A stretch of DNA of 64,000 bases from Bolinopsis microptera (taxonomy: Eukaryota; Ctenophora; Tentaculata; Lobata; Bolinopsidae). The DNA lies in assembly GCF_026151205.1 (NCBI RefSeq), contig NC_087075.1:62001-126000 (forward strand), read 5' to 3'. The notes below the pieces were generated by a model that was given only the letters and a program-made list of their open reading frames with translations, was not told the origin of the DNA and made no database searches. Both the position numbers and the translations under genes were made by a program. Positions 1 through 64,000 of the stretch are shown here, piece by piece. The first letter of the stretch is position 1; each line of letters begins with the position of its first letter.

Positions 1-510
1 GGGAGGACGGTTACTGTCCAGGGGGTTCTACCTGTATCTCCGTAGCAGAAGTTGTTATTTGCCTTTTTGTGGACACCCAATATCCATTTAAGAATTTTCA
101 AGTGAGTAGTTTCAAGAGCATCTTTTGCTGCTGCTTTGGGAAGACTCGCTTCTTGATTTTTTGAGAGGATGGCTTTCACGATGTTGGTTGATGGCAGCCA
201 AATAGGGCATCCATATGTGGCCACTGGCTTGACTAAGCTATCAATGAGTTTTAGCATCGTGCTAGTGGTAAGGGCTCTCGTGTCAATAGTTCGTCTCAGA
301 GAGAAGAATGAGCGAAGAGCTTTCTTCCTAAGTTCATCGATTGCTTGCTTGAAGGAACCGTTCAGGGAGAACTGGATTCCTAGATAGCAGTATTTTCTGA
401 CGGGTGCGATGTCCAAGTTGCCTAGTTTGAAGCCGGGTATACTAAAGATATAATATCCTAACGCCGTGTGGTCACAGAGGCTCCACCACCAACATTAATA
501 GTACAATAGG
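1..510 (-). pseudogene. non-LTR retrotransposon reverse transcriptase, C-terminal fragment
   Basis: The minus strand has an open frame without a start codon from about position 440 to the left edge. It reads motifs such as YCYLGIQFSLNGSFKQAI, KALRSFFSLRRTI and VATYGCPIWLPS. This pattern (YLG, then a basic helix, then Y-G-x-x-x-W) is usual for the region just after the catalytic palm of LINE reverse transcriptases. The YxDD region would lie beyond 510 and is not seen, so the piece is truncated at its 5' side, and it runs off the window at its 3' side. It is not the family found at 23-27 kb or 42-48 kb. It resembles the Jockey/CR1/I-like LINEs in general, and I do not assign a clade. Confidence 0.6.
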
Positions 511-673
511 TCAGTAGTTCAGCGCGGAGCCGGATACATTCTTAAATTGTAAATTATTATTATAATTAGTCCCTTCAATAATCTCGATACTTACTGCAAA
601 TGTGACCATGGCTATTTTATAATTTTATTCACACACGGGATTTCACTGCTGCATTTAAAAAGGGTAGGAGTAA

Positions 674-2394
674 TTACCCGCTGATTCAAAACCTGCATTA
701 GGTGAGCAATTCCATTCGGAGTGTCCCCAGGTATCTAATAGTATTTTAAGTGAGGATCGTTCTGATAACAAATTATTGTTGTTTCTGTATTGCGAAGAGG
801 CGGCTAGATTCGAACTTGTCGATGAGATCCTTGCCAAGATACTGGACAATGAATTTGAGGTGTAAACTTATTTTTCAGTTTTGAATGACACAGCAGAGTC
901 GGTTTGTCCTTCAACAAACAGTCCTGAAATAGGTGGCAATGTTGGGTTAACAACCTGCAGGATAGAGGCTTCAAAAGTAGGGCTACTGGAGGAAACATCA
1001 TTCCTCAAAGATAGAGCAGCTCTTCTTCTACCACTCCCGCCTGATGACACGTATAATTTCCCTGCTTGTGGTGTGAACAAACGCGCACCTCCTGTAAAAG
1101 CCTTGTTTGCTGATCAGGTGGAGAGATGTGGTGACTTGCCAGAGTGCGTTACCGTGGTTACTAAGACTGCTAGGAGACCACTATTCGTTATCAGACTTGC
1201 TAAGAGTCTGCGGAAACAGTTTAAACTTGACCTTCCTATGATAGTTATTGACGACGGTCCTGAAGGTTATAGCTCTGAGATAATGGATGAGATTACATCG
1301 AAAATAGATGGCACCCAGCACCTCAACTACTGGCAGAGATTAAAGGCCCTAGATCTGATGTCATTGCAAAGAAGAAGAGAACGGTATTTAATCATCAACA
1401 TGTGGAAAGTTCTGCATTGCAAGTGCCCTAATGATATTGGTATCCAGTTCTCGGTGACTCTCAGACATGGTCAAAAAGCAGTTGTGCCCAGTATAGCTAA
1501 GTCCAGCAGTCAACGTAATCAAGCACTACATGACAACTCATTTGCAGTCACTGGACCTCGATTATGGAATGTAATCCCAACACATATGCACACCATCGAG
1601 GATCCTATGCAATTCAAAGCAGCTTTAACGAACTTTGTGAAGTCATTTCCGGACGAGCCTCCAGCTCCAGGATACAGCCGTCGGAATGGAAACTCCTTGC
1701 TTGATTGGAGTGGTGATAAAACAGTTTCTACACTGTCCGGGGGGTCGACTTTTTCGATGGCCCGATAGAGGATTCTATGAAACCCTACAAAGTAACAAAG
1801 TAAGTAGAGATCGCCAAGTTCCCTAATATATGCAATACGTCATCTCCTCTCCAGATCTAGGCATTGCCGAGGGGAGGAATATCTAGGTCTACGAATGGTG
1901 AAGACTAAATATTTCTTCCTATTAGATGATGATATGGTCGCTACAGAGAGAACAGAAGTTACTAAATTGGTGGAGATATTGGACACCACCGACACCACTC
2001 TCGTAGGGGGAGGGTTTATGTTTGCAGGTTTCTTAGAGTGTGGTCTGGATCTTTATGGGAGATCAACTTTATTCCACTACGAAGACACATGTACTGCTGC
2101 TAACCAAACTGTAACAGGGTTTCCTCATCCTGGTTGTTATAGATGTGAAATTACCGCCAATATGTTCGTGGCAAGAACATAGGATGCTACAAAGCGGTGG
2201 GAGGTTGGAGCAAAGAACTTAAAATAGTTGAGCACAAAGATTTCTTCCTGCGGTTGAAGGGGGCGGGAAAGAAAGTAGTGTTCTGTCCGGCATTTATCGT
2301 GGTAGACGATCACAGCCGGACTCAGGGAGTGGAGCTTTTGGGAGGATTAAGTGTACTACGGCTTTACAAATTTTGGAAGCATGTTGGGATATAG
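674..2394 (+). pseudogene. B4GALNT-like beta-1,4-N-acetylgalactosaminyltransferase pseudogene (GT12 type)
   Basis: Plus-strand coding sequence resembles B4GALNT1-type glycosyltransferases, Golgi type II enzymes that add GalNAc to glycolipids or glycoproteins. Visible pieces in order: a stem-like region (674-862) ending at an in-frame TAA at 863; then VTVVTKTARRPLFVIRLAK and MIVIDDGPE (about 1150-1264); a block with SSPDLGIAEGRN (about 1830-1882); KTKYFFLLDDDMV (from 1895) carrying the DDD metal and nucleotide-sugar motif; LVGGGF, FPGC-like and ITANMFVART; and finally IVEHKDFFLRLKGAGKKVVF and VDDHS (to 2394). It is broken by the stop at 863, by a LINE insertion at 1294-1806, and by apparent single-base indels near 1829, 1884 and 2181. 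No complete N-terminus or signal anchor is visible. Sequencing error could explain the indels but not the insertion. Confidence 0.8.
1294..1806 (+). mobile_element. 5'-truncated CR1/L2-like LINE inserted in the glycosyltransferase sequence
   Basis: This is the C-terminal end of a LINE ORF2, with motifs YWQRLKALDLMSLQRRRERY, MWKVLHCKCPND and GPRLWNVIP. A short 3' end follows with a perfect small hairpin (ATAGA-GGAT-TCTAT) and the tail GTAACAAAGTAAGTA. It is almost identical to the minus-strand copy at 41704-42311; I saw only scattered single-base differences. The host sequence GAGAT occurs on both sides (1289-1293 and 1807-1811), a likely 5-bp target duplication. Removing the insert plus one GAGAT restores a reading frame that continues the glycosyltransferase homology. 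It has no promoter or N-terminal domains, so it is dead on arrival. Confidence 0.8.
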
Positions 2395-2489
2395 ATCTGA
2401 TACCAATCGTATATACTGAAAATACTCTAGTACAATTGTAACTGCAGTTTTACAGAACTCTAAATGCAGGTATAACTTTTTTGTTGGGG

Positions 2490-3357
2490 ACCGGCCCGAA
2501 GTACCAGCCAATGTTTACTCAAATAATAATATATATAATAAGTGTTATCAATTCAAACTCAAAACTCACACAAGATTAGATCTCATTAAAACGATTAAAA
2601 TGTATATCATGCCCATGGAGCTTGTCGAACAAAACATAGCTGAGCACATATAAAGTTGCCTTTAGTTGAAATTATCATATTAATGCGCTTTTAGAGTTGT
2701 TAGAGTGAAAACAGGCGCATAGCTACGGCTAGCTAGCTATTCCAAAATTTTTAAAATTTAACGACTGTTATCAGTCGCATAGCATCATGCCGTTTTTGCT
2801 GGCGAATTGATGGCAGTGTAACTGAGATGGTATGCAGTGAAATTGATTCTGTGATGGCGTGCTTATGAGACAGAGTTATTATTAGCATTACGGTTGATGT
2901 TGCGCTCTGATTTCCTTAGTCCCGTTATATTGTATAACATAAAGTTAGGCCATTCGTCTGCAATGCCCTCGTTTTGTTGATCAATGAGCATGTTTTTTAT
3001 ACACCTTTTGTAGATGTTAAGGTTGAAGAGACTTGGTAAGGAAGTTGCTGCGACACTATATCTGTTTATTGCTAATAGTGGACCTTTGTAGAATGATGAA
3101 TTATTGTAAGGGTGTTTACCGTATTCATCTGACCATGTAGTTGTAAGACTCGAATCCGGATCGGCGACGTTAAATATTGGTGCACTGTTAGGTATTGTTT
3201 TCTTTATAGAGGGAGGCACTAGACTTGGGAAGTTTTTCAGCTTATGTATAAAAACTAATGCGTTCTTTACGATGATACTATGAACTGTCAATATTTTGTG
3301 TACATAGAAACCAGACTTGGTACTTGCTGGTGGTGTACCATCTTTGTACCGTACCAT
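2490..3357 (-). mobile_element. 5'-truncated copy of the AlkB-carrying LINE family (ORF2 C-terminus and 3'UTR)
   Basis: Minus-strand coding from 3357 to a TAA at 2863 gives about 164 residues that align along their length with the C-terminus of the intact LINE ORF2 at 44870-48343. Shared blocks include PPASTKSGFY, HKILTVHSIIVKNAL, KGPLLAINRY and NIYK-CIK-MLIDQQNE. The 3'UTR continues to about 2490 and ends in the family's terminal stem-loop and GTCCCCAACAAA. The copy is open over the kept part but lacks EN and RT, so it is a truncated insertion. A 16-bp duplication (GTACCATCTTTGTACC, twice at 3332-3366) sits at its 5' border. Confidence 0.8.
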
Positions 3358-4626
3358 CTTTGTACCGAAAAGATAACCACCCGGCCGTATTCACACTCAG
3401 ACCAGAGTCATTTTCTGATACGAGATTGGGGACTAGACGGGTTCTAAAAACAAACAAACATATATTAAAGTCATTATTGTGACGGTACATTAGAACCAGA
3501 CAGAAACAATATGTAGTTTCTGAGATCTGCATAATGCATAATTCTGAGATTGTTATTTAAGATTGCATAGAGTCTTCAAGATTTATATTATTTAAGATTG
3601 CACAACTTTCGTCTTGGTAGATTCCAAACACAAGGAAATTTTCCTTTTGGTTGGTAATATACTCAATGATGGGAGTACAGTGTATTGGCTATGCCCCGCT
3701 TACTAGTTTAGCTCTTTCTAGTCCCCTGCTACACGGCATGTAAACAGGGATTGGCTAGTTAGAGGCGGTCCGTGTAGGCCTTACACTGTGCTTTCAGCAA
3801 TACTCATAGAGTCTTCAAGCGTCTAATTCCGAAATATAATCACGATATTACTCATCACATATTTTGAATTAATAATAATATTCAAACGAATCCATGCTTG
3901 CTTCTGCTTACATAAACGTAGCGTGCGAAAACATGGTTGATATGCATTATGTCAATCAAAAATTGCCAGGTCCACGACTTGACTATACGACTTGAGCCAA
4001 ACTTCTCGCGTGTGTTTTTCCCTCACAATAACTGTTCCCGCGGTGGGTTGCGGCATAGTTTGAAACTATTTACACTTTATGCATTGTCCTCATGACTCAC
4101 GGCTAAGTGTAGATCCATGGCCATAGACCCACGCTGGCTCCATATATTCAACATAATGTCAAGATTATGTGCAATTCATGGCATTATATTCAAGTATATT
4201 CAACAATGTTACAAGATAATGAGGTAGTAAGTAGTAACTGCTAAATCACTTTACTGTTACATTCAATCTTCGAGATTGTTCTGAAAGGGCCCCGACAGTT
4301 GAAACTAACTCGAATCGATGTATTTTAATGTGATTAAGCATCATAATGAGTGTTCTAATACTATGTTCATACTTAACTGCTACAGTTTATTTTCGTGTGT
4401 TCATTTATTATATTTATATCCCTTAGTCACATTCTTGATAGCTAGGCACCTATTTCTGTCTGCTAGGTAAATTCACTTTTTGATTAAGTTTGACTCCAAA
4501 AATAGCAACAGATCAGGCCCATTAATATTTTAATATGGTTTATTAATTCACTTGTCTTAAAAGTTCACCCTGGCCTCGATGCAAATAAAAAATCCCTATA
4601 AGTATAATATATCTATAAATATAACG
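3358..4626. other. gene-free AT-rich stretch
   Basis: I see no convincing coding sequence on either strand. There are short local repeats (TATTTAAGATTGCA near 3555 and 3590, CATAGAGTCTTCAAG near 3567 and 3807) and nothing I can name. Confidence 0.5.
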
Positions 4627-4629
4627 TTA

Positions 4630-7600
4630 TACTCTAGTAGCAGGGCATAGTTGAGTGTGCACTTCGATGTACACGATTTCTGATAACACAGGGTTGTTTG
4701 TTAGGTCATTCTAAACCAGAATCGTTTAGGTGGACAATTTGTTTCGCTAGAGACAACCCTACAGGGCAAATTTTCTAAATTACCCTCAGTCGCGTATACG
4801 GGATTTTCGTATTTCGGCTCCTGAAGGTCATAGAGACTTCATTTTTGGCGTAAAATTACTGCAGTGGCCACATTTATATACAACTTATTAATCAATGTAT
4901 GGTCTAAAATTGTTTGTTCCCGAGATATCTGCAAAAACCTAATTTAAGCTCAGGCGTAGGCACAAATTTCATTAAATTTGTATCTCAGCTTCTGAAGGTC
5001 TTAGAGACTAAAACTTTGGCTTAAAATGACCGCAATGCACATGTTTATATTGACACTATAAAGGTCATAAAGGTCCAAAATGCTTGCTTTTGGAAAAAAT
5101 CCAGAAAAACTGATTTTCACTGGGGCGAGTGAAAAAAATCTACTCTAGAAGCTAATTGAAATCGAGTGTGCAGTTTGGTGTCTACAAATTTTCTAGAAAC
5201 CAGGTCCTTTGTAAGGTCATTCTGGATCAGAATTGATAAGGTACGCAATTTCTATCAGTAGTTCCAACCCTAGGGGGGAAATTTCTAAATTACCCTCTGG
5301 CGCAAATATATGACTTTTGTATCTCGGCTTCAGAACGTTGTAGGGGCCTCTCTTTTAGCTCAAACTAACTGCAAAAGCCACATTTACATACAAGCAATAG
5401 AGCAACATATGGTTTATAGTGCTTAGCTTTGGAGATATTCATTAAAAACTGTTTTAACTTTCGTGCATTCTAAAATAGTAACATCAAACATGTAATTAAT
5501 TTTGGTATCCTGGGCTAAAAAAGTCTTACAGACACTTTACTTGCAGAACAGCAAAATGTTCAGCATGAACACATTCAGATAATATTTATGGAGCAACACA
5601 ATTAAGTTTGAGAAGCTCCTTCCAGCTATCTTATCTTATCCCCAAATGTATACATCTAACCATCTCTCTGGCTACTTCAAACTACTTCAATCCCCAAATT
5701 TATACATGAACATCTAACTATCTCGTTATAGCTACTACAAGTTGGGCTCTCTCCAGTACTGTTTGACTATTATGGCTAATCAACTTCAATCCCACCTCAT
5801 GAAGTAGAATCTACTTCTAGCTACCTTTAATTCTGCTACCTCTATGCCATGCCTATTCTACCCAGCTACCACCAGCACGTTATAATTTTAGCTCTTTCTA
5901 GCAACCTCTGAATGCTACCTCCTGCTCTATACAGGTACCACCAGTGGGCAGAAACCACCAATTCCAGCTCTTTTCACCTACTTCGGCTACATCTATTTAG
6001 CTACTACTGCAAGGCCCCCTGGCCCCTCCAACCTCTGCTCTTTCTAGCAAACTTAACTTAAGCTACCTCTTGCCTTTTATAGCACCGCCAGCAACAATTT
6101 AATCTGGCTCTTTCCGGCTGCCTCAGCTGCATTCAACAATTTCCAGCTCATTGAGGAAGAGGAAACCTGCTATTTCTAGCAACCTCTGAATGCTACTTCC
6201 TGCTCTATCTAGCTTCCACCAACATCCACTTATTGGTGTTAAGCTACCACTAGCACCTGCAAATTCTAGTCCTATCCAGCAAACTCAGACTACCTTATGC
6301 TATATCCAGATAGCACAAGCACCCTCAAATTCTAGCTGGAGCCTGGAGGTAGCATGAATTATGTAAAAACAGATAGAATTTGAGAGTGCTCAACAACTGA
6401 ATATGGATGGATGTAGCCCGAAGTAGCTAAAATTTGTGGGTACCGTTTGCTAGTGTGTTAGCTGGATAGAGCAGAAAGTAGTCTGAGGTTGCTTAATAGG
6501 GCTAGAATTTGCAAGTGCTGGCAATAGCTGAACAGAGTAGGAGTACGTCTGAGGTTGCTGGATAGGGCTAGAATTTGCACCTGTGCTAGTGGTAAAATTT
6601 AGACAACAATTATTGGGTGTTGGTGGAAGCTAGATAAAGCAGGAAATAGCATTCAGAGATTGCTAGAAGGAGCTAGAGTGGAGGTAGCAGAATTGAAGGA
6701 AACTAGAAGTAGATTCTACTACATGAGGTTGGATTGGAGTTGATTAGCCATAATAGCCAAACAGTACTGGAGAGAGCCCAACTTGTGGTAAGACCGGGAT
6801 CCCGGCTTAATCCCGATCCCTAATCCCGGTCTTAATCCTGGTCCTGGCACTTTTTCCCAGTCCCAGTCCCGGCCAAACAAGCGGTCCCGGTCGAGCCTTG
6901 GCTTTAACGAAATGGAAGCAACCAGGGAGATGGTCAGATGTATAAATTTGGGGATTGAAGTGGTTTGAAGTAGCCAGAGAGATGGTTAGATGTATACATT
7001 TGGGGATAAGATAAGATAGCTGGAAGGAGCTTCTGAAACTTAATTGTGTTGCTCCATAAATATTATCTGAATGTGTTCATGCTGAACATTTTGCTGTTCT
7101 GCAAGTAAAGTGTCTGTAAGACTTTTTTAGCCCAGGATACCATACATGTTTGATGTTACTATTTTAGGATGCACGAAAGTTAAAACAGTTTTTAATGAAT
7201 ATCTCCAAAGCTAAGCACTATAAACCATATGTTGCTTTATTGCTTGTATGTAAATGTGGGTTTTGCAGTTAGTTTGAGCTAAAAGAGAGGCCCCCTGAAG
7301 CCGAGATACAAAAGTCATATAATTGCGCCAGAGGGTAATTTAGAAATTTCCCCCCTAGGGTTGGAACTACTGATAGAAATTGCGTACCTTATCAATTCTG
7401 ATCCAGAATGACCTTACAAAGGACCTGGTTTCTAGAAAATTTGTAGACACCAAACTGCACACTCGATTTCAATTAGCTTCTAGAGTAGATTTTTTTCACT
7501 CGCCCCAGTGAAAATCAGTTTTTCTGGATTTTTTCCAAAAGCAAGCATTTTGGACCTTTATGACCTTTATAGTGTCAATATTAACATGTGTACTGCGGTC

Positions 7601-7998
7601 ATTTTAAGCCAAAGTTTGAGTCTCTAAGACCTTCAGAAGCTGAGATACAAATTTAATGAAATTTGTGCCTACGCCTGAGCTTAAATTAGGTTTTTGCAGA
7701 TATCTCGGGAACAAACAATTTTAGACCATACATTGATTAATAAGTTGTATATAAATGTGGCCACTGCAGTAATTTTACGCCAAAAATGAAGTCTCTATGA
7801 CCTTCAGGAGCCGAAATACGAAAATCCCGTATACGCGACTGAGGGTAATTTAGAAAATTTGCCCTGTAGGGTTGTCTCTAGCGAAACAAATTGTCCACCT
7901 AAACGATTCTGGTTTAGAATGACCTAACAAACAACCCTGTGTTATCAGAAATCGTGTACATCGAAGTGCACACTCAACTATGCCCTGCTACTAGAGTA
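4630..7998. mobile_element. 3.37-kb foldback element (long inverted repeat, non-autonomous)
   Basis: The sequence from 4630 inward reappears as its reverse complement from 7998 inward with few changes over more than 1 kb. The ends are TACTCTAGTAGCAGGGCATA and its complement. The arms meet near 6330-6360; the inner part is less symmetric because the right arm lacks about 250 bp found near 5880-6150. TTA flanks both ends (4627-4629 and 7999-8001), so the duplication may be TTA (as in Harbinger-like elements), or TA if the TIR is taken to begin at CTCTAG. Each arm carries diverged tandem units (4650-5155 against 5163-5460). There is no long ORF, so movement would need a transposase in trans. A transcript would fold into a very long hairpin. 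Confidence 0.85.
6786..6905. repeat. CCGGGA-rich insertion in the right arm of the foldback element
   Basis: About 110-130 bp rich in CCCGGTCC-like words interrupts the right arm. The left arm reads continuously across the corresponding place (about 5725-5740). The words resemble the ends of the hAT element at 14314-15142, so this may be a decayed remnant of the same family. Confidence 0.5.
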
Positions 7999-8001
7999 TT
8001 A

Positions 8002-11000
8002 AGTTCGTTTTAGACCGTATGTACTTATGTAGGACTAATAGTAATATATATAATAAGCGTAAGTTGAGGACATTCTTCAAAGTGATTTCATCACTGAAAC
8101 AAATTAAACAAAGAGTAAGATTTTCGAACCAACTTTAAAAGCTGGAGTTTCCTGAGCTGAAGATAGCTAACTCCGTAATTTCAATAAATTTACTTGAAAC
8201 CCGATTGTAATGTAATTATGTAATTATGTTCGTACCTCGAGGGCCGGGTGTTATAAAGTTATAAAACCTGAAGCCCAGTTACCTAGTATTTCACTAAATG
8301 GGTGGTCGGCGGTCGCCCACTGGTCAAACATAACGAGATCTTTCCTTTGGACCAGCAGAGTTACTATTAGCACTAAGTGCTCTGGGCCAATTAAATAACT
8401 TGTAAGTAAGGCCTAGTAATTAGTATACCATTTTGGCCTATCCGTATATACGTTTGTAAACGTCCATTTCGTTGTTCACCGTAAGCGTTATTAAAGCTTA
8501 CGGATAGGCCTAGTAAATCTAATCGAGCGGCCATTCCGTGGTCATACTCATATGATGTTATTGTTCGGAATTTTGATACTATATAGCCGACAGTTGGTCT
8601 AACTCTAAGTCTAACTTAATGCGAGCTTTTTCTTTGAATAGGAGATGGGCAATTCGGTTATCTGTCAGTGTCAATGGTCACATATTATAACGCACGGTTA
8701 AGGCACAGCCACAATGGTTACTTAAAGTTAAGGCACACTTAACGGGCACACTTAACTCATGACTATGTGAAAGGAACGTTAGGTTAACGTACCTACCTTT
8801 CACAGAGTCATGAGTCTACGCGTACTACGTGACGCGTACGTGTGTGTGGAGACTTTCAAGGCACTACAACGGGTCGACTAGAACTCTGAGTCTAAAAATA
8901 CATAATTGCTCAAGCGTCTAGTATCTTTTCACCGCCATAAGACAAAGCGCTGAAACTTATCAAGTGGCGTGTTTAGTGTTACCATGTGTTACCATGTGTT
9001 ACCAATAGATTATATAATCCTACAACCGGATGCTTATCGTGATTCTACGAGACCACGGTGCGTACACGTGCGACACTATGCGATGCGTTCTCACGAAATG
9101 TATGTATTCTGTTTAGAGCGTCGTCTGTAACCATGTGTATCTACAGCCGAGGGAGTGACTATACACTATGACATCTATCACATGCGTGTGTAAACCTCGA
9201 ATACTACTCACATCTGTCTCAGTTACTCTCATGAACACAGGATCAGTAACCTTGTGTGTTACCACGCTTCTCACAGCTGGAATACGAGTGGGCGCGTTCA
9301 GTTATATATTTTCACACCATGGTACATGACTCTCAGGTTTATAGCCTATCCTCATCTATGACATTTAATAGTGCATCTCTACTCCATGGATTTTACTGGA
9401 GCCTTCTTCTCGTTCCACTTGTATTGTCAGATCTACTTATGTGCTATTGAACCATGTGTGAGGTATCTCCATGGACATGGTGATATATCCGTCTTATGTG
9501 AACAACATGGATTGGTAATCTCTACTACTGTGTCACGCATCTGAAGAGTGAGAGTTGAGTTGCTCGCTCTGTGTTTGTGTCAACCACGCGTGGATATTAC
9601 TGCCATACAGTGCCTACCCCTGTTATGTTGAGAGTAGTTCTAAGGAGGTAGATAAGTTTGTTTACTAATTTAGTATTGTCTCTACATCCATCAGCGATAG
9701 TCTGTACCACTATCTCAGTTCTAACCAACACAGTGTCTTTGTGCTCACACTTCATGTCATTTCACAAAATCTATGAGATGCAGAGTCAGATAGAGCCACA
9801 CAAACACTACACATCAGGAGATACTAACACACCAGTAGAATCGACTACATATCACATCGTCACTAGTTGAGTCTATATTGTGCACTGAGGTAGAGACTCA
9901 CACAGAAGTGTTCTCACCTCATAACAACTCTGTGAGGTGCTATTATCCTTCGCCATATTATCCTATGCTACTATCTCAGGGTACATTAGCTGATGATGAG
10001 CATCACTAAATAATGCTATGAGGGAATATGATCTATGAGAGTCAGAGTGTCAGAGAGAGTGTCGCTCTCTAGTATGATCGAGGAGTTAAACTCCTAAAAA
10101 ATTATGAGTGAGTGTATCTCTAAATACCAAATTTCTCAGTGTATATTACTACTTTGTCTACTAATGTTCTGGTTGAGATAGTATATTCGTGTGTTTCTTA
10201 CTAGCGGTCAATAAAACAATTTTTCATTTATTGACATAAAGTTCTTTTACCGCAGCTACAGACTCCAGTAACATTACACATAGACACGGTTACAAGTGGT
10301 GTTTAAACACAACACACACAAAGACTCTACAATCCAAGAGCAGGGTGTTACAAATATCAATGTCCCAATGCAAATGAAAGTCACACATGATAACCTAATC
10401 TAGCACAAGAATTTAATCAGGAACACGATAAGGCACACTGACATACATACCGCTCTGTGGTTGGGTGTGAGATTATGAGAGAGGTTACGCAGAGCGAGTC
10501 ACAGATAGAGGTACATTTGATTTACTACAACAACCCGACAAGTGACAAATTCAGCGTATTGAGAGGTACTGACGAATGTATTGATACTACTGTGGCCTCA
10601 CCGCTACTTACTGGAATTCTTCTGTTCTAGTGCTGTATAACTAGAGATCTATTATGTCATGAGACAACCAAAAAAATCAATAACATCACATCAGCTTCTC
10701 TATAGTGTGCTAGTCTCTGAATCCTACTGCAAGTCACAAAGGAGAATGTGAGATACTGAAGTGAATCACACGGAAATGTACAAACATACTTAGAGTATAT
10801 GCTATGTGAGCTGAGTGTGTAACAAGGAATATCAGTCTGTTTTAAACTGAAGGCTCTAGAGATCATAACATTGATGGATAACTAGAGATCATTTTCACTC
10901 GAGAAGATAGTAATTATAGGACTTCAGAACAGCATAAATGAGCGACAATAAGTTATTCACAGATTGTTTCTCAACTCTCTCTACGATATGAGGCACAACT

Positions 11001-14000
11001 GTCTACTGAGATCCCAGAAGACTTATACAAAACTGAGAACACTAAACATCTAAGCATAAACAACAGAGCTTCGACAGAACATCAGATGTTACATACTAGA
11101 TGGTTCAGATAAGTACCTAGGTGTATATAGTCAACTAGAGATCAGTATGCGACTTCAGAGGATTTGTTAAAAACACACTGAAGTGAGCGCGTTTCAGGTT
11201 TAAGCAAGGCGGCTGACTACAAGTGAGCGTATCTATAGAGACAGATGCCGATAGCTGTCAGGCGTTTTCGGAGATGAGGATTCGGGTAAACTGTGGTTTT
11301 GAGCTTGACACGCAAGTATCGACACTGGTTTTCTTTACTCATGATGGTTGTTATGACATGCGTAGCAAAGGCGACTCATGGTTATTCGGCAGGCTATCAA
11401 CAGTATTCAGTCAGTGGTGTAGACACAGGTAGGATGATGATTCCAATTACGTCGAGTGGCGTGAACAGAGAAGCTAGTTGAAAAGGACACAGGGTTGACA
11501 AAATGTCGATGATTCCTGAGACTGTATACAGACTCTGACATAGCAGATATAGTGAACTAATTAGTTGGGGAGAGTTTAGCAAGGGATGCTATGTGAAGAC
11601 ACTCGTTATCAGTCTAGGTGCGATGACAGGTGATGCTCTCAAGGAGTTTTTATGGCTGCGGAGTCAGGTGTGAAATAGGATGCATACTGAGGTAAGGTAA
11701 ATCATTGAACGGGTTTGTTGGTTGACTTATTTATAGGATGTCTTCATTGGAAGATATAAGCGAGCAACATATAGATTTGATTTGAGTCAAATCTGCAGAG
11801 ATTATAGTTAATAGACTCATATCCAAGGTCTTCTATTTTGTTCTCTAAGCACAAACTTTATGCGACTTAGTTTAGCGGGGATAATAGTATGCGATTCAAC
11901 AGAGATCGCGTTCTTTTTCGTGAGCAGATAAACCTTCGTTAGGAGCAGTATCATAGATAGATCAAATATATCATTACCTTCCTTCGCACTACTGTGAGTA
12001 AGGAGAACACATATACGAAATATGATTCACAAGAGTAGAATTGCGATACTAGATTGAGAACCACTGAGTGATTGGTACTTGGTGCGACAGTGAGGCAGAG
12101 ATTGCTATCGAGCCTATGAGCGTATAAAAGACCAATACAGCTGAGCTCTTTTGGTTAACTGATCACATTCTTTATAGCAAGGATCACTTCTCTTAGTATC
12201 TCTTACTAGAGAGATCTTTGTAGAGCAGCTTATAGCTCAATGTAGGCGATCAACAGATTAAAACAGTAGGTTTATAGTACTCAGTTGATATAGTCTACAG
12301 GGACATCCACACTGGTTGACAACAGCTGACAGCGAGACTAGCTTTAAATTGGAACTTAGATGGCGGAACGGACGAGAGTGACTTTCAACAAACAGTGAGA
12401 GTGGTTATATTCTATATAATAGGACTGCGATAAATGTATTACGTAGTCTAATGCACAATTGATCACCTTGATGATACATAGAGAAGTGAGAGATCTCACA
12501 ACAGTGTATCTATAGAGCGAGCCGCCTAGAGAGAGCGATTCACCTCTGGGCATATAACTGACGTGAGCGCTCTAGGATTATGCTTCTGCTATATGATAAA
12601 GACGTTTTTGCGAGTACGCGATTATAAAACCAGTAGGTGATAAGTATTATAGAACAACACGACGACTGACAGTCAGTTAGAGTATACTATATACCATCAA
12701 CATTTAACTTGAGCACACGTATCTCTTCTCAAACAGAATGTAGAATTCAAGTTATTAGAGTGTCGAACTTCTGGAGTGAGCACAACTACTTCATTTGACT
12801 ATGTCGTAACGTCAACATGGAACTGCTATTGGATAACCTGACACTCACATGTATTTCATAGTCTTTAGTGTGATGCTGCTAGTGCTAGTAATCTATATAG
12901 GTCTCAGATTGTGACAATAATCCGATTCAAATATCGAGAGTCTACCTGGTTACCCAACATGCGCTATTAGCCTTCCTACATCAAATATAAAGCGAACTCA
13001 AAGAACATATGGATATATTACCAAACACTTTAATATTCTGAAGTTATATATACGACAAACTATTGGATTATAGATTGTGTCTATGCGCGACATAAGTTAG
13101 AGATATGCATGCGCTTTGATCTGGGTTCAACCTATTAGCTACACCTACAGCCTACTTTATTTTCTTTATCTATTCTGATATGCGATAGTGTGACCACATT
13201 ATTCTCCTACATTTGAATCTCTTAATGAAAGATCTAGTTGGACCAGTCTTGTTATACTACTTTATGTCACGTACAACTAGATATCAATGAGTGTTATATA
13301 TAATAACACGCGACTAAAATTTCAGTACGAACTTCGACATTCGACTAAGCTCATAAGTCAGACATGACAGAGATTGGACTCTCTGACTGCTAGGCTTCAT
13401 AGGCAACTATATGTGGCTCTGAGACATTTCGTTAACATGTGTGTGCTTTAAAACAAAAGTATCATGAATGGCGACAATTCAAAGATCAATCACAACATCT
13501 ATGTAAACATATGTCAGATAATATATCTTTACAAGATATTACTCATCAAGAGACAGTGAGATAGCTAGTGCATTATGATTATACATAGATGTTTAGAGTG
13601 GCGTTACATAGTAAGCGATATCGTCATTACATAAAGATACTTCGAGGCTGAGCCTGTTTTTTTAGCTAATGAGGCAGAGACCTCAAGTTCATATAGGTAA
13701 CGTATTTAATATGAGATTATATTATATAGAATGTCTCTCAAGGTAAAATATTTCTGATTTTAAACGAACGATACATGAAGCTTCCCCTCACTTAATTAGA
13801 GAGAGTACTTGGTCTTTACTCGATCTAAGGAACTACTCTAACGTACTTCTAATGTTTATATATCTTCATCTAAACAATAACGACCCATACAGATTTATTA
13901 ATATCTACATTTAATTAATGTCAGGAACACAAATTTTATGATAGATTCTATTACTGTGCATCATTGACAGTTAAATGAGCGGAGCTAAAAGGTCGAGGCT

Positions 14001-14305
14001 TGTTGTGTTGCGGACATATGGTATAGAGTTAAGGTTAATTTTTGAAAAACCAAATAGCGAGTACGATTTCCTTAATGAACCTGAAGGAGGATTGTCTGTC
14101 CTGTATTGCTACCATGTAACGTCGAGCTAACAAATTGAATCCACATTTTGAGTAATGCATTTGTTAAAAGTTAATGTATGTCCTATTTGCATCCTGAAGA
14201 GTTCCCATTGCATTCAGTTAAACAAAAAATTTCAGTTAAACAAAAATTTCAGTTTTATGCTATTTATTACAGAGTAAACAAGTTTACAATAAATCAATTT
14301 GATAT
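8002..14305. other. 6.3-kb stretch without recognisable genes
   Basis: Stop codons are dense in all frames, and the few short open frames show no family motif. From about 8.8 to 13.8 kb the sequence is more evenly composed than its AT-rich neighbours and seems rich in short palindromic words (AGATCT, CTATAG, ACTAGAGATC at about 10641, 10879 and 11135). GTGTTACCAT is repeated three times near 8977. A near-duplicate pair of AGTTAAACAAAAA-TTTC words lies at about 14217-14250. I cannot assign a function. Confidence 0.4.
8755..8815. repeat. 20-bp inverted repeat (hairpin)
   Basis: ACTCATGACT-A-TGTGAAAGG (8755-8774) pairs with CCTTTCACA-G-AGTCATGAGT (8796-8815), 19 of 20 positions matching. The loop itself has an inner ACGTTA/TAACGT stem. 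This could be a small cruciform, a MITE remnant or an RNA hairpin. Confidence 0.7.
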
Positions 14306-14313
14306 TTAAAGGA

Positions 14314-15142
14314 CAGGAATCGACCGGGACATGATTTCAGGCCTGACGGCTGACCGAGACCGGGACCAGGACCAAGAATCCTGAATTAACTGGGACCGGG
14401 ACCGGGATCATAAATCACATTTGACCGGTACCGGGATGAAAAATGTGACTTGACCAGGACCGGGATAGCTCAAAATTGCCAATCCCGGTACCGGGATTCC
14501 CGGTACCAAGAATTCCGGTTGATTACTGGTTAATTCATGATCATAATTGATTACTCAAACTTGTTCAGCAATTTTAAACATTGTTTTATTTGGCTTAGAG
14601 GATGTTTAAAGATGAAATTCACAATGAATGAAAGGAAAAACTTAAAATCACAGGGGCCATAATTTTTAAATTATGTAACAGTATTAGAATTAGAATTAGA
14701 ATTAGAATCAAATTTACACAGCAATACAATAAGAATAAAAAATAATTTAAGAAGCTTCAATCTGCTGTGCAGGACATTCAAGTCAGTCGAAAACTGTTAG
14801 CAGAACACCCTTCTAGGCACATAAGGATATAGTATGTAAAACATAATGAGTAATAACTTAATGAGTGATAAAATAAGATATGATTTAACAGTGAACTGTG
14901 GGCATGAAGGTAACAATTAAGATTACATAGATGCCCACTAGTATAGAATTATTATTATTATTATTAAAATCACAGTGAATGAAATTATGTAAAAGATCCC
15001 GGTCAAAATCCCGGCAAATTTGAGTGATTGACCGGGACCGGGATCATAAATCAGCATTTGACCGGGACCAGGACCAGGATAGCTCAAAATTGCCAATCCC
15101 GGTATCGGGATTCCCGGTACCGGGAATCCCGGTCGATTCCTG
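14314..15142. mobile_element. non-autonomous hAT-type element, 829 bp
   Basis: The terminal inverted repeat CAGGAATCGACCGGGA at 14314 is matched by its complement ending at 15142. The 8-bp sequence TTAAAGGA flanks both ends exactly (14306-14313 and 15143-15150), the target-duplication length of hAT transposons. Both ends hold related CCGGGA-rich subterminal blocks (14391-14520 and 15035-15130) including AGCTCAAAATTGCCAATCCC. The interior is AT-rich with no transposase frame, so it depends on an enzyme made elsewhere. Confidence 0.9.
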
Positions 15143-15150
15143 TTAAAGGA

Positions 15151-16572
15151 ATCCTAATTCAATGTGTAGTGTGGTTGTCACTCTTTAAATATATTAGATA
15201 TAGGTTGACGGGGCAAAGGAGTGTGCGTGCTGTTCGCTATTGCTCACACCAAACGGTAACCTAGTAAATGTTTTGTATGGACACCGGTCTCCATCAGGAT
15301 ACAAAATTAGGATTGTAGAATTTATTGTATAACTTTTAGTGCAGTGGAGGTAGCGGTGTGGTGCATTACTAGAGTGACAGCCTACTGATTTAGAGTTGTT
15401 TTTAAGTGAGCATAATGGGTATATTTTTGGACCTAAAGGCTTTAGTATGGCAACTTTAAAATTGGTTCTTTTAATCATTTATTAAATATCAGTTAAAAAA
15501 TATATAAATCTGGAATCTGTTCACACTGTGAACCACTGAACCAGTCCTATAAAAATTTCAAAAACCCTCTTAAATTGAATATTTAAAACGTCTCAATAAT
15601 GGAAATAGTCATACAATTAAGAAATTCACCAAATTGGTAATATATCTACCTAAGAGAAAAATACCTACTTAAGTCAATGTCTACCTGTTATTCTGTAAAT
15701 AAGGTGCTTATATAATATATATCTGAGTGAACTTAATAGTAAAATTATTTGATGCCTTTTTGATTGACGATGGATGATGATTAATTACTCTACACTCGAC
15801 TGTCACGTGGCTTTTTCAACCCGTTCTCTAAGTAAAACAAAATTTTTTTAAGTAAAACAAAATTTAAATTTTATTGCCATTACAATGAATAATAATATCA
15901 TAATAAATATAAGTAGACATCCGATAATAAACTTGTTACATCCAGTACAACCCAAGATGTCAGCCGACGCGACTTACAAAAATAAAGAAAGCTAGCATGT
16001 TCATTGTTGTAGTTTTTCTAACGAGCATACTTAGGCTGTACGGAAATAGCTTTAATTCTACGTCATATTAAAAACGTTACATCATTTTTGCTAGATACAA
16101 AAATAAATTTTAGAATAAATAACTCTTTTGCTGCTTAGGCGCAGCACCGCGCTGGGTCCACATGTTATACAGCGTGTAGCAACACAGCGCTGAAAATAGA
16201 AGATGATTGAGCTATAACATATGAGCGGTGCGCCGCGCCTAAACCTAAAACCATAAACTTTAAATTGTAAATATTGTTAAAATATTTAAACGAGTTTTGC
16301 GAAATAATATGACATGCTGATTTCGTAGGATATTACAATTGTAACCGTGCCAGTTCCAAATGTGAGTCAGCGCTTAAACCAAAAGCAGTTGGCAAAAGGA
16401 GCCAGTTGCCTGCAAGAGCTTTACTAGCACCCGATTTACCATTTTTGGAGCACAAACCCAAACCTAAACCGGCCAAGCACAAAAATATGTTATCGCCACG
16501 ATTGGGTGGATTGATTCCCAGAATATTTATCAGCACGCGGCACTAATAATATGAAGTTCATTATCGAATTTT
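15151..16572. other. AT-rich stretch without recognisable genes
   Basis: No supported coding sequence. A small GC-rich inverted repeat (TTAGGCGCAGCACCGC near 16135 against GCGGTGCGCCGCGCCTAA near 16228) may bound a roughly 110-bp MITE-like piece. The short minus-strand frame at 16333-16536 has no family signature. Confidence 0.45.
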
Positions 16573-17368
16573 AGATATGCCATGGATCGTTAACACATAT
16601 ATAGAAGGTTATTAAAGAATAATTAATGTTTGGTTGTTGGTATAAATCGATATTAATCAATTATTTAAAATAGTATTTGTGTTTGTTATTATTAATTATT
16701 GAGTTACGTTCGATTTAAATATTAAAACACTACTACAATACATTTCACAAAACAAAACGACGGGGACACAGAAAGGAGAAGGACAACACATCACACGGAC
16801 GGAAACTGCTGCTGAGTTGACGAGTATCTGATTATGTTAATTATGGGTCTCTTGTTCATTAAAATAGGTGTGATCATACTTCTAGAGTATATTGGGCTGA
16901 CACAGTTGCTGCAAGGTTAACATTGGGGTCCGAAACCGGGAGTGTGATACAACTTATTTTCGCGTTACGTAGTAAGGGATACAAAATATAAAATATAAGA
17001 TATATATGACTGCAAGTTTACGGATATAGCGCGGCGTCATTTCATAATTCTGGCGCGGTAAATCACGCTGGGTAATGAAATGATAAAGTTATACAATGTT
17101 TAAGTTTCGCGCGCTACGTTTACACAATATATTTGTGAGTCCGTCCCACGTTCCAGACACACACTCCAGACAAGTCCAGACACTAGTGTAAAGCGGTTGT
17201 GCTGATCAGTGTTGTGTGTTATATGCGTGAATATATAGTTTCTATGTTTGACTGTGGTGTGTATTGTGTGTGTTATTTTGTGTGTGTAGTATGAAATCTA
17301 TATGGACTAGTTTGTGTGTTCTTATTATAGGCACATGTCATTTCCATCAAAGTTGAGTTCTGACCATT
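16573..17368 (-). mobile_element. LINE 3' end, second copy (CR1/L2-like family of 23-27 kb)
   Basis: About 796 bp match 23083-23878 almost base for base, with only scattered small indels. In the minus orientation this is the last part of ORF2 plus the 3'UTR of that LINE, ending in CATATCTAAAA. The copy starts abruptly at AATGGTCAGAACTC, directly against the outer edge of the LTR at 17369, so it was cut there by the LTR element or by a later rearrangement. Confidence 0.85.
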
Positions 17369-17540
17369 TGTCAGTTGGTTACAATGGTCTTTTACAAATG
17401 ATACACACTGATTCCAGATACAGATAACATCCTGTATAAGTTAATTGTTAGAATGTATTATCAATGATATCATTAGATTACTCAATCACAATATTATCAA
17501 ATATATCATTAGATCAATCAATCACAATATGTCCTTGACA
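17369..17540 (-). repeat. long terminal repeat (3' LTR in element orientation)
   Basis: A 172-bp sequence that starts TGTCAGTTGG and ends CCTTGACA, repeated at 22395-22566 with near identity. It has the standard TG...CA ends. In the element's minus orientation it is preceded by a purine-rich tract (TTTTTTTTAAGGGGGAGTAA, 17541-17560), the expected polypurine tract for plus-strand DNA synthesis. Confidence 0.85.
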
Positions 17541-17877
17541 TTACTCCCCCTTAAAAAAAATATTTAGCGATAAAGTCGCGTGATAAAATGAGTGTTTTTA
17601 TGCGCGGCTTTAAATGCTAAAAAAATGTACTTTTCTTATGCGTAAGATCTAAAATCTAGCTGTAGAAAAACCGTTATTTCTATGCCACGTATGTTTTACA
17701 AAACATCACGTAAGTCCTGAAAGCTCAATAAAATTTAAAATCAGGTTTTAAAAATGTATCATAATTTGTCATTAAATGCATCTAATAAATATTAGTTAAA
17801 TGTTGATACATCTTTAAATTTATCTCTCAACATAGAATCAGTTTGCTTTTTGTTCATCAACTCCATAAAAAGTTGGT

Positions 17878-18255
17878 TTACACCAATTCTACCTGACGAG
17901 CCGAACTGTACTTTCCTGAGTAGGTGTGGAGTAGTTGGAGAAACAGCGTGTTGAATAGTCGGAGAGGCAGAGTGTTGAGTAGTTGGAGAAAGTAGGGTGT
18001 TGAATAGTCGGAGAAAGCAGAGTGTTGAATAGTCGGAGAAGTAGGGTGCGAGATGTTTTCACTAAAAGCTGCCATATCTTCTTGTGGAATATTTATAACA
18101 TTGTTTCTAAATGCAGTCATATCCACTTGTACTTTGTTGAAAGGCAATTTCAGAGCTCTAGTTAAAGTGATACTTCCACTGGGATCTGCTCGAGATGCTA
18201 ATCTTCGTCTAAGTTCGCTCAGAGTTAATTTGAGGCATAGCAGGAGTAGATTCAA
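17878..18255 (-). pseudogene. C-terminal tail of pol, Ser/Thr/Pro-rich repeats
   Basis: This minus-strand frame lies between the integrase and the polypurine tract. Its second half holds degenerate 8-residue repeats of the form SPTIQHSA, also present in the partial copy at 22815-23106, where five units are clearer. The 24-bp units underlie the repeat. Its role is unknown; integrase C-terminal tails vary widely in this group. A frame change near 18010 distorts the left copy. Confidence 0.55.
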
Positions 18256-18464
18256 TCAAATTCTTCTTGGGGCTCCGTTGTCATATTATAGCTTGCGGTT
18301 TTAGATGCTTCGTGTTGTTCATGTATTGGCATTAGATTGTTGTGATGATAGACTTTTATACCACCTTTAGGTCCTTTAATAGCATAGGTGAAGGTCCCCA
18401 TCTTTTTGTCAATTGTGTACGGTCCTCTTTTCCAGTTGGCAGCTATTTAGGATTGGCTCCGTAG

Positions 18465-19450
18465 TTACGTTTCATTCATCACTTCTTGATTAACTGAGTA
18501 TGTGTTTATAACAGCTTTTTTGTCATGCTGCTCTTTATACTGGATTTTTGCTTCCTGTAAGTTGATGCCAGCATTCTGCATGATGATCTTCCCACTCAAC
18601 TTTTGTTTGTCATGTTCTTTTAAACCCATGTAATTATCAACAGGTAATTGAGCATGGTCAGCAAACCATACAAAGGAATGGTGATATTTCAAAGATTTAT
18701 TCACTGTATTGTTGTGGGCCAATACTGCTTCGTAGATGATAAGATCCCAATCATGTACGGATATCTTTCGCATATTACACTAACTAAGGATTTAACAGAT
18801 CCGATTGATCTTTCAGCTAGACCATTTCCCTCTGGGTGATATGGGGAAGATTTCTCTTTGCCAATTCCCAAGTAATCGCATAAATTATTGATCACATTGC
18901 CGTTGACGTTTGCTCCTTGATCTGATCTCAGCTTTATTGGGATGCTAAATATAGACAGCCACTTGTCACACAATGCCTGTTTCAGAGTTTCAGCTTTCTG
19001 ATTACTGAGTGCTGCTACTGAGATGAATCTTGTAGCTAAGTCTACAATTAAAAGGAAACAGCACTTTCCTCGTGGGGATATTGGCATACTTGCCACGTCT
19101 ATGCTGATCGATTCTCTGGATTTGGAACTGCAGGTGTAATTATTTAGTTCCGCTTTAGGAGTTTTTTGTCTTTTACAGGCAGCACAGGATTGGCAGTCAC
19201 GTACCCAGTTTTCGATTTGGCCTAGTCATCCGTCTCCACCAAAATCTTGACTTCACCATAATCACTGTGTTTTCTGCTCCTGAGTGATATTGTCCATGCA
19301 GTTCATCTACAACTTCTCTTTGTAGCTTTTCTGGGATGACAATTCTTTCTCCTCTTTTCAGTACATCATCTTCAATGTGAAGAAACCTGATGTTCCTGAA
19401 CGGACCTTTAATTATTTTCTTTTGTTCTTCAAGCTTTTTCACTACAAATC
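18465..19450 (-). pseudogene. Ty3/Gypsy integrase, frameshifted
   Basis: In minus order the region begins with an HHCC zinc-binding domain: DELHGQYHSGAEN in one frame and the paired cysteines (RDCQSCAACKR) in another frame near 19190. The catalytic core follows at 18701-19096, with the acidic triad visible in LLIVDLATRF, LRSDQGANV and GNGLAERSIGS. A downstream part (18465-18773) reads in another frame. Integrases insert the cDNA copy into the host chromosome. The acidic residues survive, but breaks near 18770 and 19200 disrupt the protein. Confidence 0.8.
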
Positions 19451-19672
19451 GCAGTGCTTTATCCTCCTTTTGAAACTTTTTAATCTTTTCAATATCACAC
19501 GTATTTGAGTCAGTTTTATCATCAGTATGATAGATATACTCGTCTCCATCCGCTTCTGTGGCTTACAGGATTTTCTTTGATTTCTACTCTACTTAGGGCA
19601 TCAGCAATCTCGTTATCTTCTCCTTTGATGTACTCAATAGTGTAATCAATTGATTCAAGCTCTAACAACCAT

Positions 19673-20778
19673 CTAACAATCTTTTCCTCTGTTGTCTTGG
19701 TGATTACGGATGAATTTCAAACGGCTCGTGGTCAGTAATAATATTACTTTGCCTGAGCAATACACATCCACTTTCTTGAGCACTCTTTGATAGCAAATAG
19801 CTCCAATTCTGTTACCTTCCAGTTTCTCTGACATTTCTGTAGGGTTTTGGAATGATATCCTAGCGTGATATTCGGCCTTTATCATCTTTCTGAAACAAGA
19901 CTCCTCCCACTGAGATTTCTGATGCATCTGATGAATGTAGAAACATTTTGAGAAATCTGGTAACCCTAGTGCTGGTGCTTTGGTGAGACTGTCTATCAAT
20001 TGATCTAGAGCTTGTTGCTGCTTATTACCCCAGACAAACTTCTCTTTATCTGATAGAATCATGGTTAAAGGTTTGGTTATCTCTGCATATTTGGGGACAA
20101 AACGTCTGTTGAAGTTACCAATACCTAAAAGTCTTTGAACCTGCGTTTTAGTTTGAGGGATCGGGAAGTCAATCAACTTTTTGAACATTGTCTTTTCTGG
20201 GTAACACTTCATTGTGTCTGATATGAAATCCTAGGCAGTCTATTTCTTTGAATCCAAATTCACACTTCTCGGGTTTCAATGACAGGTTGTACCTCTCTAC
20301 CTCTTCTAACACTGCAGTCACGTGCATAGAGGTGTTCTTCGAATGTTTCTGAAAATATGAAAACATTATCACTAAATGCTCCAACTCCATCAATATCTCT
20401 CTCTTTAAGATCATTGATCATTTTATCCATATTCCTTTGGAAAGTTGCTTGGCTATTTTTAAGTCCAAAAGGCATACGATTGAATTCATATTTACCATTA
20501 GGCACGCTGAATGAAGTTTTCTTTTTATCATCTTCATGTACCTCCAAACACCAGTAACCTGAAGCGAGGTCTAGTTGGGTAAAGTAGTTACAGTTCAAAC
20601 AAGCATCAATCATATCATTCACGTCAGGCAGGGGGATAAGAATCTTGGACGTATTCTTATTCAAATTACGGAAATCTATGACAAATCGTTTAGTATTGTC
20701 CTGTTTAGTGACGAGAAGAGGGTTACTATTGTATGGAGATTTAGAAGGGCGGATAATTCCATTATTTAACATTCTCAA
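19673..20778 (-). pseudogene. Ty3/Gypsy reverse transcriptase and RNase H, frameshifted
   Basis: RT blocks are clear: NGIIRPSKSPYNSN, RFVIDFRNLN, FTQLDLASGYW, FNRMPFGLKNSQATFQR. The active-site box, normally Y-x-D-D, reads AFSDNVFIFS here, so the tyrosine and the second aspartate are both changed. A further frame (20169-20414) carries LSLKPEKCEFG and LGFHI, and the thumb and connection (LLGIGNFNRRFVPKYA) lie at about 20100. RNase H begins at about 19990 but is scrambled by indels. The enzyme would copy the element RNA; this copy is inactive both by active-site change and by broken frame. Confidence 0.85.
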
Positions 20779-20779
20779 T

Positions 20780-21400
20780 CACTTGTTGATTAACTTCATT
20801 TTTCCATTTGTCAGGAATTCTACGTACCTTGTCTTTACTAACACGGTCGTCTCTACTAAAGATACGATGAAGTTCAGTGGTGCACAACTTTGGAGCTTTG
20901 CTGTTTTGACAAAAACTTGGCAAAAATCTTCTACCAACAATTTGATGCTTCTTTCTGATTTTCAGCCAGGTCTTGACCAATCTTACATCTGTTGATGATA
21001 CTGGTGATATCTTTGGTATGATCTTCGGAGACCATGAAAACCCAGTCTTCTCCAATTCTCACTCTTGATTTGTCCAGTCAAATTCAGTGGTTCCAAAATG
21101 TTGCAAAAGTCTCTGCCCAAAATCAAACAAATTCTCCCTGTCAGGAATTGGCAGAGGTTTGACCAGATGCTTTGTCTCCCAAGTTGAACTGATAAGAATC
21201 CTGCATTCAACTGGTTTCTCCAGCATATTCAACACCTCCAATCCCATAAACCTTATGGGACTTGGTTGATACTAATTCAGGAACAGTTCCTCTACTCATC
21301 ACTGATATCCCTGCCCTCCGCTCTGTCAAATAGTATGTCCACGTCCTTCTCAACATTGTTCACTGAGATGATGCCATATTGTCATAAATTGTTCTTCTTT
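20780..21400 (-). pseudogene. retropepsin-like region, degraded
   Basis: The minus strand shows AGISVMS and GTVPELV near 21290, which resembles the stretch just after a retropepsin active site, and ILGRDF near 21105, which resembles the conserved ILG-x-D block at the end of such proteases. The expected D-T/S-G triad is not recognisable at its place. The frame shifts at least twice between here and the RT. This agrees with the Gypsy order gag-protease-RT. Confidence 0.55.
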
Positions 21401-21528
21401 GGCAACTTGAAGTATTTGGGGCTACTAGAACTTCTGGAACTTGAGCTATTCGACCTTCTCAAGTGGGGCTATTATATCCTCTGGGAGCTGGAGCTAGAGC
21501 TATTGTGAGCTATTGTTTTCGGTCAATT

Positions 21529-22367
21529 TTACATAGCATTTTTTCTCATGATGTCCTTCTTTGCCACAACGAACACATTTTCTTTTGCTGCATCGGTTGG
21601 CATAGTGACCGTTTTTCTAGGCATTATCCAGCATTTTCTGTCTTTGCCATTATATCCATCAGCTTGTGAGTTGGGTTTTGTTGTACATAACAATCTGTTC
21701 GTCCTCACCATCATTGTTTTGGTCGTCCTCTTCTTGAAACATTCCCAGCATCCTTGAACATTGTGCAAACCCCTCTCTCAGTTCTTCTGCCCATCTTGGC
21801 ATTTCATCTGCAACAAATACATCAAACTTTCTTTCTCTTTCTTGATGATTTGAGGTGTACTTGTGCTTTTCTTTAGGGTAGTCAATTTATCTTTCGCCAA
21901 TCTTAAAAATTTCCCACCACTGCTGCTGCGTCCATGTCCGGTTTGAATTTGTCAGCATTGTCATCATAGATTTGCTCTCCATCTGGTATGACTTTCAAGT
22001 ACTTCAGCAGTAGCATGTCAGGCGTTATTTTTGGCTATATCTGCTTCGCTTTGCAGTAAGAAGAAATAACTGACTATGTCTGTATATGATCTTGATGCCG
22101 GCTTCAGGTCCCAAAACTCATTCACACTTGATACTCTTCCCACTGTCCCATCTATCAATTCTTCTAAAAGACTAAGTGCCATGCTTTGTCTAGGGTATCT
22201 TCTTTGATCGCGTTTCGGCTAAGAGAACATAGCTGCTGAATACATAAGCCGGTATCATGCTCTTCTTCTGAGCCTCTGTCAGCGTCGCTGTAGCAGCCAG
22301 GTATCTCCTCCTCCATTCTCTCACCGACTGTCCCACTGTTAGGTGGTGGTATTGGAGTTTGTGCCAT
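21529..22367 (-). pseudogene. gag-like region with CCHC zinc knuckles
   Basis: A start codon at 22367 lies 27 bp inside the 5' LTR and begins an acidic, Pro-rich N-terminus (MAQTPIPPPNSG). The first frame ends at 22164 and coding similarity continues in other frames. Near 21550-21600 a clean CCHC knuckle (CVRCGKEGHHEKKC) is seen, and just upstream the half of another (KNGHYANRC) follows a frame break. Such knuckles bind genomic RNA during particle assembly. Confidence 0.65.
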
Positions 22368-22394
22368 CTTTACTTTATAACGAGAGGATGTTAA

Positions 22395-22566
22395 TGTCAG
22401 TTGGTTACAATGGTCTTTTACAAATGATACACACTGATTCCAGATACAGATAACATCCTGTATAAGTTAATTGTTAGAATGTATTATCAATGATATCATT
22501 AGATTACTCAATCACAATATTATCAAATATATCATTAGATCAATCAATCACAATATTTCCTTGACA
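22395..22566 (-). repeat. long terminal repeat (5' LTR of the main copy, shared with a partial copy)
   Basis: This is the second 172-bp LTR with TG...CA ends. On its right it is followed by the polypurine tract and 3' internal sequence of another copy rather than by host DNA, so one LTR serves two tandem elements. Confidence 0.85.
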
Positions 22567-23082
22567 TTACTCCCCCTTAAAAAAAATATTTAGCGATAAA
22601 GTCGCGTGATAAAATGCGCGTTTTTATGCGCGGCTTTAAATGCTAAAAAAATGTACTTTTCTTATGCGTAAGATCTAAAATCTAGCTGTAGAAAAACCGT
22701 TATTTCTATGCCACGTAAGTTTTACAAAACATCACGTAAGTCTGAAAGCTCAATATAAATTTAAAATCAGGTTAAAAATGTATCAAATTTGTCATTAAAT
22801 GCATCTAATAAATATTAGTTAAAAGTTGATACAACTTTAAATTTATCTCTCATCATAGAAATCAGTTTGTTTTTGTTCATCAACTCCATAAAAAGTTGGT
22901 TTACACACAATTCTACCTGACGAGCGAACTGTACTTTCTGAAGTAGGTTGTGGAGTAGTTGGAGAAACAGCGTGTTGAATAGTCGGAGAGGCAGAGTGTT
23001 GAGTAGTTGGAGAAGTAGGGTGTTGAATAGTCGGAGAAGCAGAGTGTTGAATAGTCGGAGAAGTTGGGTGCGAGATGTTTTT
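22567..23082 (-). mobile_element. partial second Gypsy copy (3' internal end and polypurine tract)
   Basis: This repeats 17541-18057 closely: polypurine tract, AT-rich spacer and the SPTIQH-type repeat region of the pol tail. It stops at GCGAGATGTTTT, where it joins the 3' end of the LINE (CTAAAA in minus orientation). A run of A/T shared by both sides suggests a microhomology join. Confidence 0.8.
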
Positions 23083-26000
23083 AGATATGCCATGGATCGT
23101 TAACACATATATAGAAGGTTATTAAAGAATAATTAATGTTTGGTTGTTGGTATAAATCGATATTAATCAATTATTTAAAATAGTATTTGTGTTTGTTATT
23201 ATTAATTATTGAGTTACGTTCGATTTAAATATTAAAACACTACTACAATACATTTCACAAAACAAAACGACGGGGACACAGAAAGGAGAAGGACAACACA
23301 TCACACGGACGGAACTGCTGCTGAGTTGACGAGTATCTGATTATGTTAATTATGGGTCCTCTTGTTCATTAAAATAGGTGTGATCATACTTCTAGAGTAT
23401 ATTGGGCTGACACAGTTGCTGCAAGGTTAACATTGGGGTCCAAAACCGGGAGTGTGATACAACTTATTTCGCGTTACGTAGTAAGGGATACAAAATATAA
23501 AATATAAGATATATATGACTGCAAGTTTACGGATATAGCGCGGCGTCATTTCATAATTCTGGCGCGGTAAATCACGCTGGGTAATGAAATGATAAAGTTA
23601 TACAATGTTTAAGTTTCGCGCGCTACGTTTACACAATATATTTGTGAGTCCGTCCCACGTTCCAGACACACACTCCAGACAAGTCCAGACACTAGTGTAA
23701 AGCGGTTGAGCTGATCAGTGTTGTGTGTTATATGCGTGAATATATAGTTTCTATGTTTGACTGTGGTGTGTATTGTGTGTGTTATTTTGTGTGTGTAGTA
23801 TGAATCTATATGGACTAGTTTGTGTGTTCTTATTATAGGCACATGTCATTCCATCAAAGTTGAGTTCTGACCATTCATCAGTGTTTCCAGCTTTTTGAGC
23901 ATTGAGTAGCATAGTTTTAATGCGACCTTTAACAAGTGCAATTGGGGACGAGAAGTCAATCTTACTAGAAGGTTTAAGGAATTTATTCCACATATTCAGA
24001 GGTTTTATATACAAACAAATTGGTTGCAGCGGGGTTAATGAAGTAGTTATCACATCGGGGTGACTTTTGAAATAAATTGTACATCGGTATTGGAGTGTGA
24101 AGTTTGATTATTTTAAACATTTCAAGTAGACAGTGGTACTTATACAAATTATGCACGCAGAGTATTTTGTTTCTGCTGAGAAGGGGTTTACTTGATTCTC
24201 GTTTATAGAAGTCGGCTCCAAGTTTTTGGGATCCAATTGGGCGGGTTCTAGCACATGTTTTGAACTTATTACTGTATGCCTCTTGATCACCAAATAGAAT
24301 ACGAGTGCACTTTTTTTTAATTTTAAATATTGGTTCAAGCCTATTGTTCGATATGCCTCCCCACACTGAGATCCCATATCCTAGATGAGATTCGAAGAGG
24401 GTGTGGTAGAGGTCATTATACAGCTCTTTAGGTATAAATCTTCTCATACGGCAGAGTTTACCGACTTCACACTTTAATTTAGAACTAAGATATGCAGTAT
24501 GAGGTTTCCAGTTAAGGTTTTTATCTATAATAACGCCGAGGAATTTAGTTTCATCAACACGTTTAATGACTGTGTTATTCAGCGTTAAAATAAGATCATT
24601 ACTATTACTACTACTACTAGTTACATCCTTCTTTCCTGGTGTAAAGTGAATGTAACAGCATTTCTTGATGTTAATGTGGAGAAGATTGCATTTCATATAA
24701 TTGTAAACAGAATTCATTATAGTATTAGCTTTTTGGTAGAGATTCTGGACAGATTTGTCGACTACAAATATATTGGTGTCATCAGCGAAAAGTATAAATT
24801 TTCCTAGGTCTGATGAGTTATAGATATCGTTTATGTAAATTATAAACAGTAGCGGTCCTAAAACACTACCTTGTGGTACTCCACAAATAACAGGGAGTTT
24901 ATCAGATTCCTCACCTAAAACTGAAACGTACTGCTGTCTGTTAGATAGGTAACTTCCAATAAGCTCGTTTGCGTTACCTCTTATACCATATTTGTCAAGT
25001 TTTATGAGAAGTTTATCGTGACTGATAGTGTCAAATGCCTTTGATAAGTCGATAAAGATACCTAATACATGTTGCTTTTCCTTTATATGGGAGTTTACAT
25101 AGTCAACTGAGTAATTAAGGGCGTGGTTAGTTGAGTGACTCTTCCTAAAACCAAACTGGTTCTCAAACAAAACGTTCTGCGACACAAGAAAACTGTACAA
25201 ACGGGAGTAGATTACTTTCTCAAATAACTTTCCGAACACAGCTAGGGTAGATACTGGCCTATAGTTTTCGAGATATTCTGTACCGTCTTTTTTGTATATA
25301 GGGCTAATTTTACCAATTTTCAGTCGGTCTGGAAAAGTTCCATTTCTCATGTGTTCATTAAATAATACTGACAGGAGTGGGCTTATAATCTTAGACGTTC
25401 GTTTGATGACGTGAATAGGGATGTCACTAGCTTTTCCATTCTTGAGTTCGCTAATGATTTTCTCTATCTCTTCTGGTGTACAATCGCTGAGAAATATACT
25501 TGAGGTATTTGGCCTTGGTAAGTAGTCCGTAAAGCATTGAATTGGACTTAGTCTAATTTGACCGGTTGTACTGTATGATTCATTCAACTTAGGAGCAAGA
25601 GATACAAAGTAATTATTAAATTCGTTAGCTATAATTCTACGGTTCATTATTTTCTCATTATTAATAACAAACGGGGGTTTAATTTCTCGTTTCCCTTTGC
25701 CGCGTATCTTATTGATTAGTTGCCATGTTTTCTTACTGTCACCTTGAACTTCATTAAATTTACCCATATTGTACGAAGTTTGAGCCTTTTCACGTATAAC
25801 TTTGAGTTCTTTTCTATAATATTTATAAGTTAAGTACTCACTGCGCTTTTTGTTACATACTGCGCAGTGACAGAAGCCACCTTTTGTGTCAGTATCTCCT
25901 AGATTGCACTTGACTTTGCGAGCTTTGACCCAGTTTTCGTATAGTTCGTGACAGTGATTTATTGATGTTATAATTGCTGGTGTAATCCATGGATTGTTTT

Positions 26001-27192
26001 GCATAGTGCGTTTTGTACATTTCGGGGTTTCTAACTTGAAACATTCGTCAAAAGCAACGTTAAATGTGTCAGCAAAGGTATCGAAACAATTTATTACAGT
26101 GTTATCAAGACTATTGGATAGTTTGTCGGTGAACTTATCTACGTTAGAGTTACAGTAGTCATAAAACTGTTCATACTTAATCTTGCAATCGTTCTGGTCA
26201 AGGTGTGTGTTGAGTGCTAAGAATATGGGGTGATGATGTGTGATTTTGTCTTTGAATGTGCCAGATGTTATAATGTTGTCTAAATCATTGGTAATGATGT
26301 TATCGATGCATGAAGGAATACAGCCGGGTTTTTCATGGGTCATTACAGATATGAGAGGATAGAAGCCTCGACTGTAAAGAACGTGTTCATATTTAGCAAC
26401 CTTGTTGCTGTCGCCGTGAAGATTGATGTTAAAGTCACCAGCTATATACGAGTGTCTGGGGACTTTGTCCAGAGTGTCGGCTAGTTCACTTAGCGCTAAG
26501 TCAAAATTGCCACTCGGAGGGCGGTATAAAACTCCAACAAAGGTGCTTGAGTTACCATTGTTGAATCTTAAAAATAGGATTTCTAGGTTTTCACTTACAT
26601 AGGAGAGGGTGTTATCGATTGTTGCATTTAGTGACTGGTGGATATAAATTGCAACTCCGGTGCCCTTCTTTTTCTCTCGAAAGGTTGCTTGGTAAAAACT
26701 ATTGTATTCGGTTAATTGATACAAACTACTTAATTCAGGTCCTACATTTGTTTCAGCAAGTGCAATTATGGAAAACTTTTTGTTATATCGGCGAAGATCT
26801 ATACACATAGTATCAAAGTTACTTTTGTTACCGTCTATGTTTTGAAACATCATTGACATTTGACCTTCGGTTAAAGTTTCTAGAGTTTGATTAATTTGAC
26901 TTCTGTTAAGCTGAGAACAACAGTTTAAAATTTGCGAGAGCTTAGTTATCGTATCGTCTAGATCGATTTCTTCGTCGGAGATATCATATTTGAACGGGTT
27001 GTATCGTTTAACAGCAAGATTTACACATGTATTGCAGAGAAAGTTACCGCATAAATCGGTATTGACAATATTGTAGCATTTATGATGAGTTGCATGGTTA
27101 CATTCGGAACACTCGACTATGGCTTGGCCCACATAGATACCCTTGCAGCAGTGTTTACATACCTCTAGCTGGTCCTGAACGACTATTCGCAA
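23083..27192 (-). mobile_element. CR1/L2-like LINE, nearly full ORF2, 5' end joined to telomere-like repeats
   Basis: A 3.4-kb minus-strand ORF2 (see the gene entry) is followed by about 670 bp of 3'UTR ending in CATATCTAAAA at 23083. Upstream of the coding sequence (27193 and higher) the DNA turns at once into CCCTAA repeats, and no ORF1 or 5'UTR is visible. The element is therefore either 5'-truncated at a telomere-like tract or was placed there by recombination. Confidence 0.85.
23751..27192 (-). pseudogene. LINE ORF2: PHD-like finger, APE endonuclease, reverse transcriptase
   Basis: About 1,069 residues are open from 27192 to 23983, then one frame change near 24000 leads into the true C-terminus (IKTMLLNAQKAGNTDEW) ending at 23751. 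The N-terminal CKHCCKG...CSECNHATHHKC...CNTC (about residues 12-56) is a PHD-like zinc finger. The APE-type endonuclease follows, with ALAETNV, GVLYRPPSGN and GDFN (252-255). Its usual S-D-H triplet reads T-H-H, so a catalytic aspartate may be lost. RT blocks are FIDLSKAFDTISH, GVPQGSVLGPLLFIIYIND and FADD (802-805), all good. No ATG precedes the finger; the frame runs on into the telomere-like repeats. It nicks target DNA and primes reverse transcription there. The copy is probably inactive but recent. Confidence 0.9.
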
Positions 27193-28880
27193 CCCTAACC
27201 CTCTAATCTGACCCCAACCCTAACCCTAACCCAATCCTGAACAAGAGCATTTGCTGAAACCCTAACCCTAACGAGAAATTAGACTAACTTCCTTATACGG
27301 TCATATCACGTGATCGAGACAGTTTTTCGCCAATATCTCGTCAGGAGAGCATTTAAACCCTAATATGTGTCATGGGGGTGATATTCGGAATCAGCGTCCG
27401 AAAATGCATTAACGGGTGATACTCGTAAAATATCTGTTCCATATATATACAGGACCGTCGACGAGTCTAACTCGCGTCCTGGTTGTAAACCTACAAAAAA
27501 TGCATCGATTGAAGTTGGTTTCAATTGTCGGAGGCCCTTTTAGAACAATCTCGAAGATCGACTGTAAAGTGATTTAGCACGCTCGGCAAAGTCCTCCAAT
27601 GCTTTTTAGAGGGTATCAAATAATTTAACTATATAAAGTTTAGTTGCGCGCTAGTGTTGATACATTGTACATGTTTCGTATCCCAATATCAGAGATATAT
27701 ATATATTTTGTAGCTGTACTCCTACACATTAAAAGTCGGTGTTGATTAGATCTTCGAAATAAGTCTTTGCATCATTTTATTAAACATCGTTATCTCAAAT
27801 TATTTGTTATATAGTAGTGTTGAAAGTATTAAAACTGATAATATATAATAATATAATATATATATATATTTCCGCCTTCGGCGGCGCGCGCTTCGCGCGC
27901 GAAAAGTGGCATGCAACGTATGTCAACGCTAGTGCATGACGTGCACGCGAAAGACTTTGGTGAAAATGATCAGAAAGATACATAAAAACTAATAAATTTT
28001 AATAAACATGCTTTCAAGACTGTCAACGAGTCCAACTCGGCGACCGTTTTGGTAGGTTATTAATTTACCTGGCACAAGCTAGTATAGGTAAGTTATTAAC
28101 AATCTACAACAATTTCTTCGAAGTAGCCTATGCAACGCGAACGAAGTACAAAGTAGCGCACGCCTGATCAGTCCATTAACAATAAACTATGTTAACTACA
28201 TATGTTGTCCATTTGCCATTGTTAACGGTGCGCGCTACTTCATGCATAGCACTTACATGTTACATTTCGTAGCATTTGCTTTTCGAGAAGAAAGCGGCGC
28301 GCGTTACTTCAAAGAAATTTAGATGAGTAAAAAACGTCATCCCAAATCACAAATCGCGCGCATCGCTGTAACTTCTTTCAAACTTTGTGAATCGAGATAA
28401 AATCTTTTGATATGTATTTAGAATCAATATATGCACTTATACAATTATCACTTAAAATACTTTTGACATTTGAAAGAGAATAACAAGCTCAAAAACCGCT
28501 CCTACTAAATCGCTCGCCCAAATTTTAAGAAAATTCTTGTGAAAAGGCCCTTTCGGTATGAAATTAGTCTCGATCGGTGTATTTTTGGACGCTGATTCCG
28601 AATCACCCCCCATGACGTAGGGTAAAAATGCTTCCCTGGAGAGTTATCGGCAAAAAAACCATTTTGGTCACGTGACAGGCTAGTAAAACATGAATTCAAT
28701 TGTTTAGGGCTCGGGTTAGGGTAACAGTTGTGGTAAGGGTTATGGATAGCTTCGGGGTTATGGTTAGGGTTAGGGTTGGGATTAAGGTTTTTGTAAAACC
28801 GTTTTGTACGGCTGCAATACCATAAAAACCAAAGTCACGTGAAATTTTTGGGCGAGCGAATTAGTAAAAGCCCTCAAAAA
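27191..28880. repeat. inverted-repeat block with telomere-like ends
   Basis: The left part (27191-27430) and the right part (28560-28790) are imperfect inverted copies. Both contain TTCGGAATCAGCGTCC in opposite orientation, plus CACGTGA, an AGCATTT word and telomere-like tracts. The left end has CCCTAA clusters (27191-27272) and the right end TTAGGG-like clusters (28705-28780). A second inverted pair, CTCGCCCAAATTTT at 28511 and its complement near 28845, encloses the right tract. The centre has GC-rich hairpins (27870-27902). There is no coding sequence. It may be a foldback or MITE-like element, or a fused chromosome-end relic. Confidence 0.65.
27868..27903. repeat. two adjacent GC-rich hairpins
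   Basis: CGCCTTCGGCG and CGCGCGCTTCGCGCGCG are perfect short hairpins with TTCG loops, next to an AT dinucleotide run (27837-27868). Confidence 0.7.
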
Positions 28881-29840
28881 CCCTAGTGACGTATTTCTCT
28901 GTGAAAAGCACAATAGCGTGAATATTTTTTGTCCAGGTGCCTCGAGAGTGATTCCTCGTTCAATTTTGGTTGTTTCATGTCAACTAAGTGCAGCTGAATA
29001 AAGCAAGTTATAAAACTATTTCATACGTATCAAATTGGATGTGCTTTCGGTGGAGATATAGCGCGCGCCTTACTTGAGTAAATATTTTCAGAAATAGTAC
29101 TGCCAAAGGCAGAAGACTGAACAAAAAGAATTTACTTTGACCATTGCCATTGGTGGTTGATTTGGATAGTACACGCATGATTTTCAATAAAGTTGTCCAT
29201 TATTTATGTTTTCAATCAGTCACAGCTTACTTGTAAAAGTCAAGACAATATACAATAAAGATTGTAATTTGTCTATATCGTTAATTTACTACTTTCTTCA
29301 ATTATAAATGCAGTTCTGAGAATATCACTATCAGCAGAAAAGAAGAAAACTTATCAGCAGAAAAAAGAACAATATTTATTGCAATATTCCAAAAGGGACT
29401 GATTGAGCGAGCACTACTATCTTGAAACGGGTAGTCGAGACGTGATCTGAGTCACCTCATCAAATTAAACCGATGAATATTGCAATTTCTCAAATGTTCC
29501 GCGGTCAATTAATCATGAAAAGCTCCAAAGTGCCTACTAATCAGATAATTGTACCTCGAGTAAGTAAAGTAAGTAGTAACCATCTTACTATATACTAGCT
29601 AGAACTTTTAATTAGTGAATGAGGAGTTCTTTGGGAGTATGAGGGATTCTGTCTGTTCATAAAGTTGTGAGTTGCCCGTTCTTAACCTTACCGCTTATCT
29701 TTTAAATGAAAATCTTTATCCCTCCCCGGACCAGACTTAATAATGGTTTCTTACTGTCGATTTAAATTCAGTAGGCGAATATAATTCTTTGTAGAGATAC
29801 TGATAGTAGCTAAACGTTAAGCTATACACAAAATAATCAG
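28881..29840. other. gene-free stretch
   Basis: AT-rich DNA without supported coding sequence. TATCAGCAGAAAA-type words are duplicated near 29330-29360. Nothing else recognised. Confidence 0.4.
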
Positions 29841-29842
29841 CG

Positions 29843-30104
29843 CGCGGGGTACTGACCACACGTGGGGTACTGACCACACGTGGGGTACTGACTACACGTG
29901 GGGTACTGACCACACGTGGGGTAATGACCACACGTGGGGTACTGACCACACGTGGGGTACTGGCCACACGTGGGGTACTGACTACACGTGGGGTACTGAC
30001 CACACGTGGGGTACTGACCACACGTGGGGTAATGACTAGTGACTACACGCGGGGTACTGACCACACGTGGGGTACTGACCACACGTGGGGTACTAAATAC
30101 ACTT
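29843..30104. repeat. 18-bp minisatellite with an E-box in each unit
   Basis: About 14 units of CACGTGGGGTACTGACCA, with one irregular junction near 30035. Each regular unit contains the palindrome CACGTG. The core CACGTGGGGTACTG is shared with the 19-bp array at 30742. Confidence 0.95.
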
Positions 30105-30164
30105 GGGGATTGGCACCAAACCACGATAATTGTGGATTTGTTATGTACACAGGAGGTGAGGAGG

Positions 30165-30597
30165 TTTGTTTTATGTTTTATGTTTTATGTTTTATGTTTT
30201 ATGTTTTATGTTTTATGTTTTATGTTTTATGTTTTATGTTTTATGTTTTATGTTTTATGTTTTATGTTTTATGTTTTATGTTTTATGTTTTATGTTTTAT
30301 GTTTTATGTTTTATGTTTTATGTTTTATGTTTTATGTTTTATGTTTTATGTTTTATGTTTTATGTTTTATGTTTTATGTTTTATGTTTTATGTTTTATGT
30401 TTTATGTTTTATGTTTTATGTTTTATGTTTTATGTTTTATGTTTTATGTTTTATGTTTTATGTTTTATGTTTTATGTTTTATGTTTTATGTTTTATGTTT
30501 TATGTTTTATGTTTTATGTTTTATGTTTTATGTTTTATGTTTTATGTTTTATGTTTTATGTTTTATGTTTTATGTTTTATGTTTTATGTTTTATGTT
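30165..30597. repeat. 7-bp microsatellite (TTTTATG)n
   Basis: About 61 almost perfect copies of TTTTATG. Long open frames across it are a by-product of the repeat. Confidence 0.97.
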
Positions 30598-30741
30598 ATG
30601 GTTGGAGTTAGTTTGTTTTGACCTACAGCTGTTCACCTCCCTACCAGTAGCCAGAACCAGATTCCCTAGTTTATTAATGAAATATTAAATTTAATATTCT
30701 TTATTTGATCGAAACTGGTGTTGCGACAGTTGACTGGTTCA

Positions 30742-31372
30742 GTCACGTGGGGTACTGCTTGTCACGTGGGGTACTGCTTGTCACGTGGGGTACTGCTTGT
30801 CACGTGGGGTACTGCTTGTCACGTGGGGTACTGCTTGTCACGTGGGGTACTGCTTGTCACGTGGGGTACTGCTTGTCACGTGGGGTACTGCTTGTCACGT
30901 GGGGTACTGCTTGTCACGTGGGGTACTGCTTGTCACGTGGGGTACTGCTTGTCACGTGGGGTACTGCTTGTCACGTGGGGTACTGCTTGTCACGTGGGGT
31001 ACTGCTTGTCACGTGGGGTACTGCTTGTCACGTGGGGTACTGCTTGTCACGTGGGGTACTGCTTGTCACGTGGGGTACTGCTTGTCACGTGGGGTACTGC
31101 TTGTCACGTGGGGTACTGCTTGTCACGTGGGGTACTGCTTGTCACGTGGGGTACTGCTTGTCACGTGGGGTACTGCTTGTCACGTGGGGTACTGCTTGTC
31201 ACGTGGGGTACTGCTTGTCACGTGGGGTACTGCTTGTCACGTGGGGTACTGCTTGTCACGTGGGGTACTGCTTGTCACGTGGGGTACTGCTTGTCACGTG
31301 GGGTACTGCTTGTCACGTGGGGTACTGCTTGTCACGCGGGGTACTGCTTGTCACGTGGGGTACTGCTTGTCA
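30742..31372. repeat. 19-bp minisatellite with an E-box in each unit
   Basis: About 33 copies of TCACGTGGGGTACTGCTTG. Only one unit is seen to vary (CACGCG near 31334). All others carry CACGTG. Confidence 0.97.
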
Positions 31373-32079
31373 CCTCACGTCAATTTCAAGGCGGAATTAT
31401 TGCAATTTAGATTACCTGAGAGATGGCAGCTGCTTAATAAGGCAAATATTTGAAATTCAATTTAATGAGGGACTCAGTGCAAGCCGCATATTTGAGTATT
31501 TGGAGTCCACCCCTTGTTTTGTGTGTAAAAATAACTTTTAAATTGCGTTTTATTTGACAGACGTCTGATCACGGCAAGTCTCTCATTTAAACATTATAAA
31601 ACGATCAGGCTGATGGTGTGGTGATTGGCGGAGTGGTCTATATATATGATCTATATTCTATAATACTCTATATTATATATGTATATAATATCGTCTATAT
31701 ATATGTTCATAGTTCATACTAAAGCAGGAGGAGGCTGGGTATTAATGAAGTTTGAGGACTGACAGTAGGAATAGATGGTAGGAATCTTATTTTCAGATCG
31801 CTAAAACCTTGACGTCACCACAATTTGCAGGTAAAGTTCTCATGATTTATTGATACCGCAGAGCGGGGGCGTTAAGTTGAGGGTAATTTATAAGGCTTCA
31901 TGAATCCACCAGCTTAGTAATTAGATTGCTTGGGAGGTTAGATTGCAGCTACTATGTGGGGCTCAAACCATATTCGTTTAAATACTCGTCTACTTCCTGT
32001 TTACAAAGCTCAAGTTACCAATAGTTTATACCTTAAAAGCTCTATTTTGCACATACCCACACATTTTGTTAAACTGTCC
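31373..32079. other. spacer between minisatellites
   Basis: About 700 bp with an AT-rich centre (TATATA words at 31640-31700). No supported coding sequence. Confidence 0.4.
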
Positions 32080-35000
32080 TATCCCGCTTCAACTGTATTA
32101 TCATTACTGGACACTATCCCGCTCGACTGTATTATCATTACTGGACACTATCCCGCTCGACTGTATTATCATTACTGGACACTATCCCGCTCGACTGTAT
32201 TATCATTACTGGACACTATCCCGCTCGACTGTATTATCATTACTGGACACTATCCCGCTCGACTGTATTATCATTACTGGACACTATCCCGCTCGACTGT
32301 ATTATCATTACTGGACACTATCCCGCTCGACTGTATTATCATTACTGGACACTATCCCGCTCGACTGTATTATCATTACTGGACACTATCCCGCTCGACT
32401 GTATTATCATTACTGGACACTATCCCGCTCGACTGTATTATCATTACTGGACACTATCCCGCTCGACTGTATTATCATTACTGGACACTATCCCGCTCGA
32501 CTGTATTATCATTACTGGACACTATCCCGCTCGACTGTATTATCATTACTGGACACTATCCCGCTCGACTGTATTATCATTACTGGACACTATCCCGCTC
32601 GACTGTATTATCATTACTGGACACTATCCCGCTCGACTGTATTATCATTACTGGACACTATCCCGCTCGACTGTATTATCATTACTGGACACTATCCCGC
32701 TCGACTGTATTATCATTACTGGACACTATCCCGCTCGACTGTATTATCATTACTGGACACTATCCCGCTCGACTGTATTATCATTACTGGACACTATCCC
32801 GCTCGACTGTATTATCATTACTGGACACTATCCCGCTCGACTGTATTATCATTACTGGACACTATCCCGCTCGACTGTATTATCATTACTGGACACTATC
32901 CCGCTCGACTGTATTATCATTACTGGACACTATCCCGCTCGACTGTATTATCATTACTGGACACTATCCCGCTCGACTGTATTATCATTACTGGACACTA
33001 TCCCGCTCGACTGTATTATCATTACTGGACACTATCCCGCTCGACTGTATTATCATTACTGGACACTATCCCGCTCGACTGTATTATCATTACTGGACAC
33101 TATCCCGCTCGACTGTATTATCATTACTGGACACTATCCCGCTCGACTGTATTATCATTACTGGACACTATCCCGCTCGACTGTATTATCATTACTGGAC
33201 ACTATCCCGCTCGACTGTATTATCATTACTGGACACTATCCCGCTCGACTGTATTATCATTACTGGACACTATCCCGCTCGACTGTATTATCATTACTGG
33301 ACACTATCCCGCTCGACTGTATTATCATTACTGGACACTATCCCGCTCGACTGTATTATCATTACTGGACACTATCCCGCTCGACTGTATTATCATTACT
33401 GGACACTATCCCGCTCGACTGTATTATCATTACTGGACACTATCCCGCTCGACTGTATTATCATTACTGGACACTATCCCGCTCGACTGTATTATCATTA
33501 CTGGACACTATCCCGCTCGACTGTATTATCATTACTGGACACTATCCCGCTCGACTGTATTATCATTACTGGACACTATCCCGCTCGACTGTATTATCAT
33601 TACTGGACACTATCCCGCTCGACTGTATTATCATTACTGGACACTATCCCGCTCGACTGTATTATCATTACTGGACACTATCCCGCTCGACTGTATTATC
33701 ATTACTGGACACTATCCCGCTCGACTGTATTATCATTACTGGACACTATCCCGCTCGACTGTATTATCATTACTGGACACTATCCCGCTCGACTGTATTA
33801 TCATTACTGGACACTATCCCGCTCGACTGTATTATCATTACTGGACACTATCCCGCTCGACTGTATTATCATTACTGGACACTATCCCGCTCGACTGTAT
33901 TATCATTACTGGACACTATCCCGCTCGACTGTATTATCATTACTGGACACTATCCCGCTCGACTGTATTATCATTACTGGACACTATCCCGCTCGACTGT
34001 ATTATCATTACTGGACACTATCCCGCTCGACTGTATTATCATTACTGGACACTATCCCGCTCGACTGTATTATCATTACTGGACACTATCCCGCTCGACT
34101 GTATTATCATTACTGGACACTATCCCGCTCGACTGTATTATCATTACTGGACACTATCCCGCTCGACTGTATTATCATTACTGGACACTATCCCGCTCGA
34201 CTGTATTATCATTACTGGACACTATCCCGCTCGACTGTATTATCATTACTGGACACTATCCCGCTCGACCTGTATTATCATTACTGGACACTATCCCGCT
34301 CGACTGTATTATCATTACTGGACACTATCCCGCTTCGACTGTATTATCATTACTGGACACTATCCCGCTCGACTGTATTATCATTACTGGACACTATCCC
34401 GCTCGACTGTATTATCATTACTGGACACTATCCCGCTCGACTGTATTATCATTACTGGACACTATCCCGCTCGACTGTATTATCATTACTGGACACTATC
34501 CCGCTTCGACTGTATTATCATTACTGGACACTATCCCGCTTCGACTGTATTATCATTACTGGACACTATCCCGCTTCGACTGTATTATCATTACTGGACA
34601 CTATCTCGCTCGACTGTATTATCATTACTGGACACTATCCCGCTCGACTGTATTATCATTACTGGACACTATCCCGCTCGACTGTATTATCATTACTGGA
34701 CACTATCCCGCTCGACTGTATTATCATTACTGGACACTATCCCGCTCGACTGTATTATCATTACTGGACACTATCCCGCTCGACTGTATTATCATTACTG
34801 GACACTATCCCGCTCGACTGTATTATCATTACTGGACACTATCCCGCTCGACTGTATTATCATTACTGGACACTATCCCGCTCGACTGTATTATCATTAC
34901 TGGACACTATCCCGCTCGACTGTATTATCATTACTGGACACTATCCCGCTCACCTGTATTATCATTACTGGACACTATCCCGCTCACCTGTATTATCATT

Positions 35001-36139
35001 ACTGGACACTATCCCGCTCGACTGTATTATCATTACTGGACACTATCCCGCTCGACTGTATTATCATTACTGGACACTATCCCGCTCGACTGTATTATCA
35101 TTACTGGACACTATCCCGCTCGACTGTATTATCATTACTGGACACTATCCCGCTCGACTGTATTATCATTACTGGACACTATCCCGCTCGACTGTATTAT
35201 CATTACTGGACACTATCCCGCTCGACTGTATTATTATTACTGGACACTATCCCGCTTCGACTGTATTATCATTACTGGACACTATCCCGCTTCGACTGTA
35301 TTATCATTACTGGACACTATCCCGCTCGACTGTATTATCATTACTGGAAACTATCCCTCTCGACTGTATTATCATTACTGGACACTATCCCGCTCGACTG
35401 TATTATCATTACTGGACACTATCCCGCTCGACTTTATTATCATTACTGGACACTATCCTGCTCGACTGTATTATCATTACTGGACACTATCCCGCTCGAC
35501 TGTATTATCATTACTGGACACTATCCCGCTCGACTGTATTATCATTACTGGACACTATCCCGCTCGACTGTATTATCATTACTGGACACTATCCCGCTCG
35601 ACTGTATTATCATTACTGGACACTATCCTGCTCGACTGTATTATCATTACTGGACACTATCCCGCTCGACTGTATTATCATTACTGGACACTATCCTGCT
35701 CGACTGTATTATCATTACTGGACACTATCCCGCTCGACTGTATTATCATTACTGGACACTATCCTGCTCGACTGTATTATCATTACTGGACACTATCCCG
35801 CTCGACTGTATTATCATTACTGGACACTATCCCGCTCGACTGTATTATCATTACTGGACACTATCCTGCTCGACTGTATTATCATTACTGGACACTATCC
35901 CGCTCGACTGTATTATCATTACTGGACACTATCCTGCTCGACTGTATTATCATTACTGGACACTATCCCGCTCGACTGTATTATCATTACTGGACACTAT
36001 CCCGCTCGACTGTATTATCATTACTGGACACCATCCCGCTCGACTGTATTATCATTACTGGACACTATCCCGCTCGACTGTATCATCATTACTGGACACT
36101 ATCCCGCTCGACTGTATTATCATTACTGGACACTATCCC
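32080..36139. repeat. 34-bp minisatellite, about 119 copies
   Basis: The unit begins ACTGTATTATCATTACTGG and ends CCCGCTCG. The first half (to about 34260) is practically invariant. Later units show single-base changes and a 35-bp form with an extra base (GCTTCG or CGACCT) at several places. Because 34 is not a multiple of 3 and the unit lacks stops in the needed phases, open frames of over 1,300 codons cross it; I do not consider these genes. Confidence 0.98.
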
Positions 36140-36467
36140 CTTTTGTAAAGGCACCCATGGGCCACACCTTTCCCAGGGGAAGACTATTCTACTTAAGAAT
36201 GAAGATGATGATCAATGATGTAAGCACAGACGAAGATATTATTTGATCATATAGCATATTATTTTTGATCATCTTATCAAAGAGCAAAAATTGTTTCTTT
36301 AACATAGCCTTGTAAAATACATCAAGTATAGTTTAAAAAGCTACACCTCGCTAATACTACCAGTATTAGCGAGACCATATATATCTGCTGCCATTTTACT
36401 TTCCACGAAAAACCTGAAAGATAATGTACGATTGAAACTTTTGTTGGTTGAGTCAAACACTTTTGGG
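36140..36467. other. spacer with a perfect 12-bp hairpin
   Basis: No coding sequence. CTCGCTAATACT (36347-36358) and AGTATTAGCGAG (36362-36373) form a perfect 12-bp stem with a 3-base loop. Confidence 0.6.
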
Positions 36468-36577
36468 GGAACTAGTGGGAACTAGTGGGAACTAGTGGGA
36501 ACTAGTGGGAACTAGTGGGAACTAGTGGGAACTAGTGGGAACTAGTGGGAACTAGTGGGAACTAGTGGGAACTAGTG
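36468..36577. repeat. 10-bp minisatellite (GGAACTAGTG)n
   Basis: About 11 perfect copies. Each contains the palindrome ACTAGT and GTGGGAA across the unit border. Confidence 0.95.
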
Positions 36578-36859
36578 CAACTGCATACTGAATGTGTTTC
36601 TAAAGTGTATTTAGTTATTCACCATCTCCATTACACTCATCTCACATATTAGCGGCGTATTGGTGCCTGACTCTTAATCTCACAATACTATAATACTTGT
36701 ATAGTATACAAGCTACGATAAATACAATAATATCTTGGATTATTTAAATATATTGTAAGTTTCAAAGGAACGAACTTTATAATTTACTAAAAGCTCTACC
36801 TTTGCATATTAATCATTATCATATAAATATTCTTATGTACCCAAGTATTAGTAGGGACT
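36578..36859. other. AT-rich spacer
   Basis: No recognisable feature between the 10-bp and 22-bp arrays. Confidence 0.4.
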
Positions 36860-37045
36860 AGTTCAGGGATCAGTTCAGCCCTACACTAAAATCAGTTAAG
36901 CCCTACACTAAAATCAGTTCAGCCCTACACTAAAATCAGTTCAGCCCTACACTAAAATCAGTTCAGCCCTACACTAAAATCAGTTCAGCCCTACACTAAA
37001 ATCAGTTCAGCCCTACACTAAAATCAGTTCAGCCCTACACTAATA
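36860..37045. repeat. 22-bp minisatellite, about 8 copies
   Basis: The unit is CAGTTCAGCCCTACACTAAA followed by AT. The second unit has TTAAG in place of TTCAG. Confidence 0.95.
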
Positions 37046-37144
37046 GCATACGTTTGTTTAATTTGCTCTCTTATCTGCTTTCTTATCTCGCCTTGTTTAA
37101 CGGTGAGATTTTGTGCCTCTCACCTTGTAGCTTAGGCTTGCATC

Positions 37145-38012
37145 ATGGCAGCTGTGGACGACACGGAGATTGACAGTATTATGTTTAAAGCCGAGGATTG
37201 GATGACAAGAGTTATGGATCAGTTCGGTTGTGAAGAACCAATTCACATAACTTCTGTATTTTGCAAACACTTTTTGCTTAAAAGGACATTAAATCTAGAG
37301 GATAAGGTAAAGTTTGCAGCGTTTTTTTTTTCAGAATCGTTTCATTTGGTTCGCTTTTAAAATGACAATCAAGGATCAGTTTATTGAGAATCAGAAATCG
37401 GTCATCAGCGCTCAGGAATCAATAATTGACTGCAAAGAAAAACAGTCGCAGAAACAGTTGCAGGCAGTGCAGACCGTCGTCAAAGACACGGTAGAAATTC
37501 AGTTTAAATCGTACAGCGATGCAGTTCAGGAAAACGTCATGGTTTGTCAACCTAAAAGTTCAGTTACCGCCGAGACTTTGAAGGAAGTCGTCAAGTCTGT
37601 GGTGCAAGCAGAAGACCAGAGCAAGAACATTATGATTTTTGACTTGAACAAAACTGTCGAGTAAATTTTTGAGGAGATTGGACTGAAACCAGCAATGGAG
37701 CTCAGTAGAGTTGGCAAGTAGTGTTGGCTCAGTAGAGTTGGCAAGTCGAAGGAGAAAACTACTCGGCCAGTCAAGGTTACTCTGTCCAGTTCCAGTACAG
37801 TCTATCAAATAATCAGTCAAGCTCGAAAGCTGTGACAATCAGATGAGTTCAGCTCAGTCTTCATTAGTCCAGACCGCTCTTTGGATGATCGAGTTAATTA
37901 AGCACAGACTTCTTGTTCAAAACCTGCATTAGAAGAAAGAAGCTGAGCCAAACAAGCACCACTACATCAAAGGAGAAACAATTCATACTGAAGACAAATC
38001 AGTGAGATGAGT
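37145..38012 (+). pseudogene. LINE ORF1-like protein, degenerate
   Basis: From ATG 37145 a first frame (MAAVDDTEIDSIMF...) runs to 37360. After a T-run near 37320 the coding moves to the frame at 37356-37664, with a probable coiled coil (VISAQESIIDCKEKQSQKQL) and KNIMIFDLNKTVE. The same frame continues past TAA, TAG and TGA stops to about 37900, with RPVKVTLSSSSTVYQII and FSSVFISPDRSLDDRV. The order coiled coil, then a small RNA-binding-like fold ending in SPDR, resembles ORF1 proteins of CR1/L2-type LINEs. A 20-bp duplication (CTCAGTAGAGTTGGCAAG) lies near 37700-37746. No ORF2 follows, so this is an isolated fragment. Confidence 0.6.
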
Positions 38013-39290
38013 GTGGCTTTCACTAGAGTGTATTTTTTTACAATACATGTGTTGTTATTTTATTAGGGACGATGGTGTTAGTATGAGGATGGGGACTTGT
38101 CCCGTTGTGATACAATTTTTGTTTGATTGAGTCATTCATTCTGGCCGTTGGAGCACACAAAACTTTAAGTTTTCGCGATATTTGTCATGAGATGAGGTTT
38201 AAATTCAATCGTAAAGTTCCTGTTCTACACAGTGTGGCATTTTCCTATTAAGAGTGCAGTGCCCTTGTGAGGGATTATTACAATTTTTATAATATATTTG
38301 TTAAGATTTAAATTGGTCATTAGAACCACCCGGACACCGTCTCGGTTTACAATCAATCAGTAGTTTTTTGGTATTTGGAGGACTTTGTTAACGGTTTGGT
38401 GACATGATAAAGCTACAACTACCTTAAAAATGACAAATTTAGTCTATCATAAATTTATAAAATATTTTGACTAAAATTGTTGTAAACCAAATTAATTGAG
38501 AGTGAGACTACATTTTTCGGTGACAAATTTAAAAGCAGACCAAAATTTCAGTAGAGCATATAATATGACATGAATATTATTGAGCTTACATTGTTAGTAA
38601 TTAATATTATGACATCACCGTTCCTATACTGCTGAACTTCAACTACACGTGTAATCCACTGCTTTTATGCTTTCACATTCTCTTACTTCCTTTTCCCATA
38701 AGGAAGTATCTGCATCTAGTTTAACTCATTGAAGTAATTATGTGAGACATGCCCTTTAAAGTATGACTGTGCAAAAAAAACTAGCTAAATAATGGAAAAA
38801 TCAAATAAATAGAATGGAAAATGGTCTCGAAAAGTCAAAAAAATGTGACTTAAATTTGTGTAGACTAAAAATTTGCGAAATTTGTGATTGAAATTATGGT
38901 AACCTAAATTGTTTTAACCAAATTTATTGTGAACCAAATTTATTGGCCTTTGCTTCACCGAGTTTTGTAGGTATGAACTTCATAATTCAGTATGAGCTCT
39001 ACCTTTGCGTTAGCCTCATATTATTAACTTCTATATCACTTCTTTATTAATTTCTTTATTAACTTATTATTATATGCAACTTCTTCATTACCAAGATATA
39101 AAACGTGAAGGATCGTAAGAAAGTTTAATCTTTTATATGAAGATATTCTCGCGTTATAGTGGTACGTTTTCGCGCCAACAAATTCAAAACTCGATAATTA
39201 TTATTTATATACATTGATCTAATACATATAATAATATTAATCTAATATGGCCACGTTAATATCTTGCAGAATCCTTGAGGGTTGAGTCCA
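38013..39290. other. AT-rich stretch without recognisable genes
   Basis: No supported coding sequence or repeat. Confidence 0.4.
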
Positions 39291-39295
39291 GTTTG

Positions 39296-40005
39296 AGTTG
39301 GGACTGCACCGTCTGTAATGTCCTATATTGGGATGACTGCACCCTGTACCGTCTGTAATGTCCTATATTGGGACTGCACCCTGCACCGTCTGTAATGTCC
39401 TATATTGGGATGACTGCACCCTGCACCGTCTGTAATGTCCTATATTGGGACTGCACCCTGCACCGTCTGTAATGTCCTATATTGGGATGACTGCACCCTG
39501 CACCGTCTGTAATGTCCTATATTGGGATGACTGCACCCTGCACCGTCTGTAATGTCCTATATTGGTAGGGGTGCACCCTGTACCGTCTGTAATGTCCTAT
39601 ATTGGGACTGCACCCTGCACCGTCTGTAATGTCCTATATTGGGATGACTGCACCCTGTACCGTCTGTAATGTCCTATATTGGGATGACTGCACCCTGTAC
39701 CGTCTGTAATGTCCTATATTGGGATGACTGCACCCTGTACCGTCTGTAATGTCCTATATTGGGATGACTGCACCCTGCACCGTCTGTAATGTCCTATATT
39801 GGGATGACTGCACCCTGCACCGTCTGTAATGTCCTATATTGGTAGGGGTGCACCCTGTACCGTCTGTAATGTCCTATATTGGGATGACTGCACCCTGTAC
39901 CGTCTGTAATGTCCTATATTGGGATGACTGCACCCTGCACCGTCTGTAATGTCCTATATTGGGATGACTGCACCCTGTACCGTCTGTAATGTCCTATATA
40001 TAGGT
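39296..40005. repeat. about 40-bp minisatellite, about 18 copies
   Basis: The unit contains CCGTCTGTAATGTCCTATAT followed by TGGGATGACTGCACCCTG. Length variants come from GGGACTGC against GGGATGACTGC and from two GGTAGGGGTGC units (near 39564 and 39841), which mark a duplicated block of units. Confidence 0.95.
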
Positions 40006-41468
40006 AATATTGGGATGATCCTGTACATGTCGACATCTCATCACCGTAAGTATCAATTTTGCTTGTACAAGACATTCATACGTTGCTAAGATACCAACTT
40101 CTAATCCAATAATACGATCATCAGCTCACACTTGACAAATGAAGCCATGTCTCGTATTATTTATTCTCTCCTCCTCTTTCATTAACATTGCAGCTTTAAT
40201 ACATGTAAGGTCGCGTTTATTGTTTGTTTTTTTAGAAACATGCTTGTGGCAGCAATGTTTACAAAACCAACTGTTTCTGATCGTGATAGATTTGAGTATT
40301 TGTTAAGTTTTTTGTAGTAAAGTAGGATTAGGGGCAATTTATTAGGGTCAAGTATATATTTAGGTTTTAGGGTTTTAGTACAGTTTTTGCCATAGTTATT
40401 TAATTCTTATAGTCCACAAGGGTAGACAAATTTCCCAGGCTTTCCATGCAGCATCTTTTAGAGCCCTTTTAGTGCAATAGTAATACAAAAGTACAAAGAA
40501 TGTATCAGCTCACTTCTTATCCCCTATATCACGAAGCTGGCGCATGATTGGCTCATATTGAACACGTGACATACTGTTACTATGGTTACAAAATTCGTGA
40601 CTTACATTCTGAGTCTCTAATCTCTATTAGTATTAATAACTTTTTTGTGTTTACCAGTTCTATATAAATTGCTCACTATTTCAGTTGATAAGCCTTGAAA
40701 TTTTAGGCCGAAATTTTACGTGTAATTCTATTGTGTCCCCGAAAGATATTTTGACCTGTTTTTTGTTTTGAAACTACCACTAAAATTTATGTTAAGAATT
40801 TGATCTTTTACTCTCATATTCAATGTCCATGATCAGACTGTGATCTCGAGCTCTCTGGGTTACTATAATTGTAGCCATTATAGTAAGTCTACTCCTTTTG
40901 ATGGTATAACCTGTATAGTGTATAAGCTGAATTAGTTTTTTATATTTAGGCCGGGTTTGTACTTGTAACTTTGTAAATATATTGTGTGCCGAATAGAAAC
41001 TTTTGACACCTCCAGTAAACGAATTACGTAAGTTATTAAAGGGTTGCGAGTGGACAGTTACTTTTGGGCCACCCTGTGTATATATATATGAGTAAAAGCA
41101 TTATTTGCTGTGCTCCCCCATATCTGCTTATAATGACCCCTGTCTATTAAGAGATACTGGAGCATTTCACTAATTGTCCTTATATAAAGAGCATAGCACA
41201 ACACATTAAGCACTATGTGAATGTCTTACAATGGAACAACCAATAGTGGCACTTTGGACTCGATAAGGAGCGTGACAATAGTCAATATTCACATTATTAA
41301 TAGCTCCACGTGCATATAACTCATTTAAATACATATCACTTTACACTCCACCCCTCCACGTGCGGGGTACACGTGCAGGGTGCACGTGCAGCATATTGAA
41401 CATGATAAACAAATTCACTCTGGTACCCTATAATCATAGGCTCATTGTAATGAGATTGCCGTTCTATT
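40006..41468. other. AT-rich stretch without recognisable genes
   Basis: No supported coding sequence. A short GC-richer cluster of CACGTGC words lies at 41355-41392. Confidence 0.4.
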
Positions 41469-41697
41469 CATTACATTATGTTTATTACACTATATTTATT
41501 ACATTATGTTTATTACACTATATTTATTACATTATGTTTATTACACTATATTTATTACATTATGTTTATTACACTATATTTATTACATTATGTTTATTAC
41601 TCTATATTTATTACATTATGTTTATTACACTATATTTATTACATTATGTTTATTACACTATATTTATTATATTATGTTTATTACTTACTTTGTTACT
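41469..41697. repeat. 28-bp minisatellite, left part
   Basis: Alternating 14-mers TTTATTACATTATG and TTTATTACACTATA, about 8 pairs. The same alternation reappears at about 42310-42340 and 48717-48845, so one array has been split by two LINE insertions. Confidence 0.9.
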
Positions 41698-41703
41698 TTG
41701 TAG

Positions 41704-42311
41704 GGTTTCATAGAATCCTCTATCGGGCCATCGAAAAAGTCGACCCCCCGGACAGTGTAGAAACTGTTTTATCACCACTCCAATCAAGCAAGGAGTTTCC
41801 ATTCCGACGGCTGTATCCTGGAGCTGGAGGCTCGTCCGGAAATGACTTCACAAAGTTCGTTAAAGCTACTTTGAATTGCATAGGATCCTCGATGGTGTGC
41901 ATATGTGTTGGGATTACATTCCATAATCGAGGTCCAGTGACTGCAAATGAGTTGTCATGTAGTGCTTGATTACGTTGACTGCTGGACTTAGCTATACTGG
42001 GCACAACTGCTTTTTGACCATGTCTGAGAGTCACCGAGAACTGGATACCAATATCATTAGGGCACTTGCAATGCAGAACTTTCCACATGTTGATGATTAA
42101 ATACCGTTCTCTTCTTCTTTGCAATGACATCAGATCTAGGGCCTTTAATCTCTGCCAGTAGTTGAGGTGCTGGGTGCCATCTATTTTCGATGTAAACGTA
42201 CGCTGAATCCCTTCTAGCTGTCGGATGTCCTTGTTCTTAGAGCAATTCCACAGAGGACAGCAATACTCCAGATGGCTTCTAACGAGAGACTTGTACAGAG
42301 TCATCATTATA
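41704..42311 (-). mobile_element. 5'-truncated CR1/L2-like LINE (same family as 1294-1806)
   Basis: The coding part from 42307 to 41720 starts MMTLYKSLVRSHLEYCCPLW, the usual C-terminal block of CR1-like ORF2 (the S-H-L-x-Y-x-x-x-x-W pattern), and extends through YWQRLKALDLMSLQRRRERY to the stop. The 3' end has the ATAGA-GGAT-TCTAT hairpin and the tail CTACAAAGTAACAAAGTAA. It is near-identical in the shared 500 bp to the copy at 1294-1806, with V for A in QFKVAL as the only residue change noticed. EN and RT catalytic parts are absent. Confidence 0.85.
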
Positions 42312-42470
42312 TAATATTACACTATATTTATTACATTATGTATCATTATCATTTTACTACTTTCATTACGCATCAATTCTTTATCATTTTACTACTTTCA
42401 TTACGCATCAATATTTTTCCTCTGTAATCTACCTTTTCTTATCGCACTGAGCTTGTGATTTATACTGATC

Positions 42471-44240
42471 ATGCGACGAAATTCTACACCTAATACCTCT
42501 ACACCTACATCATCCCAGAGGAAGAAACTAGCTTCTAAAGCTGCTTCTGAGTCAATCGCTGACTCAGAAGCACCTCCTATCGGTATGTTGGGGCTTGGGG
42601 TGTCAGGGAATTACACGTTTGCAGCAACAACATGCCTTCACTTGTTAAGCTTACTGCCTGCTCCCGATTTAGATTTTGAGTTCGAAAGACTCCGCCTCCT
42701 TTCGAAAAGTGCTACTAAAGCAAGCACAACGGACAACAAAATTTCTTTTTTACGGAAACATTTATTAGGCCAATGTGCCCTAGACGCTGACGAGACAATG
42801 AACAAATTAACTGCGAGTCTAAAACTCATTTCATGTACCGTTAATGAAGAGGTTGAGAAGGCGGTCAACAGCATCACGGAACGAGCCTGCACTGCGATCC
42901 AGGAAGTCTCTGAAGAGTCCAGGAAGCAGACCTCTCTCATCGTTGAAGCAGCTAGCAGTAGTTCTCCACAGACTCTCTCCCCTTCCGGTGAAGTAGAAAG
43001 TATACCTAACCCACCACCTCCGGTAAGATTTTTGGACTGTGACTTTGGTGAACTTTCTTTTGATGAAATCTACCGCGAGCTTGACTTTAACATGAAACAC
43101 CCGGGGGGCCGTTCAACGTCATATTTTGGCTCGGTACCTTACAGTTATGGCAGAACCAACCACCGTGCAACCCATGATAAGCCCTTGCCACCTGTCCTAC
43201 AGCGCATTTTTGATTGTTTGCATAAATCTGATCCTGACATTACCCCCACGAACTACACCTGCCTCTGTACTTACTATAAGGACGGGTCAGTTGGTATTCC
43301 ATTGCATAGTGACAGCGAATCTAGCATTGTAGAAGATAGTCTGATTTACACTGCATCATTTGGCTCTACCAGAATTATGAGAATGTCAACGTCGACAGGC
43401 CCTTTCGTTGAGCATAACATCCCGCTTGAGCACGGCTCTGTCTTTGCAATGTCTCGATCTGATCAGAACCACTGGCAGCACGGCATTGAACGTGATCCTA
43501 TGTTAAGGCAGCCACGAATCTCGTTCACTCTTCGCAAGTTGAAACAGCCTGATCCCACGGCCTTGCCAGCACCTGCAGCCCCTACTCGGGTCCCGCCTGT
43601 TGCACCACCTACACAGATACAGTCACCAACGTCCCGTCACTCCAGAGTCCTCTTCATTCACGACTCAATACACCGAGAAACACCAGAATGGCTGTTCGAC
43701 CAGATACCTGGCCACCGATGTCAAAAGCGCCTTAACTATCAACTAGTGAACTCACTGGAACATCAACATGAGTTCAAACATTCTAAAGCAGTCGTACTTT
43801 CCTGCGGCATTAATGACCTAGCTAGGTATGGGCAGTCGGCCAGGAGTCTTGCGGACAATTTCTGTCCCCGTTTTATAGACTCTTGTAACAATAACAAGAA
43901 TACCGAGTTTATGTTTTGTGCTTTATCTATGACTAAATTTAACTGGTTGAATGCAGAGATTGACGCTTTTAATATCATAATGTTGAACCTGGCTAAGGAT
44001 ATTCCAAATCTGAGTTTTTTCGATGCCCATGCCGTGATCAAGCGTGTTAACTCATACTACGTATGGGACCGCAACGACAGACATGGCATCCACTTATATC
44101 ACGAGGTGCAAAGGGTAATGGCACATGAACTTGTTAACTGCGTTGGCAAGTTATGTGGATCTGAACAGAGACGTCACAGGAACTGTGAGTGGCTCTATCA
44201 CCACAAGCCTAACAGTCTCTCCAGATATAACCGAAGCTGA
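42471..44240 (+). CDS. LINE ORF1: AlkB-like 2OG-Fe(II) dioxygenase fused to SGNH-hydrolase-like domain
   Basis: 589 residues. Residues 1-180: low-complexity N-terminus and a probable coiled coil (about 105-165). Residues about 190-360 match the AlkB fold: the GRSTSYFGSVPYSYG segment, YYKDGSVGIPLHSDSE with the iron ligands H279 and D281, WQHGIERD with the third ligand H337, and PRISFTLR with R349 and R355 spaced as in the 2-oxoglutarate-binding R-x5-R. AlkB enzymes remove methyl groups from nucleic acid bases. Residues about 390-560 look like an SGNH hydrolase: FIHDSI (Ser399; the usual G-D-S reads H-D-S), CGINDL (G446, N448) and DRHGIHL (H541, with His at the usual Asp position 538). SGNH esterase domains are known in ORF1 of some CR1/L2 LINEs. 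The AlkB part could repair or edit element RNA or cDNA; this is inference. Confidence 0.85.
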   Translation: MRRNSTPNTSTPTSSQRKKLASKAASESIADSEAPPIGMLGLGVSGNYTFAATTCLHLLSLLPAPDLDFEFERLRLLSKSATKASTTDNKISFLRKHLLGQCALDADETMNKLTASLKLISCTVNEEVEKAVNSITERACTAIQEVSEESRKQTSLIVEAASSSSPQTLSPSGEVESIPNPPPPVRFLDCDFGELSFDEIYRELDFNMKHPGGRSTSYFGSVPYSYGRTNHRATHDKPLPPVLQRIFDCLHKSDPDITPTNYTCLCTYYKDGSVGIPLHSDSESSIVEDSLIYTASFGSTRIMRMSTSTGPFVEHNIPLEHGSVFAMSRSDQNHWQHGIERDPMLRQPRISFTLRKLKQPDPTALPAPAAPTRVPPVAPPTQIQSPTSRHSRVLFIHDSIHRETPEWLFDQIPGHRCQKRLNYQLVNSLEHQHEFKHSKAVVLSCGINDLARYGQSARSLADNFCPRFIDSCNNNKNTEFMFCALSMTKFNWLNAEIDAFNIIMLNLAKDIPNLSFFDAHAVIKRVNSYYVWDRNDRHGIHLYHEVQRVMAHELVNCVGKLCGSEQRRHRNCEWLYHHKPNSLSRYNRS

Positions 44241-44869
44241 GCGCTTTACAAATCATTGATACCATTCTGATTAAAAAATACGATTCAATTTTTTCTCAAC
44301 TTCCAGTCCACCTTTAACAGATCGTTACCAAGATAGATCATATAATGAAATGATCTGATTGGTGGAATTTTTCTCATTATCTGATAAGCTCATCCATTAT
44401 CAGTATCTCTTATCACCCGATCGCACACAAAACATTTTACTCTACAAATCTGTATCATCCTAAATCAATGAGATTTCATAACTCTATACAACATTCAAAA
44501 TTCACATACAAATCTATAAATAATCAAGTGCGTTCTCTTCAGTATTACTCAAGTTCAGTGCGATAGTCCCTTATTACGTAAACGCTACAAACAAATCAAA
44601 TACAAATAACACCTCACAAAACTACACAACACAAAAGCAACCACTTTATTCGATTTCTATTTTTTAGCCAAATCAGTTATTTAAATCATACTGATAAGGC
44701 CCTAGATAAAGACACTTTATTTCACTTAATTATCCGATTTTAATATAATTTACTTTTAAATCATATCACGATTCTGTAGCATACAGGACCTCCGGTTCTC
44801 GTGAAAGAATCTGATTTGAACTATAGTTTTATATACTATCAGTATCATAATCATAATATTTAGTTATAA
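44241..44869. other. 629-bp spacer between the LINE ORFs
   Basis: AT-rich with stops in every frame. No overlap or stop-start coupling joins the two ORFs, so ORF2 translation would need reinitiation, an internal entry or a separate RNA. Confidence 0.5.
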
Positions 44870-47800
44870 ATGGAACCCACTGTTACATCTGAAAACAAAG
44901 TCAAGATCAAATGTTCAAGCTGCAGCGGCTGGTGTTACTCTATTAGAAATATTCGCACATGCTCATGGTGTCAAAGTAATGTCCATGTCAAATGTTTTAA
45001 GGATAATTTAGGCTGTACGAGTTGCTGTGAAAGTATCATTCCTGGATTTCACGCAACCTACTATGAAATCTATGACGACTACAGTAAACTTAATAGTGAC
45101 ATATTTAATCCGTACGATCAGAATAGTCGATTTAATCTTATTGGCGACGCCATGACCAACGAAGAGCATCAAGATTCAACTTGGAGCAATATTTCATCTT
45201 TCCTAACTAGTTGTCAGTATAAACAACAACGTAACGTGAAAAAATCTACCTGCTCTCAACTTAAAACATTTTCTATGAACATAAGATCCCTTATTAAGAA
45301 TATAGATCAACTACGTGATGATATTGAGACTTATGATAAGTATGATATATTGTGTTTTAACGAAACTAATTGCACTTTAGGGAAATTACCGAACGGAATA
45401 AACGACGTTACCTTAGATGGATTTCATGAACCATTTATCCAGGATCCAATTCGCCCATCTGGAAAAGGTGGGGGGCTAGCCACTTATGTACACAAACGTG
45501 TAGTCGATTATGATAAAATTGATATTTTCACTCCAAACCCTGAACCAACTAATACTAGTGGCGAATTCCAATTTATCAAGCTCCATCAGTGCAAAGGATA
45601 CAACAGAACGAAAATAATTGGCAATGTTTACCGTTCTCCCGCTAGGAGACCTGAAGCGTTTCTAGAAATTTTCAAAAATACGCTGCACAACCTAGGGAGA
45701 CACACCCGTAAACATATGACGCTTCATGGAGATTTCAACCTTGATTTACTGAAGCACAGCAGCGACCAAGCATGTCAGAACATTATAGATATTGCGTCCT
45801 CTTACGGTTTTATTCAAATTGTATCACGCCCAACTCGCCTAACGGACCATAGTGCCACGCTTATTGACCACATCTACACAAACAATCTTGAGGATACAAT
45901 AAGCTGTAACGTCTTAACGACAGATATGTCTGATCACTTAGCAATAGTCACTACAATAAATCTTGATAACACGCCAACCAGCAGCTACCGCTCTGCGTCT
46001 AACTCACAAAATGTATCTCAAACTGAAACACGTAGATTTAACGACACCAACAATCAAAAATTCAGAGACTTAATTACAGATGAAAGTTGGTCAGAAATTT
46101 TTAACAATACCAATGATGCCAACGAACAGTTCAATAATTTAAATACGGCTTATAATAAGATTTACGAGTCTGCCTATCCCACAAAAAGACAATCACGAAG
46201 ACAAAATGAACGTGTTAATCCGAAACCATGGATGCTGCCCTGGCTCGAAGAAGCTATAGAACGTAAAAATGAGTCATATTATGATTTTGTTAAGGAACCA
46301 TCTGATAGTAACCGCAGTAAATATGACCGTCTGAAGAAGTTTTGTAATAAACACATCGATAAAGCTAAAAACAAGCACTTCAAAAAATTTTTTGAGCAAA
46401 ACAAAGAAAATTCTAAGAAGCAGTGGCAAATGATAAACAGTCTTCTTAATAGGAAAAAATCTAAACCTACTTCAATTAAACTGACTGACGAAGACGGCTC
46501 AATCAGCACTCCGGCAGCTGTAGCAGAAAAATTTAACGATTACTTCTCAAACATCGCTCCTAAAATTAAGTCTGAAATTAGTAGTAGGACCACTTTTGAT
46601 CCTGGTGGAACCCATAGCACACTTCGCAACGCCACTCCAAGTAGTATTTACTTAAAGCCAGTCACTGCCACAGAAATTCAGGACGTCATAAACCTGCTTA
46701 AGAATAAAGCCACACTAGACACTAAAATTGAACCTCTAAAAATCGCTAACAGCTGTCCCAGTTTTACTAGTGTACTAGCCCACGTTGTCAACAGTTCTTT
46801 TGAACAGGGGATCTTTCCACAGGCTTTGAAAGAAGCGAAGGTGGTCCCAATTCACAAAGGTGGATCTAAATCTGACATAAAAAATTACAGGCCAATATCT
46901 CTTCTTGCTTCTTTCTCTAAAGTATTTGAAAAGCTAATGCATAACCGAGTTATAAGTTTTTTAGATAAATACAGCATACTATGTGAAAACCAATACGGTT
47001 TTCGCCCGGGTAGGTCTTGTGAACATGCTCTTCTCAACGCAAAAGACACCATTCTTAATTCAATGTCTAAAAAGCAGGTAACTTTACTTCTTTTAATCGA
47101 CTTCAGCAAAGCTTTCGACCTTGTGGATCATTCCATACTCTTGCGCAAGCTGGACCATTACGGCATAAGGGGTCAAGCCTTAAACTGGTTTAAGTCATAT
47201 CTCACTAACAGGAAACAGTTTGTATCAATTGGCTCGTCAAAATCTTCAACCAACCAAATTTTATACGGCGTGCCTCAAGGGTCAATATTAGGACCTTTAC
47301 TTTTTATAATCTACATAAACGACCTACCTCAAATATCAGATATAGCAAATTTCATTATGTACGCAGATGATGCCAACATCTTCCTGATAGGAGAAAATCT
47401 TAATGAAGTTTACGATAAACTAATAACTCTTAGCGATGCTTTAGTTAAATGGGTAGATAATAATGGTTTAGCTCTCAACCTTAAGAAAACAAATTATATG
47501 ATCTTCTCTCGACAAAGAAATCTTAATTATCGTGATGTGGCAATTTCTGGTGTCACAATTGAGAGAAAAACAGAAGCCCGTTTTTTAGGAGTTATAATAG
47601 ATGATAAACTAAACTGGTCCCATCATATTTCTGCCATGAAAATGAAAATGTCCAGATACATAGGAGTCATGTACAAACTTAAAAAATATCTGCCTCTCGA
47701 AGCACGTCTTCAAATTTATCAAAGTTTTGTGCAGTCACACCTTAATTATTGCAGCCTTGTATGGGGTTTTGCTGCCAAGTCTCATATTGAATCGCTTTTT

Positions 47801-48343
47801 GTAAAACAGAAAATGGGCCTTCGAGCAGTATTACCTGGTTTCGTCAATTACTGGTACAAGGACGGTATCCCCCCAGCAAGTACCAAGTCTGGCTTTTATT
47901 CACATAAAATATTGACAGTACACAGTATCATTGTAAAGAACGCACTCATTTTAATGCATAAATTGAAAAACTTTCCTAATCTAGTACCATTGTCTCTCAA
48001 GAAAACAATTCCCAAAAGTGCACCATTATTTAATACTAACCTGGATTCTATTCTCACTACACAATGGTCAGAAAAGTATGGTCAACACCCTTACAACAAC
48101 TCAGTATTTTTTAAAGGTCCATTATTAGCAATAAACCGATATAATGTTGCAGCAACTTCCCCGCCTAGTCTATTTAACCTGAACATTTACAAAACTTGTA
48201 TAAAAACTATGCTCATCGATCAGCAAAATGAAAACATCGAAGACGATTGGCCTAATTTCATGTTATATTGTATAACAGGACTAAGAAAATCAAAGCGTAA
48301 CATAAACCAAAATGCCGATAATAACCTTGTCTCTACATCTTAG
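44870..48343 (+). CDS. LINE ORF2: zinc finger, APE endonuclease, reverse transcriptase
   Basis: 1,157 residues, uninterrupted. A PHD-like Cys/His cluster (CSSCSGWC, CSWCQSNVHVKC, CTSCC) lies at about residues 17-60. The APE-type endonuclease (about 135-360) shows SMNIRSL, CFNETNC, GNVYRSPARR, GDFN (287-290), LIDHIY and SDH (354-356), so all catalytic blocks are intact. RT shows KVVPIHKGG, YRPISLL, QYGFRPGRS, LIDFSKAFDLVDH, GVPQGSILGPLLFIIYINDL and YADD (831-834). The C-terminal region with SHLNYCSLVWG is typical of CR1/L2-like elements. The protein nicks chromosomal DNA and primes cDNA synthesis at the nick. The ATG at 44870 is the first in frame. It is plausibly active. Confidence 0.95.
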   Translation: MEPTVTSENKVKIKCSSCSGWCYSIRNIRTCSWCQSNVHVKCFKDNLGCTSCCESIIPGFHATYYEIYDDYSKLNSDIFNPYDQNSRFNLIGDAMTNEEHQDSTWSNISSFLTSCQYKQQRNVKKSTCSQLKTFSMNIRSLIKNIDQLRDDIETYDKYDILCFNETNCTLGKLPNGINDVTLDGFHEPFIQDPIRPSGKGGGLATYVHKRVVDYDKIDIFTPNPEPTNTSGEFQFIKLHQCKGYNRTKIIGNVYRSPARRPEAFLEIFKNTLHNLGRHTRKHMTLHGDFNLDLLKHSSDQACQNIIDIASSYGFIQIVSRPTRLTDHSATLIDHIYTNNLEDTISCNVLTTDMSDHLAIVTTINLDNTPTSSYRSASNSQNVSQTETRRFNDTNNQKFRDLITDESWSEIFNNTNDANEQFNNLNTAYNKIYESAYPTKRQSRRQNERVNPKPWMLPWLEEAIERKNESYYDFVKEPSDSNRSKYDRLKKFCNKHIDKAKNKHFKKFFEQNKENSKKQWQMINSLLNRKKSKPTSIKLTDEDGSISTPAAVAEKFNDYFSNIAPKIKSEISSRTTFDPGGTHSTLRNATPSSIYLKPVTATEIQDVINLLKNKATLDTKIEPLKIANSCPSFTSVLAHVVNSSFEQGIFPQALKEAKVVPIHKGGSKSDIKNYRPISLLASFSKVFEKLMHNRVISFLDKYSILCENQYGFRPGRSCEHALLNAKDTILNSMSKKQVTLLLLIDFSKAFDLVDHSILLRKLDHYGIRGQALNWFKSYLTNRKQFVSIGSSKSSTNQILYGVPQGSILGPLLFIIYINDLPQISDIANFIMYADDANIFLIGENLNEVYDKLITLSDALVKWVDNNGLALNLKKTNYMIFSRQRNLNYRDVAISGVTIERKTEARFLGVIIDDKLNWSHHISAMKMKMSRYIGVMYKLKKYLPLEARLQIYQSFVQSHLNYCSLVWGFAAKSHIESLFVKQKMGLRAVLPGFVNYWYKDGIPPASTKSGFYSHKILTVHSIIVKNALILMHKLKNFPNLVPLSLKKTIPKSAPLFNTNLDSILTTQWSEKYGQHPYNNSVFFKGPLLAINRYNVAATSPPSLFNLNIYKTCIKTMLIDQQNENIEDDWPNFMLYCITGLRKSKRNINQNADNNLVSTS

Positions 48344-48716
48344 ATTATATGCACACACTTATGCATCACTCAATAAACGTCGCATATCTCATCAATTACA
48401 CTGCCAACATAGGACATTCTTTTTTATCGCCGCGATTTCAAATCAAGTTACAAATTCTACAAATTTTGAAGTGCTCAGTCTTGTTTTACTTTTCTTATCT
48501 TTACCTATTAACCATTGGAAAATAAAACTTTAAATTATAAACCTTCATTGCATACTTTACCGGTAGAATCTAAATTGAATAGTTTGAGATTTCCTTTACA
48601 TTTTATATTTATGCATGTGCCCCACGGGGATGAATTTCTTATTACCATTGATATTATATATATTTTTTTGAGTAAACATTGGCTGGTACCACGGGCCAGT
48701 CCCCAACAAACTAAAT

Positions 48717-48845
48717 TTATTATATTATGTTTATTTCACTATATATAGTAAATTATGTTTATTATTCTATATTTATTACATTATGTTTATTTCACTATAT
48801 TTATTACATTATGTTTATTACATTATATTTATTACGTTATGTTCA
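48717..48845. repeat. 28-bp minisatellite, right part
   Basis: TTTATTACATTATG-type units continue here after the LINE, with more variation than in the left part. Confidence 0.8.
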
Positions 48846-50454
48846 TTTCTGTCCCTTTTATGTCTCACAACGCGGCTTGAATATAATAAAGCAAGTACTA
48901 TGTAGCACTAGTTGTAAAGATTTAGAGAAATAATGGGAGCTGTATATTCACGTGGTTTGGTAAATGGTATTGTTTTGATTCCATCACATGTTATAGTCTT
49001 ACACTTGTCACGTACACACAAATATAAAATACTAAATCGCTAAATTTGCGTTTTTATAAAATTATTGTTCAAAAAAGTACTAACTTCAATAGCAAATACT
49101 TAAATGAAGGACCAAGCTAAAACAAATTTCCAGTAGATTTTCGGAATGCTTGAATGATTATCTAACTCCGATATGCCCTCAAATGTTGAATAAAATTACT
49201 TCTTATTGGAGCAAAATCGACTTGAAACGTTGTTACTTTGTAAAAAAAGAAGTTTTTAAAAACCGCATAAATTAACTTGATGACGCCATCAAGTGGTGAC
49301 AAACAAGTTTTCGTACAGTCACGGCTTGCTATCAGTTTAGGTACCTAGCGTACTTTATGGAATGACGGCGGTAGTCAGTGTCCAATTAGCTGAGGTTTAT
49401 CGTTATTGCCGAGTAGTGCTTCCGGGTAGTTACAAGTAACTGTTAAGATAATAACAATATCATAAGATTTAAATTTATTATATTAATAGAACTTAAACTA
49501 AAGTGAAAAATAAAGATTTTGACAATAAATGTTTTGTTTACAGTCGCCTTGGTAATGCTTGAGCCAGGCCACTTTGCACTGTTTGTTTGTTTGCTTGTTT
49601 GTTTTTTTGGGGACTGGTTTATAAGCTCCAGTCAATGTTTACGAATATGATAACTTTATAACATAATCATAAATGCATATCATAAATAGATCAAATCTGA
49701 AACAGAAATTTGCACGCAATTAATAAATTTTAAAAAAAAAGAAAATAAAAAGAACGGTTTATTGATAAAACAAAAGATAAAGCACTGTTTGCTTCCAACA
49801 GCCTTTCAGACTCGCGCTTAGTTTGTTTGGGACTGATTTAGGATATCGTAGATATTGCTATGCCTGTATGCCATTAGTTTGGATATGTAGTGTTGTGATT
49901 GTTAAAATCAATTACGGTTTGTGCTGATAGGAGAATAGTGATAATGGGGAATGTGGCAGTGTAAATGTGAACCTGGAATTTAGGATGTGTGCGGCTTATC
50001 CATTAATATTAGTTGCCGCTAGTCTGTGCTCAGTTTGTTCTGGTTTTTTGTGTGCAAATATATATATGTATTTCTTTTTATGTATATATCGTAGTTTATT
50101 TTTGTAATATCATATAATATATAGTACGTAATAATGACCATATGACTAATAACTGATGAACTAATTAACTAATTAAAACTAATTCACTAATTCACTAAAC
50201 TAATATGACCGTTATGTCCAGTAACTCTACCCAATTATGGGTTTTGGTAAAATATCAACCCTCTTTGGTTGATGTCAGGGTCGTTCACAAAGTTAAAATG
50301 TAAAACCGAGAACTTCATCAATAAGAAGGTAATTTCAACGATTTCGAAATTTTACCTTCTAAAACATTACCTTGTGTTTGAGTCAGCATATCTCTCGATC
50401 ACTGACTGAATCTGCCACTTTTTACTAATTCAAGTTGGTAGCTAGAGTGAGCTG
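48846..50454. other. AT-rich stretch with a LINE 3'-end remnant
   Basis: No supported coding sequence. At 49585-49645 (minus) lies GTAAACATTGACTGG, then CCAGTCCCC and a CAAA-type tail. This matches only the last 40 bases of the LINE at 42-48 kb and looks like a very short 3'-end insertion of that or a related family. Confidence 0.5.
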
Positions 50455-50475
50455 AGACATTAACAGGAACAGTAG
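50455..50475. repeat. leading piece of the 42-bp minisatellite
   Basis: GAGACATTAACAGGAACAG and following bases match the unit of the array at 51064-51775. The hAT element separates this piece from the rest. Confidence 0.8.
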
Positions 50476-51063
50476 CAGGGACGTAGCCAGGATTTTTCTT
50501 TGAGGGGGGCTGTCGGCGAGCGAAGCGAGCCGACGCGTCCAATCAAGCTGCGCAGCGAGCGAAGCGAGCAAGCTGTGGCAGGGGTCTGGGGGCGCAGCCC
50601 CCAGCGGGGTCCAGGGGCAGCCCCCCGGAAATTTTTTGCGAAACAGGGTGTTTTAGACGACATTTGGCATTAAAGAAATTTGTAGGACAGCAATAAACTG
50701 GGATTGAAAAGAATCAAGTACTCACGTAAATTTGGTAACTTCACAACAGCAATCTGCATTCTCCAATCAGAATTTACGACTTACTCAGGCCTCATCGTCT
50801 TAAGATTTTTACATTTCCTACGGTCTAGGGGACACTATTGACTATAATTATAGAAGTCTTCTAGAATGTTTGCTTGGATTTAATGACATATATTTACTAA
50901 TCCACAGTTCAAATCTTTGACTGACTGCAGTCATAAACACAGCCCAGTTACCAGGCGACCATGGGGACTAGGGGGCTTATCTTTTTTCTGGGGTTCGATT
51001 TTTTCCGGGGGGGGGCTGCCGCCCCCCTAGCCCCCCCCCCCCCCCCCCCTGGCTACGTGCCTG
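50476..51063. mobile_element. non-autonomous hAT-type element, 588 bp
   Basis: The ends are CAGGGACGTAGCCAGG and CCTGGCTACGTGCCTG (one mismatch as inverted repeats). AACAGTAG flanks both sides (50468-50475 and 51064-51071), an 8-bp hAT-type duplication. Subterminal GC-rich hairpins (GCGAGCGAAGCGAGC words, GGGGGCGCAGCCCCC) and G/C runs fill both ends. There is no transposase. It sits within a minisatellite unit. Confidence 0.9.
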
Positions 51064-51775
51064 AACAGTAGTAACAGAGCTCTCCTTGTGAGAGACGTTA
51101 ACAGGAACAGTAGTAACAGAGCTCTCCTTGTGAGAGACGTTAACAGGAACAGTAGTAACAGAGCTCTCCTTGTGAGAGACGTTAACAGGAACAGTAGTAA
51201 CAGAGCTCTCCTTGTGAGAGACATTAACAGGAACAGTAGTAACAGAGCTCTCCTTGTGAGAGACGTTAACAGGAACAGTAGTAACAGAGCTCTCCTTGTG
51301 AGAGACGTTAACAGGAACAGTAGTAACAGAGCTCTCCTTGTGAGAGACGTTAACAGGAACAGTAGTAACAGAGCTCTCCTTGTGAGAGACATTAACAGGA
51401 ACAGTAGTAACAGAGCTCTCCTTGTGAGAGACGTTAACAGGAACAGTAGTAACAGAGCTCTCCTTGTGAGAGACGTTAACAGGAACAGTAGTAACAGAGC
51501 TCTCCTTGTGAGAGACATTAACAGGAACAGTAGTAACAGAGCTCTCCTTGTGAGAGACATTAACAGGAACAGTAGCAACAGAGCTCTCCTTGTGAGAGAC
51601 GTTAACAGGAACAGTAGTAACAGAGCTCTCCTTGTGAGAGACATTAACAGGAACAGTAGTAACAGAGCTCTCCTTGTGAGAGACGTTAACAGGAACAGTA
51701 GTAACAGAGCTCTCCTTGTGAGAGACATTAACAGGAACAGTAGTAACAGAGCTCTCCTTGTGAGAGACGTTAATA
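51064..51775. repeat. 42-bp minisatellite, about 17 copies
   Basis: The unit contains AACAGGAACAGTAGTAACAG, GAGCTCTCCTTGTGAGAGAC and a GTT/ATT end. The common variant is G/A at one site. The length is a multiple of three and three or more frames are open; on the minus strand one frame reads NVSHKESSVTTVPV repeats after an ATG at 51804. Whether it is coding is unclear. Confidence 0.95.
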
Positions 51776-52094
51776 GAATTGCACGTGCTGATTAGAGTGC
51801 ACACTGAACGTTATATATATATATAATATAATATAATATAATATATATATTATTTGTAAGTAGGTGTTGTGGCTTGTGCTGCAGCCTGCGTTACTACTAC
51901 CACTCCAATAATGTCATGGTTTGGGTGATAATTCTTTAAGCGTACCCTGCAGTTTAAAGTGACGTCATATATAGAGATATAGGGACAGTATCAGTTGCGG
52001 AGATATGTAAGCATGATTTGGAACATTACTTGCAGTTACTTATTTAGAGACAACAGAGATTGCGTCATAATTGTTCCATTTGATACCTCTAATA
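51776..52094. other. short spacer with (AT)n
   Basis: A dinucleotide AT run at about 51810-51852. Nothing else recognised. Confidence 0.5.
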
Positions 52095-52131
52095 CTAATG
52101 ATTATACTTACTTGTACTTGATTAGGTCTCC

Positions 52132-54360
52132 TCAATCATTCGAGTGGCCTGCACCAATGAACTCCCGTTTGTGACGTATCATCTCCCTCCAAAGTTTTCG
52201 GTCACTAGCCATCTCGCTCGCTCCTTCTAGGTCTATGTCAGTGTTTCCTGTAAACGCTGCAGCATCTTCCAGCAAACATTTCATCCAGTTCTTTCTTGGA
52301 CGGCCCCTAGATCTTCTCCCATGCGCAGGGGTCCAGTTAAGCAGGTACTTAGGAAGCCTAGTGTCTGGCATTCTGGTGACATGGCCAAACCAACGCAGGC
52401 GGTTTGCTCCTATGAACGTCTCTACTGGATTTATCTTTGCACGCTCCAGCACTTCAGTGTTTCTAACCCGATCGAGCCATCTTATCCTAAGTATTCTCCT
52501 CAAGCAACGCTGATGGAACACCTCAAAGCGATGTAGCTGCTTTTTGGTTGTGTTCCAAACCTCACTACCATATAACAATATTGTCAAAACTGCTGCCTTA
52601 TAAATCCTGATCTTTGTATAAGACTGGATGTTGCGGTTTTTCCATATATTACTCAGTTGATTGAAGGCTCCGGAAGCTTTCTGAATCCTAGCTGACAGCT
52701 CACGGTCGATAGTACCGTCGCTGGAAATAATTGTACCTAAGTACGTAAAGTCACTAACTTGCTGCACTGGCGTGTCTTCAACAGTGATGTTCACTGTGGC
52801 TTCTTTCGTGTATGGCCGTTGAGAGGTTGCTTTACCAATGACCATAGCCTCAGTCTTTTTACCATTGATTCTGAGACCTCCCTGGGCACCATACATACAC
52901 AAAAGGTCAGTTGTTTCTTGAAGACCTTCCTCGCTGTTATCCAGTACAGCCATGTCATCTGCATAGTCTGTATCTAACACAGTGATATCATCAACAAGCG
53001 GACTGATAGATCTTTGAAGAACCGCTCCGTGGGACACCACTTTGTTGCTTTCTGTTCTCTCAGCAGCCACATTGAGGCAGACATTAAAAAGTGGGGGACC
53101 CTGAATGTCTCCTTGGCCACTGCCTGAACTTACTTCAAACCATTCTGATAGTTCACCATTGTGTCTAACAGCACTGACAGTTCCATTAAAGAATGCCTGT
53201 ATTATTCGAATGTATTTACATGGCAGGCCATAATGACTGAAAGCTTTCCAAATATAATTCCTGTCGATAGAATCAAAAGCTGCCTTGAAGTCCACAAAAT
53301 TTACATACAGGGGGAGATTATATTCAATGCAGTTATGTATAATAGTGCGGAGTGAATAAATCTGATCAATGCATGATCTGTTCTTTCTGAACCCACACTG
53401 ATTGTCTCGTAGCAAACTTTCCAAACCGTCACTCATGCGTTGTAAAATGATGATTTGATACAGTTTCGATGCTGTAGATCTTAAAGTGATCCCCCTATTA
53501 TTGGAGCAATGAGAGGTATCACCCTTCTTTGGTACAATTATCACGATGCCTTTCAACCAGTCGTCAGGCACTGCTTCTGAATTCCAAACTTTAGAGAACA
53601 ATTTCTCCATCCTATCCACAAGACCGCTTGCCCCATACTTTAACTGCTCATTAGAGATTTCGTCAATCCCAGCACTTTTGTGGTTCTTCAATTTTTTGAG
53701 ACAGTTTAAAATCTCAAGTCCAGTGGGTGGACCATCACCATCACCAAGATACGGAAAGCATGGAACCACTTCAAGATGGTCCAGGTCAGACAGATCCGCA
53801 TTCGTGGGAGGAGGGTTTAATAGCTCCGAAAAATGTTCTCCCCATCTCTCTCTCTGAGCAGAGGGATCAGCAATCAACTTCCCGGATTTGTCTCTTACAG
53901 CAGTTGATTTCCGATTCTTCTTACCGGACAGTGTTTTTATCCGTTGCCAGACTTCCCTTTGCCGGCCATGGACAGCAGCTGTTTCCAGATCTGCTGCAAC
54001 TCTAAGAGCCCAATTCTCGTCGTCTTTCCTGCAGCTCTTTTTGACAAGTTTGTTGGCTTGAGAATACTCGCTCCTATTGTTTTTGTCACTAGGCGCCATC
54101 TGTTTAATCTTACTGCGTTCTGCAATAAGGCTTTTTGTCTCCTGAGACAAATGCTGCTGCTTTCTGCGCCGGGGGCGCTCACCCAGTACCTCCATAGACA
54201 CTTCTTTAATAGTATCCTTAACTAATGTCCATTCTCCATCAAGATTCTCCTCCATTGGTAGGCAGCTAAAACGATTTTGAAGAGCAATGCAGTACTCTTC
54301 AACCTTGGACTGATCTCTAAGATTCTCAATTGCTGGAGATTTCCTACGAGAGGCGTTCAT
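52132..54360 (-). CDS. RTE-like reverse transcriptase
   Basis: 742 residues from ATG 54360. RT blocks: GIVIIVPKKGD, NRGITL, QCGFRKNRSCIDQI, VNFVDFKAAFDSIDR, GSGQGDIQGPPLFN and DYADDMAV with YADD at 466-469. The C-terminal part has TYLGTIISSDGTID, LLYGSEVWNTT, a zinc-finger-poor basic region and RLRWFGHVTRMPD...GRRSRGRPRKNW, usual for RTE-type and related LINE proteins. The ATG overlaps the stop of the endonuclease frame (ATGA). The first residues (SRRKSPAIENLRDQSKVEEY) look like the normal linker of a single EN-RT protein, so the split is probably a one-base loss in a run of A, or a translational coupling device. Confidence 0.9.
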   Translation of the reverse strand: MNASRRKSPAIENLRDQSKVEEYCIALQNRFSCLPMEENLDGEWTLVKDTIKEVSMEVLGERPRRRKQQHLSQETKSLIAERSKIKQMAPSDKNNRSEYSQANKLVKKSCRKDDENWALRVAADLETAAVHGRQREVWQRIKTLSGKKNRKSTAVRDKSGKLIADPSAQRERWGEHFSELLNPPPTNADLSDLDHLEVVPCFPYLGDGDGPPTGLEILNCLKKLKNHKSAGIDEISNEQLKYGASGLVDRMEKLFSKVWNSEAVPDDWLKGIVIIVPKKGDTSHCSNNRGITLRSTASKLYQIIILQRMSDGLESLLRDNQCGFRKNRSCIDQIYSLRTIIHNCIEYNLPLYVNFVDFKAAFDSIDRNYIWKAFSHYGLPCKYIRIIQAFFNGTVSAVRHNGELSEWFEVSSGSGQGDIQGPPLFNVCLNVAAERTESNKVVSHGAVLQRSISPLVDDITVLDTDYADDMAVLDNSEEGLQETTDLLCMYGAQGGLRINGKKTEAMVIGKATSQRPYTKEATVNITVEDTPVQQVSDFTYLGTIISSDGTIDRELSARIQKASGAFNQLSNIWKNRNIQSYTKIRIYKAAVLTILLYGSEVWNTTKKQLHRFEVFHQRCLRRILRIRWLDRVRNTEVLERAKINPVETFIGANRLRWFGHVTRMPDTRLPKYLLNWTPAHGRRSRGRPRKNWMKCLLEDAAAFTGNTDIDLEGASEMASDRKLWREMIRHKREFIGAGHSND

Positions 54361-55334
54361 TTTTTAAACTGAAGTTTGACTCTAAATTGACCCCGAACCA
54401 AATAATGATCGGAGCCAATGTCTGCACCCCTGCATGATCTTACGTCAAGTAGAGAGTGACTCCACTTGGTAGAAATACAGACATGGTCAATCTGATTTAC
54501 TCTGCGGCCATCTGGAGACTTCCAACTTCCTTTATGAATATCACGATGCTGGAAAAGCGTCCCACCGATTGTCAGTTGATGCAATGCACAGAAATCTAAT
54601 AGTCGAAGGCCGTTGTCATTTGATGAAACGTGAAGGGAATGCTTACCAATCACACCGGACCAAGCTGAGTTATCTTGGCCAATGCGAGCATTTAGATCTC
54701 CAAGTAAAAACTTCACGTCATGAGCTGGTAGTTCATCAAATGCCCCAGATAGCTGCTGATAAAAGTCATCCTTTACTCCGACTGCTGCATCCTCAGTTGG
54801 AGCATAAGCTATCACAATCGAAATGTTGATATGTCGACTGTGCAGCCTCGCTGCAAGAATACGTTCTGATATCGGACTGTATGAAATCAATGAATTTTTA
54901 GTCTTCTTCGAGAGGACTAAACCAACCCCTTGTCGTCTGTACCCATCACTTCTTCCTGAGTTAATAAAGAGGGACCCATCATCCAAGGTAACCTCACCAG
55001 TGCCGGGTCTGTGCGTCTCTGTCAGCCCCAAGACATCCATTTTATATGCTGACATATTCTGTGACAATTCATACAGCTTTGAGGAACTGCTCTCCAATGA
55101 TAACACATTCCACGTTCCCACATTAATGCTGTGTTTGATAAAGTTGCATGGGAGTGCTCTCCCCTTCTCCGGGTCCACATGAGTGATATGCTGTGAACTA
55201 ATAACACTGTTGAAATAAGGCGACTTCTTTGTTCTCATCTGCACACTGGGGTCCTTGCGGCTTTGCCCAGAGCACTTCATCCTGGCTACACCCCTCCTTG
55301 AACTCCGAGAGTCACTCCACTTTTGGTTATTCAT
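54357..55334 (-). CDS. RTE-like APE endonuclease
   Basis: 325 residues. APE-type blocks: VGTWNVLSL, LGLTETHRPG, RRQGVGLVLSKK, VIAYAPTEDA, LLGDLNARIG, NQIDHVCIS and GSDHYLVRG. All expected catalytic positions (N, E, D-x-N, SDH) are present. The first about 60 residues are basic and of unknown role. It ends in FKK followed by TGA inside AAAAAATGA, four bases from the RT start. It would nick target DNA; the separate RT frame below would then prime from it. Confidence 0.9.
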   Translation of the reverse strand: MNNQKWSDSRSSRRGVARMKCSGQSRKDPSVQMRTKKSPYFNSVISSQHITHVDPEKGRALPCNFIKHSINVGTWNVLSLESSSSKLYELSQNMSAYKMDVLGLTETHRPGTGEVTLDDGSLFINSGRSDGYRRQGVGLVLSKKTKNSLISYSPISERILAARLHSRHINISIVIAYAPTEDAAVGVKDDFYQQLSGAFDELPAHDVKFLLGDLNARIGQDNSAWSGVIGKHSLHVSSNDNGLRLLDFCALHQLTIGGTLFQHRDIHKGSWKSPDGRRVNQIDHVCISTKWSHSLLDVRSCRGADIGSDHYLVRGQFRVKLQFKK

Positions 55335-55659
55335 TGATGTTTCAGTAGCTATTTTAAGGTTGAAGGGTAGCTGGCCCCTCGAACCTGGTAGTTATTTATC
55401 GACCTTTATTGGTCTAGATCCATAGTTTTTTGTTGCACCTCATCTGTTTAAACTGGAATCACCCAGAACAGATTACTGTACTTAATAGTGGCACCTCGTA
55501 AAGGGTGTACTATGGTCATTGAAATAGGAGAGGTTATAAGTTACACGATCACTATTTCCTGAGATTATAAAAATCTCTTGCCACCTAATGATTATAGCAA
55601 TTTTTATTATATGTATAATATTCAGATTACTTGCTCTAAACTAACTATCCTAGCACCAG

Positions 55660-55765
55660 ATGGCACTACATTTAAATAACTCTGAGATGGTGCAGTACAG
55701 TGTTATCACCAGTAACTCTCTCTCCACCGTTCTGGGCATTTACACTGTTCTTAGTCTTATCGTGG
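55660..55765 (+). CDS. class A GPCR, exon 1 (N-terminus and start of TM1)
   Basis: First exon of a rhodopsin-family receptor, an integral plasma-membrane protein that signals through G proteins. ATG 55660 follows an in-frame TAG at 55651. The short extracellular N-terminus (MALHLNNSEMVQYSV) has one N-glycosylation sequon (NNS). TM1 begins at about residue 22 (STVLGIYTVLSLIV). The exon ends G|GTACGT in phase 1. Joining to exon 2 restores GLVGNVVVFW, with N40 the conserved N1.50. The ligand is unknown. The RTE element ends 75 bp upstream, so promoter sequence must lie in or beyond it, or a 5' non-coding exon exists (TATCCTAG before 55654 could be an acceptor). Confidence 0.85.
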
Positions 55766-58700
55766 GTACGTTATCATATTCATACCCCCAACCCCCATTA
55801 TTATTCATACCCCCAACCCCCATTATTATTCATATTTTTAGGTTTTGAGTCGATTTTTACTAAATCTTTACATTAATACCTACGAGAAGCAATAGATAGG
55901 TAGTGCACCCCCTACAATAGATAGGTAGTGCACCCCCTACACTAGATAGGTAGTGCACCCCCTACAATAGATAGGTAGTGCACCCCCTACACTAGATAGG
56001 TAGTGCACCCCCTACACTAGATAGGTAGTGCACCCCCTACACTAGATAAGTAGTGCACCCCCTACACTAGATAGGTAGTGCACCCCCTACAATAGATAGG
56101 TAGTGCACCCCCTACAATAGATAGGTAGTGCACCCCCTACACTAGATAGGTAGTGCACCCCCTACAATAGATAGGTAGTGCACCCCCTACAATAGATAGG
56201 TAGTGCACCCCCTACAATAGATAGGTAGTGCACCCCCTACACTAGATAGGTAGTGCACCCCCTACACTAGATAGGTAGTGCACCCCCTACAATAGATAGG
56301 TAGTGCACCCCCTACACTAGATAGGTAGTGCACCCCCTACACTAGATAGGTAGTGCACCCCCTACACTAGATAGGTAGTGCACCCCCTACACTAGATAGG
56401 TAGTGCACCCCCTACACTAGATAGGTAGTGCACCCCCTACACTAGATAGGTAGTGCACCCCCTACAATAGATAGGTAGTGCACCCCCTACACTAGATAGG
56501 TAGTGCACCCCCTACACTAGATAGGTAGTGCACCCCCTACAATAGATAGGTAGTGCACCCCCTACACTAGATAGGTAGTGCACCCCCTACACTAGATAGG
56601 TAGTGCACCCCCTACAATAGATAGGTAGTGCACCCCCTACACTAGATAGGTAGTGCACCCCCTACACTAGATAGGTAGTGCACCCCCTACACTAGATAGG
56701 TAGTGCACCCCCTACACTAGATAGGTAGTGCACCCCCTACAATAGATAGGTAGTGCACCCCCTACAATAGATAGGTAGTGCACCCCCTACAATAGATAGG
56801 TAGTGCACCCCCTACACTAGATAGGTAGTGCACCCCCTACACTAGATAGGTAGTGCACCCCCTACAATAGATAGGTAGTGCACCCCCTACAATAGATAGG
56901 TAGTGCACCCCCTACACTAGATAGGTAGTGCACCCCCTACACTAGATAGGTAGTGCACCCCCTACAATAGATAGGTAGTGCACCCCCTACACTAGATAGG
57001 TAGTGCACCCCCTACACTAGATAGGTAGTGCACCCCCTACACTAGATAGGTAGTGCACCCCCTACAATAGATAGGTAGTGCACCCCCTACAATAGATAAG
57101 TAGTGCACCCCCTACAATAGATAAGTAGTGCACCCCCTACAATAGATAGGTAGTGCACCCCCTACAATAGATAGGTAGTGCACCCCCTACACTAGATAGG
57201 TAGTGCACCCCCTACAATAGATAAGTAGTGCACCCCCTACACTAGATAGGTAGTGCACCCCCTACAATAGATAAGTAGTGCACCCCCTACAATAGATAAG
57301 TAGTGCACCCTCTACACTAGATAGGTAGTGCACCCCCTACAATAGATAGGTAGTGCACCCCCTACAATAGATAGGTAGTGCACCCCCTACAATAGATAAG
57401 TAGTGCACCCCCTACACTAGATAGGTAGTGCACCCCCTACAATAGATAGGTAGTGCACCCCCTACAATAGATAGGTAGTGCACCCCCTACAATAGATAGG
57501 TAGTGCACCCCCTACAATAGATAGGTAGTGCACCCCCTACAATAGATAAGTAGTGCACCCCCTACACTAGATAGGTAGTGCACCCCCTACAATAGATAGG
57601 TAGTGCACCCCCTACAATAGATAGGTAGTGCACCCCCTACAATAGATAGGTAGTGCACCCCCTACAATAGATAAGTAGTGCACCCCCTACACTAGATAGG
57701 TAGTGCACCCCCTACAATAGATAGGTAGTGCACCCCCTACAATAGATAGGTAGTGCACCCCCTACAATAGATAGGTAGTGCACCCCCTACACTAGATAGG
57801 TAGTGCACCCCCTACAATAGATAGGTAGTGCACCCCCTACAATAGATAGGTAGTGCACCCCCTACAATAGATAGGTAGTGCACCCCCTACAATAGATAAG
57901 TAGTGCACCCCCTACAATAGATAGGTAGTGCACCCCCTACAATAGATAGGTAGTGCACCCCCTACAATAGATAGGTAGTGCACCCCCTACAATAGATAGG
58001 TAGTGCACCCCCTACAATAGATAAGTAGTGCACCCCCTACAATAGATAGGTAGTGCACCCCCTACACTAGATAGGTAGTGCACCCCCTACAATAGATAGG
58101 TAGTGCACCCCCTACAATAGATAGGTAGTGCACCCCCTACAATAGATAAGTAGTGCACCCCCCTACAATAGATAGGTAGTGCACCCCCTACAATAGATAG
58201 GTAGTGCACCCCCTACAATAGATAGGTAGTGCACCCCCTACAATAGATAGGTAGTGCACCCCCTACAATAGATAGGTAGTGCACCCCCTACAATAGATAG
58301 GTAGTGCACCCCCTACAATAGATAAGTAGTGCACCCCCTACACTAGATTGGTAGTGCACCCCCTACAATAGATAGGTAGTGCACCCCCTACAATAGATAG
58401 GTAGTGCACCCCCTACAATAGATAGGTAGTGCACCCCCTACAATAGATAGGTAGTGCACCCCCTACACTAGATTGGTAGTGCACCCCCTACAATAGATAG
58501 GTAGTGCACCCCCTACAATAGATAGGTAGTGCACCCCCTACAATAGATAGGTAGTGCACCCCCTACACTAGATAGGTAGTGCACCCCCTACACTAGATAG
58601 GTAGTGCACCCCCTACACTAGATAGGTAGTGCACCCCCTACAATAGATAGGTAGTGCACCCCCTACAATAGATAGGTAGTGCACCCCCTACAATAGATAG

Positions 58701-60067
58701 GTAGTGCACCCCCTACAATAGATAGGTAGTGCACCCCCTACAATAGATAGGTAGTGCACCCCCTACAATAGATAAGTAGTGCACCCCCTACAATAGATAG
58801 GTAGTGCACCCCCTACAATAGATAGGTAGTGCACCCCCTACAATAGATAGGTAGTGCACCCCCTACAATAGATAGGTAGTGCACCCCCTACAATAGATAG
58901 GTAGTGCACCCCCTACAATAGATAGGTAGTGCACCCCCTACAATAGATAAGTAGTGCACCCCCTACACTAGATTGGTAGTGCACCCCCTACTATAGATAG
59001 GTAGTGCACCCCCTACAATAGATAGGTAGTGCACCCCTACAATAGATAGGTAGTGCACCCCCTACAATAGATAGGTAGTGCACCCCCTACACTAGATTGG
59101 TAGTGCACCCCCTACAATAGATAGGTAGTGCACCCCCTACAATAGATAGGTAGTGCACCCCCTACAATAGATAGGTAGTGCACCCCCTACACTAGATAGG
59201 TAGTGCACCCCCTACACTAGATAGGTAGTGCACCCCCTACACTAGATAGGTAGTGCACCCCCTACAATAGATAGGTAGTGCACCCCCTACAATAGATAGG
59301 TAGTGCACCCCCTACAATAGATAGGTAGTGCACCCCCTACAATAGATAGGTAGTGCACCCCCTACAATAGATAGGTAGTGCACCCCCTACAATAGATAGG
59401 TAGTGCACCCCCTACAATAGATAGGTAGTGCACCCCCTACAATAGATAGGTAGTGCACCCCCTACAATAGATAGGTAGTGCACCCCCTACAATAGATAGG
59501 TAGTGCACCCCCTACACTAGATAGGTAGTGCACCCCCTACACTAGATAGGTAGTGCACCCCCTACAATAGATAGGTAGTGCACCCCCTACAATAGATAGG
59601 TAGTGCACCCCCTACAATAGATAGGTAGTGCACCCCCTACAATAGATAGGTAGTGCACCCCCTACAATAGATAGGTAGTGCACCCCCTACACTAGATAGG
59701 TAGTGCACCCCCTACAATAGATAGGTAGTGCACCCCCTACACTAGATAGGTAGTGCACCCCCTACAATAGATAGGTAGTGCACCCCCTACAATAGATAGG
59801 TAGTGTACCCCCTACAATAGATAGGTAGTGCACCCCCTACAATAGATAGGTAGTGCACCCCCTACACTAGATTGGTAGTGCACCCCCTACAATAGATAGG
59901 TAGTGCACCCCCTACAATAGATAGGTAGTGCACCCCCTACTCTAGATTGGTAGTGCACCCCCTACAATAGATAGGTAGTGCACCCCCTACAATAGATAGG
60001 TAGTGCACCCCCTACAATAGATAGGTAGTGCACCCCCTACACTATATTAGTTAACAGCTCTGACCAG
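55766..60067 (+). other. GPCR intron 1
   Basis: Donor GTACGT at 55766, acceptor TCTGACCAG ending at 60067. Almost the whole intron is the 25-bp array; its start also has a 28-bp duplication of CATACCCCCAACCCCCATTA at 55783-55830. Confidence 0.8.
55890..60045. repeat. 25-bp minisatellite, about 166 copies, in GPCR intron 1
   Basis: The unit is ATAGATAGGTAGTGCACCCC followed by CTACA. Frequent variants: C or A at the base before TAG, GATAAG for GATAGG, and GATTGG. Variant order repeats: the stretch from about 58320 recurs from about 58945, a higher-order block of about 25 units. Unlike the arrays in introns 2-4, the unit has no match to the start of the next exon. Confidence 0.97.
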
Positions 60068-60233
60068 GTCTAGTTGGGAACGTTGTAGTATTTTGGACGA
60101 TAAACCGAATGAAGCAGAGCAATATAGGAATAGACCATTTCTCTAACATCTTGGTGCAGCACCTGGCCATCGCGGATGTTATGTACAGTGTTGTAGCGGT
60201 GATACCTGCTGCCTTTGTCCACTTTTGCAGAAG
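60068..60233 (+). CDS. class A GPCR, exon 2 (TM1 to end of TM2)
   Basis: 166 bp, entered in phase 1 and left in phase 2 (AG|GTATGA). It encodes residues 37-90: LVGNVVVFW of TM1, intracellular loop 1 (INRMKQSN) and TM2 with NILVQHLAIADVMYSV. D72 is the conserved D2.50, the sodium-site aspartate, within the canonical LAxAD motif, and P82 is a usual TM2 proline. It ends FVHFCR, just before extracellular loop 1. The acceptor is CTCTGACCAG. Confidence 0.9.
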
Positions 60234-61238
60234 GTATGAAAATCTATGTACAATCTGTAACGTATAATGTACTATGTATAATGTACACTTGTTGCAATTA
60301 TTAGTTTTTATCAAAATTCGGGTTCGGTACTCGTTGGCGTGAAACAGTGTGGGATTTGTCTCACACACAATTCCGGACCCCAACATTCCCTCTTCCTAAA
60401 ACAGCCCCCCCCCCCCCCCCCCCCATGACGACTGCCCCCACTAGGTGGCCGTTAGGAGACACCCCCCCCCCTATGACGACTGCCCCCCACCCACCCCCCC
60501 CCCCCCCCCCCATGACGACTGCCCCCACTAGGTGGCCGTTAGGAGACACCCCCCCCCATGACGACTGCCCCCACTAGGTGGCCGTTAGGAGAAACGAGAA
60601 ACCCCCCCCCCCCCCATGACGACTGCCCCCACTAGGTGGCCGTTAGGAGACACCCCCCCCCCCCTATGACGACTGCCCCCACTAGGTGGCCGTTAGGAGA
60701 CACCCCCCCCCCCCTATGACGACTGCCCCCACTAGGTGGCCGTTAGGAGACACCCCCCCCCCCCCTATGACGACTGCCCCCACTAGGTGGCCGTTAGAAG
60801 ACACCCCCCCTATGACGACTGCCCCCACTAGGTGGCCGTTAGGAGACAACCCCCCCCCCTATGACGACTGCCCCCACTAGGTGGCCGTTAGAAGACACAC
60901 CCCCCCCTGACGACTGCCCCTCTAGGTGGCCGTTAGGAGACACCCCCCCCCCCCCCCCCCATGACGACTGCCCCCACTAGGTGGCCGTTAGGAGACATCC
61001 CCCCCCCCCCCCTATGACGACTGCCCCCACTAGGTGGCCGTTAGGAGACACCCCCCCCCCCCCTATGACGACTGCCCCCACTAGGTGGCCGTTAGGAGAC
61101 ACCCCCCCCCTATGACGACTGCCACTAGGTGGCCGTTAGGAGACACCCCCCCCCCCCCCCCCCCTATGACGACTGCCCCCACTAGGTGGCCGTTAGGAGA
61201 CACCCCCCCCCCCCCCCCCCTGACGACTGCCCCTCTAG
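60234..61238 (+). other. GPCR intron 2
   Basis: Donor GTATGA at 60234. About 170 bp of unique sequence, then the exon-3-derived array to the last acceptor CCCTCTAG at 61238. Confidence 0.8.
60404..61238 (+). repeat. minisatellite carrying the exon 3 splice acceptor, about 15 extra copies
   Basis: Each unit (about 43-60 bp, varying by the length of a C run) reads ATGACGACTGCCCCCACTAG and then GTGGCCGTTAGGAGACACC and C7-C20. GTGGCCGTTAGGAGA is exactly the start of exon 3, encoding WPLGD after the split Arg codon. Every unit thus offers a pyrimidine tract, an AG acceptor and the first 15 coding bases. I count 15 such starts before the real exon at 61239. Confidence 0.9.
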
Positions 61239-61364
61239 GTGGCCGTTAGGAGATACCACCTGTTATATGTCTGGTATTCTGATCTACGTGCCCTTGGTTG
61301 CTGACATCCACTTCATCATGGCCCTTTCTCTTCACCGTTTCCTCTTCTGCTCTTCTCCTCTCAG
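61239..61364 (+). CDS. class A GPCR, exon 3 (ECL1, TM3, DRY-equivalent)
   Basis: 126 bp, phase 2 in and phase 2 out (CTCAG|GTAAGC). It encodes residues 92-132. WPLGDTTC is the typical extracellular-loop-1 W-x-x-G-x-x-x-C pattern; C99 is the conserved disulphide Cys 3.25. Exactly 25 residues later is R124 (R3.50) in the motif HRF, which replaces D-R-Y, and P131 is the usual P3.57. The spacing supports the splice model strongly. Loss of the acidic residue before Arg (His here) can alter basal activity in this family. Confidence 0.92.
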
Positions 61365-62857
61365 GTAAGCATTATACTATCCATCACTATACTATCGATC
61401 ACTATACTATTCTCATTATATATAATATAGATATCATGGGAAACTGCTTATCACAAACATTTGTGGAGTAGCTGAAAGCATTGTATTGTTCAGGTACGGG
61501 ATACTGGTAACTAGAAAGTAAGCATTGTATTGTTCAGGTACAGGATACTGGTAACTAGAAAGTAAGCATTGTATTGTTCAGGTACGGGATACTGGTAACT
61601 AGAAAGTAAGCATTGTATTGTTCAGGTACGGGATACTGGTAACTAGAAAGTAAGCATTGTATTGTTCAGGTACGGGATACTGGTAACTAGAAAGTAAGCA
61701 TTGTATTGTTCAGGTACAGGATGCTGGTAACTAGAAAGTAAGCATTGTATTGTTCAGGTACGGGATACTGGTAACTAGAAAGTAAGCATTGTATTGTTCA
61801 GGTACGGGATACTGGTAACTAGAAAGTAAGCATTGTATTGTTCAGGTACAGGATACTGGTAACTAGAAAGTAAGCATTGTATTGTTCAGGTACGGGATAC
61901 TGGTAACTAGAAAGTAAGCATTGTATTGTTCAGGTACGGGATACTGGTAACTAGAAAGTAAGCATTGTATTGTTCAGGTACAGGATGCTGGTAACTAGAA
62001 AGTAAGCATTGTATTGTTCAGGTACGGGATACTGGTAACTAGAAAGTAAGCATTGTATTGTTCAGGTACGGGATACTGGTAACTAGAAAGTAAGCATTGT
62101 ATTGTTCAGGTACGGGATACTGGTAACTAGAAAGTAAGCATTGTATTGTTCAGGTACGGGATACTGGTAACTAGAAAGTAAGCATTGTATTGTTCAGGTA
62201 CGGGATACTGGTAACTAGAAAGTAAGCATTGTATTGTTCAGGTACAGGATGCTGGTAACTAGAAAGTAAGCATTGTATTGTTCAGGTACGGGATACTGGT
62301 AACTAGAAAGTAAGCATTGTATTGTTCAGGTACGGGATACTGGTAACTAGAAAGTAAGCATTGTATTGTTCAGGTACAGGATACTGGTAACTAGAAAGTA
62401 AGCATTGTATTGTTCAGGTACGGGATACTGGTAACTAGAAAGTAAGCATTGTATTGTTCAGGTACGGGATACTGGTAACTAGAAAGTAAGCATTGTATTG
62501 TTCAGGTACGAAATACTGGTAACTAGAAAGTAAGCATTTTATTGCTCAGGTACGGGATACTGGTAACTAGAAAGTAAGCATTGTATTGTTCAGGTACGGG
62601 ATACTGGTAACTAGAAAGTAAGCATTGTATTGTTCAGGTACGGGATACTGGTAACTAGAAAGTAAGCATTGTATTGTTCAGGTACGGGATACTGGTAACT
62701 AGAAAGTAAGCATTGTATTGTTCAGGTACAGGATGCTGGTAACTAGAAAGTAAGCATTGTATTGTTCAGGTACGGGATACTGGTAACTAGAAAGTAAGCA
62801 TTGTATTGTTCAGGTACGGGATACTGGTAACTAGAAAGTAAGCATTATATTGTTCAG
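61365..62857 (+). other. GPCR intron 3
   Basis: Donor GTAAGC at 61365 and final acceptor ATTGTTCAG ending at 62857. The first 110 bp are unique, AT-rich with ACTATACTAT words; the rest is the 44-bp array. Confidence 0.8.
61478..62857 (+). repeat. 44-bp minisatellite of mini-intron plus 24-nt mini-exon, 32 acceptors
   Basis: Each unit is GTAAGCATTGTATTGTTCAG (20 bp, donor to acceptor) followed by 24 bases starting GTACGGGATACT and ending ACTAGAAA. The 24 bases equal the start of exon 4 and encode YGILVTRK when entered from exon 3. They keep phase from unit to unit. Acceptors recur every 44 bp from 61493 to 62857, 32 in all including the real one. A few units differ (GTACAGGATGCT, GTACGAAATACT). 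Read without splicing, a unit meets TAA directly after the lysine. Confidence 0.93.
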
Positions 62858-62976
62858 GTACGGGATACTGGTAACTAGAAAGAGAGCTAATTTCACTGTG
62901 GCATTTATTTGGGTATATTCCAGCTGCTGTTCCGTCATCACAGCCTTCAGCAAGGGAGAGGTCCACTTCTTTCCGG
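62858..62976 (+). CDS. class A GPCR, exon 4 (ICL2, TM4, start of ECL2)
   Basis: 119 bp, phase 2 in and phase 1 out (CCG G|GTTAGT). It encodes residues 134-172: YGILVTRKRANF completes intracellular loop 2 (SSPLRYGILVTRK across the joint, the standard P-L-R-Y form), then TM4 with W151 at position W4.50 in FIWVYSSCCSVITAF, and SKGEVHFFP entering extracellular loop 2. Its first 24 bases are what the upstream array multiplies. Confidence 0.9.
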
Positions 62977-63058
62977 GTTAGTAGTGTACTGATGTAGACA
63001 AAACTCTTGATTTAAATCGTTATCCTTATCTCTAGAGTAAGTCACCTCACTATTTCAG
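62977..63058 (+). other. GPCR intron 4, minimum extent to the first acceptor
   Basis: Donor GTTAGT at 62977. The first CACTATTTCAG acceptor ends at 63058, and the same acceptor recurs every 39 bp to the right edge. The true intron end may lie outside the window. Confidence 0.7.
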
Positions 63059-64000
63059 ATAGTGCTATGTGTAGAGTAAGTTACCTCACTATTTCAGATA
63101 GTGCTATGTTTAGAGTAAGTCACCTCACTATTTCAGATAGTGCTATGTGTAGAGTAAGTCACCTCACTATTTCAGATAGTGCTATGTGTAGAGTAAGTCA
63201 CCTCACTATTTCAGATAGTGCTATGTGTAGAGTAAGTCACCTCACTATTTCAGATAGTGCTATGTGTAGAGTAAGTCACCTCACTATTTCAGATAGTGCT
63301 ATGTGTAGAGTAAGTCACCTCACTATTTCAGATAGTGCTATGTGTAGAGTAAGTCACCTCACTATTTCAGATAGTGCTATGTGTAGAGTAAGTCACCTCA
63401 CTATTTCAGATAGTGCTATGTGTAGAGTAAGTCACCTCACTATTTCAGATAGTGCTATGTGTAGAGTAAGTCACCTCACTATTTCAGATAGTGCTATGTG
63501 TAGAGTAAGTCACCTCACTATTTCAGATAGTGCTATGTGTAGAGTAAGTCACCTCACTATTTCAGATAGTGCTATGTGTAGAGTAAGTCACCTCACTATT
63601 TCAGATAGTGCTATGTGTAGAGTAAGTCACCTCACTATTTCAGATAGTGCTATGTGTAGAGTAAGTCACCTCACTATTTCAGATAGTGCTATGTGTAGAG
63701 TAAGTCACCTCACTATTTCAGATAGTGCTATGTGTAGAGTAAGTCACTTAGTCACCTCACTATTTCAGATAGTGCTATGTGTAGAGTAAGTCACCTCACT
63801 ATTTCAGATAGTGCTATGTGTAGAGTAAGTCACCTCACTATTTCAGATAGTGCTATGTGTAGAGTAAGTCACCTCACTATTTCAGATAGTGCTATGTTTA
63901 GAGTAAGTCACCTCACTATTTCAGATAGTGCTATGTGTAGAGTAAGTCACCTCACTATTTCAGATAGTGCTATGTGTAGAGTAAGTCACCTCACTATTTC
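63034..64000 (+). repeat. 39-bp minisatellite carrying exon 5 acceptor and a donor, at least 24 copies
   Basis: The unit is GTAAGTCACCTCACTATTTC plus AG, then ATAGTGCTATGTGTAGA (17 bp). With the single G left from exon 4, the 17 bases read D-S-A-M-C-R. This fits the second-extracellular-loop cysteine (C177) that pairs with C99, so the bases are probably the exon 5 start. AGA|GTAAGT is a good donor. Read through, the unit is an open 13-codon repeat (DSAMCRVSHLTIS) until a 9-bp irregularity near 63745. The array leaves the window. Confidence 0.9.

Follow-up and report, generated by a model that had tools for sequence, protein, structure and literature searches.

Minisatellites that span the 3' splice sites of three consecutive introns of a ctenophore GPCR gene and resemble amphioxus mirages

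Three consecutive introns of a ctenophore GPCR gene carry tandem arrays whose repeat unit spans the intron's own 3' border, each unit comprising the last bases of the intron, the AG acceptor and the beginning of the following exon. We consider it likely that these arrays are mirages, that is, minisatellites that began as small tandem duplications lying, by chance, across an intron–exon border and that were subsequently altered in length by slippage or unequal exchange.

The stretch of DNA that was analysed, referred to below as the window, is 64,000 nucleotides long and corresponds to C4:62001-126000 in a genome assembly (G000) of 264.65 Mb in 232 contigs. The GPCR gene is complete, with nine exons at C4:117660-131774, but only exons E0–E3 lie inside the window (Table 1). 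Conceptual splicing of the nine exons yielded a stop-free frame of 397 aa with AG/GT signals at all eight introns, and the protein covered positions 1–260 of the 260 positions of Pfam 7tm_1 (E = 1.6e-25). The exon pieces that the preliminary description had assigned to one GPCR thus do join into a single intact frame that matches the family from end to end. The translation shows what we take to be the hallmarks of class A receptors, namely the W in ECL1, the cysteine pair and the NPxxY-like motif NPVLY, and its solved relatives include adrenergic, histamine and adenosine receptors. None of 4885 candidates from a set of 5.8 billion proteins, apparently one without animal GPCRs, was a homologue at E ≤ 0.001.

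Table 1. Exons and acceptor-crossing or interior arrays of the GPCR gene, in window positions unless a C4 position is given.
Feature	Position	Strand	Basis
Exon E0, start codon to TM1	55660..55765	+	conceptual splicing; whole-protein Pfam match
Intron 1 array, 25 bp x 166, interior	55890..60041	+	
Exon E1, TM1-TM2	60068..60233	+	conceptual splicing
Intron 2 array, unit ~50 bp, about 15 copies	60407..61257	+	repeat and exon-start counts
Exon E2, ECL1-TM3	61239..61364	+	conceptual splicing
Intron 3 array, 44 bp x 32	61476..62882	+	repeat and exon-start counts
Exon E3, ICL2-TM4-ECL2	62858..62976	+	conceptual splicing
Intron 4 array, 39 bp x 31	63033..64000, on to C4:126264 = window 64264	+	
Exons E4-E8	C4:126237-131774, past window end		conceptual splicing

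The arrays make up the greater part of introns 2, 3 and 4, which are 1005, 1493 and 1260 bp long. The unit in intron 2 joins the end of the intron and its CTAG acceptor to 15 exonic bases of E2; its C-runs vary in length, and the final copy enters E2. In intron 3, the end of the intron is followed by CAG and 25 exonic bases of E3, and in intron 4 by CAG and 28 exonic bases of E4, these numbers being the exact exonic stretches (15, 25 and 28 nt) common to unit and exon. The preliminary description had given 15–24 bases for the exonic part. The first 12 bases of the next exon occur 13, 23 and 30 times within introns 2, 3 and 4, respectively, whereas at least one match was found in only 0, 0 and 2 of 500 first-order shuffles, which bears out the claim that three consecutive introns hold units with the acceptor and the start of the next exon. 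In each of the other five introns of the gene, the corresponding 12 bases had no copies. The arrays are nearly uniform, with 22 of 32 units perfect in intron 3 and 24 of 31 in intron 4.

The units of the seven arrays in the gene showed no clear relation to one another when all 21 pairs were compared with 300 shuffles each; the best pair, introns 3 and 4, was equalled by 12 of the 300. Since the units of introns 2–4 are without detectable relation, these arrays probably had three separate origins, as the preliminary description had argued from their dissimilar sequences. Introners, in which one family is spread across many introns, do not fit these seven units, nor the genome-wide search with one of them: the 44-bp unit of intron 3 had 91 exact matches among those listed, all of them in the window gene and its near-copies on C4. 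At the intron 3 duplication junction, the left flank of the array (...GCTGAAAG) and the exon (...CTAGAAAG) both contain GAAAG, as would be expected of a microhomology-mediated duplication, and this was the only one of the three arrays with a junction word common to flank and exon.

An alternative is that duplicated exon pieces bearing AGGT gave rise to the introns (the Rogers model), which were filled later. Introns 2 and 3 do end in AG and are followed by exons that start with GT, and of the 105 GPCR matches in the genome, many lie in single long frames. However, under that model an intron should open with a repeat of the sequence that starts the following exon, and introns 2–4 do not: intron 2 starts with gtatgaaaat and the next exon with GTGGCCGTTA, intron 3 with gtaagcatta and the next exon with GTACGGGATA, and intron 4 with gttagtagtg and the next exon with ATAGTGCTAT. 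An origin of this kind appears most improbable.

Arrays are found in seven of the eight introns of the gene, and their positions differ: besides the three that reach deep across an acceptor, there are one that just touches an acceptor, one that touches a donor and two in the interior of their introns. The intron 1 array stops 26 bp short of the acceptor, the first 12 exon bases being absent from it, and the array in intron 5 (37 bp x 17) is likewise interior. In intron 6 (19 bp x 6), the last copy ends on the acceptor and includes only two exonic bases, while the intron 8 array (31 bp x 48) begins at the donor with only four. Intron 7 is without a large array; the 16 final bases of E6 occur in it once more, 44 bp downstream, but the intron bases that follow them were not copied. 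The presence of interior, donor and acceptor-touching arrays and of an exon-end copy in one gene suggests that the process acts beyond 3' splice sites as well, in contrast to the site-specific process initially suggested.

The growth of arrays across 3' splice sites had also been described as "not chance". We compared it with a model of random placement, in which the start of the unit was allowed anywhere not wholly within an exon and the ancestral intron length was guessed as the present intron minus the array. With these guessed lengths, 1.29 acceptor crossings would be expected in seven arrays, compared to the three observed (p = 0.11 for three or more). Stricter counts gave lower values: p = 0.02 for four or more, when intron 6 was counted, and p = 0.03 for three when at least 15 exonic bases were required (0.76 expected). 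For crossings of either border, 2.59 of 7 were expected, with p = 0.21 for four or more and p = 0.05 for five or more (introns 2, 3, 4, 6 and 8). The placement model is thus compatible with an acceptor bias, but does not demand one, and the description as "not chance" is not supported. A direct comparison of the three in eight GPCR acceptors with one in 86 exon starts elsewhere gave p = 0.0016; this value was not used as evidence, because the GPCR gene had been chosen for showing the feature.

The 86 exon starts come from five stretches with myosin-head genes (42 of 73 matches) and nine with kinesin genes (44 of 109 matches). They are not 86 independent cases, since the pairs L056/L057 and L058/L059 look like duplicates, and the test is blind to exons whose match begins well inside the exon; some matches also cover more than one exon. 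Twelve-base words from the first 60 bases of a match were repeated upstream in two of the 86 (L051 and L061). At L051, the match extends into an array with an 8-bp unit whose end lies at the acceptor, and L061 is the one genuine duplication of an exon start. At L061, a kinesin gene on C12, the acceptor and 57 exonic bases are doubled, with two differences between copies that lie 158 bp apart. A 21-bp array sits between the two acceptor copies; the same array (x29.6) starts beside the donor of the next exon, and the start of a second array (13 bp x 21.7) coincides exactly with another donor. Downstream repetition of a word taken from the final 60 bases of a match was seen in one of the 86 (L048, one word, once), a case that may span the true donor. 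With one genuine case among the 86, the idea that acceptors are duplicated everywhere in the genome was rejected. Acceptor-spanning duplication is, judging by L061, present in a second, unrelated gene, yet not the rule.

These observations bear on a process linked to 3' splice sites that would favour duplications there, such as template switching where R-loops form or replication stalls at acceptors. Three of the eight acceptors of a single gene have large arrays and a fourth is touched, the stricter counts against random placement are low, and the L061 duplication is likewise at an acceptor; on the other hand, both the GPCR gene and L061 have donor and interior arrays, and a single exon start was duplicated in the 14 other loci. 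We regard such a process as unlikely. Equally doubtful is the broader proposal that, in this ctenophore lineage, a replication- or transcription-linked duplication prefers splice sites and makes introns grow outward from their borders. If true, animals in general would enlarge introns by way of mirages, a name used until now for amphioxus alone, and mirages would also feed intron gain.

A near-copy of the GPCR gene is found at C4:658-688 kb, in a palindrome with arms that are 99.7% identical over 11.6 kb. The exons in its right arm are 98–100% identical to those of the window gene, while E2, which lies where the left arm ends, is degraded (95%). The arrays, on the other hand, differ between the two genes. 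According to Tandem Repeats Finder, the near-copy has 78 units in intron 3, compared to 32 in the window gene, 33 compared to 31 in intron 4 and 19 compared to 48 in intron 8. Intron 5 has one full and one degenerate unit in the near-copy, compared to 17. Perfect units number 35 of 73 in intron 3 of the second gene copy and 26 of 33 in intron 4. Such differences in copy number between near-identical genes show that the arrays are young or unstable; they change fast, and their length is unstable between gene copies, as it is in mirages. The near-copy may be a paralogue, or it may be a haplotype placed wrongly in the assembly or, in part, an artefact. This raises the question of whether the arrays, too, are artefacts of assembly, since the neighbouring copy (C4:652-692 kb) is a palindrome with nearly identical arms and a C-rich, degraded end, and may itself be one. 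However, substitutions occur at particular positions of the units, and the second gene copy has the arrays as well, in different numbers of units; an assembly artefact is very improbable.

Formation of the arrays as mirages could proceed in three steps. First, template switching or end joining would double a piece of 20–60 bp at nearly any place in a genome prone to tandem repeats. Second, copies within exons would be purged, while copies in introns or at borders would persist; border copies could survive because, with the last acceptor (or the first donor) in use, the intervening DNA remains intronic and the mRNA unchanged. Third, the array would expand and be homogenised, growing and shrinking through slippage or unequal exchange. 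We infer the molecular step behind the first duplication, the tolerance by splicing and the acceptor that is used, and suggest that the last of dozens of near-equal acceptors might be chosen through exon definition, by pairing across the short downstream exon with the donor of that exon.

The intact 397-aa frame is compatible with regular splicing. In conceptual splicing, none of the 13 upstream acceptors in intron 2 and none of the 23 in intron 3 gave a full-length protein, so that, if the gene works, these upstream acceptors must seldom be used. In intron 4, however, 9 of 26 upstream acceptors gave a full, in-frame protein of 410–553 aa. The 39-bp unit is divisible by three, and its use would insert 13-aa repeats in ECL2. 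The arrays might therefore be functional, as a ladder of tandem acceptors that yields receptor variants, most plausibly in intron 4. Against this stand the lack of full frames in introns 2 and 3 and, in intron 4, a unit whose 8-base insertion (from window position 63739 on) breaks the frame. Furthermore, the exon-derived bases of the units are not the more conserved ones: in the window gene, differences per site were 0.017 in exon-derived and 0.005 in intron-derived bases for intron 3, and 0.008 and 0 for intron 4, and the second gene copy pointed in the same direction. A functional ladder is very unlikely.

The original mirage work is reportedly a 2002 paper on Adh3. Although the preliminary description knew of no serial minisatellites each grown across an intron–exon border, such arrays had already been named mirages in amphioxus (PMC3087553; PMC3902484). 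As far as the portions of these two papers used here go, mirages are minisatellite duplications of 3' and 5' intron–exon boundaries with units of 10–160 bp, described in Adh3 and the globins BflGb6 and BflGb9 (PMC3087553), with TnC and, in imperfect form, PGBD5 as further cases (PMC3902484). Many of the units, but not all, have AG/GT signals, and copy number varies between haplotypes (PMC3087553; PMC3902484). Adh3 data and globin RT-PCR suggested regular splicing of mirage-bearing genes, and the phenomenon is possibly general in cephalochordates (PMC3087553).

The arrays in introns 2–4 are similar to those described for amphioxus in that the repeats span the border, with the 3' end of the intron and the 5' part of the exon, and in that the units contain a splice signal, the AG acceptor. 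At 5' borders, also affected in amphioxus, the resemblance is less clear: the intron 8 array has only four exonic bases at the donor, intron 7 has one 16-base copy of an exon end that lacks the intron bases next to it, and one L061 array begins right at a donor. The arrays in introns 2–4 differ from those of amphioxus in the ctenophore host, in the occurrence in three consecutive introns of one gene and in that splicing is conceptual here, as well as in size: the two BflGb6 haplotypes are given with 3 and 6 units, whereas there are about 15–32 units here and 78 in the near-copy. No report of mirages in ctenophores was found in the literature searched, and within that literature the phylum, the three consecutive introns and the copy numbers are new.

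Related events are known from other organisms. As excerpted, the study of human segmental duplications reports internal tandem repeats at exon–intron boundaries, with 27 intron modifications; these, too, are minisatellites (mean unit 30 bp) that differ between recent paralogues; new introns form there, and for 66% of the intron modifications an alternative transcript retains the repeat (PMC2812944). In the potato RdRp gene, the duplicated segment crosses the intron 1/exon 2 border as here, but a single duplication made a new intron, in contrast to long arrays in an existing one (PMC4974935, in part). The part of the Cryptococcus report used here invokes slippage, unequal crossing over or conversion of repeats to change intron content; there, however, intron-bearing repeats were multiplied, adding introns, whereas intron number is apparently unchanged here (PMC2395259). 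A clear case in a ctenophore suggests that frequent tandem duplication is enough for minisatellites to form across intron–exon borders. The GPCR gene offers arrays at different stages, from a single extra copy through a few copies to tens, and lets intron growth and the choice among dozens of near-identical acceptors be tested directly.

Some further observations were made on other gene families in the genome, and taken together they agree with a ctenophore host. COX1 had no match in the assembly. Glutamate-receptor matches lay in frames of 400 aa or more in 22 of 32 cases. Kainate receptors match one of these receptors (L053) best, while the best solved relative of another (L054) was the ligand-binding domain of ML032222a, ahead of the listed mammalian-type receptors. 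We take ML032222a to be from the ctenophore Mnemiopsis leidyi; its stretch finds a place on C7 that is 80% identical. There are 18 innexin matches, and one innexin that was compared has Innexin-6 as its only solved match. The GFP family had no match in the genome in a weak search with a silent control. Another ctenophore, Hormiphora, has 13 chromosomes, and 13% of its genome is called repeat by Tandem Repeats Finder (PMC8527503, in part). The listed GPCR, myosin, kinesin, innexin and glutamate-receptor matches lie on contigs C1–C13, with the exception of one on C162.

Fragments of the GPCR gene are also present on contig C12 of the same genome, where one stretch (L046, C12:9203001-9212000) has a unit of about 3,075 bp that occurs three times in direct orientation. 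Every copy carries a piece of GPCR exon 7 (96-100% identical) together with 2.6 units of the 31-bp array that begins at the donor of intron 8. These repeats look like the product of a recent capture of a GPCR segment at the DNA level, followed by tandem multiplication. The second, near-identical copy of the gene on C4 sits within an 11.6-kb palindrome (in C4:652001-692000, stretches L011-L014), the arms of which are 99.7% identical; the left arm leads into a C-rich, seemingly degraded stretch. This palindrome is possibly a fold-back assembly artefact.

At the kinesin locus L061 (C12:14833201-14837000), the duplication comprises the acceptor and 57 exonic bases. One 21-bp minisatellite flanks this coding region on both sides, and a further array begins exactly on a donor. 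Two mutually reverse-complementary arrays, ACATTAAGACA and TTAATGTTGTC, lie within a single intron of another kinesin locus (L059, 964-1292 and 1737-1845), and neither was found in the look-alike locus L058. In a myosin-head locus (L051), an 8-bp array of about 240 copies (4361-6251) extends as far as the acceptor region in front of a myosin exon.

The window itself holds a further array and several open reading frames, listed in the table.

Further array and open reading frames in the window
Feature	Position	Strand	Content
34-bp array	32079-36139		119 copies, 99% matches
LINE-like ORF	23986-27219	-	endonuclease and reverse transcriptase domains
LINE-like ORF	44870-48340	+	endonuclease and reverse transcriptase domains
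LINE-like element, divided between two ORFs	52135-55391	-	endonuclease and reverse transcriptase domains
593-aa ORF	42459-44237	+	2OG-Fe(II) oxygenase domain

A reverse transcriptase ORF follows shortly downstream of the oxygenase-domain ORF.
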